Source of the DNA: Desulfurivibrio sp.
GTDB taxonomy: Bacteria > Desulfobacterota > Desulfobulbia > Desulfobulbales > SURF-16
Direction of reading: 5' to 3'
NCBI GenBank assembly: GCA_003605035.1
Contig: QZKJ01000107.1
Span: 1 to 37,752 of the forward strand
Length of the DNA: 37,752 nucleotides
Positions within the stretch are counted from its first letter, which is position 1, and every line of letters begins with the position of its first letter. Below, one piece after another: positions 1 through 37,752 of this stretch. The notes under the pieces are model-generated. The model searched no databases, had not been told where the DNA came from, and was given only the letters and a program-made list of their open reading frames with translations. Both the position numbers and the translations under genes were made by a program.

Positions 1-98
1 CGTAGCACTGCTACGCTTCCGGGCGATTTCACCACTCATCCTTGCCCAGAATATTTTTCTCTCGATCTCGCTACGACGTTCATTTTGCAAGAGGCTCT
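1..98 (-). repeat. MITE-like inverted-repeat element, truncated by window edge
   Basis: This is the end of a short dispersed element. It matches the reverse complement of 20394-20491 at 94 of 98 positions by my hand alignment. It ends in the same terminal arm (GTTCATTTTGCAAGAGGCTC at 78-97) and the window starts inside its central hairpin CGTAGCACTGCTACG. The rest of the element lies outside the window. No coding capacity is seen. Confidence 0.85.
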
Positions 99-166
99 AA
101 TGTCTGGACAATACATTGAAACCAGTCATTGTGCTCAAATAAATAACGCTCAAAACAGGAGAAGAC

Positions 167-334
167 ATGAAACTGTGGGTTACGCCCAAAGGCGACCGCT
201 GGCTCTGCGCTGAATGCCAGAAACAATATGAAAAACAGATCGAGGAAGAGAAGTGGCGGGTGGCCTTTGAGAAATGGGAGCCCATGCTGCGCTGCTCGGA
301 TTGCGGCCACAGTGATCTGGATGTCCTTGATTAG
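167..334 (+). CDS. Small zinc-ribbon protein, 55 aa
   Basis: This short gene starts at ATG 167, preceded by AGGAG at 157-161, and ends at TAG 332-334. The product has two CxxC pairs, CAEC near residue 14 and CSDC near residue 43, separated by a charged, probably helical stretch rich in Glu, Lys and Trp. That layout is typical of a small zinc-ribbon or rubredoxin-like knuckle binding one zinc. It lies 41 bp upstream of the Dus gene on the same strand, so the two may be cotranscribed. A role in RNA binding is possible but not shown. The good ribosome binding site, the paired cysteines and the codon use support a real gene. Function is unknown. Confidence 0.72.
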   Translation: MKLWVTPKGDRWLCAECQKQYEKQIEEEKWRVAFEKWEPMLRCSDCGHSDLDVLD

Positions 335-375
335 ACGGCAGGATTTACCAAAGGGTTCAACGGGAATACCGGATC

Positions 376-1356
376 ATGCTGGCAATCCGCAATCTGCGCC
401 TTAATCCGCCGCTGCTGCTGGCGCCCATGGCTGGCCTCACCCATTCCGCTTTCCGTTCCCTGCTGCTGCAGCTGGGCGGGGTAGGGCTTTTTTCCACGGA
501 AATGCTGTCCGCCAGGAGGCTGCCCGTGGAAAATGCGGCCTCCCCCTTTCTGGTCAGCACCGAGGCGGAGCACCCGCTGTCCTATCAGCTGCTGGTTGCG
601 GACAAGGCCCATCTGCCGGCAGCCATTGACAAGGTTCTGCAGCTGGAGGGTGATGCCATTGATCTGAACCTGGGCTGCCCGGCGCCGCGGGTGCGGTATT
701 TCGGCGGCGGCAGCAGGCTGGTCGAGGATACCGATTATCTGCGGCAGCTGGTGGCAGAGGCCCGGGCCCATACCTCCCTGCCGCTCACCGCCAAGATCAG
801 GCTGGGGGAGCAGCTGGATGAAGCCCGCCTGAAAAGTCTCTGCCGGCTGCTGGAAGGGGAGGGGATTGATCTGCTCACCGTGCATGCCCGGCTGCGCAAA
901 GAACCGTTCAGCCGCAAGCCGCGCTGGGAATGGGTAGGCAAGGTGAAGAACTGGCTGTCCATCCCGGTGGTGGCCAATGGCGGCATCTTCAGCGTCGAGG
1001 ACGGCCGCCGCTGCCTCGCGCTTTCCGGCGCCGACGGCCTGATGCTCGGCCGGGGCGCGGCGATCAGACCCTGGCTCTTTCATGAAATCGCCTCCCAGCT
1101 TTACGCGATCGACCTGCCGCCTCTGACCATTGACCGGCCGGCCATTTATTTTTCCTTTATCGACCAGCTTGAAGAACGTTTCCGGCCGGAGCGCCGCCTG
1201 GGCCGGCTGAAGGAGTTCACCCATTACTTCAGCAGGACCTATCCTTTCGGGCTGTGGCTTGCCTCGGCGGTGCAGACCAGCAGCAGCGTTGCCGAGGCCA
1301 GGGAACGGGCCGCCGATTTCTTCTCCCGCAACGAGGCCCAGCCGATTCCAGCCTGA
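376..1356 (+). CDS. tRNA-dihydrouridine synthase, DusC-like
   Basis: Predicted FMN- and NADPH-dependent reductase that converts specific uridines in tRNA to dihydrouridine in the cytoplasm. The 326-aa length fits the family. An N-terminal FMN-binding TIM-barrel start reads LAPMAGLTHSAFR (15-27). The catalytic cysteine is C101 in DLNLGCPAPRV, followed by a GGGSRL stretch that resembles DusC more than DusA or DusB. K140 in LTAKIRLG and H170 in TVHARLRKE match conserved FMN/substrate residues. PVVANGGI and GLMLGRGA are the phosphate-binding segments. The C-terminal part is the helical tRNA-binding domain. Family assignment is firm; the DusC subgroup is tentative, and the target uridine cannot be read from sequence. 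Confidence 0.93.
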   Translation: MLAIRNLRLNPPLLLAPMAGLTHSAFRSLLLQLGGVGLFSTEMLSARRLPVENAASPFLVSTEAEHPLSYQLLVADKAHLPAAIDKVLQLEGDAIDLNLGCPAPRVRYFGGGSRLVEDTDYLRQLVAEARAHTSLPLTAKIRLGEQLDEARLKSLCRLLEGEGIDLLTVHARLRKEPFSRKPRWEWVGKVKNWLSIPVVANGGIFSVEDGRRCLALSGADGLMLGRGAAIRPWLFHEIASQLYAIDLPPLTIDRPAIYFSFIDQLEERFRPERRLGRLKEFTHYFSRTYPFGLWLASAVQTSSSVAEARERAADFFSRNEAQPIPA

Positions 1357-1783
1357 CCGGCAGGGCAGCCAGGCAACCCCCCACCAAGGCCGATCTCGCT
1401 TTGGCGCCCGGAAACATCCGGGCCGCCTCCTGCGCTGCTTGCCCCCGGTTTTTCGGGCAAGTCAAATGGTGAGACATTTTTTGCTGCGGCAGGCAGAAAA
1501 TTGCGAACAAAATTTTTCGATCAGCCCTCATAAATACTACACCGTGGGACTTCTCCCGCCCGGCCCGCAGGCAGCGTCTTCTGCATTTTTTTGCCGGCAC
1601 CGTTTTGCCTTCTCCAGCCACGTTGCCGCATAACGAAGCAGGAGCAAAGACAAAATTTACCATTGCCGCGGGAATTAGTTGTTTCGCCAGCCTGTTTTAT
1701 GCTATTTAAGAACAAAGGCTTTCTCTGCCCCGGCCTTGCAGTTGGGTAATTAAATAATTTTCCCCTCAGTACACGAGCAAATT
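1357..1783. other. Intergenic region with two hairpins, no gene seen
   Basis: This 427-bp gap has no convincing coding frame. Two perfect 7-bp stems are visible: GCCCGGA/TCCGGGC at 1406-1423 and CTTGCCC/GGGCAAG at 1438-1461. Neither is followed by a clear T-run, so they are only weak terminator candidates for the Dus gene. The last 100 bp turn AT-rich and probably hold the promoter of the L,D-transpeptidase gene, though no strong hexamer pair stands out. Confidence 0.5.
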
Positions 1784-2563
1784 ATGAGAATACTCAAGCG
1801 AACCTGTCTGCTGTCCCTCCTCACCGCACTCTTTGCCTGTCTTGCATTTTTGCCTGCCCAGGCGGAAATCCTGACCAGTGCAACATCGCTGTACGTCTGC
1901 CAGAAGGTTGCCCCCCTGCTGGAGACGGAGCTGGACGAACTGGGCGTTGACCTCGGCAACCCGATTTTCATCAGGATCTTCAAGGAGTCCCGTGAGCTGG
2001 AATTGTGGGTGCAGCAGGACGAGGAATACAGACTCTTCAAGACCTATGCAATCTGCAATTTATCGGGAAAGCTGGGGCCTAAGCTCAGGGAAGGGGACGA
2101 ACAGGGCCCGGAAGGTTTTTATGCAGTCAGTGAACGTCAGCTTAATCCCAACAGCCAGTATCATCTCTCCTTTGACATCGGCTATCCCAACACCTACGAC
2201 AAACTGCACGGCAGAACCGGCAGCGCCCTGATGATTCACGGCGATTGTATCTCCGTCGGCTGCTTCGCCATGACGGACAGCAGGATCGAAGAAATATACA
2301 CCCTGGCCCAGGAGGCCCTGCGCAACGGGCAGGGATTTTTCCGGGTCCATATCTTCCCCTTCAGAATGACCGAGGCGAACATGAAAAAACACAGGAAATC
2401 CAAGTGGTTCAGCTTCTGGCAAAACCTGAAGGAGGGATACGACTATTTCGAGCAGACCAAAATGCCGCCGCAGATCAATGTGAAGGGCAAACGCTATGTC
2501 TGCGAACCCGACTACACGGAAACCGCCGGAAACCAGCGCAGGATCAATCAGATCTATAATTAG
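1784..2563 (+). CDS. Periplasmic L,D-transpeptidase family protein (YafK/DpaA type)
   Basis: Predicted exported 259-aa protein with a YkuD catalytic domain. Such enzymes form or cut 3-3 or lipoprotein links in peptidoglycan; E. coli YafK (DpaA) detaches Braun lipoprotein from murein. Residues 1-27 form a signal peptide ending in LPAQA. The YkuD core runs from about residue 60 to 195 and carries the signature HGDCISVGCFAMTD with H152 and catalytic C160. The motif and the tail after it fit the YafK branch better than the LdtA-E branch. The ribosome binding site is weak (ACGAGC), but the signal peptide supports this ATG. Substrate is unproven. Confidence 0.9.
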   Translation: MRILKRTCLLSLLTALFACLAFLPAQAEILTSATSLYVCQKVAPLLETELDELGVDLGNPIFIRIFKESRELELWVQQDEEYRLFKTYAICNLSGKLGPKLREGDEQGPEGFYAVSERQLNPNSQYHLSFDIGYPNTYDKLHGRTGSALMIHGDCISVGCFAMTDSRIEEIYTLAQEALRNGQGFFRVHIFPFRMTEANMKKHRKSKWFSFWQNLKEGYDYFEQTKMPPQINVKGKRYVCEPDYTETAGNQRRINQIYN

Positions 2564-2612
2564 GGGCCGTTATGAATAAACATCCCTTTGGCGGCTGTTT
2601 CGTTACGGCCCC
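2563..2612. other. Hairpin just after the L,D-transpeptidase gene
   Basis: GGGGCCGT at 2563-2570 pairs perfectly with ACGGCCCC at 2605-2612 across a long loop. It begins in the stop codon and lacks a T-run, so it may be a weak, Rho-assisted end or an mRNA-stabilising stem between the convergent genes. Confidence 0.35.
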
Positions 2613-2706
2613 TTATGCCGTCTGCAGCATTTCGATGTAACAGTCATTTTTGAACAACGGCTTAGCCTGACGCCCTGATCCGGCCCGCTTTCCCGTGCCG
2701 GCAGCT

Positions 2707-5133
2707 TCAGCGATCCTCCTGGAAAGACCGCAGCCAGCACTTCCGTTTCCCGAGAATTTTATACAGCATGGCCGGCAGTTCGCCGGGCAGCTGATAATCC
2801 TTATCCGCGTCCTCCTGGAAGATGAAGGCGGTCTTGCGGTCCATATCCTGCCAGGTCGGAATTTGCGGTTCCATAGCGACTGTCTCAAAAAGAAACCAGT
2901 TATACAGATTGTTAATGGTGGTTTTGCCCGCCCCGAGACTTCCCAGCATGTCCAGCTTGTTGCAGAAGGCCAGGGTAAGATCCGAGTAAATCTTGATGCC
3001 GCCGCAGGCCCCTATACTGAGAAAACGCTTTTTGGCGCTCAGCTCCTCAGGGCTGACCCGCTCGGATTTGACCAGATTCCGCAGGGGATCGAGAATATGA
3101 TCATTCAGCCAGTAACTGTGCCCGCGGGGGGCATACATCTCATGGCCATCCTGGATAAACTGCTCCAGCAGTCTCTGTTGGGTTTCGGCGTTATAAAAAA
3201 CGCAGATGCTGTGCGAGATCTGCACCTTGTTGACGTTTTTCACAAAATCAACAACCAGCGGGTTTTCCCTGAGAAAGCGGGCAAGGCGTTCCAGACTGCC
3301 GCTCTGCCTGCGGCTAACCGGCATGAGCAGCCCCGCCAGTTGCTCGCCGACAAAACCGCTGAGCTGACTTGCCCTGAACCGGGTGCTCGGCCGGGGCAGA
3401 TACCCTTTGCTCAACAGCAGATGGCCAAAGGCAATCAATGAACTGCGGCCATCATCATCGCCGTGAAAAACGGACAGGCTGCTCAGCGTCCCGTCCTCCA
3501 GCCATTCGGCAAACGGGGTTCTGATGTAGCGGGCCAGGGGGGGCGCATGATGTTCGGCCAGCAGTTCCCTGATGCGCGCCCCATTTGCAGCACCCAGCAC
3601 TTTTGGCTTGCCTTCCAGGTAATATTGCAGGATGGTTCTGATCTGCTGGGCAAAAACAGTGGCATCCCCGGCATGGGCAATCATCCGGTCAACCAGAAAA
3701 ATACGGGTGACCGGCAGCAGGCCATCCAGCAGTTTTTCAAAGGTGGCGGCAAAAAGCACCAGACTGTTCTCATCCTTGAATGCTGAAGCGGTGACCAGCT
3801 CGATAATGTCTTCCTGCCCCTGCACCTCAGGCGGAAGAAACATGGCCAGCCTGGCCTTCAGGGACAGGCTGGAAACAAAGTTGGCCACATTGACATTTTC
3901 CGGATCAACCGCCTGCATGAAATGCAGCAGACTGCCCTGATAGCCGGCGCTGATTCTTTTTTGCAGCTCCGGAATGAGGATAACACGAAACGAGCTGTCA
4001 TAGAGGATGGAAACCCTGGTCAGCACGGCATAAATATTGGCGGTGCTGAGCCGTTTGGCCGACTCCTTGCGGGCGAAAGCGGTCGCCTCGCGCAGGCAGG
4101 CGATCGCGCCGGACTTATCCCGTTTTTTCGCCAGGCTGGCAAACCTGCCAGCAAAGCGGCTTCTGGTCTCCGGCGGGAAGCGGGTAAAAAAAGCACCCAG
4201 TTGCGAGAAGGAAAATGCGGCCAGCTGCCCATCCGAAATCTCGGTGCCCTCCTGGTTGGTGACGGAGTGGAGATTATTGAGCACCAGCACAATATGCTCC
4301 GAGGCATCAAGGTATGCCTTCAGCAGAGTCGTTTTTTCCCCGGGCGAGAGCAATGCATAGTCGGCATCATGCTCTGTTTCCGGTTTCAGGAAATAACCGG
4401 TCAGCCAGGCGTGCGCCCTGGCAGCGGTCATTTCAGGCAGGGCCAGCAAAGCCTTGACGGTCAGGATGTTGTCAGAGCTGATCATGCTGATGACGGCCAT
4501 ATTCATCAGCGCCTCCTGCACCGAGATCCCGGCAATCCTGCTGTTGGCCTCCACCGCCTGGCACTGCTCCCGGGAAAGCGGTCTGATCATGGTCAATCCC
4601 TGCATCACGTTGTCATCCGTATGGCCATTGATCTCAAAATAGGCCTTGGCCGCCCAGCGGGCCGGGTCATTCATTGCACCCAGCAGCTGGAGGGCGGACA
4701 GGGCCCGGGCAGGTTGCAGAGAGGCATTGCGGCACAGACTCACCCCGGCCCAGACGGATACGTAATCCAGCCCTTTTATTTCCTCCAGGGCCTGCCGGGC
4801 GAGCGGCAGATCAACCCCGGGCAGCAGGCAGAACTGTTCAAAAAGAAGAAGATGCTCATAGTTGATCGGCTCGCCGCTGAGGCCTGGCAGCAGTTTGAGG
4901 GCCTCGACAGCGGTCATGCCGGGCAGGGCGCATAAGGCCCTGAAGACCCTCATGTTGGTATAATCAAGTTTTTCAATGAGTTTCTTACTGCTTTCCAGTT
5001 GTGCGTCCGTAACCCCGGCAACCTTGCCCAGCACCTCCAGGGTCCGCTCCACGGCGCCCCCCGCCGTCACCGGAGCGGCAAGGGAGAGGAGCAGTGCAAC
5101 CGTTACCAGCGATTTCAACAGCAATAACAGCAT
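2707..5133 (-). CDS. Exported protein of unknown function with possible C-terminal His/Cys (caspase-like) dyad
   Basis: Large exported protein, not assigned to a known family. I chose ATG 5133 because AGGTGG lies 9 nt upstream (5143-5148) and the protein then begins directly with a signal peptide (LLLLLKSLVTVALLLSLAAP). The frame is open to 5217, and ATG 5142 is a second option. The bulk is helical, with Leu/Ala-rich segments and repeated Leu-Pro-Gly turns (LPGM, LPGL, LPGV) that suggest a solenoid. Near the end, RGHSY (H700, numbering from 5217) and LSIGACGG (C738) are spaced and flanked like the His/Cys dyad of clan CD peptidases (caspases, gingipains). A GSLGAGKT string at 759-766 fits Walker A but is probably chance. 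Protease activity is inference only. Confidence 0.8.
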   Translation of the reverse strand: MLLLLLKSLVTVALLLSLAAPVTAGGAVERTLEVLGKVAGVTDAQLESSKKLIEKLDYTNMRVFRALCALPGMTAVEALKLLPGLSGEPINYEHLLLFEQFCLLPGVDLPLARQALEEIKGLDYVSVWAGVSLCRNASLQPARALSALQLLGAMNDPARWAAKAYFEINGHTDDNVMQGLTMIRPLSREQCQAVEANSRIAGISVQEALMNMAVISMISSDNILTVKALLALPEMTAARAHAWLTGYFLKPETEHDADYALLSPGEKTTLLKAYLDASEHIVLVLNNLHSVTNQEGTEISDGQLAAFSFSQLGAFFTRFPPETRSRFAGRFASLAKKRDKSGAIACLREATAFARKESAKRLSTANIYAVLTRVSILYDSSFRVILIPELQKRISAGYQGSLLHFMQAVDPENVNVANFVSSLSLKARLAMFLPPEVQGQEDIIELVTASAFKDENSLVLFAATFEKLLDGLLPVTRIFLVDRMIAHAGDATVFAQQIRTILQYYLEGKPKVLGAANGARIRELLAEHHAPPLARYIRTPFAEWLEDGTLSSLSVFHGDDDGRSSLIAFGHLLLSKGYLPRPSTRFRASQLSGFVGEQLAGLLMPVSRRQSGSLERLARFLRENPLVVDFVKNVNKVQISHSICVFYNAETQQRLLEQFIQDGHEMYAPRGHSYWLNDHILDPLRNLVKSERVSPEELSAKKRFLSIGACGGIKIYSDLTLAFCNKLDMLGSLGAGKTTINNLYNWFLFETVAMEPQIPTWQDMDRKTAFIFQEDADKDYQLPGELPAMLYKILGKRKCWLRSFQEDR

Positions 5134-5621
5134 GATGGGCATCCACCTGTCATTGCCTGCCGGAGGACGGCAAACAGGAAAGCAATTCCTGAAGGTATCG
5201 TGGGTAGTCTTTATCATCCCTTCTTTACTGGGCTGGCCCCGATTTCCCGGCAGCAGTTTTAATGAGAAAAATCATTATTACAATGTGACACATTCCCTGA
5301 ATAATTCAACCGTATATTCCCCGAATATTCCCCGAGCTTTCAGCCGTTTCAGACGGGAATTCTGCCAAAAAGGTTATAAATCAAAAACAGCACAGTTACA
5401 ACATGATGGCCAGGCCTGACCGACAGCCGCCAGCCATTCCCCGCCAAAATCAAGAGAATTCCAGGGAACCATCCGCTTACCGTTCACGTGTATAAGAAAT
5501 AAAGAGAATTGTTTGCAAACAGGAGCAACTATTTCTGCGTGACAATTTGCCACATTTCCTTTTTTGCAAAAACACTTTAATTACTATTTAAAAAAACAGC
5601 CACTCATCAGGAATAAACCGT
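5134..5621. other. Divergent intergenic region with tandem 11-bp repeats
   Basis: This AT-rich gap lies between the divergent large exported-protein gene and the PilZ gene. It holds two exact head-to-tail copies of ATATTCCCCGA (5314-5324 and 5325-5335), one helical turn apart, which could be a regulator site. GACAATTTGCCACA at 5541-5554 also occurs at 20111-20124. No further gene is seen. Confidence 0.55.
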
Positions 5622-6023
5622 ATGCTGGAAAGAAGAAAAAGTCAGAGATTTAAAGTTGACAACGGCCATTTCATTATACATTCGAGAAATGTCGGGAAGA
5701 TTGAAGATATCAGCCTGGGAGGATTATGCTGTTCCTGCATAAACGAGGACTTTGATCCTGCATCAGAGGATAAAATAGATATACGCTGCTTGAAAAATAA
5801 TATCTTTCTGGAAAATCTGGGAATTAATATCCTGGAAACGGAAACAACCAGTGGTGCATCAATTTTTAATGTATTTACCCGGATATGTCATTTGAAATTT
5901 GAGCAGCTAAGCGAATCACAGATGCATCAATTAAACAATTTCATTGTGCAGAACGCCATTGGCAACCGGGATTATTCGCCATTTCAAATGGCCTACCAGG
6001 CCAATCACAATATCCAGCGCTGA
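5622..6023 (+). CDS. PilZ domain protein, predicted c-di-GMP binding
   Basis: Small cytoplasmic protein of 133 aa with a single PilZ domain, which binds cyclic di-GMP and passes the signal to motility, secretion or polysaccharide machinery. The two binding motifs are present: RxxxR as R5-K-S-Q-R9 and DxSxxG as D29-I-S31-L-G-G34. The remainder forms the expected beta-barrel and ends in a short helix. There is no enzymatic output domain and no partner gene next to it, so the target is unknown. It stands alone between a divergent gene and a convergent helicase gene. Codon use is more AT-rich than its neighbours, which could mean transfer or relaxed expression. Confidence 0.88.
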   Translation: MLERRKSQRFKVDNGHFIIHSRNVGKIEDISLGGLCCSCINEDFDPASEDKIDIRCLKNNIFLENLGINILETETTSGASIFNVFTRICHLKFEQLSESQMHQLNNFIVQNAIGNRDYSPFQMAYQANHNIQR

Positions 6024-6070
6024 CCAGTCGCAGCACTGCTCAATTCTCTTCAAGCAATCTCAACAAGCAA

Positions 6071-6100
6071 AAAAAGGGGGCAATTTATGCAATTGCCCCC
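6071..6100 (-). terminator. Intrinsic terminator of the DEAD-box helicase gene
   Basis: A perfect 10-bp stem, GGGGGCAATT/AATTGCCCCC (6076-6085 and 6091-6100), has a 5-nt loop. On the minus strand it is followed by a run of Ts (complement of the A-run ending at 6075). It lies about 45 bp past the helicase stop codon and so ends that transcript. Confidence 0.9.
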
Positions 6101-6145
6101 GTAGTCAACACTTATCCTTTTTCCGCACCAATAAACCGCTGTTCC

Positions 6146-7933
6146 TTATAAATGCCCAAAGGGGAAAGGGGCTGTGGCGTCCCACTGTCTTTTCTTGGAA
6201 GACTTTTTCCCTTTTTCCTTTTTTTGCCCGGTGCTCCCGGCAGGGTTGAGGGGCGCTTTTGCGGCAGGTGCGGCATCGCTTTTGTGCCGCCTGGGCCTGG
6301 CCGCCTCGGAGGCAATGTCAATCGAAACATTCTTCCCGTTAATCATCAGGCCGGCAAAGGCCCTGAGTACGTGGGAAGCAAACCTGCTTTCCGCTTCCAG
6401 CAGGGAAGAATAGTTCATTACCTCAATTTTGCCGATTCTGATGCGCGGGATTGCGGCATTATCATTAATCTGGCCGATGAGCCGCGCCGGGTGCACTCCA
6501 TCTTTTTTGCCCACATTGATGAGAAAGCGGGTGAAGTTTTCGTCGTGGCCGGGCCGGCGGGATTTTTCTTCCCTTTTCGGCCGCACCTCCTGGTTGCGCT
6601 CCCGGTCCGAGATGTTCAGATCCGGGGCATGCTGATACATCGCCAGGATCTTGCTGAACTCTATGGAAAAAAATCGCTTGATCAACTCTTCCCGGTCCAG
6701 GGAGGCCAGCTCGTCCGCTATGGCGCCAAAAAAGGGCTGCAGCTGCTCATGGACGACCTCGACATTTTTGACGCTGTCCACCAGCCGGAAGAGCTGCTTC
6801 CGGCAGATTTCCCGGCCGCCCGGTATGCGTCCCTGCTCAAAAGTCCGCTTGATGATCTTTTCAATTTCCCTGATCTTATGCCTTTCCCGCATATGAATGA
6901 TGGCCACCGAGGTTCCCGTTTTGCCGGCCCGCCCGGTGCGGCCGCTGCGATGGGTATAATTTGCGATTTCATCCGGCAGGTTATAGTTGATGACATGGGT
7001 CAGATCATTGACATCCAGGCCGCGGGCCGCCACATCGGTTGCCACCAGCAGCCGCAGATTCCTGCTGCGGAATTTGCTCATCACCTGATCCCGCTGCGCC
7101 TGGGAAAGATCGCCGTGCAGGGCATCGGCGCCATAGCCATTCTGAATCAGCTGATCCGCGACATCCTTGGTTTCCTGCCGGGTCCGGCAGAAGACGATGG
7201 CATAGATATCAGGGTTCATGTCCACGATCCGCTGCAGGGCCTGAAATCTGTCGCGCGCCTGGACCATGTAATAAATGTGCCGGATGTTCTCTGCTCCGGC
7301 ATTGCGCTGGCCGATGGTGATCTCCAGCGGGCTGTTCATATAGTTGCGGGCGATTTCCGCCACCCCCCTGGGCATGGTGGCGGAAAACAGCAGGGTGCTT
7401 TTGCCGGCAGGGGTATTGGCCAGGATGGCATTCAATTCATCCTGAAAACCCATCTGCAGCATTTCATCCGCCTCATCAAGGATGACCTGGCGGATGGCGG
7501 AGATATCCACCGCCCCCCGCCGGATCAGATCATGCAGCCGCCCCGGTGTTGCCACGATAATCTGGGCGCCGCTGCGCAGTTCCCTGAGCTGCCCGTCAAT
7601 ACTGGCCCCGCCATATACTGCCACCACATGCAGGCCGGGGACATATCTGGCCAGATCGGTGATATCGCCGGCCACCTGCACGCAGAGTTCTCTGGTGGGG
7701 CACAACACCAGGGCCTGGGTCTGCCTGCGGCGCATGTCCGTCAGCTGGATGAGGGGAATGCCAAAGGCCGCCGTCTTGCCGGTGCCGGTCTGGGCCAGAC
7801 CGACCAGATCAGCCTGCCGGGTCAACAGGAGGGGAATGACCTGCTCCTGCACCGAGGTGGCTTCAGTAAAGCCCAACGCTTGAATTCCCTGGAGAATAGT
7901 ATCCTGGACGCCTAATTCTGCAAATGTAGTCAT
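6146..7933 (-). CDS. deaD: DEAD-box ATP-dependent RNA helicase, DeaD/CsdA-like
   Basis: ATP-dependent RNA helicase of 595 aa that remodels structured RNA, in E. coli mainly during ribosome assembly and cold shock. I chose ATG 7933, preceded by AAGAAGAAAAT, because the conserved N-terminal GQ region (FAELGVQDTILQGIQALGF) starts there; the frame stays open to 8101 without family similarity. Motifs are in order: AQTGTGKT (47-54), PTREL, GG, TPGR, DEAD (153-156), SAT, then ARGLD and HRSGRTGRAG in the second RecA domain. A DbpA-type RNA-binding domain sits near residues 470-545, followed by a Lys/Arg-rich tail. The leader carries a terminator at 8108-8150. The gene is monocistronic between its own terminators. 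Confidence 0.95.
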   Translation of the reverse strand: MTTFAELGVQDTILQGIQALGFTEATSVQEQVIPLLLTRQADLVGLAQTGTGKTAAFGIPLIQLTDMRRRQTQALVLCPTRELCVQVAGDITDLARYVPGLHVVAVYGGASIDGQLRELRSGAQIIVATPGRLHDLIRRGAVDISAIRQVILDEADEMLQMGFQDELNAILANTPAGKSTLLFSATMPRGVAEIARNYMNSPLEITIGQRNAGAENIRHIYYMVQARDRFQALQRIVDMNPDIYAIVFCRTRQETKDVADQLIQNGYGADALHGDLSQAQRDQVMSKFRSRNLRLLVATDVAARGLDVNDLTHVINYNLPDEIANYTHRSGRTGRAGKTGTSVAIIHMRERHKIREIEKIIKRTFEQGRIPGGREICRKQLFRLVDSVKNVEVVHEQLQPFFGAIADELASLDREELIKRFFSIEFSKILAMYQHAPDLNISDRERNQEVRPKREEKSRRPGHDENFTRFLINVGKKDGVHPARLIGQINDNAAIPRIRIGKIEVMNYSSLLEAESRFASHVLRAFAGLMINGKNVSIDIASEAARPRRHKSDAAPAAKAPLNPAGSTGQKKEKGKKSSKKRQWDATAPFPFGHL

Positions 7934-8107
7934 ATTTTCTTCTTTGATAGAGATTTGCAGGGCACGAGGATCTTTCCGGCACTGCTTAAAAAGCCCTGCG
8001 CTCTGCAGGGACGAACGTGCCCGACCGCGGAGCCATGAAAAAGCTCCCTCCTGCTGCCGGCAAAAACCACGGATAAGCAGGCAGATCGGATGACGCGACA
8101 AAAAGCA

Positions 8108-8150
8108 AAAAAAAACCGCACTGCCTCGGCTTTTGAGGATTGTGCGGTTA
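8108..8150 (-). terminator. Terminator inside the helicase 5' leader (possible attenuator)
   Basis: On the minus strand AACCGCAC/GTGCGGTT (8115-8122 and 8143-8150) forms an outer stem enclosing CCTC/GAGG, followed directly by a run of about nine Ts. No minus-strand gene lies upstream of it: 8151-8448 is the divergent gap before the cytochrome gene. It therefore sits between the probable promoter at 8192-8219 and the helicase start at 7933, where it could stop transcripts after about 75 nt. Confidence 0.75.
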
Positions 8151-8191
8151 ACTTTTCTGGTATGGTTAATACTTCAAACAGTCACAGCTCA

Positions 8192-8219
8192 GTATAGAAT
8201 GATCTCTATACCACACAAG
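8192..8219 (-). promoter_or_regulatory. Candidate helicase promoter overlapping a palindrome
   Basis: On the minus strand TTGTGT (8214-8219), a 16-nt spacer and TATACT (8192-8197) resemble a sigma-70 promoter. A perfect 7-bp inverted repeat, GTATAGA/TCTATAC at 8193-8199 and 8206-8212, covers the spacer and -10, so a bound regulator could block it. Confidence 0.5.
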
Positions 8220-8448
8220 CCGGGAAAACAAAATGTTTTTTTATCCGCACCCGGACAATTTCGATAATGATAGTTATCTCGTTGGCGCCCAGCGGCAGCA
8301 GCAAGCAGGCTGCATGATCTTTTCACAGGATAGGCCGGGAAAAGTACCTAGCTGCTGCATCTTTTGCTTGACCCCGGGCAAGACCGCATCTTAAAACAAG
8401 AATAAGAATGAAAACTGATCTTCACGAAATAAGGCCGAAAGGAGAAAA

Positions 8449-9243
8449 ATGATGAAAAGAGCCATGACAAAAACGTTGCAGGCAGGAGTGATTTTCGGAT
8501 TATTCCTTTCTTTGTACGGAACCGGAAGCGCCTCTGCCGCCGTCAAAAGCCATGAATATGGCAACGTACTCATGAGCCAGCCAGGCAAAGGGGACACCTC
8601 CCTTCCCGTCACCTTCCGGCACTGGTCCCACCGCGGTAAATACACCTGCCGCCTCTGTCATGTTGATCTGGAATTTTCCCAGCTGGCCAATGGCACCGGC
8701 GTGATGGAAGAGGATAACCGCAACGGCCTGTACTGCGGGGCATGCCACAACGGCAAGGAGGCCTTTGCCCTGGAAGCCTGCACCAGATGCCATCCCAAGG
8801 ACAAGCAGCATGAACAGGAACTGGCCCAGCAGGCCAAACGTGAATTTCAGGAGCTGAAGAAAACCCTGCCCCATTCCACCTATGGCAACAAGATTGACTG
8901 GATGAAGGCCGAGCAGGATGGCGTTATCAAGCCCAAGGATTTTCTGGAGGGGGTCAGCCTCCGCAAAAGCGACAAGATGGTCAATGTCCGCGAAGAGCCC
9001 CGCACGCCAACCCTGGCCGGCCTGCCAAACATTATTTTCTCCCATGCCAAGCATGTGGTCTGGAATGGTTGCGGCATGTGTCATCCGGATACCTTTGCCC
9101 TGGAAAGCGGCAAAACCCCGATCACCATGAAGGCGATCACCGAAGGGAAATTCTGCGGCCGCTGCCATGGCACCATCGCCTTTGCTCTCAACGACTGCAC
9201 CCGCTGCCATTCGAAGCCGGTCTTAAATCCCGACCTGAAGTAA
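8449..9243 (+). CDS. Hexaheme c-type cytochrome, two triheme (c7-like) modules
   Basis: Exported electron-transfer protein of 264 aa. A signal peptide ends near SASA (27-30). Six CxxCH heme sites are visible: CRLCH 67, CGACH 96, CTRCH 111, then CGMCH 208, CGRCH 236 and CTRCH 250. They fall in two groups of three separated by a charged linker rich in Lys, Glu and Gln, which fits two c7-type triheme domains. Each module begins with an F-x-H-x-x-H element (FRHWSH, FSHAKH) supplying axial histidines. AAAGGAGA precedes the double ATG at 8449/8452; spacing favours 8452. It lies 4 bp upstream of a paralogous lipoprotein version, so the pair is probably one transcript. Likely a periplasmic electron carrier; the partner is unknown. 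Confidence 0.93.
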   Translation: MMKRAMTKTLQAGVIFGLFLSLYGTGSASAAVKSHEYGNVLMSQPGKGDTSLPVTFRHWSHRGKYTCRLCHVDLEFSQLANGTGVMEEDNRNGLYCGACHNGKEAFALEACTRCHPKDKQHEQELAQQAKREFQELKKTLPHSTYGNKIDWMKAEQDGVIKPKDFLEGVSLRKSDKMVNVREEPRTPTLAGLPNIIFSHAKHVVWNGCGMCHPDTFALESGKTPITMKAITEGKFCGRCHGTIAFALNDCTRCHSKPVLNPDLK

Positions 9244-9247
9244 ACTG

Positions 9248-10174
9248 ATGGGCTTCCTGCAGCACACGAACGCTATGGCGAAAAAAAACAGGCCCCTCCA
9301 CTGGGGCGGGCTGACGGCGCTGCTGTGCCTGCTGCTTGCCGGCTGCGGCGACAACTTTGACCGCTTTCTTGCCCGGCAGGAGCCTGTCGAAGCAGGCAAC
9401 CCCATCTTTCAGAAAAGATACACCACCGAGTCCCTGTCGCGCTCCGAACTGAACCAGCTGCTGGACATGGCCCTGTATAAGGGGCCGCCGGAACAGTATG
9501 GCGATATTGTGCTGCGTGACCGCAGCGACAGGCACCGCATGGATCCGGTGGTTTTCTCCCACCGCCTCCACCGCAGCAGGTACACCTGCCGGGTCTGTCA
9601 CATCGAGCTGGAATTCAGCATGAAAAAGGGGGGTACGGGCATCACCAGGGAGGAGTATCTGGAGGGCCTCTATTGCGGGGCCTGCCACAACGGGGACATC
9701 GCCTTTTCCGTCAAATACTCCTGCAACCTGTGTCACATCAAGGTTGATCAGGAAGGCCGTTACCAGGCCAAAAAAGATGCCATGCTTGGCGGCAGGAATC
9801 TGCCGACCCAGGAGTATGGCGACGGCATCAACTGGGTGGAGGCGGTAAAAAGCGGGGCCATAGCCCCGCGCAATTCCCTCAATGCCGAAAATCCGCCGCC
9901 GTCCATGCCCTTGCCCCAGCATCTGCAAAAGCCGCTGCGCTGGACCACCCGCTCACCCAGAACCCTGGTGGTCTTTTCCCATGCATCACACATCCTGTGG
10001 CTGGACTGCGCCAACTGTCATCCCGACCTATTCTCCGTTGCCCGGATGGGCACCGTGGAGTTCGACAAGCAGAAGAATCTGTACGGCATGTACTGCGGCA
10101 CCTGCCACATGACCGTCGCCTTTCCGATGAACGGCTGCAACCGTTGCCATCCTGACCAGAAAAACAGACTGTAA
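9248..10174 (+). CDS. Hexaheme c-type cytochrome lipoprotein, paralogue of upstream gene
   Basis: Exported 308-aa cytochrome with six CxxCH sites: CRVCH 114, CGACH 143, CNLCH 159 and, after a linker, CANCH, CGTCH and CNRCH near the C-terminus. The order, spacing and the linker segment (EYGDGINWVEAVKSGAI) mirror the upstream protein (TYGNKIDWMKAEQDGVI), so the two arose by duplication. Unlike that protein it has a lipobox, LLLAGC with C33, and should be membrane-anchored. The start is uncertain: ATG 9248 lies 4 bp after the upstream stop without a clear ribosome binding site, and ATG 9275 is an alternative. One soluble and one anchored form suggests a relay across the periplasm. Confidence 0.92.
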   Translation: MGFLQHTNAMAKKNRPLHWGGLTALLCLLLAGCGDNFDRFLARQEPVEAGNPIFQKRYTTESLSRSELNQLLDMALYKGPPEQYGDIVLRDRSDRHRMDPVVFSHRLHRSRYTCRVCHIELEFSMKKGGTGITREEYLEGLYCGACHNGDIAFSVKYSCNLCHIKVDQEGRYQAKKDAMLGGRNLPTQEYGDGINWVEAVKSGAIAPRNSLNAENPPPSMPLPQHLQKPLRWTTRSPRTLVVFSHASHILWLDCANCHPDLFSVARMGTVEFDKQKNLYGMYCGTCHMTVAFPMNGCNRCHPDQKNRL

Positions 10175-10208
10175 TCGTCCAATCCCTGGCGGCCTGACCG
10201 CTCAGCGA

Positions 10209-11480
10209 TCAGCTTTGTTGCCTGAGACGAGTCCGCCCGGGCAACGCGGCAGACAGCAGGGCGGCCAGCACCGCCATGCCGGCGGCGAGGTAAAAACTGC
10301 CGGAAAAGCTGCCGCTCAGCTCGGCCAGCACCCCGGCCAGATAGGGCCCGGCAATCTGGCCGATGCCGAAGATAAAGGTAATGAAGCCAAACACGGAAAC
10401 GGTCCGGTGGGGTCCCGCGTAATCAGCGACCAGGGCGGCCATGATGGAGGGGATGCTCCAGGCCACAATGCCGTAGAAGCCGATGGAAAGATAGAGAAAA
10501 AGCCCCGGCAGATTGACGGCAATAAGCAGATACGCCAGGGATTGAATGGAAAAAACCGTGATCAGGGCCGCCTTTCTGCCGAGCCTGTCGGACATGCCGC
10601 CGAATACCGGCCCGGAAAAAAGGCTCAACAAACCGACCCATGACCAGAAGTTGCCGGCCACGGCTTCGGAAAAGCCGCGCTCCTGCACCATGACGGTGAC
10701 CACGAAGGTGGCATAGATCACGTAGGTAAAGCCGAACAGAAAGTAAATGGCGGCACAGTGATAAATAAGAGCGGGCCGCACCTGCTCTGTCTCAAAAAAG
10801 GCCCGGCTGCGCTCGGGCGAGGAGCGGTGACCGCCCCCCTCCGGCTCCAGGCCGAGATCCTGCGGCCGGTCACGCAGGATCAGGTAACAGATGGCGGCCA
10901 CCACCATGACAATGGCGCCAAGCACCAGCCAGCTCAGCCGCCAGCCCTGGCCGTCCGGCCCGTTCAGCCACGGCACCAGCCGGCCGGCAATGACAATGGC
11001 AAAGCCGCTGCCGATAACGATAAAGCCCGCCGCCTTGCCCCGGGAGCGGCTGGTAAACCAGGCCGAGACCAGGGCCATCATCGACACATTGGACATACCG
11101 CTGCCCATGCCGGTCAGGGCATAAAAGACAATGATCAGCAAAAGCTTGGTGCTGGCCCCGATGCAGAGCATGGAAAGCCCCACCAGCAACAGGGCGAAAC
11201 CAATCAGGCGTCGTGCCCCGAAGCGGGCGGACAGCTTGCCGCACAGCAGCACGGCGACCAGGTAGCCGACAAAATTGGCGGTGCTGATCAGGCCCATCTG
11301 GGAAAAGGACAGACCCAGCGAGGCCCCCATGGACGGCAGCAGCATGCCGAGGGCAAAGCGGCCGAAGCCGAGGCCGGCGAAGATGCAGAGCGTGCCGGCC
11401 GCCACCACATACCAGCCATAATGGGTGGGCCGAACCGCTCGCGCCGGGTCGGGCACGGGAGACGGGTTACTGGCAAGCAT
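10209..11480 (-). CDS. MFS transporter, YbfB/YjiJ-like
   Basis: Inner-membrane major facilitator of 423 aa with about twelve hydrophobic helices and a central cytoplasmic loop (residues 205-230, RDRPQDLGLEPEGGGHRSS). The first helix region GFGRFALGMLLPSM and the following STANFVGYLVAVLLCG fit the YbfB/YjiJ group, and the GMSDRLGRK loop between helices 8 and 9 is the standard MFS signature. The substrate cannot be told from sequence. Its ATG lies 6 bp after the TM2 gene stop, and no good ribosome binding site is seen, so it is probably translated by coupling. A loop rich in proline at the N-terminus is unusual but not diagnostic. Confidence 0.88.
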   Translation of the reverse strand: MLASNPSPVPDPARAVRPTHYGWYVVAAGTLCIFAGLGFGRFALGMLLPSMGASLGLSFSQMGLISTANFVGYLVAVLLCGKLSARFGARRLIGFALLLVGLSMLCIGASTKLLLIIVFYALTGMGSGMSNVSMMALVSAWFTSRSRGKAAGFIVIGSGFAIVIAGRLVPWLNGPDGQGWRLSWLVLGAIVMVVAAICYLILRDRPQDLGLEPEGGGHRSSPERSRAFFETEQVRPALIYHCAAIYFLFGFTYVIYATFVVTVMVQERGFSEAVAGNFWSWVGLLSLFSGPVFGGMSDRLGRKAALITVFSIQSLAYLLIAVNLPGLFLYLSIGFYGIVAWSIPSIMAALVADYAGPHRTVSVFGFITFIFGIGQIAGPYLAGVLAELSGSFSGSFYLAAGMAVLAALLSAALPGRTRLRQQS

Positions 11481-11486
11481 GCAGGC

Positions 11487-11897
11487 TCAAGACGACCTTT
11501 CGTGCTGCATGTTGAGCAGACTCACCTGGGTGTTCAGGGTCCAGAAATCATAGATATAGCCGGCGCCGAACAGGGCGCCGGTGCAAAGATAGATCAGGCC
11601 GGTGACCCATTTTCCCATGTACATTCTATGCACGCCGAACAGCCCCAGGAAGGTGAGGAGAATCCAGGCCGCGTTGTAATCGATTTTACCCTGCGCAAAG
11701 CGGAGGTCAGCCTGCCGATCCATGGCCGGAATCAGGAACAGATCGATGAGCCAGCCGATGCCGAGCAGCCCCAGGGTGCAGAAATAGATGGTACCGGAAA
11801 CAGGCTTGCCATAATAGAAGCGGTGGGAGCCGGTGAAGCCGAAAATCCAGAGAATATAGCCGATGGTTTTGCTGTGACTGTCATTTAGCCGATCCAT
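11487..11897 (-). CDS. Protein with two TM2 domains
   Basis: Small inner-membrane protein of 136 aa built from two tandem TM2 domains. Each has two short transmembrane helices joined by a tight turn. The first repeat carries [16 protein letters not shown] and the second [16 protein letters not shown], both followed by a G-rich helix and a D-aromatic motif (WLIDLF, YIYDFW). The function of bacterial TM2 proteins is poorly known. GAGGTAG lies 5 nt before ATG 11897. It is the first gene of a two-gene unit with the MFS transporter downstream, which may link it to the assembly or regulation of that transporter, but that is a guess. Confidence 0.88.
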
Positions 11898-12004
11898 TAT
11901 CTACCTCATGCCTGAACATTTTGCGGGCTTGCCTGGTCCTAGAATTAACAGAGAATAACTCTTTTTATGCAAAAACCCAAGCAGCAAAACACGGGAGGAT
12001 TGTT

Positions 12005-12541
12005 ATGAACAGACATGCTTTACTTATCTCCTTTGCTGTTCTTTGCTCATTTATCATCACAGGTGTCATCATGGCCCAGGAACCTTGGCAGACAAAGACC
12101 GTCAACAAAGAGGCACTGAAGACCGCCCTTACCCCTCTGCAGTATAAGGTAACCCAGGAGGAGGGCACGGAGCCGCCCTTCCGCAATGAATACTGGGACA
12201 ACAAAAAAGCCGGGATTTATGTGGATATTGTTTCAGGGGAGCCCCTTTTCAGCTCCCTTGACAAATATGATTCCGGCACCGGATGGCCAAGCTTCAGCAG
12301 ACCGCTGGAGGCCGGCAACATTGTCCTGCGCGATGATTTCAGCTTTTTCAGCCGGCGGACCGAAGTGCGCAGCCGCTACGCCGACTCCCATCTCGGCCAT
12401 GTTTTTGATGACGGCCCGTCCCCGACCGGCACGCGTTACTGCATGAACTCGGCGGCCCTGCGTTTCATCCCGGTGGACCAACTGGAAAAAGAGGGATATG
12501 GCCGTTATCTGCACCTGTTTACCGAAAAGGCCGGGGAATAG
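12005..12541 (+). CDS. msrB: Exported methionine-R-sulfoxide reductase lacking the zinc site
   Basis: Reduces methionine-R-sulfoxide in oxidised proteins. The start at 12005 has GGGAGGA upstream and opens a signal peptide or membrane anchor (to about A24), giving 178 aa; the frame is open to 11921. The MsrB fold runs from about residue 35 to 165: [10 protein letters not shown] (88-97), [11 protein letters not shown] (128-138) and the catalytic C146 in [11 protein letters not shown]. The four cysteines that bind zinc in most MsrB proteins are gone: the first CxxC position reads VDIV and the second RYAD. No second active-site Cys is seen near residue 91, where Thr sits, so the recycling partner is unclear. 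Probably a periplasmic repair enzyme. Confidence 0.92.
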
Positions 12542-13200
12542 CAGTCTCAGGCGGCCCGGAACCCGCCCTGCCCGCAGCGGTTTATGTCTGGTGTGACCGG
12601 TACCGCGGTCACCATGCCCGGCGAGGCAGCCGGCTTCCCCTTCCTGTTGCTCCGCCTTGGAGCAACAGGCCATTGCGCTTTTCTTGCTCTTTTTCCCAGC
12701 GCCTAACTTCGCCATATAGCTGAAAGACATCGCAACATTTTTCATTTCTCTTGACACACCCTTGCCCTCATTATAAACTGAATGAACCATCATTTTCCAA
12801 AGGAATATCCGGCAAGGGGGATCTGTGAATATTGACAATATTTTTGAAACATTCTTCCGGACCTTACCCGGCGCGGCAGTTGCGATGGCCAACCGTGCCG
12901 TAACTGATTTTCTGGCCAGCACCATCTTCTGGTTCCAATTACCGTGCCGCGCTGCATCAGCGCGGATTATATCAGGAGCTGTGCCGTACTTTCTCCAGCC
13001 AGGCCGGTTTCCATTTGCTGCCTTGGAGAAAAACGGTGATTACCGCCGGTCGTTTATGAGATGAGCGGAAAATGCAAATATCATTTTGAGAGAGGGATGA
13101 GTATTTCAGCCTGTAAATTTATATAAAGAGAACCAACTGACAAAAAAATTCAGGCAACAGCAGTTAAAAAAGACAAAGGAGAAGAGGAGGAGTTGAAAAA
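12542..13200. other. Long intergenic region with a promoter-like pair and possible gene remnant
   Basis: This 659-bp gap holds a TTGACA at 12751-12756 with TATAAA (15-bp spacer) or TAAACT (17-bp spacer) at 12772-12779. A GTG with AAGGGGG upstream opens a 79-codon frame at 12825-13064, with no recognisable family. A second frame running to about 13060 also looks protein-like, so this may be a frameshifted remnant. GGAGAAGAGGAGGAG just before 13201 is the ribosome binding site of the next gene. Confidence 0.5.
12825..13064 (+). pseudogene. Possible frameshifted gene remnant, unknown
   Basis: A 79-codon frame starts at GTG 12825 with AAGGGGG 5 nt upstream. The first 37 residues look protein-like; after about 12937 a different frame reads as a hydrophilic segment (NYRAALHQRGLYQELC) ending near a TGA at 13060. 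A single frameshift would join them into one protein of about 80 aa. No family is recognised and it may be noncoding. Confidence 0.25.
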
Positions 13201-14313
13201 ATGAACATTTTGAAATCACTATGGATTTTATTTCTGATCGGGTTTGTTGCCAGCTGCGCCCCCATGACGGCGGAAAGCCCCTTTACGGCCACTGACCTTT
13301 CAGGAAAACTGGCTCAGGGCTACAAGCAAAAGGTTGACAATGCCGTGATCATCCTGGATGCCTCGTCATCCATGTATGACAAGGAGAATGGCACCCAGAA
13401 AGCAGTGCAGGCCAAGAATGTCGTGCTGCATATGAACGACACCCTGCCGCCCCTGCAGATGCAGGCCGGTCTGCATGTCTTCGGCCCCACCCTGGGCGCC
13501 AATATGGAAGACAGCAAACTGATCTACGGCATGACCGCCTATAATGCCGCGGACCTCGCTGCAGCGGTGAAATCCGTAGAAGTCGGAGGGTTGACCCCGC
13601 TGGCCAAACCGCTCCTGAAGAGCATTGACGACCTGAAGGACAGCACAGGACCAATCGCCGTTATCATCGTCAGCGACGGTATGTCTACCTACGACATGTC
13701 CCCGGTTACGGCTGCGGAAAACCTGAAAAATGCCTTTGGCGACAGGATCTGCATCTATACCATTCTGATCGGCAACAGCCCGGTGGGCAAGAAGACCATG
13801 GAAGACATTGCCGCAGCGGGAAAGTGCGGTTTTGCCACGACACAGGATGCTGTAGCCACCAGCGAGGGAATGGCCGATTTTGTTGAAAAGGTCTTCCTGG
13901 AAAAAGAGGTTGCCAAACCTGTTGTCCAGAAGATGGCTCCCCCGCCTGTTCAGGAAAAAACCATCACCATGAACCTCAAGGTGCTGTTTGACTTTGACAA
14001 GGACACCATCCGTCCCCGCGAACAGGACCAGCTTGATGAGTTTGCCGCCTTTATGAAGAGTCATCCGCAAAGCACCGCCGTTCTTGAAGGCCATACCGAC
14101 AACTATGGTTCCGAGGCTTACAACGAAAAATTGTCCCAGCGCAGAGCGGACAGTGTGAAAAAATATCTGGTGAATAAATTCAACATCGATCCTGCCCGGC
14201 TGTCAACCAAGGGTTATGGGTTCTCAAGACCCATTGCCACCAACAAGACCAGCGAGGGCCGCCAGGAAAACCGTCGGGTTGTGGCGGTTATCTCAGCCAA
14301 TGTAAAAGAATAA
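13201..14313 (+). CDS. Lipoprotein with VWA domain and OmpA peptidoglycan-binding domain
   Basis: Predicted outer-membrane or periplasmic lipoprotein of 370 aa. The signal peptide ends in a lipobox, VASC with C19. A von Willebrand A domain spans about 45-220 and carries the metal site DASSS (D53, S55, S57), so it likely binds a protein partner through a divalent cation. After a Pro-rich linker (KMAPPPVQEK) the C-terminal OmpA domain (about 255-370) has VLFDFDKDTIRP, EGHTDNYGS and the helix LSQRRADSVKKYL, the residues that grip peptidoglycan. It therefore anchors a VWA binding module to the cell wall. A strong purine-rich ribosome binding site precedes ATG 13201 and a bidirectional terminator follows. 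Confidence 0.93.
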   Translation: MNILKSLWILFLIGFVASCAPMTAESPFTATDLSGKLAQGYKQKVDNAVIILDASSSMYDKENGTQKAVQAKNVVLHMNDTLPPLQMQAGLHVFGPTLGANMEDSKLIYGMTAYNAADLAAAVKSVEVGGLTPLAKPLLKSIDDLKDSTGPIAVIIVSDGMSTYDMSPVTAAENLKNAFGDRICIYTILIGNSPVGKKTMEDIAAAGKCGFATTQDAVATSEGMADFVEKVFLEKEVAKPVVQKMAPPPVQEKTITMNLKVLFDFDKDTIRPREQDQLDEFAAFMKSHPQSTAVLEGHTDNYGSEAYNEKLSQRRADSVKKYLVNKFNIDPARLSTKGYGFSRPIATNKTSEGRQENRRVVAVISANVKE

Positions 14314-14335
14314 GATCCCTTCTTATCCGTAAACT

Positions 14336-14377
14336 AAAAAGCCTGCCCGGCACCTTCAAGCCGGGCAGGCTTTTTTT
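14336..14377. terminator. Bidirectional intrinsic terminator
   Basis: AAAAAGCCTGCCCGGC at 14336-14351 pairs with GCCGGGCAGGCTTTTT starting at 14360 across an 8-nt loop, and a T-run follows. It separates the convergent VWA-OmpA and permease genes and should work for both strands. Confidence 0.95.
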
Positions 14378-14390
14378 ATGACCATCCTGC

Positions 14391-15569
14391 CTATCTCTTC
14401 CTCTTCTCTGCCGCAGCTTTATCCAGGGCCGGAAAAGGCACCAGGGAAGGGGGGGTGCAGCATTCACTGCAGACACAGTGTTCCGTCTTTCTGCCGGGCA
14501 GCAGTCTGCCCACCCCCCGTGCCAGAGGCCTTATGGAAAGCACCAGCAGAATCAGCGCCCCGGCAATCCTCACTTCAAACGGCAACAGTTCGGCAGCCTG
14601 GCCGACCGCAGCCTGGGCTGAGATGCCGGCCTGCAGATACACGAAATCAAGCAGCAGCCCGCAGCCTACACTGACCACGGCAATGGCCAGCAGGTAAAGG
14701 GCCGTGGCCCGCTTGCCCAGCAGGCCTAAAACAACCGATATGGAAGCGATATTGGTGGCCGGGCCTACCAGCAGGAAAACCAGCGCCGCGCCTGGACTTA
14801 CACCTTTGAGAATCATAGCGGCGGCAATGGGGGTGGAGGCGGTGGCGCAGATGTAAAGAGGGATGCCGAAAAGCAGCATGAGCAGCATGGCCGACAACCC
14901 GCCGCCAAGATAAAGGCCTACCAGCTCGTCCGGCACCAGGGCCGAGATAAGGCCTGCCGCCAGCAGCCCCACAAAAAACCAGCCGGCCAGATCCCCCCAT
15001 AACTCATCTTTGGCATAGTGTAATCCTGCCAGCAATTTCTCCGCCAAGGTATGATGGGCGGCATGCTCTGCCGGCGGGCAATCCACACCGCTGCAGCAGT
15101 TATCTACCTGACAGCGCAGATCCGGGGCGGTCAACGCGACTGATCGCGGCGGATTGACGATATTTTCGCTGAAACCGGCCACCAGGGCGGTGAGAAAGGC
15201 GGCCAGCGGCCGGGCAATGGTCATGATGGGATCAAGCAGGGCATAGCTGATGGAAATGGAGTCAACCCCTGATTCCGGAGTGGAGATGAGAAAAGCGGTG
15301 GTGGCGCCATTGTTGGCTCCCTGTTTTTTGAGTGAGGCGGCCGCCGGCAGCACCCCGCAGGAGCAGAGGGGGATGGGTATGCCGAACAGGGCGGCCTTGA
15401 ACACCGACCGGAACCGGCCCTTGCCCAGATGATGGGCGACATATGACGGCGACAGAAACATTTTCAGCATGCCGCCCACCAGCAGCCCGAAGAGCACATA
15501 TACCGATGAATCCAGCAGCATATGCCACGCCTCCTGGATGACTGACAGGGTAAATGAGAGAATTTCCAT
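14391..15569 (-). CDS. Metal-efflux permease, SO_0444 family (DUF318-type)
   Basis: Inner-membrane permease of 392 aa, two homologous halves of four helices each. The first half has FGIPIPLCSCGVLPAAASLK with CSCG in a membrane helix; the second has FGIPLYICATASTPIAAAM. Between them is a Cys/His-rich loop (CQVDNCCSGVDCPPAEHAAHH) and a Cys-rich C-terminal segment (HCVCSECC) sits before a basic tail, both fit for metal binding. Proteins of this type export copper, zinc or similar ions. I chose ATG 15569 because GAGGAAG lies just upstream; the frame opens at 15590. It lies 113 bp after the CadC-like sensor gene, which should control it. Confidence 0.9.
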   Translation of the reverse strand: MEILSFTLSVIQEAWHMLLDSSVYVLFGLLVGGMLKMFLSPSYVAHHLGKGRFRSVFKAALFGIPIPLCSCGVLPAAASLKKQGANNGATTAFLISTPESGVDSISISYALLDPIMTIARPLAAFLTALVAGFSENIVNPPRSVALTAPDLRCQVDNCCSGVDCPPAEHAAHHTLAEKLLAGLHYAKDELWGDLAGWFFVGLLAAGLISALVPDELVGLYLGGGLSAMLLMLLFGIPLYICATASTPIAAAMILKGVSPGAALVFLLVGPATNIASISVVLGLLGKRATALYLLAIAVVSVGCGLLLDFVYLQAGISAQAAVGQAAELLPFEVRIAGALILLVLSIRPLARGVGRLLPGRKTEHCVCSECCTPPSLVPFPALDKAAAEKRKR

Positions 15570-15682
15570 AATTTTCGTCTTCCTCGCCATCCGGTGATGG
15601 CTTTATACGTGCGGCTGGCAGGCGTTTTGCCGACCTGCCGCCGGACAAATCTGTTTTCCCCCGCCGCCTGTGCGGCAGGGCA

Positions 15683-16036
15683 TTACTCCCGGATATGCTG
15701 CAAAGCCATGTCCGCTACTCTGCTGACATGATCATCAAGCAGTCGATAATAGAGAACCGGTCCCTGCCGGCGGTTGGTAACCAGTTGCAGCTGCCGCAGC
15801 TGCCGCAGCTGATGGCTGACCGCAGACTCGGAAACGTCAAGAAACGCCGCCAGGTCACAGACGCACATCTCGCCGTGCGCCAGGGCCAGAATAATTCTGA
15901 GCCGGGTGGTGTCGGCCAGTGCCTTGAAAAAGTACGCGACCCTCTCTATCTCAGCGGCATCAGGGGCCATGCGCCGCGCGCCATCAACCCTTTCCTCATG
16001 AATGATACGACACTGGCAACGATCATCATCCGCCAT
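15683..16036 (-). CDS. ArsR/SmtB-family metal sensor, CadC-like
   Basis: Winged-helix repressor of 117 aa that leaves its operator on binding metal. N-terminal C7 and C9, and C58 and C60 in MCVCDLA on the helix before the recognition helix, reproduce the alpha-3N thiol site of CadC (known ligands C7, C11, C58, C60). D101, H103, H114 and E117 fall exactly at the alpha-5 zinc site of that family. The recognition helix is SESAVSHQLRQLRQL. GGGAGG lies 8 nt before ATG 16036, and a palindrome at 16064-16087 is the likely operator. It precedes the efflux permease, so it is probably autoregulated and senses cadmium, lead or zinc. Confidence 0.93.
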   Translation of the reverse strand: MADDDRCQCRIIHEERVDGARRMAPDAAEIERVAYFFKALADTTRLRIILALAHGEMCVCDLAAFLDVSESAVSHQLRQLRQLQLVTNRRQGPVLYYRLLDDHVSRVADMALQHIRE

Positions 16037-16063
16037 GCATTTTCCTCCCTGTTATGTAAATTA

Positions 16064-16087
16064 ATATCTGATCATATGTTCATATAT
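16064..16087. promoter_or_regulatory. Candidate ArsR-family operator
   Basis: An imperfect inverted repeat centred on CATATG, ATATCTGATCATATGTTCAT and its extension, lies 27 bp upstream of the sensor start. The core TGATCATATGTTCA differs from its complement only at one pair. Form and AT content match SmtB/ArsR operators. Confidence 0.7.
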
Positions 16088-16155
16088 AATAACGCGGAGG
16101 TATATTGTCAAGAAAGTCGCGGAAGAGGCGCAGGTTGGGGGGGGTGCGGCAGAAT

Positions 16156-16995
16156 CTATTTTTTCAATGTTTGCGGATCCCGGCCGATGCTGTCGATGGC
16201 ATACGAGCCGGCATTGCCGGTAAACGGCAGGATAAGCAGATGGGGCAGGGTCAGTTTTGCCGCATCCCTGAACTGAGCAAGACCGATGGTCATGCCATCA
16301 TGGCCCATGACCGGCTGGGCCCGGTAGGTGCCGAACAGTCTATCCCACCAGGGGAAATTAAACCCGAAATTACTGTTTGTTTCGCGTATCGTTACGGAAT
16401 GATGGACGCGATGCATGTCCGGGGTGACAACCAGCAGACGGAGCATGGCGTCAAGCTTGCCCGGCATCCGGATATTGCCATGATTAAACATGGCCGTGCC
16501 GTTTAAAGTCACCTCAAAAGCAACAACCGCAAAAACGGGCAAGCCCAGGGCGGCTACCGCTGCCATTTTAATAGCAGCGGAAATCAGTATTTCAATGGGA
16601 TGAAAACGCAGTCCAGTGGTCACATCAATATCAAGATCGGCATGATGCACCATATGCAGCCGCCAGAGCAGGGGAACAGAGTGGAACATCAGATGCTGCA
16701 GGTAAACAACCATATCAAGCAACAGCAACCCACAGATCAGGGACGGCCAGAAGCCGAGCTGCAGATAATGGAAAAGCCCCCAGCCCTGCCGCTGGGCAGC
16801 GTCGGCCACGCCGACCGCCATCACCGGCAGGAGCAGGCGGGCAAGCAATGTATCAAGAAAAATGATCGACAGGTTGTTAAACCATCTGCCAGCCTTGGAA
16901 ACGGTAAGCCGGCGTTTGGGGGCTGCACTCTCCCAGACCGCTACCAGAACCAGGATAGTAAAGAAAAAAACAACACGGTATGTTTCCGGATTCAT
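16156..16995 (-). CDS. Fatty acid hydroxylase / sterol desaturase family protein
   Basis: Integral membrane di-iron oxygenase family protein of 279 aa. Four or five hydrophobic helices surround the histidine clusters: HLMFH (H101, H105), HMVHH (114-118), H132 in RFHP, NHGN (172) and HRVHH (195-199). These match the eight-His di-iron centre of the superfamily, which hydroxylates or desaturates lipids, sterols or carotenoids, or cleaves ether lipids. I chose ATG 16995 with GTGAGG 9 nt upstream; the frame is open to 17199. An oxygen-using enzyme seems odd beside anaerobic enzymes, suggesting microaerobic lipid chemistry or oxygen defence. The substrate is unknown. Confidence 0.9.
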   Translation of the reverse strand: MNPETYRVVFFFTILVLVAVWESAAPKRRLTVSKAGRWFNNLSIIFLDTLLARLLLPVMAVGVADAAQRQGWGLFHYLQLGFWPSLICGLLLLDMVVYLQHLMFHSVPLLWRLHMVHHADLDIDVTTGLRFHPIEILISAAIKMAAVAALGLPVFAVVAFEVTLNGTAMFNHGNIRMPGKLDAMLRLLVVTPDMHRVHHSVTIRETNSNFGFNFPWWDRLFGTYRAQPVMGHDGMTIGLAQFRDAAKLTLPHLLILPFTGNAGSYAIDSIGRDPQTLKK

Positions 16996-17217
16996 TTCTG
17001 TCGCCTCACCAAATAAGCGCGCGGCTGATCTTTGCCGCCTGCCCCTCTCTTGCTCGGCATCTGAACGCCGCGCCGCCTGGATGGCATAGTTGCTGTTGCC
17101 CTCCAATCCCCACCGCCCTGGCCAGGGGCAGGCGCCAAATTGCAGGGCCAGACGGCTGTTGATGGCCGCCGGGCTGTCGGGCAATGGTGTCCCGCGCAAG
17201 TAAGGATTGGAAAAAAC

Positions 17218-17589
17218 TCAAGCAGCTTTCGGAAAGTTGCCCGGCAGATTCCAGATCTCCGGGGTCAGGGCCGGCAGACCCCATTGCGCCCTTGCCCGGT
17301 CGCACCGTTCGTTCGGTTCACCATTGAGCCAGGCTGGCTGAAAATCCCGGCAGACCGAGGCCCTCTTTGCATAGATGCTGCAGTGAACCCGTTTGCCGAT
17401 AATCCCCATCAGCGCAATACAGCGGGGGGAAGGACCCGTAGTCCCCCGCATAGCAATACGGAAATCATTCAGTTTTTCCGTCAGTTCGGCAGGTACGCCA
17501 CCCTCAATTGCCAGATCCGATTCAGTCCAGTAAAAAGAGGCTCGGAAAAAAGCGCAACAGGCGCCACAGTCAAGACAGGGATTTACCAT
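17218..17589 (-). CDS. YkgJ-family cysteine cluster protein
   Basis: Small cytoplasmic protein of about 123 aa with the CxxCGxCC signature (CLDCGACC) close to its N-terminus, then RC, C(S)IY, VCRDF and a final RC. This is the pattern of the YkgJ / UPF0153 family, which probably binds a zinc or iron-sulfur centre of unknown purpose. I chose ATG 17589 because family members start only a few residues before the cysteine motif; ATG 17622 or 17649 are open alternatives and none has a strong ribosome binding site. It is upstream of the fatty acid hydroxylase gene on the same strand but separated by about 220 bp. Confidence 0.85.
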   Translation of the reverse strand: MVNPCLDCGACCAFFRASFYWTESDLAIEGGVPAELTEKLNDFRIAMRGTTGPSPRCIALMGIIGKRVHCSIYAKRASVCRDFQPAWLNGEPNERCDRARAQWGLPALTPEIWNLPGNFPKAA

Positions 17590-17696
17590 ACTTTTCGCAT
17601 AATGTACGGAAAGAAAGCGCATAAAAAAGGCAATTCTAATTGTTGCCATGCCTGCAGGCAGTTGTCAATGCGAATTCGCCTGACTGACTGGCAAAC

Positions 17697-17729
17697 AAAA
17701 AAGGATGCCCCCAACGGACATCCTTTTTT
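17697..17729. terminator. Intrinsic terminator after the dodecaheme cytochrome gene
   Basis: AAAAAAGGATG (17697-17707) pairs with CATCCTTTTTT (17719-17729) around an 11-nt loop. On the minus strand it lies 30 bp past the dodecaheme cytochrome stop codon and gives a T-run of six. Confidence 0.9.
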
Positions 17730-17758
17730 ATTAAAAGTGTTTATGAAAAACAGCCGGT

Positions 17759-19765
17759 TTAGAAATTATGGCATTTTGCACACTCATAGCCTTTGGCAAT
17801 GTGCTTCTTATGCAATGTGCTGCCGCTCCAGGTCTTGGAACCGTGGCAGTCATTGCACAGATCGCTTTTCGCCTTGACCAGGCCGCTCGGCTCAGAGGTA
17901 TGACAGCTCACGCAGGCCAGGCCCTCGGAACTGTGCTCCTGATGAAGGTTCTGCCAGGAAAGCGACTTCTGTTCATGGCACAGGGTGCAGTCCTTAACCT
18001 TGGCCGGCCAGGTATGGTAACCAAGCTGATCAAAGGGCACCATGCCGCTGCCGTCCGGGGTCTCGCCGGAGAAATCATGGCATTCACCGCAGGACGGGGC
18101 CATGGAGGCGGGCTCAACACCATGGGTGATCAGCATTTCGGCATCAACATCAACCATCTGATAGCTGCCGGTCATGCCCTGCTCTTCCATGCCTTTCTGG
18201 ACGGCCTGATCGAAATCACCGGTCATGAACATCCACATGATAGCCGGCGGCACGATCTTGCCGCTTTCATGCAGCGGCATGACGGAGAAGTGACGTTTAA
18301 TCGGCACAATCTGCGATTTGCCGTCAAAGGCCTCGCCGTTTGCACTGGCCATGGGGTAGATGCCTCTTTCGTCAGCCTGAATCGCCTGGCCCATGCTGTA
18401 TACCTCGGAGGTGCCGTCAAACCAGGTGTATTCCGGCTTGACGTTGGCAACCTTGACCTCTTCGCCGACAAAGCCGCCCTGGCCTGAACAGAAGGCAGGA
18501 TTCCAGACCGGGTTCAACCAGTCGCGGGACATCTCGGTTGCCCCGCCTTTGCCGAATTCACGGATATGGCAGACCTGGCAGGCTACCTGGCCGGCGGCAT
18601 GGCGGTTTAAGGTGGCGTCACCGTGAGGCGCTGCGGTGTGACAGTCGGCACATTGCGGCGCCGGGGCTTCGGTCTGGCGCAGATCAATGCCGCGGCCGCC
18701 GATCTTATGGCCGGAAGCGGCATGGCAGGCTGAGCAGGTCAGGTCGGCGCCGCCCGCGTCAGCGGACATGTGCACGTCCTGGGCCACGGTGGGCGCGACG
18801 CTGTTGGCGCCCATATCGCCCCGCTTGGTCCAGTCTCCGCCGCCTGCCTTGGCATGGCAGCGCAGACAGGACTGTCTGGTCGGCATATGCACGGTGCGGG
18901 CCAGGTCAACCATGGTGGTGCCGGCCGGCATCTTGGCATAATCAGGCAGGGTGCTGTAGTTACCCTCCGCATCAACCAGGCCGAAGATGTAGGTTTTTGT
19001 CTCGCCGTTGATATTGACCACGGTCTCCGCATTATTCGGGTCAGGATCCGGGACAAATGCCCGCTGGTAGGTGTCGTTGTGGCACATCATACAGTCAATG
19101 TCATTGACGTTCGGCGGATGCGGGGCATTGCCGTCAGCCCGGACATGACAGGTATAGCAGGCGCCCTTGGAAGATATGGCATAGGTGCAGAAGGTATTGA
19201 TGCCGTTGACGCCCTTGCCGTCATCACCGGTGCTGTTGGTCACGTCCGGAGAGGGGCCGGACCACTGCATGTGCAGGCTCTGCAGCATATCCTGGGCCTC
19301 GATCTGATGGCAGGCGATACAGGTGGCCGGGCCGTCATAGGAGGAAATGAACGGATGAGTAACTGCCGCGCTTGCGGACCCGGCAGCTCCCCCGCTGGTG
19401 GCTGCTCCCGTTACCGTGAAGGGAGTGGTGTCAGCCAGCCGGTTCCTCCGGTCCCTGAGATTGCACTTGAAATCCCACTCCCCGGTCATCTCATCAGCCG
19501 GAATGGGATAATCATAGGTGGCGGTGCGCCCGTCAATCTGCATGCTCTGCCTGTCGACCAGTACGTTATCCGCTGCATCGGTGATGGTGATCTGGGCAGA
19601 CCGAAGCGTCCGCGCCCACTCACCCGTACCGGTACACACGAAGTGCACGGTGTTGCCGACCAGTGCCGGGGTTGGATTGATGGACATGTCAATGCCCCGA
19701 TCTGCTGCATAGCCATTACCGGCAAGCAAAGCGAAAGCCGCTGCCGTAAATATCATTTTTTTCAT
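17759..19765 (-). CDS. Exported dodecaheme c-type cytochrome with N-terminal beta domain
   Basis: Exported protein of 668 aa. ATG 19765 (CGGAG 5 nt upstream) starts the signal peptide MKKMIFTAAAFALLAGNGYA. Residues 25-120 look like an immunoglobulin-type beta domain with no heme. Twelve CxxCH sites follow: CIACH, CYTCH, CMMCH, CLRCH, CSACH, CADCH, CQVCH, then, after about 150 residues, CGECH, CTLCH, CVSCH, CNDCH and CAKCH at the very C-terminus. The seven-plus-five layout, with a heme-free insert carrying PLHESGKIVPPAIMW, resembles respiratory multiheme oxidoreductases and extracellular cytochromes. There is no lipobox, so it is soluble or secreted. Monocistronic, with its own terminator. The redox partner cannot be named. 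Confidence 0.93.
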   Translation of the reverse strand: MKKMIFTAAAFALLAGNGYAADRGIDMSINPTPALVGNTVHFVCTGTGEWARTLRSAQITITDAADNVLVDRQSMQIDGRTATYDYPIPADEMTGEWDFKCNLRDRRNRLADTTPFTVTGAATSGGAAGSASAAVTHPFISSYDGPATCIACHQIEAQDMLQSLHMQWSGPSPDVTNSTGDDGKGVNGINTFCTYAISSKGACYTCHVRADGNAPHPPNVNDIDCMMCHNDTYQRAFVPDPDPNNAETVVNINGETKTYIFGLVDAEGNYSTLPDYAKMPAGTTMVDLARTVHMPTRQSCLRCHAKAGGGDWTKRGDMGANSVAPTVAQDVHMSADAGGADLTCSACHAASGHKIGGRGIDLRQTEAPAPQCADCHTAAPHGDATLNRHAAGQVACQVCHIREFGKGGATEMSRDWLNPVWNPAFCSGQGGFVGEEVKVANVKPEYTWFDGTSEVYSMGQAIQADERGIYPMASANGEAFDGKSQIVPIKRHFSVMPLHESGKIVPPAIMWMFMTGDFDQAVQKGMEEQGMTGSYQMVDVDAEMLITHGVEPASMAPSCGECHDFSGETPDGSGMVPFDQLGYHTWPAKVKDCTLCHEQKSLSWQNLHQEHSSEGLACVSCHTSEPSGLVKAKSDLCNDCHGSKTWSGSTLHKKHIAKGYECAKCHNF

Positions 19766-20344
19766 ATACACTCCGGTTATATGTTTATTTGCGCCCGTAA
19801 ATACTTTAGAACTTTGTTGATGTCAGAATGAACCTTGGCCATTGCGTATAATGGTCAAAGCGGAAAACAGCTCTTCTTCATTCGCTCCTCCTTGCTTGTT
19901 TTGCGTGAAGATCCCGCCTTTTTCTGATGAAAGCCATTATGCTTGCCCATACGATTTTAACAGCCCGAAGAAAAGCAAAGCGTGTGCCATGATTACTAAA
20001 TTTCAAATAAATATTTGTTATTATTATATAAATTTACAATAATAAGAATTTTTATTCTACCAGCCGATAAACCAATTCTGTCGCTCTGGGGAGACAAAAT
20101 CGGCCAGTGCGACAATTTGCCACAGCCACAACGTGGGATTAACAACTGTTTACAGCGGAAAAGGCGACCACGGCAAATTGTGTCTTTTTTTAGAGACAAA
20201 TTAAAAAATTTGTACTTTCTCCCCGGCAACAATAAAAACAAATTCAGCCAATCCTCTACTCAACAAGCAGATTCAGTCAGCAGAGATTGCATGGACCCCC
20301 CTTGAAGTACTTCTGCCCGCACCTGGCAATCCCCTGGAAAAAAC

Positions 20345-20375
20345 TTGACAAAAACCGGCGGGTAACCCCTATAAT
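20345..20375 (+). promoter_or_regulatory. Promoter with perfect hexamers and 19-bp spacer
   Basis: TTGACA (20345-20350) and TATAAT (20370-20375) both match the sigma-70 consensus but are 19 bp apart. The spacer contains the dyad GGGTAACCC (20360-20368). Long spacers with an internal dyad are typical of promoters activated by MerR-family regulators. It points toward the gene at 20631. Confidence 0.6.
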
Positions 20376-20393
20376 TTCCAATGAAAAGTTTAA

Positions 20394-20572
20394 AGAGCCT
20401 CTTGCAAAATGAACATCGTAGCGAGATCGAGAAAAAAATATTCTGGGCAAGGATGAGTTGTAAAATCGCCCGGAAGCGTAGCAGTGCTACGTTGAGGACG
20501 ATTTCACCAGGAAGACGCCGCACAGGTTATTTTTAGCCGATCGGAGTAGTTGTTCATTTTGCATGAGGCTCT
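20394..20572 (+). mobile_element. MITE-like element, full copy, 179 bp
   Basis: Terminal inverted repeats begin AGAGCCTCTTGCAAAATGAA and end with the complement (TTCATTTTGCATGAGGCTCT), one mismatch over 21 bp. A perfect hairpin CGTAGCAGTGCTACG lies near the middle. The left half is 94/98 identical to 1-98. It encodes nothing and so would need a transposase in trans. No clear target duplication is seen; both right ends continue TAA. Confidence 0.85.
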
Positions 20573-20630
20573 AAAGCAAGGCCCTCCGCCTGCTTCACTG
20601 AAATGACAAACAGACAAATGAGAAGAAATC

Positions 20631-23096
20631 ATGACCACAGCCTATCTCAACAGCGGCAATTTCCCTGCTGCATCACATGCTACGGCAGACGCCCTGGCAG
20701 CAGAACTGGAATCCCTCTTCAGTAGCGACTTCACCGGAAACATGTTTGCCATGCTGGCCGGGTATCAGCGGATACTGGCCGACAACCGGCAGCGGCAGCA
20801 GTGGCCCGCGGTCCATAAAAAACTGGAAACTCTTTTCAAGTGCGGCAGCTATGCGGCGGTCGACGGCCCGATGGTCGGCATCCCGGTATCCATCCGGGAC
20901 AGCGACTATTTCCAGGCTACGGTGCAGCACTTCGGCAAGGAACGGTCAAAGATCGCCAGCATCGAATGGATGGCCACCGCCTGGAACATGACCTTCGCCG
21001 ATACCGGTCTATGGATGGGGAAAACCTTTGAACCGGTAAGTAAAGAGGTGGCGGCGGACAAGACCGGCAATGATGCCGAAATAATGGCCCGGTATGACCC
21101 GCAATCCACCCGCATCGGCCGCAACTTTTTCCGGCAGCCCCCCCAGCCTGGCCTGCTCCAGGGCCTCGGCCTGCCCGTGCTGACCCCGATGTGGAACCTG
21201 AAGCCGCGTCCCGCATCCCCGGCAGACAACCCCTTTGACGGTGAGCTGCTGGCCGGGAATCTGGCCAGGGAGATCAACATTCCCTACAGCATGACCGGCG
21301 GCATCTTCCTGGCCGCCCCCGGCAGATCCGTGGTGCCGGAGATGCACGGCAAAGAGGTTTATCAGCTCAACTACCGCTGGCCGCGGCTCAACCCCGCCTA
21401 CCCCATGACCCGGCTCATTGACGAGCTGGTCCGGATTGCCGACGGCATCTATCTGGGCCAGCTGGTTTTCGCCACCCGGCATTACAGCCTGGGCAGTCTG
21501 CGCCTGCTGGCCAGCCCCGACATGCCGGCCATACCCCTGGGCGAAGCTTACGCCAGCCGGCACGACAAGCCGTTTGATTTGCTCTTCAAACTTTTTTCCG
21601 GGGACAGGGAGGTGGATTACGGCTACCGGAACAACGGCTATTTCCTCATGATGGACCCGGCCTTGGCGCGCGAAATCTATGCCGACGACGCCTTCCCCCA
21701 GCTGCGGCCCCGGCCGGGCGAGAGCGGCTATCGGGAACTCGGTTACGACAAATCACCTCCGGCCCGGAAAACCGCGCCGCCCTCAACCGGCGCATCCCCG
21801 CAATATCCCGCCATCACCGACTGGGTGGCGGGTTGGCAGGACCACCCGGCCCTGCGGGAAAAATTCACCACCTTTATCCTGGAGGAATCGACCAGAAAAG
21901 CGGACGGTGATGTGCGGGAGCTTCTGCGCGACGGGGAATCCATTCTGCAGATGCTGCAGCGCATCAGTCTGGACATATCCGCCCAAAGCAGCGGGGACGA
22001 TCAGCTCAAACATTTCGAAAAGCTCCATCGCTTGTTCCGCTGCGGCGTCGCCCCCCGGGTGGTGAACGGCCTGTTTCAGGGCCATGGCAAACAAGGGTAT
22101 AACTGCCGGGTTGACGGCACGGAAAAACGGGACTGGTACGGCCAGGCGGAGGTGGCCCGCGGTTTTGATTTTTATCACGGCGCCACTCTCAACCTCCATC
22201 TCGGCTTTGCCGACACCTTCCGGGCCGATATCGGCAAAAAATTCGGCCACAGCCAGCTGTTTCCCGGCACCCTGGCCAGCCTGCTCGCCGATGACCCCAC
22301 CAGCCCCAATGTGCTGGACATGGTCTGGCACAGCATCGGCAAATACATCTTCCCCTGGGCCGGCAAATCCTTTGAAAAAATCAGCGGCCGCAAGCTGAGC
22401 ATGTTTCTGGACGAAAGCAGTGATCTGGCCAAACGGTACCCGGAGCGGGTCAGGGAGCTGAAAACCCATCTGGCCAGCGCTCCCCACTATGCTCTGGTGA
22501 AAAAGGCCGGCCGTCACTACTGGCACAAACCCGGCGCCTATGCGGCGCATCTGGCCAGCGGCTGCTGGGACAAGGGGATGAGCGAGGAGGACCGGGCCTA
22601 CTGGGAAAAAGAGGCCAGTGAGCATTGGGTGGACGGCAACAACATCCAGGATGAGCGCATTGTGGCGGCCGACCCCCTGATGCGGGTGATCGACATGAAT
22701 TACCGGGTGCCGGACCCCGTGCTGCAGGCCGTGTCCGCGGCCGGTCCCTCACCCTTTGCCCGGCAGGGCTACATCTTTCTCGGCGTAGACGACCGGCAAT
22801 CGATCCTGCCGCAGAACAACGAGGGCGACCGCAAAAAAAAGGTCTTCCAGTTTCACTACCGCTATCCGATGATCGGCGGCCCGACGCCCATCGGTTTCTG
22901 TCTCGATGAGCTGGTGGAGATCGCCGACGGTTTGTTTCTGGGCCAGCTCATCTATGCCACGGCGCTCGAGGTGCCCTATCACTCCTCGGTTGATCCGGCG
23001 GAGTACAGATACCAGCTCTTCGGTTATTTTCTCCTGCTTGATGAGGCCTGGGAGCAGCAACGCCGGGCCATCAGGCTCGATGTCTGGCAGGATTAA
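20631..23096 (+). CDS. Unknown 821-aa protein with internal duplication, first gene of the glycyl radical operon
   Basis: Not recognised. The protein has no signal peptide and appears to be two related modules. VYQLNYRWP..RLIDELVRIADGIYLGQLVFAT (from residue 243) is echoed by VFQFHYRYP..CLDELVEIADGLFLGQLIYAT (from 738), each followed by a GYF-hydrophobic-D strand. LFKCG (68) matches LFRCG (468), and WMGKTFE (128) matches WAGKSFE (576). So each half holds a Cys segment, a GK(T/S)F segment and the DELxxIADGxxLGQL segment. The pattern suggests a tandem beta-rich binding or enzyme domain. It starts 89 bp before the glycyl radical enzyme gene and is likely cotranscribed. ATG 20631 has a weak GAGAAG site. 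Confidence 0.85.
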   Translation: MTTAYLNSGNFPAASHATADALAAELESLFSSDFTGNMFAMLAGYQRILADNRQRQQWPAVHKKLETLFKCGSYAAVDGPMVGIPVSIRDSDYFQATVQHFGKERSKIASIEWMATAWNMTFADTGLWMGKTFEPVSKEVAADKTGNDAEIMARYDPQSTRIGRNFFRQPPQPGLLQGLGLPVLTPMWNLKPRPASPADNPFDGELLAGNLAREINIPYSMTGGIFLAAPGRSVVPEMHGKEVYQLNYRWPRLNPAYPMTRLIDELVRIADGIYLGQLVFATRHYSLGSLRLLASPDMPAIPLGEAYASRHDKPFDLLFKLFSGDREVDYGYRNNGYFLMMDPALAREIYADDAFPQLRPRPGESGYRELGYDKSPPARKTAPPSTGASPQYPAITDWVAGWQDHPALREKFTTFILEESTRKADGDVRELLRDGESILQMLQRISLDISAQSSGDDQLKHFEKLHRLFRCGVAPRVVNGLFQGHGKQGYNCRVDGTEKRDWYGQAEVARGFDFYHGATLNLHLGFADTFRADIGKKFGHSQLFPGTLASLLADDPTSPNVLDMVWHSIGKYIFPWAGKSFEKISGRKLSMFLDESSDLAKRYPERVRELKTHLASAPHYALVKKAGRHYWHKPGAYAAHLASGCWDKGMSEEDRAYWEKEASEHWVDGNNIQDERIVAADPLMRVIDMNYRVPDPVLQAVSAAGPSPFARQGYIFLGVDDRQSILPQNNEGDRKKKVFQFHYRYPMIGGPTPIGFCLDELVEIADGLFLGQLIYATALEVPYHSSVDPAEYRYQLFGYFLLLDEAWEQQRRAIRLDVWQD

Positions 23097-23185
23097 GGGA
23101 GAATGGTTATTATTTAAATATTAATGTTTGCTCACCATCGCGGCCGGCATCTTCGACACAGCCACAACCTGGCGGGAGGGACACC

Positions 23186-25669
23186 ATGATAACACTCGAT
23201 GACATCAGCCTGAAGGACTTCACCCTGGAAAACCTGCCCCGGCTGCAGGAACTCCGCCGCCTCTCTTTTGCCAGAAAACCCGAGATCTGTATCGAGCGGG
23301 CCCGCTATATCACCCGTTACCTGCGCGATCAGGATGACCCGGACGACGCGCCGGAGGTACGGCAGGCCAAGAAGGTCAATTATTTCCTGCAGCACAAGCT
23401 GCCGGTCTTTCACGACCGCAATCTGCTGGCCGGCAGCACCACCAGCAAGGCGCTGGGCGCACCATTGTTCCCGGAGTTCTTCGCCCTGACCCTGTGGCCG
23501 GAGCTTGATACGGTCAGCAAACGGGCCAAAAATCCCCAGCAGTTGACCGCTGAAGAGGCCAGGGAGCTGAACCTCGACATCTTCCCCTTCTGGATGGACA
23601 ACAACGTGCTGGAATTGACCCGGGCGCGGATCGTCAAGGAAAAGAACGCCAATGCCGCGGAAAGCCTGCGGCTCTTTGAAAGCCTGGTCTTCTTCATTGC
23701 CGCCAAGGCCGGCTGCATCTCCCACGCCGTGCCCACCTATGCGCCCGTGCTGGAGCATGGCCTGAGCGGCCTGATCGGTATGGCGGCGGAGCGCGAAGCA
23801 GCCAGCCGGACCCAGGCCGGCGAGGCAGGCATCCGGCAGGCCGATTTTTACCGGGCCGTGCAGATCGCGCTTTCAGGCATCATCACCTACGCCGAACACC
23901 TGGCCGACGAGGCGGAAAGGCGGGCCGGCGTGGCCGCTGATCCGGCAGTCAGGCAGGAACTGCTCGAACTGGCCGGGATCTGCCGGCGGGTGCCGGCCGG
24001 GCCTGCCGCCACCTTCCGGGAGGCGGTCAATGCCGTGTGGCTCTGCCAGGTGGGCATCCACGCCGAAAATATCAACATGGCCATGAGCCCCGGCCGGCTG
24101 GATCAGCTCCTCTATCCCTATTATAAGCGGGACGTGGAGGCGGGGCGCCTGGATACCCGCGGCGCCATTGAGCTGATCGGCTGCCTGTGGCTGAAGATCG
24201 CCGACAATGTCACCATGGTGCCCGAGGCGTCGGAAGAGATGTTCGGCGGCGCCGGCACGGTGCCGGCCATCACCCTGGGCGGGGTGAACGCGGACGGCGA
24301 GGACGCGGTCAATGACCTGACCTATATCATGCTGCGGGTTACCGAACTGCTCGCCATCCGCGACCCCAATGTCAATGCCCGCTATGATTATGAGAAAAAC
24401 AGCAGGCAGTACTGCCGCCGGGTGTCGGAAGTCATTCTCAACACCAGGGCGGTGCCGGCCTTTTTTAATGACCGGGCCAACATCACCGCACTTCAAGGCC
24501 AGGGCGAAAGCATCGAACATGCCCGGGACTATGCGGTGATCGGTTGTGTGGAACTGGCCAGCAGCGGCCGGGACTACCCGGCCTCCAGCTCCATTATGCT
24601 GAACCTGGCCGCGCCGCTGGAGATGGCGTTGTTCCAAGGCAGAAGGCCGATCACCGGCGAGGAGCAGATCGGCCCGCAGACCCCGGACCCGGCCACGCTC
24701 GCGAGTTTCGAGCAGTTCTGGGAGGTGTTCAAGACCCAGCTCGACTGGCTGATCGAAAAGGCCATCGCGCTTAATGAAGAGATGGGCAGGGTGCATCAGC
24801 AGCTGATGCCGTCGCCGCTGCTCTCCGCTTTCTTTGAGGGCCCCCTGGACAAGGGCAGGGATCTCATCCGGGGCGGCTCGCTCTACAATTCCTCCGGGGC
24901 CACCCACATCGCCTTTGCCGATGTGATCGATTCCCTGAATGCCATTGAACAGACGGTGTTCATTGAGAAAAAATTCAGTTTTGCCGAACTGCTGCAGATG
25001 GTGAAAAGCGATTTCGCCGGGCCGGCCGGGGAGAAGATGCGGCTTTATCTGCAAAACAGAACTCCCAAGTACGGCACCGAACATCCCATTGCCCGCAAGA
25101 ACGCCCAAAATGTCGTGCGCCACCTGTTTAAGCTCTATCAGGCCCACACCAACTACCGCGGCGGCTCCTACCGGCCGGCCTACTGGACCATGACCAACCA
25201 TGCGGGACTCGGCGGCATCACCGGCGCCCTGCCCCATGGCCGCAAATCCGGCGAGCTCTTCGCCAGCGGCATCACCCCGGTCTCGGGCGCGGCGCCGGAG
25301 TTGACCGCCTGCCTCAATGCCGTGGCGGAGCTGGGCGGCGAATGCGTGCCGGGCTGCTGGGCCCTGAACATCAAATACAGCCCGGAAGGTGACCCGGCGC
25401 AGATGAGCGAGCGTTTCGCCCAGACCATCGAGGCCTATTTCCAGGCCGGCGGCCAGCAGGTGCAGTTCAACATCATGACCTACGAGATGCTGCAGGACGC
25501 CAGAAAGCACCCGGAAAAATATCCGGAACTGATGGTGCGGGTGTCCGGCTACTCCGCCTATTTCAAGGACCTCAATGAACTGATGAAGGACGAATTGATC
25601 ACCCGCACCATGTATGACCTGACCAATGGCCGGGCCGTACCCTATCCAGAGGAAAAAGGGGGGAAATAA
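23186..25669 (+). CDS. Glycyl radical enzyme (PFL/dehydratase superfamily), substrate unknown
   Basis: Oxygen-sensitive radical enzyme of 827 aa with the ten-strand barrel seen in pyruvate formate-lyase, glycerol dehydratase and choline TMA-lyase. The radical site is G788 in RVSGYSAYF near the C-terminus. The thiyl cysteine is C454 in VIGCVELASSGRDYP. The C-x-E arrangement (C454, E456) is that of eliminases, where the Glu acts as base; pyruvate formate-lyase has two adjacent cysteines instead. The usual proline after CVE is Leu here, so it does not match known dehydratases, CutC or isethionate lyase exactly. GGGAGG precedes ATG 23186. The SCP2-like protein and the activase follow directly. 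The substrate is open. Confidence 0.93.
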   Translation: MITLDDISLKDFTLENLPRLQELRRLSFARKPEICIERARYITRYLRDQDDPDDAPEVRQAKKVNYFLQHKLPVFHDRNLLAGSTTSKALGAPLFPEFFALTLWPELDTVSKRAKNPQQLTAEEARELNLDIFPFWMDNNVLELTRARIVKEKNANAAESLRLFESLVFFIAAKAGCISHAVPTYAPVLEHGLSGLIGMAAEREAASRTQAGEAGIRQADFYRAVQIALSGIITYAEHLADEAERRAGVAADPAVRQELLELAGICRRVPAGPAATFREAVNAVWLCQVGIHAENINMAMSPGRLDQLLYPYYKRDVEAGRLDTRGAIELIGCLWLKIADNVTMVPEASEEMFGGAGTVPAITLGGVNADGEDAVNDLTYIMLRVTELLAIRDPNVNARYDYEKNSRQYCRRVSEVILNTRAVPAFFNDRANITALQGQGESIEHARDYAVIGCVELASSGRDYPASSSIMLNLAAPLEMALFQGRRPITGEEQIGPQTPDPATLASFEQFWEVFKTQLDWLIEKAIALNEEMGRVHQQLMPSPLLSAFFEGPLDKGRDLIRGGSLYNSSGATHIAFADVIDSLNAIEQTVFIEKKFSFAELLQMVKSDFAGPAGEKMRLYLQNRTPKYGTEHPIARKNAQNVVRHLFKLYQAHTNYRGGSYRPAYWTMTNHAGLGGITGALPHGRKSGELFASGITPVSGAAPELTACLNAVAELGGECVPGCWALNIKYSPEGDPAQMSERFAQTIEAYFQAGGQQVQFNIMTYEMLQDARKHPEKYPELMVRVSGYSAYFKDLNELMKDELITRTMYDLTNGRAVPYPEEKGGK

Positions 25670-25671
25670 CC

Positions 25672-26118
25672 ATGCCGGACCTGATCACGCAGCAAGTCCA
25701 GAAGAAACTGTGGCAGAGATTGCAAAACAGTTTCAGCTCCGAGGTGGCGGAGGAATTCCTGCAGACCCTGCTGACCCTGATGCAGTTTGTCTTTGTGGTG
25801 AATGCCGACTACCGCCGGAATCTCAAAAATTTCGAGGGACGTTACCAGTTCTGCAGCAAGGACGGCGAGGTGACCATTGCCGCGCTCTTCCATGACAACA
25901 GGATGGAGGTGATGGAAAAAAAGATCGACAAACCCGATATCACCATCACCTTCCGCGACGGCAGGACCCTGCTTAATTTCATCATCGCGCCCCGGCAGGA
26001 TATCCTCGGTTCCATGCTGCGTCATGATGTGGTGACCGAAGGCAACCTCAATTATCTGTATAAATTCGGCTTTATGGCCAAGCAGCTGCAACTGATGATG
26101 CCGCAGCTGTCCCAGTGA
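25672..26118 (+). CDS. SCP2-like sterol/lipid-binding domain protein
   Basis: Soluble 148-aa protein that looks like a sterol carrier protein 2 domain, a small fold with a hydrophobic tunnel that binds lipids or acyl compounds. The recognisable part is KPDITITFRDGRTLLNFII, followed by a helix, EGNLNYLYKFGFMAKQL, and a hydrophobic C-terminus. It begins with a helical segment ending LLTLMQFVFVVNADY. It sits 2 bp after the glycyl radical enzyme and its stop codon overlaps the GTG of the activase, so translation of all three is coupled. Possibly it delivers or shields a hydrophobic substrate. No catalytic residues are evident. Confidence 0.78.
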   Translation: MPDLITQQVQKKLWQRLQNSFSSEVAEEFLQTLLTLMQFVFVVNADYRRNLKNFEGRYQFCSKDGEVTIAALFHDNRMEVMEKKIDKPDITITFRDGRTLLNFIIAPRQDILGSMLRHDVVTEGNLNYLYKFGFMAKQLQLMMPQLSQ

Positions 26119-27014
26119 AAGAGGCCCTGATCGGTGATATTGGCCGCTACAGCGGACATGACGGCCCCGGCATCAGAACAGTCGTGTTTTTCAAGGGCTG
26201 CCCGCTGCGCTGCCCCTGGTGCCATAACCCGGAGTTCATCGCCAGCCGGCCGGAGCTCGCCTTTTCCGCGGAGCGCTGCATCGGCTGCGGCGATTGCCGG
26301 GACATCTGCCCGGAGGGGGCGCTGACCGTTGACAAAATAGTCCATATCGACCGCAGCCGCTGCACCGGCTGCGGTCTTTGCGCTCTCAGCTGCCCGACCA
26401 AGGCCCTGGAACTGGTGGGCCGCAGCTATAGTGTTGACCAACTTGCCGACATCCTGCTGCGGGACAGACTATTTTATGCAGCCTCTGGCGGCGGGGTCAC
26501 CCTGTCCGGCGGCGAGCCCACGGCCCAGCTCGGCTTCTGCGGCGAGCTGCTGGCCAGACTGCGGGCGGCAGGGATCCATACGGCCATGGAGACCAGCGGT
26601 TTTTTTGCCTGGGACGACTTTCAGGCGGCCTGCCTGCCGTTTGTCGATCTCATCCTCTTTGATGTCAAGATCGCCGATGCGGCAAGACACCGACAAATCA
26701 CCGGGGTCGACAACAAGGTGATCCTGGCCAACCTGCAAAAACTGCTGGCCGCCCGGCCCGGGGAGGTAATCCCCCGCATCCCGCTGATCCCGGGCTTTAC
26801 GGCGGACAGAGAAAATATCAGCCGGCTGGCCGAGCTGTTTCAGGAATTAAAAGTGCACCGCTGCTCGCTGCTGCCCTATCATCCCTTCGGAATGAGTAAG
26901 GCGGCAAAAATCGGCGGCAGGCCGGACCGCACGCTGCCGGCAAAATCCATGGAGCGAGCGGCGCTGCAGGAGTGGCAACGCTTTTTTACCGGTATGGATC
27001 TGGTTGCCGCGTAA
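26115..27014 (+). CDS. Glycyl radical enzyme activating enzyme (radical SAM)
   Basis: Radical SAM activase of 299 aa that abstracts hydrogen from the target glycine of the enzyme encoded two genes upstream. CPLRCPWC (C29, C33, C36) binds the catalytic 4Fe-4S cluster. An inserted ferredoxin-like domain carries CIGCGDCRDIC (C55, C58, C61, C65) and CTGCGLCALSC (C83, C86, C89, C93), the two extra clusters found in activases of dehydratase-type enzymes but not in that of pyruvate formate-lyase. GGVTLSGGEPT binds SAM and METSG and DVKIAD follow the family. It starts at GTG 26115, overlapping the previous stop by 4 bp. This supports an eliminase-type partner. Confidence 0.95.
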   Translation: MKEALIGDIGRYSGHDGPGIRTVVFFKGCPLRCPWCHNPEFIASRPELAFSAERCIGCGDCRDICPEGALTVDKIVHIDRSRCTGCGLCALSCPTKALELVGRSYSVDQLADILLRDRLFYAASGGGVTLSGGEPTAQLGFCGELLARLRAAGIHTAMETSGFFAWDDFQAACLPFVDLILFDVKIADAARHRQITGVDNKVILANLQKLLAARPGEVIPRIPLIPGFTADRENISRLAELFQELKVHRCSLLPYHPFGMSKAAKIGGRPDRTLPAKSMERAALQEWQRFFTGMDLVAA

Positions 27015-27072
27015 GGCTGTACAAAAATCGAGAAAAATGAAGAGCAGAAAAAAATGAGAAAGGAGAAAAAAG

Positions 27073-28131
27073 ATGCAGATTGATTTCCATCACGCCACCA
27101 CCTATGTTGCCGCCCGTCTGGCCGGCTTTCCCCAGGACAAGGCCGAGACCGTCGCCCATGCCGCCCAGTATGTGGACGATGCCACCAGCTCCGGCACGAT
27201 CAATTTTGACAATGAGGCCCTCTATTCCCGCATCAGTTCCGCCCATAAGATGCTGGACCGACGCAATGCCGATGAGCTGGCCAACCATCTGGTCTGGATT
27301 CCCTTTCATTTCCTGCCCGGCAACGACGGCCTGGGCGAAGGCCAGAATCCCATCGGCAGCTTCATCAACAAGCTGGTGTGCAAGCCGGACAGCCCCATCG
27401 CCCGGCAGATGGTGCGGCAGGCCATCATCGACCAGAATCGGCCCTACGGGCTGCATCGGCTGGGCGTCACCATGCATGTCTATGCCGATACCTGGGCCCA
27501 TCAGGGCTTTGCCGGCGTGCTGCATAAGATCAATGAGGTGGAGGATACCAGGGAGACAGGCAACTCCGGGGTTTTTTCCTCCGGGCTTGGCGCTTTCCTG
27601 GCCGACCTGCTGGATGACGCCGTCCCCCCCCTCGGCCATGGCCGGGCCACCGTCTTCCCGGATATGCCCTTTCTGTCCTGGAAATACAAAAACGGCCGCA
27701 AGGAAAAAATAGAACGCAACAACACCGACCAGTTCTGCCAGGCGGCGGATCAGCTGTGCCGGGCCATGAAACGCTATATCGCCAGGGATCCCCATGCCGA
27801 GGTGAGCGGCATCGACGGGCCGGACATGAACAAAATCCAGGATCTTTTCACAAATCTCAAGGAAGAAAGCGGGGACAAGCGGCATGCGGCCTGGCTGCTT
27901 GCCATCGAGCAGGATCCGTTCAGCTTCGGCCCGGAAAAGATCTCCTATCCCGCCAAGGGACCGGGCTCCTGGAAAGAGCAGGCCCTGGGCACCAATGTGG
28001 ATAAACTGGAATATCCATGGAACCCGGCCTTTCTCAAGAGCAACTGGAAATACTTCCATGATGCGGCCCAGGCCCATCGCTTTTATGTGATTTATGATCT
28101 GCTGCCGAAATTCGGCATCTGCGCAGCTTAA
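27073..28131 (+). CDS. DUF6765-like protein, predicted metal-binding
   Basis: Protein of 352 aa matching my memory of DUF6765. Its start, IDFHHATTYVAARLAGF, and AQYVDDATSSGTI (31-43), HKMLDRRNADELANH, VWIPFHFLPGN and RLGVTMHVYADTWAHQGFAG (128-148) are hallmark stretches. D4, H6, D35, D36, H128, H135, D139 and H143 are placed to bind metal, as in helical zinc-dependent phospholipase C or P1 nuclease folds. The enzymatic role has not been shown. No signal peptide is seen. AAAGGAG precedes ATG 27073. It lies 58 bp after the activase and begins the second half of the operon. Confidence 0.82.
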   Translation: MQIDFHHATTYVAARLAGFPQDKAETVAHAAQYVDDATSSGTINFDNEALYSRISSAHKMLDRRNADELANHLVWIPFHFLPGNDGLGEGQNPIGSFINKLVCKPDSPIARQMVRQAIIDQNRPYGLHRLGVTMHVYADTWAHQGFAGVLHKINEVEDTRETGNSGVFSSGLGAFLADLLDDAVPPLGHGRATVFPDMPFLSWKYKNGRKEKIERNNTDQFCQAADQLCRAMKRYIARDPHAEVSGIDGPDMNKIQDLFTNLKEESGDKRHAAWLLAIEQDPFSFGPEKISYPAKGPGSWKEQALGTNVDKLEYPWNPAFLKSNWKYFHDAAQAHRFYVIYDLLPKFGICAA

Positions 28132-28164
28132 CCATCATTGCATTGATCAAAAGGAGACATGCCC

Positions 28165-28524
28165 ATGCCAGAGGAAAGACGAGGATTACGCGCGGCACTG
28201 GAAAGCCTGCGGGACGCGACCTGCGACCTGACGTCGCTGGAGGTCCAGACCTACACGGGAAATCTCGAGGTGCTTTTTGACAAGGATAAAGAGGTCAATA
28301 TCGCCAGCTTTGAGAAGGTCCTTGAAAAAGTCAAGGTATCCGGCACATTGAAGCTTGCCGCCATGACCAAGGTGAATCTGGACGGCGATACCTTTCTGCT
28401 GACCTCGGAAAACGATCTGCCGCTCCATGTGCAGCGGGCCCATGATGCCGCGGTGCAGGCCGGCATGGAAACCCGGGCGGCCCTGCTGTCGCTGTTCGCC
28501 AATGTCATCGGCATCGGCGGGTAA
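28165..28524 (+). CDS. Small conserved-looking protein of unknown function
   Basis: Predicted protein of 119 aa, no signal peptide or membrane segment. It has a helical N-terminus, then a beta-rich segment (GNLEVLFDKDKEVNIASFEKV, VSGTLKLAAMTKVNLDGDTF) and a helix ending in a glycine-rich tail. ATG 28165 has AAGGAG 8 nt upstream; ATG 28159 is too close to that site. It lies between the DUF6765 and the peptidoglycan-binding genes, with gaps of about 30 bp, and so is part of the same unit. The position fits a chaperone or immunity-like partner but nothing in the sequence proves it. Confidence 0.75.
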   Translation: MPEERRGLRAALESLRDATCDLTSLEVQTYTGNLEVLFDKDKEVNIASFEKVLEKVKVSGTLKLAAMTKVNLDGDTFLLTSENDLPLHVQRAHDAAVQAGMETRAALLSLFANVIGIGG

Positions 28525-28565
28525 TATGCAAGCCGCCTTGGGCGTTGCCCGGTTTCCCGGAAGAA

Positions 28566-30134
28566 ATGGCTTATAATTTTACCGAGGGGCTGGAGCATTT
28601 CCGGCAACTGGCGCTCGCACCCCAGGCCGCGCTCCATGCCCCTGACGAGATGCTTTTTAACAGCTTAACCGCCCTGCGGCAGGATTTTGATCTCGCCAGC
28701 AAGCGCGGCATCTTCAATCCCCTGCCGGAATCGGAGCCCCCCATTGCCCAGGATGCCCCCCGGCTCCGCACCATCCGCAGCCGTCTGGCCGGCCTTGGCT
28801 ATCTGCGCCAGGATGCCGGCCTGCCCATCCGTGACCCCCTCTTGATCCATGCCATCAAAAAGTTTCAACAGGACGCCGGACTGACCACCGACGGCTGGGT
28901 GGGCCGGCAGACCTGGCAGGCCCTGCAGGAGCTGGTCAGCTTTGAAAGGCAGGGCGATATCGGCCGCTGGTTTATTGGCAACAATGGCCCATGTCGCGCC
29001 CTGGAACGGGCCATCGCCCTGCGCCTGCAGGTGCTGGGCTTGACCGATACCCCGGCTTGCCACGAGCCGGCCGGACTGGCCGCTGGCCTGCAGCGCCTGC
29101 AGAGCGTTGCCGCCTTTCTGCAGCTGCCCGGAAAAGAAAAAATCCGGCCTGAGGTCTGCCCGGCCACCATTGCCCTGCTCTTTGACCAGGACCTGCTGGT
29201 CGAAGGATTGGCCGCCGGGCACCCGCTGCCCAACGATGCCGATCATCCTCTTTTTGCCTTTGCCGCCTGCATGGCCAAAGTGGAGTTATGGCTGGCCGGT
29301 TACGAGGTGACGCCGAATGGCTATGAGGGGAAAGAATTCTTCCGGCCAACCCCGCAAATCCTGCTGCTGGGCAATGATTCCGAGCTGTTTGCCGCCCTGG
29401 CCGCCTACTGGCGGGACCATGGTAAAAAAGAGGAAAGCCCGCTGCTGGCCCAGCGTTTTGCCGGCGAATTCCCGGCATTTTTCCGCATGATTACCGCCGC
29501 CATCAGGGCAGGGAAAGGCCTGGCTGCCACTGAAAAATCCGCCATGATCTCGCGTATGGCGGGCAAACAGCCGGAGCAGCTTGCGGCCATCTGGCAGACG
29601 GCCCTGTCGCTGGGTGGCCGGATGTGGGACGGCCTGGGCCGGGCAGCCGGCTGGCTCCGCAACCTGACGCGGCAACCAGGGGGCAAGATGGTGGGGATCG
29701 GCAGAAATATTTCGAGACTCGTTTATCACCAGGCCATGACCGCTTTTGAACTCGCCCGCCAGGCCCTGCAGGACTTTCCCGTGCTGCTTGACCAGGCTTT
29801 TTCCAGGGAGCCGGCGGGATCGGACCCGCGCCATATCATGATGCGCCATGACCGGGATCTTGCTTTCAAGGTGTATGTCAATACCATGGGTGATCCGGCA
29901 CAGATCAATCACTTCACAGCCCAGGTTAGCCGGACCGCCGCGTCGTTTGCCGCCGCCTGCCGGATCATCGCGCTTTGCCTGTCAACCCTGCATACCATGG
30001 TCAGCCAGGGCAGAACCGGCTGGGCAGGACTTATTCTCGCCCTGCTGCAGGTCTCCGACCAGATCATGGCCCACGGCAGACATCTTGCCCCTGCGCCGGA
30101 TTCCACCGGTCCGGGCCGCCTGCCGCGGTTCTGA
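28566..30134 (+). CDS. Protein with N-terminal peptidoglycan-binding domain, C-terminus unknown
   Basis: Protein of about 522 aa. Residues 66-124 form a PG_binding_1 domain: LRTIRSRLAGLGYL, HAIKKFQQDAGL, DGWVGRQTWQAL. These three-helix domains bind cell-wall peptides and are common in lysins and phage or secretion effectors. The rest is helical, with Ala/Leu-rich hydrophobic stretches near the end (SRTAASFAAACRIIALCLS, GWAGLILALLQV) that could be amphipathic or membrane-inserting. No signal peptide, so any export would be non-Sec. I chose ATG 28566 (GGAAG just upstream); TTG 28545 is an in-frame alternative. It is the last gene of the operon, next to the DUF6765 protein. Confidence 0.8.
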   Translation: MAYNFTEGLEHFRQLALAPQAALHAPDEMLFNSLTALRQDFDLASKRGIFNPLPESEPPIAQDAPRLRTIRSRLAGLGYLRQDAGLPIRDPLLIHAIKKFQQDAGLTTDGWVGRQTWQALQELVSFERQGDIGRWFIGNNGPCRALERAIALRLQVLGLTDTPACHEPAGLAAGLQRLQSVAAFLQLPGKEKIRPEVCPATIALLFDQDLLVEGLAAGHPLPNDADHPLFAFAACMAKVELWLAGYEVTPNGYEGKEFFRPTPQILLLGNDSELFAALAAYWRDHGKKEESPLLAQRFAGEFPAFFRMITAAIRAGKGLAATEKSAMISRMAGKQPEQLAAIWQTALSLGGRMWDGLGRAAGWLRNLTRQPGGKMVGIGRNISRLVYHQAMTAFELARQALQDFPVLLDQAFSREPAGSDPRHIMMRHDRDLAFKVYVNTMGDPAQINHFTAQVSRTAASFAAACRIIALCLSTLHTMVSQGRTGWAGLILALLQVSDQIMAHGRHLAPAPDSTGPGRLPRF

Positions 30135-30196
30135 AATGCAGCCTGACCTGGCCGGCAAACAAAGGGTGGAAAAGGGCAGGGCTGCGGGTGGGGGGA

Positions 30197-30219
30197 GGGG
30201 GCAGGCTGACCCTGCCCCC
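30197..30219. terminator. GC-rich hairpin between convergent genes
   Basis: GGGGGCAGG at 30197-30205 pairs with CCTGCCCCC at 30211-30219 with a 5-nt loop. It lies between the convergent operon end at 30134 and the porin stop at 30236. It lacks a T-run on either side, so it may be a Rho-aided or weak terminator. Confidence 0.5.
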
Positions 30220-30235
30220 TGCGGAAGAGGAATCC

Positions 30236-31561
30236 TTAGAATTTATAAATCAGATCAAAGAGATAGAGATCGACCTCGTCTTCGTTGGCGCTGGCGTAAT
30301 CCTCCTCACGTTCGTAGGCGAACCAGTTGGCCGAGGCGGAGAGGTTCTTGGTCAGGTTGTAGGCGAGCGTCACCCGGTGGCCCTGCTTGTTGGTAGAGAC
30401 CAGGCCGTCGCTGAAGTCCGAATCGGTCAGGTAGCCGAAGATGGAGTCAGCCTCGATCACGGCATAGGCATAGCCGATCTTGAAGGCGTCGTACTTGGCG
30501 TCAACCCCCAGAATCCACCCCATATCGGCATCCTCGGGTTCCTCGGGGAAGCTGCTGCCGCCCTGGCTCTGGCCGATAGCGCCGTCAGCCCCGAAGTTCT
30601 GCCAGATCTGACCGTACAGAGACAGCTTGACCGCACCCACCGGGATGGCCACCTTGCCATACAGGTCGCCGATATTGAGTTCATACTGGTCAGGATCAAC
30701 GGCGTTCAACTTGAATTCAGCGTTGCCTTCGTTGATCAATGAAGTGCTGTAGGTATGGTAGCCGGCAGCCAGGGTGTATTTCAGCCCACTCGCCTTGCCC
30801 CGGTAGCCGAGCTGACCGGCCACCAGGGTGGCGGTGTTGTCATCATCCACCAGCTTGGCGGCGTACCCGCCCAGAGTGGCGAAGATCCCTTCCTTCTGGC
30901 CGTACTGGCCGGTGAAGCCGGCAAAACGCGCATCACTGTCCCAGAAAACCCAGGAGGACTCAAAGGGGTTTTCGTGCTGGCCCAGGGTAAAGGAATAATC
31001 GTGCCACTTGTGCTTGGCGTAGGCATAATCCAGGCGGATATCGCCGGTCTCAAAGACCTTGTTCTCGCTCCAGGTATCATTGGTGCTGGTGGCAGTGTCA
31101 TCGCCGGTGGCGAGCCCTGCGCCGACCTGCCAGCTCTCGGCCTTGTTCTCCCAGACGCCGCCCGCCCGGAAGCGGGTGCGGAAACGCTCGCGGGTGACAT
31201 CGCGCAAAGGATCGCCGGCATTGTCGACCCGGCCGCTCTTATAATCCTTGTCGCGGACATCATAGCGGACCCGCAGGTCGCCCTTGAAGGTGAGCTGATC
31301 AATGAACTCGTTGGCCAGGGCCACCTTGCTGCCGGCGCCGCCGCTTTGCTTGACCTTTTCCGCAACTTTTTCCTCAACCTTTGCCTCCACCTTTTTGTCC
31401 ATGCCGGACTCCAGGGCCTCGATGCGCTCCTGCTGGGCCTGCACCTTGTTGCGCAGAAACTCCAGCTCTTTCAGGATCTGCTCATCAATGGTGGCTGCCA
31501 GTGTGACTGCCGGCAGGGCGAGACAAGCGCTCAAAACTGCTGCCGCGAATCTTTTTTTCAT
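30236..31561 (-). CDS. Outer-membrane porin
   Basis: Predicted 441-aa outer-membrane porin. A signal peptide (MKKRFAAAVLSACLALPAVTLA) is followed by a short coiled coil at about 25-75 (LKELEFLRNKVQAQQERIEALE, then a Lys/Glu/Val repeat), which may attach to peptidoglycan. From residue 95 on, alternating polar and hydrophobic beta strands form a barrel, and the last residues end in FDLIYKF with the terminal Phe recognised by the outer-membrane assembly machinery. It resembles the putative-porin family with a coiled-coil spacer. ATG 31561 has AAGGAG 6 nt upstream; the frame opens at 31690. Substrate selectivity is unknown. Confidence 0.88.
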   Translation of the reverse strand: MKKRFAAAVLSACLALPAVTLAATIDEQILKELEFLRNKVQAQQERIEALESGMDKKVEAKVEEKVAEKVKQSGGAGSKVALANEFIDQLTFKGDLRVRYDVRDKDYKSGRVDNAGDPLRDVTRERFRTRFRAGGVWENKAESWQVGAGLATGDDTATSTNDTWSENKVFETGDIRLDYAYAKHKWHDYSFTLGQHENPFESSWVFWDSDARFAGFTGQYGQKEGIFATLGGYAAKLVDDDNTATLVAGQLGYRGKASGLKYTLAAGYHTYSTSLINEGNAEFKLNAVDPDQYELNIGDLYGKVAIPVGAVKLSLYGQIWQNFGADGAIGQSQGGSSFPEEPEDADMGWILGVDAKYDAFKIGYAYAVIEADSIFGYLTDSDFSDGLVSTNKQGHRVTLAYNLTKNLSASANWFAYEREEDYASANEDEVDLYLFDLIYKF

Positions 31562-32037
31562 CTGTTTCTCCTTTCTCTGTTGCTTGAAAATTAACTTGCC
31601 TGAAACCGCTCCACTCTTGAAAAAAGCCCCGCCGAGCGGTTCCTCCCTCCGCTGGGCAACAATGCGGACAACAGCAGCCCGATCATGCACCCACTCGGTT
31701 GTTGCGCCAATCTAGCCGGCAAATTTTAGAAAAAGATTATTCTTTGATTAGAAAAAGGTTAGCAAAACAAAGAGGAAAGAGGAGATCGCCAGCACCGGCA
31801 CACCGCTCATTTCTCCGGCAGATCAAGGCAAAAGCCCGCGATCCGCGGCAGGGAAAAGGCCACCCGCACCGGCCGTTGCCGGGTTGGACCGCGGCCGCCA
31901 ATATTATGGTAAGGTTAGGAGCGAGACTCCTGGCGCCCGGCCAATGAACATGCTACACTCGAAAAATGGCCAGCAAGGGCAATTTGTTACGAATATTCTC
32001 AGGTCAGCCCGCGGACCGGCGGTAAAGGCAGCAAACG
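31562..32037. other. Divergent intergenic region with a 14-bp direct repeat
   Basis: The gap between the porin and the helicase genes is AT-rich from 31720 to 31790. TTAGAAAAAGATTA (31726-31739) recurs as TTAGAAAAAGGTTA (31748-31761), 22 bp or two helical turns apart, on the same face. It may be a regulator site for either gene. Nothing coding is seen. Confidence 0.55.
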
Positions 32038-35000
32038 GTGAACGGTATAGATTTTGTTGCAAACTGCCTGTTGCTTGATCTGGAAACCAATGAAAGGGAT
32101 GAAATCTTTCATATCGGCGCGGTTTACCGTGACCGTACCCTGGAAAGGAAGAGCCGTTTCAGTCTGCGCGCGGCGCTGGCCGAACTGGATGAACTGGCGG
32201 ATGCAGCCCGTTACCTGCTGGGGCATAACCTGCTTGGCCATGATCTGCCTGTGCTGGCCTCCCAGGCTCCGGGGCTGCGGCTTCTCCAGAAGCCGGTGGT
32301 TGATACGCTGTATCTCTCACCCCTGGCATTTCCCGAGAATCCTTACCACCGGCTGGTGAAAAATTACAAGCTGGTCAGGGATTCGCTCAATAACCCGGTG
32401 GCCGATGCCCGCCTGGCGGCCTCGGTGTTCAACGACCAGTGGCAGAGCTTTGCCGCCCTGGGCAAAACCGAAACGACTGTTCCCGCCTTTTATCGCTTCT
32501 GCTTTGCCGGGGACAGCCGCCTTCCCCTGCGCAGTGACGGACTGCAGGCGGTTTTTGCCGCAATCGGGGCGGCAGAGATCAGCCAAAACGAGGCGTTGGC
32601 CATCTTTCAGGAGCAGGTGCAGGGCAAGGCCTGCGAGACTGCCGTCACGGCGCGGGTCCCTGCCTATCTGGCCAATCCGCAAACCAGGCCCGCCCTGGCC
32701 TATTGCCTGGCCTGGCTGCGGGTGGCTGGCTGCAATTCCGTGCTGCCGCCCTGGGTGCGTCACCGTTTTCACGATGTGGTGCCGATCCTGCAACAGCTGC
32801 GGGAGACCCCCTGCGCCAATCCCGCCTGCCTCTGGTGCCGGACCACCCATAATCCCCGCCGGCAGCTGGCAAGGCTCTTCGGCTATCCGGCCTTTCGGGC
32901 AACACCGGCCACCCCGGACGGCAACAGCCTGCAGGAGGCTATTGTCGGTCACGGCATGCGGGACAAACCGCTGCTCGCCATCCTGCCCACCGGCGGCGGC
33001 AAATCCCTCTGCTACCAGATTCCGGCCTTGGTGCGCCATTTCCGGCGGGGGGTGTTGACCGTGGTCATCTCCCCGCTGCAGGCGCTGATGAAGGATCAGG
33101 TTGACGGCCTGGCGGCCAAGACCGGCACCATGTTCGCCGCCGCCATCTACGGCATGCTGACCCCGCCGGAGCGGGGCGAGGTGCTGGAGCGGGTCCGGCT
33201 GGGAGACCTTGCCATCCTTTATATCTCCCCGGAGCAGCTGCGCAACAAATCAGTGATCGATGCCATCAGCCAGCGGGAAATCGGCTGCTGGGTCTTTGAC
33301 GAGGCTCACTGCCTGTCAAAGTGGGGCCACGATTTCCGGCCCGACTATCTGTACGCCTCCCGCTTCATCCGGGAGTTTGCCGCCAGACAGCAGACCCCCG
33401 TCCCGCCCATCGCCTGCTTCACCGCCACTGCCAAGCGGGACGTGATCGAGGAGATCACCGACCATTTCCGCCGGGAACTGGGCCAGGAGCTGGCGGTGTT
33501 TGAAGGCGGGGTGGAGAGAAGCAATCTTTCCTTCGAGGTGCAGCTGATCAACAGCGCCGAGCGCAACGAACGTCTGCACCAGATTCTCGCCGAACGCCTG
33601 CCCAAGCCGGAACTCGGGGCAGCCATCATCTATGCCGCCACCCGGACTGACACCGAAAATATCAGGGATTTCCTGTCCAGAAAGGGCTGGCAGGTCGAGG
33701 CCTTTCACGCCGGCCTGGAGGCGCCGCTGAAACGCCGCATCCAGGAGGATTTCCTCAGCGGCCACACCCAGGTCATCTGCGCCACCAATGCCTTCGGCAT
33801 GGGTATCGACAAGGACAACGTGCGGCTGGTGATCCATGCCAACATTCCCGGGTCGCTGGAAAACTACCTGCAGGAGGCGGGCCGGGCCGGACGGGACACC
33901 AGAGCGGCGGAGTGCGTCCTCCTCTATAACGAGGATGATATTGAAACCCAGTTCAAACTGGGCGCTCTCTCTGAGTTGACCCGGCATGACATCAGCCAGA
34001 TCCTCCGGGGCCTGCGCCGTGCCCGGCGCAACAAGGACAACCAAGTCGTCATCACCAGCGGCGAGCTGCTGCGGGACGACGAGGTGCAAACCGGTTTTGA
34101 CAGCCACGACCGGCTGGCCGACACCAAGGTGAAGACGGCGGTCTCCTGGCTGGAACGGGCAGGATTTATTGAACGTAACCAGAATAACACCCGGGTCTTT
34201 CAGGGGCTCCCCCTGGTCAGCAGCCTGGAGGAGGCGGAGGAGAAAATCGCCCCCTTGGATATTCCGGCCAGCCAGAAAAAACGCTGGCTGGCCATCCTGC
34301 AGGCCTTGTTCAACGCCAGGAAGGACGAAGGAATGAGCGCCGACGAACTGGCTGAACTTCCCGAATTCAGGGAGAGGGGCCAGGCCACCGGGTCTCTTGC
34401 CATCTCCGGGGATACCCAGCTGGTGTTACGGGATCTTTATGCCATGAGCGAAACAGGGCTGCTCAAACAGGGGGTTCTGCTGAACGCCTTTGTCCGCTAC
34501 AAAGTCGGCGATCATTCCCGGCTGCGTTTTGACAAGGTCTGCAAACTGGAGATGGCCATGCTCCAGCTCATGCAGGAGACCGAACCCGAGGCCGAGGGCT
34601 GGCTTGATCTCTCCCTGCGCCGGCTCAATCAACGCCTGGTGGATGAAGGCCAGGAAAGTTTGCCCGAACTGCTGCGCAACCTCCTGAAAAGCCTGGCCCT
34701 GGACGGCAAAGGCCTGGCGGGCAATCGCGGCAGCATTGAATTCCGCTATTTCGGCCAGGACCATTACCAGCTTAAATTAAACCGCGACTGGCCCACCCTG
34801 CTGGCCACGGCCCAGAAAAGACGTCTGGTGGCCAAGGTGATCCTGGACGCCATCTTTGCCAAAATCCCGGCCAGCACTCCGGCCAGCGGCGAACTGCTGG
34901 TCAACTTTTCCCTTGATGACCTGACCATGGCGCTCCGCAACAATCTCTTCCTGGCCGGCCAGCTCAAGGACAGTCTGGCCGCCATTGACCGCGCCCTGAT

Positions 35001-37230
35001 GTTTCTGCACGAACAGCGGGTCATCATCCTCCAGCAGGGGCTGGCGGTTTTTCGCCAGGCCATGACCATCCGCATTATCCCCGAAGCAGCCAGGCGCCGC
35101 TACCTCAAGGATGATTTCAGCCCCCTGGAGCAGCATTATAAAGAGCGGGTTTTCCAGGTCCATGTGATGAACGAATATGCCCGGCTGGGTCTCGAAAAAA
35201 TCCGGCAGGCCCTGGATCTGGTTCTTGCTTACTTTTCCAGCGATCGCAGCAACTTCATCCAGCGCTTTTTCCCCGGCCGCAAAAACGTGATTGACCGGGC
35301 CACCAGCCCGGGCTCATTTCACCGCATCGTGGATAACCTGGCCAATCCGGCGCAGATAGCCATCGTCACCGCGGCGCCGCAGGAAAACATGCTGGTGCTG
35401 GCCGGGCCGGGCTCCGGCAAGACCCGGGTGGTGGCCCACCGCTGCGCCTTTCTGCTGCGGGTAAAGCGCGTCCAGCCGCGCAGCATCCTTATCCTCTGCT
35501 TCAACCGCAACGCGGCAAGCACCTTGCGGCGGCGGCTTTTTGAGCTGATCGGTCCTGACGCCAGAGGGGTCGCCGTGCTCACCTATCACGGTCTGGCCAT
35601 GCGGCTGACCGGCTCCTCCTTTGCCGAGCGGGCCGAAGGCCGGAAGATGCAGAGCGATGATTTCAACACCGTGATTCCCGAGGCGGTGCGGCTGCTGAAC
35701 GGGGAGATCGAACTGACCTGCCTGGAAAGCGATGAACTGCGGGAGAGGCTGCTGGCCGGCTACCGTTATATCCTGGTGGATGAGTACCAGGACATCGACA
35801 GCGATCAATACCAGCTGATCTCGGCCATTGCCGGCCGCACCTTAAGCGACCCGGACAGCAAACTGGCCCTGCTGGTGGTGGGGGACGACGACCAGAACAT
35901 CTATACCTTCCGCGGCGCCAATGTGGCGTTTATCCGGCGTTTCCAGGAGGATTACCAGGCAAAAATCTATTCCTTGGTGGAAAACTACCGGTCAAGCGCC
36001 CATATCATCGCCGCGGCCAACACCTTGATCATGCATAACCGCGACCGGATGAAAACCGCCACCCCTATCCGCATCAACCAGGGCAGGGAACAGCTCCCAG
36101 CCGGCGGGCCGTGGGAGAACCTTGATCCCCTGGCCAGGGGGCGGGTGCAGATAGTTCCGGTGGCTGACGCAGGCCAGCTGGCGATGGCCCTGGTGGAAGA
36201 GCTGCTGCGCTTAAAGCAGCGCAATCCCGCCCTGGACTGGCCGGACTGCGCCGTACTGGCCAGGACCCGGGATGAACTCGCTCCGGTTCGCACTCTCTGC
36301 GAGCAGAACAGCATACCGGTCAGCTGGGCGATTGCCCGGGACAAGACGCCACCCCTGCATCGCCTCCGCGAAATCCGGCAGTTCCTGGCCGACCTGCAAT
36401 CCCGCCATGACGAGCTGCTGTCCGCCACGGATTTGTTGAAAATTGTTGATTATCACCCAGGACAGAACATTTTCAATCCATGGCGGGAGCTGCTGAAAAA
36501 ATTCCTGGACGACTGGCGGGAGGAAAGCGGCAACGCCCAGCAGTCGCCAGCCTATGTCATGGAGTACCTCTATGAATGCCTGGCGGAACAGAAACGGGAG
36601 CAGACCATCGGCAGCGGCATTTTCCTGAGTACGGTGCATGCCGCCAAGGGGATGGAATTTGCCCATGTCTTTGTGCCGGGCGGATGGGGATACGCAAAAA
36701 ATCCAAACGAGGTGGAGGAAGAACGGCGAACCTACTATGTGGCCATGACCCGCGCCAAAGAGACCCTCTGCCTTTTTGCCCGGCAGGATATGCCGAATAT
36801 CCATACCGGCCTTCTCAAGGGAGATTGTATCTGCAACCGCGAGCCGCCCCCACCCCATGCCCCGGATGACAGGACTCTGCGCCGCCGTTACGCTTTACTG
36901 GGGATGGAGGATCTTTTTCTCGATTATGCCGGCCGCCTGCCTGCGGACAATCGCATTCACCGGCATCTGGCCGCCCTCAAGCCGGGCGATCCCCTCCAGG
37001 CAGCAGCGAACGGAAATTTTATCGGATTGCATGATGAGCTGGGGAACAGGGTTGCCCGGCTCTCCAAAGCAGCGAGCGAGACTTGGAAAAACCGGCTGGC
37101 CAGCATCGAACGGATCACGGTGCTGGCCCTGGTGCAGCGCCTGCGGGAGGATTCAGGGGAGGAGTATCGGCCGCTCTGCCAGCTTGACCGGTGGGAGGTG
37201 CCACTGGCCGAGATCACCTATCGCGGCTGA
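32038..37230 (+). CDS. Exonuclease-RecQ-UvrD fusion DNA helicase
   Basis: Very large protein (1730 aa) of three enzyme modules. Residues 1-125 form a DEDD-type 3'-5' exonuclease: LLLDLETN (D14, E16), LLGHNLLGHD (N64, D69) and NNPVADARL (D123). The His of a DEDDh enzyme is Asn118 here. A Cys knuckle CANPACLWC (C259, C264, C267) follows. A RecQ-type helicase (about 290-800) has LPTGGGKSLCYQIP (K322), VFDEAHCLSKWGHDFRP (D421-H424), ATNAFGMGIDK and QEAGRAGRDTR. A UvrD/PcrA helicase (about 1105-1600) has LAGPGSGKTRVV (K1128) and VDEYQD (1247-1252), VVGDDDQNIYTFRGA, VENYRSS and VHAAKGMEF. GTG 32038 is the start, with AAAGG upstream. Role is probably replication-repair or defence against foreign DNA. 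Confidence 0.95.
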   Translation: MNGIDFVANCLLLDLETNERDEIFHIGAVYRDRTLERKSRFSLRAALAELDELADAARYLLGHNLLGHDLPVLASQAPGLRLLQKPVVDTLYLSPLAFPENPYHRLVKNYKLVRDSLNNPVADARLAASVFNDQWQSFAALGKTETTVPAFYRFCFAGDSRLPLRSDGLQAVFAAIGAAEISQNEALAIFQEQVQGKACETAVTARVPAYLANPQTRPALAYCLAWLRVAGCNSVLPPWVRHRFHDVVPILQQLRETPCANPACLWCRTTHNPRRQLARLFGYPAFRATPATPDGNSLQEAIVGHGMRDKPLLAILPTGGGKSLCYQIPALVRHFRRGVLTVVISPLQALMKDQVDGLAAKTGTMFAAAIYGMLTPPERGEVLERVRLGDLAILYISPEQLRNKSVIDAISQREIGCWVFDEAHCLSKWGHDFRPDYLYASRFIREFAARQQTPVPPIACFTATAKRDVIEEITDHFRRELGQELAVFEGGVERSNLSFEVQLINSAERNERLHQILAERLPKPELGAAIIYAATRTDTENIRDFLSRKGWQVEAFHAGLEAPLKRRIQEDFLSGHTQVICATNAFGMGIDKDNVRLVIHANIPGSLENYLQEAGRAGRDTRAAECVLLYNEDDIETQFKLGALSELTRHDISQILRGLRRARRNKDNQVVITSGELLRDDEVQTGFDSHDRLADTKVKTAVSWLERAGFIERNQNNTRVFQGLPLVSSLEEAEEKIAPLDIPASQKKRWLAILQALFNARKDEGMSADELAELPEFRERGQATGSLAISGDTQLVLRDLYAMSETGLLKQGVLLNAFVRYKVGDHSRLRFDKVCKLEMAMLQLMQETEPEAEGWLDLSLRRLNQRLVDEGQESLPELLRNLLKSLALDGKGLAGNRGSIEFRYFGQDHYQLKLNRDWPTLLATAQKRRLVAKVILDAIFAKIPASTPASGELLVNFSLDDLTMALRNNLFLAGQLKDSLAAIDRALMFLHEQRVIILQQGLAVFRQAMTIRIIPEAARRRYLKDDFSPLEQHYKERVFQVHVMNEYARLGLEKIRQALDLVLAYFSSDRSNFIQRFFPGRKNVIDRATSPGSFHRIVDNLANPAQIAIVTAAPQENMLVLAGPGSGKTRVVAHRCAFLLRVKRVQPRSILILCFNRNAASTLRRRLFELIGPDARGVAVLTYHGLAMRLTGSSFAERAEGRKMQSDDFNTVIPEAVRLLNGEIELTCLESDELRERLLAGYRYILVDEYQDIDSDQYQLISAIAGRTLSDPDSKLALLVVGDDDQNIYTFRGANVAFIRRFQEDYQAKIYSLVENYRSSAHIIAAANTLIMHNRDRMKTATPIRINQGREQLPAGGPWENLDPLARGRVQIVPVADAGQLAMALVEELLRLKQRNPALDWPDCAVLARTRDELAPVRTLCEQNSIPVSWAIARDKTPPLHRLREIRQFLADLQSRHDELLSATDLLKIVDYHPGQNIFNPWRELLKKFLDDWREESGNAQQSPAYVMEYLYECLAEQKREQTIGSGIFLSTVHAAKGMEFAHVFVPGGWGYAKNPNEVEEERRTYYVAMTRAKETLCLFARQDMPNIHTGLLKGDCICNREPPPPHAPDDRTLRRRYALLGMEDLFLDYAGRLPADNRIHRHLAALKPGDPLQAAANGNFIGLHDELGNRVARLSKAASETWKNRLASIERITVLALVQRLREDSGEEYRPLCQLDRWEVPLAEITYRG

Positions 37231-37281
37231 TGGTAATCCTCCTGAGAAGCCGGCTGCGATTGGCCGCTCCCCTGCAAGAGC

Positions 37282-37503
37282 CTACCTGGCAAAGGAGAGA
37301 TACACCAGGCCGCATTGCCGGCATCTGCCATATTTTTCCCCGGCCACCGTGGTATTGGCCGCCCCGCAGGAGCACTGCCACACCAGGGGGACCGTCTCGG
37401 GCTCCAGCAGACTGCTGCTGTGCCTGATCCGCCAGCGGCAGTATGCGTCCCAGTCAATTTGCGGTTTTTCTTCGGCTTGCGTGACAATATCACTCAGCAA
37501 CAT
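37282..37503 (-). CDS. Small zinc-ribbon protein, 73 aa
   Basis: Small cytoplasmic protein, convergent to the helicase, whose stop lies 51 bp away. I chose ATG 37503 with AAGGA 8 nt upstream; the frame stays open to 37629. It has a helical N-terminus (LLSDIVTQAEEKPQIDWDAYCRW) and a C-terminal zinc ribbon: WQCSCGAAN, then GRCRQCGLVYL. Such proteins often bind nucleic acid or act as regulators, but nothing specific can be said. Two adjacent hairpins (37515-37534 and 37535-37554) lie in the leader and an AT-rich 18-bp palindrome lies farther upstream at 37588-37605. Confidence 0.72.
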   Translation of the reverse strand: MLLSDIVTQAEEKPQIDWDAYCRWRIRHSSSLLEPETVPLVWQCSCGAANTTVAGEKYGRCRQCGLVYLSFAR

Positions 37504-37752
37504 GGGCGTTTCCTTGAGAGGTCTTTCACTCTCAGCACGAAGGCCCGCTCGTGCAGGGCGGCAACAGAAACCTAACCATAACATACCATAATTATTAATA
37601 ATTATACCCCTTCCGCGCAAATCTTTCAAAGAGTTCCGCCGCTTTTTCGCAAGGTGCTAGTGTTTAATTGCATAAATTAACGATAGTATTTTTAAGCTGA
37701 CTGCCTTTGACTTCTCGTTTGCGCCACAAAAAAGGCTTTGCATTTTGCTGGT
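37504..37752. other. Leader and upstream region of the zinc-ribbon gene
   Basis: Two tandem hairpins, TGAGAG/CTCTCA (37515-37520, 37529-37534) and GCACGA/TCGTGC (37535-37540, 37549-37554), abut each other just upstream of the ribosome binding site of the zinc-ribbon gene. The last 130 bp are AT-rich with no gene seen. Confidence 0.5.
37588..37605. promoter_or_regulatory. Perfect 18-bp AT palindrome upstream of the zinc-ribbon gene
   Basis: ATAATTATTAATAATTAT is its own reverse complement. On the minus strand a TATAAT overlaps its edge (complement of 37601-37606), so it may combine a -10 box and an operator for the zinc-ribbon gene. No matching -35 was identified. Confidence 0.4.

Follow-up and report, generated by a model that had tools for sequence, protein, structure and literature searches.

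The window (the whole stretch of DNA analyzed here, 37,752 nucleotides) carries a run of genes that all lie on the plus strand. The gene for an 821-amino-acid (aa) duplicated-domain protein (20631..23096) is followed after 89 bp by that for an 827-aa glycyl radical enzyme (GRE; 23186..25669), and after a further 2 bp by that for a 148-aa protein with a predicted SCP2 fold (25672..26118). The gene for a 299-aa GRE activase (26115..27014) begins with GTG, and its start overlaps the stop of the SCP2-like gene by 4 bp. The first-pass annotation had listed these four open reading frames, and all were found at the positions it gave. It had also described their stops and starts as coupled, which is true of the GRE/SCP2-like and SCP2-like/activase junctions but not of the 821-aa/GRE junction. 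The run continues past the activase, since only 58 bp separate its end from a gene for a DUF6765 protein (27073..28131), a frequent fifth partner that is possibly a zinc metallohydrolase of the phospholipase C/P1 nuclease type. Two more genes in the same direction are doubtful members: one for a 121-aa protein without a family (28159..28524) and one for a 529-aa protein with a peptidoglycan-binding domain (28545..30134). Among 79 loci picked by GRE similarity alone, relatives of the 121-aa protein and matches of more than 700 bits to the 529-aa protein were found only in L038 and L052.

The GRE contains both a PFL-like domain (PF02901, E = 5.5e-158) and a Gly_radical domain (PF01228, E = 1.8e-20). 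C454, V455, and E456 and the loop R785-V-S-G788-Y-S, which holds the radical glycine G788, were invariant in an alignment of 30 relatives, bearing out the earlier identification of a radical enzyme from these motifs. None of the NCBIfam equivalog or subfamily cut-offs for GREs was reached: the window GRE scored 548 bits against a cut-off of 678 for the PFL2-3 subfamily (TIGR01774), 423 and 380 against 1000 for HpsG and HpfG, 412 against 1100 for HypD, and 391 against 1050 for CutC (TIGR04394), with weak matches to the indoleacetate and hydroxyphenylacetate decarboxylase models (287.5 and 233.1 bits). Loci that we took as CutC (L036) or HpsG (L181 and L187) scored 1608, 1546, and 1503 bits on the respective models. 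In the alignment, Met298 replaces the essential Asp278 of HypD, and the glycerol dehydratase site residues fall on Met298 and Ser468, so neither the HypD nor the glycerol dehydratase site is reproduced. The C-x-E motif of the eliminase class was retained in all SCP2-linked rows of two alignments (35/35 and 37/37); elimination is not thereby proven, because the motif also occurs in arylacetate decarboxylases of the 4-hydroxyphenylacetate decarboxylase (HPAD) type.

Pfam places a radical-SAM domain and two Fer4 stretches in the activase, which scored 321 bits on TIGR02494 (cut-off, 174). The two additional 4Fe-4S motifs singled out previously are thus present, but they do not set this activase apart, as extra Fe-S clusters are described as usual on GRE activases (PMC11528403).

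GREs with a separate SCP2-like partner and GREs fused to an SCP2 domain formed a single clade with 100/100 support, and this clade stood on its own in two trees. The comparators were CutC, HpsG, PflD, and YbiW rows, all of which fell outside the clade; glycerol dehydratase, HypD, and IslA rows were absent from the trees. The best reading of these sequence comparisons is that the window GRE represents a new GRE subfamily, outside the characterized families that could be tested. The proposal of a new GRE system therefore stands for the families represented in the analysis, and among the families and loci examined we saw neither clustering with a known family nor close homologues that lacked the neighbors, the two outcomes named beforehand as refuting it. 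Judged by record titles, most of them for metagenome bins, the hosts of the clade belong to Nitrospirae, Bacteroidia, Spirochaetes, Clostridia, Acidobacteria, and lineages of sulfate reducers, with one Bilophila bin. One suggestion had to be dropped: the leucine after CVE had been read as a mark of a special substrate, but Escherichia coli PflD also has CVEL, and proline follows CVE in 20 of 21 fused rows and in L114, L198, L199, and L206, all within the SCP2-linked clade. The residue varies elsewhere too (CVEI in the Archaeoglobus fulgidus PFL2 chain and CVET in HypD).

The SCP2-like protein lies between enzyme and activase, as first described, and an AlphaFold2 model of it has the SCP2 fold (Foldseek probability, 1.00; best E = 2e-5). 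The Pfam SCP2 profile (PF02036) stayed below its cut-off (E = 0.034; 14.9 bits against a gathering score of 21.3) and matched 4 of the 33 members of the SCP2-like family at an E value of ≤0.01. When the SCP2-like and DUF6765 alignments were searched against the PDB, profile matches to FtsH (E = 0.4 to 0.6) and to designed barrels (7e-5 and 4e-4) were judged spurious. Because the 79 loci were chosen by the GRE alone, they allow the linkage to be counted: in all 72 evaluable loci (at least 600 bp of sequence after the GRE), an SCP2-like gene lay directly 3' of the GRE gene. This pairing is far beyond chance, and the partnership of the GRE with an SCP2-like protein is shown. Cultured sulfate reducers have it too: Desulforhopalus sp. 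IMCC35007 (L048) carries the GRE, the SCP2-like protein, and the activase, and in Desulfosediminicola flagellatus (L051) there is no activase gene next to the pair. The four-gene set proposed earlier holds for this pair, whereas the 821-aa family was found near only 30 of the 79 loci, and DUF6765, which the proposal omitted, was found near 52.

In a related subclade, the two proteins are one. The SCP2 domain was found at the N terminus of the GRE, in a single frame, in 20 of the 20 loci read, one of which ends at a contig edge. A profile built exclusively from stand-alone SCP2-like proteins matched 19 of the 20 fused N termini at an E value of <1e-7 and that of L250 at 0.003; Pfam SCP2 matched 3 of 10 at all, each under the cut-off. 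Open frames of at least 900 aa with the fused N terminus occurred in 23 of 395 phylum genomes, and the 21 that were read each held a GRE (G196 and G085 were outside this reading). The active site varies among these relatives: in the 21 fused rows, Met298 is replaced by Ala (16 rows), Asp (3 rows), or Thr (2 rows), and His180 by Gln or Glu (3 rows). An argument from the pocket is thus not uniform across SCP2-linked GREs.

The neighbors of some fused GREs, a minority of the 20 loci, are of the fatty-acid-oxidation type. A thiolase and a 3-hydroxyacyl-CoA dehydrogenase/crotonase-type protein lie near the GRE of L236, with homologues in L237. The GRE of L234 has beside it an AMP-binding ligase that most resembles long-chain fatty-acid-CoA ligases, that of L244 a divergent aldehyde ferredoxin oxidoreductase, and that of L231 a beta-keto acid cleavage enzyme and a CoA transferase. 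The ligase and FadB-like neighbors did not reach the NCBIfam cut-offs shown. Short-chain dehydrogenases/reductases (SDRs) also occur beside fused GREs, and their resemblance to 3-ketosphinganine reductases raised the idea of a sphingolipid pathway. Among the best 25 rows per SDR, the NCBIfam KdsR model matched one of five fused-locus SDRs (L242, 124.8 bits) and also an SDR of a window-type locus (L055, 208.6 bits), both below the cut-off of 400, and we keep the idea as a lead only.

Beside window-type GREs, no recognizable pathway was found among the neighbors scanned. Peptidases, peptidoglycan-binding proteins, and a type VI secretion system part were variable neighbors and were set aside. 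The frequent neighbor DUF6765 was absent from 8 of the 40 loci with both flanks and is also present in genomes that gave no GRE match. Its invariant residues in 25 rows (M1, H6, D35, H79, the HxxxDxxxH motif at 135/139/143, H189, and D197) follow the ligand order of the zinc-dependent phospholipase C/P1 nuclease superfamily (PF00882 and PF02265), and a comparison with phospholipase C gave a weak profile tie (hhalign probability, 38; E = 3e-4). DUF6765 is thus possibly a zinc phospholipase-C-like protein. It differs from the superfamily in having no signal peptide apparent by eye, and its invariant first residue is Met, not the Trp found first in P1 nuclease; an S1-P1 nuclease search of 99 genomes gave three matches, all under the cut-off. 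A true PF00882 phospholipase C follows the activase in L077, and an alpha/beta hydrolase does so in L101. We did not include among the partners an alpha/beta hydrolase of L084, which is encoded about 3 kb past the activase with a tRNA synthetase gene in between.

The 821-aa protein is duplicated, as had been noticed, its two halves being homologous (hhalign probability, 100; E = 1.3e-45). Its sequence matched nothing in Pfam, NCBIfam, or the PDB, and the one PDB match of its alignment (E = 1.4) was judged noise. The best Foldseek match of its model was the GXWXG/DUF4334 protein 4mve (TM-score of 0.49 on the target; E = 1.0), and hhalign against that family was not significant, so a link is suggestive only. 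Genes for GXWXG-type proteins immediately precede that of DUF6765 in L080 and L088, and in L084 one lies shortly before it. A PF14231 search of 118 phylum genomes gave zero matches, which is not evidence of absence because the control was silent too.

These genes of the window are genuine and make up a conserved system. We lean toward a lipid-directed GRE that is probably an eliminase and has an SCP2 domain dedicated to it. A hydrophobic or lipid-derived substrate presented by the SCP2 protein is our best inference from the sequences, helped by the neighbors of some fused relatives. SCP2 folds can have roles other than lipid carrying. The alternative that survives best, which we rate as unlikely, gives the SCP2 protein a structural or regulatory part (in stability, in gating the glycyl radical domain, or in activase docking), like that of the small subunits of HPAD, benzylsuccinate synthase, and (1-methylalkyl)succinate synthase, and gives the GRE a small molecule of an ordinary kind as its substrate. 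The placement of its gene between those of enzyme and activase agrees with this, as do the effects of known accessory subunits on solubility and conformational gating; however, the structurally characterized subunits have Fe-S clusters or a rubredoxin-like fold rather than a lipid-carrier fold (PMC12358834). The fatty-acid-oxidation-type genes beside some fused relatives and the phospholipase-C-like neighbors also argue against it. Alternatively, with SCP2 as a carrier, the GRE could act like an arylacetate decarboxylase on a hydrophobic carboxylic acid. The C-x-E motif shared with HPAD-type enzymes and the weak decarboxylase matches fit this, but the eliminase models scored higher (all far under their cut-offs), and we consider it improbable. 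UbiJ and UbiT have roles in ubiquinone synthesis, and the UbiJ SCP2 domain ranked with the top structures matched by the SCP2-like model; action on isoprenoid quinones or their precursors nevertheless seems quite improbable, given that no quinone-biosynthesis gene was recognized in a selection of 40 neighbor proteins and that some fused relatives have fatty-acid-oxidation-type genes nearby. A known eliminase (CutC, HypD, glycerol dehydratase, HpsG, or IslA type) with accidental neighbors would explain the shared domains and motifs and the identity of about 27 to 32% to plasmid GREs covering most of the query, but it is contradicted by the NCBIfam scores below the cut-offs, by the clade separate from the CutC, HpsG, PflD, and YbiW rows in the trees, and by the 72/72 linkage and has almost no probability left.

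For the lipid-directed GRE, we infer a working in which SCP2 carriage, a lipid substrate, elimination, and a role for DUF6765 come together. The substrate would be prepared (a head group might be cleaved off, for instance) or carried by DUF6765 and, at some loci, by the 821-aa protein. It would be amphipathic: the SCP2 protein would hold its hydrophobic tail and dock on the GRE, letting the polar head into the barrel. Hydrogen abstraction from the GRE glycine by the activase is established chemistry; here, the activase would take hydrogen from G788, and the glycyl radical would generate a thiyl radical on C454. This would remove a hydrogen adjoining a hydroxyl group, with E456 acting as the base, and the neighboring group would leave. 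In some fused relatives, the product may feed fatty-acid oxidation. As to the likeliest substrate class, we would guess at long-chain lipids whose head is a vicinal diol or a substituted alcohol; glycerol ethers and sphingoid bases are examples. Only tentatively would we go so far as to propose a new lipid GRE class, in which an SCP2 domain, separate or fused, lifts such a membrane lipid to the radical site and a C-O or C-N bond is broken without oxygen.

To our knowledge, the substrates of well-studied GREs are small polar metabolites or hydrocarbons. A GRE family with a fat-carrying type of domain points to undescribed lipid handling by anaerobic bacteria, and the SCP2 partner or fusion in every evaluable locus read offers a testable handle on anaerobic radical attack on lipids. 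If there is a lipid GRE class, it could be how recalcitrant lipids are degraded anaerobically in sediments, vents, and guts, a route that has been missing.

The window GRE shares its domains, C-x-E, the R-V-x-G-Y loop, and a cognate activase with glycerol dehydratase (1r8w), HypD (6vxc), CutC, HpsG, IslA, and A. fulgidus PFL2 (2f3o), and it is distinguished from them by its own clade, by its NCBIfam scores, and by its constant SCP2 partner. Met298 stands where glycerol dehydratase has His281, and the Ser stands where it has Asp447 and CutC has Thr502. The 148-aa protein has the same fold as AF_1534, UbiJ, and the SCP2 domain of the alkylsulfatases Pisa1 and SdsA1, with 9 to 17% identity in the matches shown; the enzyme class differs, and in Pisa1 and SdsA1 the SCP2-matching part belongs to a larger catalytic chain (about 630 aa). 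In the parts of the sources available to us, benzene activation is a different system (PMC13101534), and an account of GRE microcompartments mentions neither SCP2 nor sterol (PMC6325248). HPAD, benzylsuccinate synthase, and (1-methylalkyl)succinate synthase likewise combine a catalytic GRE with a small dedicated partner, but where their structurally characterized partners have Fe-S clusters or a rubredoxin-like fold (PMC12358834), that of the window has a predicted SCP2 fold, which in a related subclade is fused to the enzyme itself.

The operon in the window comprises genes for an 821-amino-acid (821-aa) duplicated-domain protein (20631-23096, +), a glycyl radical enzyme (GRE; 827 aa, 23186-25669, +), an SCP2-like protein (148 aa, 25672-26118, +), and an activase (299 aa, 26115-27014, +). 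The first-pass annotation had placed these four reading frames correctly, and the features it named were recovered: the GRE has PFL-like and Gly_radical domains with C454-V-E456 and RVSG788YSAYF, and the activase has a radical-SAM domain plus two ferredoxin motifs. The tight coupling it described holds for the GRE and SCP2-like genes (2 bp apart) and for the SCP2-like stop and the GTG start of the activase (4-bp overlap), but the 821-aa gene stops 89 bp upstream of the GRE. Its four-gene extent was too short, having overlooked a DUF6765 gene (27073-28131, +; PF20551 at 1.4e-108) 58 bp downstream of the activase. A gene for a 670-aa protein with several cytochrome c domains (17759-19771, −) adjoins the operon on the opposite strand, and positions 32038-37230 encode a 1,730-aa protein combining DEAD/Helicase_C and UvrD helicase domains.

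We scanned a species-genome collection with the GRE alone, using six peptide patterns, and kept the best 80 of 86 relatives, which gave 79 loci. Because loci were selected by the GRE only, linkage to SCP2 was not built into the sample. An SCP2-like gene followed the GRE in all 72 loci with at least 600 bp there; the remaining 7 of the 79 had 0-156 bp left after the GRE and fall outside this count. Near is defined here as within ∼6 kb of the GRE on either strand. Of the 62 loci in which at least 1,700 bp follow the GRE, 56 had an activase match near it, 55 of them solid, since the match in L074 was weak and to another protein (loci without a neighboring activase: L051, L063, L073, L074, L076, L079, and L114). 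Where both flanks were available (40 loci), 32 had DUF6765 near the GRE (52/79 overall); the 821-aa family was near it in 30/79 and a GXWXG/DUF4334 protein in 3/79. An ANME-2 archaeal bin (L091) contained SCP2, an activase, and a GRE copy in two frames at 77% identity; binning contamination may account for this. Several loci had a papain-like cysteine peptidase upstream of the operon (e.g., L097:6570-7379; a cluster of 7 loci, with the Pfam assignment taken from L097 only).

Presence of DUF6765 or the 821-aa family was the basis for choosing a second sample, of 32 whole genomes. Some GRE match was present in 18 of these and an SCP2-like match in 11, a search that overlooked the weaker fused SCP2 domain of genome G053. 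In 10 of the 11, the SCP2-like match lay beside, or in one frame with, a GRE of the SCP2-linked clade; in the 11th (G070; L208:3815-4517), the GRE between DUF6765 and SCP2 consists of short fragments, and the adjacent frames are open.

In genome G134, the SCP2 match and the GRE share one 1,016-aa frame. Searching its fused N terminus in 395 genomes of the phylum gave matches in 35: 23 had an open frame of at least 900 aa (two or three of these frames in 11 genomes), a further two (G067 and G251) were cut short, 7 were SCP2-like genes standing alone, as in the separate type (E, 7e-7 to 3e-4), and 3 (G003, G011, and G132) were weak and unexplained. Fused GREs, ∼1,000 aa long and beginning with an SCP2 domain (L198:1991-5038, L199:2017-5112, and L231-L250), are frequent in the phylum sample; SCP2 and GRE shared a single frame in 20 of 20 loci read, with L245 cut by the contig end. 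A profile built only from stand-alone SCP2-like proteins matched 19 of 20 fused N termini at E<1e-7; that of L250 reached just 14.2 bits (0.003), no better than a 374-aa open reading frame in L238 (1-1122, −; 14 bits), which by eye has an SCP2-like N terminus and an oxidoreductase-like part. The GRE subfamily is real and widespread, and each locus that was read and could be evaluated has SCP2 as a partner or a domain.

Sequence matches to Pfam SCP2 were faint: the SCP2-like protein of the window scored 14.9 bits (cutoff, 21.3), 4 of its 33 relatives reached E<=0.01 (best, 2.5e-4), and 3 of 10 fused N termini given to the search matched weakly, none reaching the cutoff. An AlphaFold2 model built from the 33 relatives (mean pLDDT, 82.9; pTM, 0.78) matched SCP2 structures at a Foldseek probability of 1.00, with 28 matches at E<=0.001 and ∼9-17% sequence identity, among them AF_1534, UbiJ, the SCP2 part of alkylsulfatases, and animal and yeast SCP2. 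On the basis of these matches, the predicted fold is SCP2.

We then consider whether the GRE belongs to a characterized family. Its NCBIfam scores were all below cutoffs (PFL2-3 subfamily, 548 bits against 678; HpsG, 423; HypD, 412; CutC, 391), with comparison loci taken as CutC (L036) and HpsG (L181/L187) scoring 1,608 and 1,546/1,503 bits. The nearest solved chains were 2f3o, CutC, GDH, and HypD. In two IQ-TREE trees (44 and 46 rows), the first containing near-copy rows (L205/L076 and L202/L114), all SCP2-linked GREs, separate and fused, formed one clade (support, 100/100), with CutC, HpsG, PflD, YbiW, and four unnamed GREs outside it. Clustering with a characterized family, which would have counted against a new system, was therefore not seen for the families in these trees, whose references are few and on long branches and leave out GDH, HypD, IslA, HPAD, and BSS. 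Within the clade, 21 fused rows grouped together (100/100), as did the window type with 14 others (100/100); G017 (L206) falls between the two, its exact branching not settled by the tree. Open-access PMC literature, which leaves most subscription papers outside its scope, was covered for GREs with SCP2 or sterol carriers, for glycyl radical chemistry on ether lipids, plasmalogens, alkylglycerols, or sphingolipids, and for DUF6765; nothing among the matches listed was recognizable as this system. As far as these searches show, the subfamily is undescribed.

The C-x-E motif is kept in 35/35 SCP2-linked rows of one alignment and 37/37 of another. Leu after CVE, previously read as a special mark, is uninformative because PflD has it too and 20 of 21 fused rows carry Pro. 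GDH Asp447 aligns with Ser468, which nearly all window-type rows retain; fused rows mostly have Asn or Gly there. Position 298 is Met in 30/30 aligned window-type rows, aligned with Asp278 in HypD and His in GDH; the 21 fused rows have Ala (16), Asp (3), or Thr (2). His180, at the site of HypD His160, is invariant in 30 window-type rows; among the 21 fused rows, 18 retain it. PMC7077986 assigns roles to HypD Asp278, His160, and Glu436, with Asp278 essential. From the alignment, the window-type pocket looks less polar than those of HypD and GDH, which would fit a hydrophobic substrate, short of proof; three fused rows contradict this argument.

DUF6765 residues M1, H6, D35, H79, H135xxxD139xxxH143, H189, and D197 are invariant in 25 rows, in the ligand order of the phospholipase C/P1 nuclease superfamily. 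When profiles were compared, the HxxxDxxxH part aligned with that of 13 PF00882-type sequences (E=3e-4; probability, 38). The invariant initiator Met stands five residues ahead of an invariant His (alignment A3), as far apart as the zinc-binding N-terminal Trp and His of P1 nuclease, and Met1 may be a metal ligand. DUF6765 occurred in 26 of 148 phylum genomes, several without any GRE match, and so is not exclusive to the GRE system.

By hhalign, one half of the 821-aa protein is homologous to the other (probability, 100; E=1.3e-45). Two tandem single-domain relatives lie downstream of the activase in L206 (6583-8504) and L213, and the tandem pair in L206 suggests that the protein arose through fusion of such copies. 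In genome G132 (L203:2714-6504), it is in two frames (546 and 291 aa, ∼1.3 kb apart) on a contig other than that of the GRE. Its structure model (mean pLDDT, 78.3; pTM, 0.55) matched nothing in the PDB at E<=0.001; the best match, 4mve (E=1.0; TM-score, 0.49 on target), is related to the GXWXG/DUF4334 protein that L084 carries. Comparing profiles of the 821-aa protein and 13 GXWXG sequences gave no significant match. As GXWXG-type proteins stand before DUF6765 in L080, L084, and L088, they may share a role with the 821-aa protein.

Downstream of the activase, L077 has a true PF00882 protein and L101 an alpha/beta hydrolase; window-type loci otherwise had varied neighbors, with no clear pathway among those scanned. 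Near fused GREs we found, in L236, a thiolase together with a 3-hydroxyacyl-CoA dehydrogenase/crotonase-type protein (L237 has homologues); in L234, an AMP-binding protein that most resembles long-chain fatty-acid-CoA ligases, though it does not reach their cutoffs; in L231, beta-keto acid cleavage enzyme, CoA transferase, and acetyl-CoA hydrolase-type genes; and in L244, a divergent aldehyde ferredoxin oxidoreductase. L244, L246, and L249, whose shared synteny extends more widely, were counted as one case among the 20 fused loci. SDRs of one cluster adjoin the operon in L233, L234, L235, L236, L237, and L242. No genes of these kinds were recognized in the other fused loci among the minority of neighbors scanned.

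For the system as a whole, we lean slightly toward lipid-directed radical chemistry, probably an elimination. PMC12358834 lists HPAD, BSS, and MASS as the GREs that have accessory subunits.
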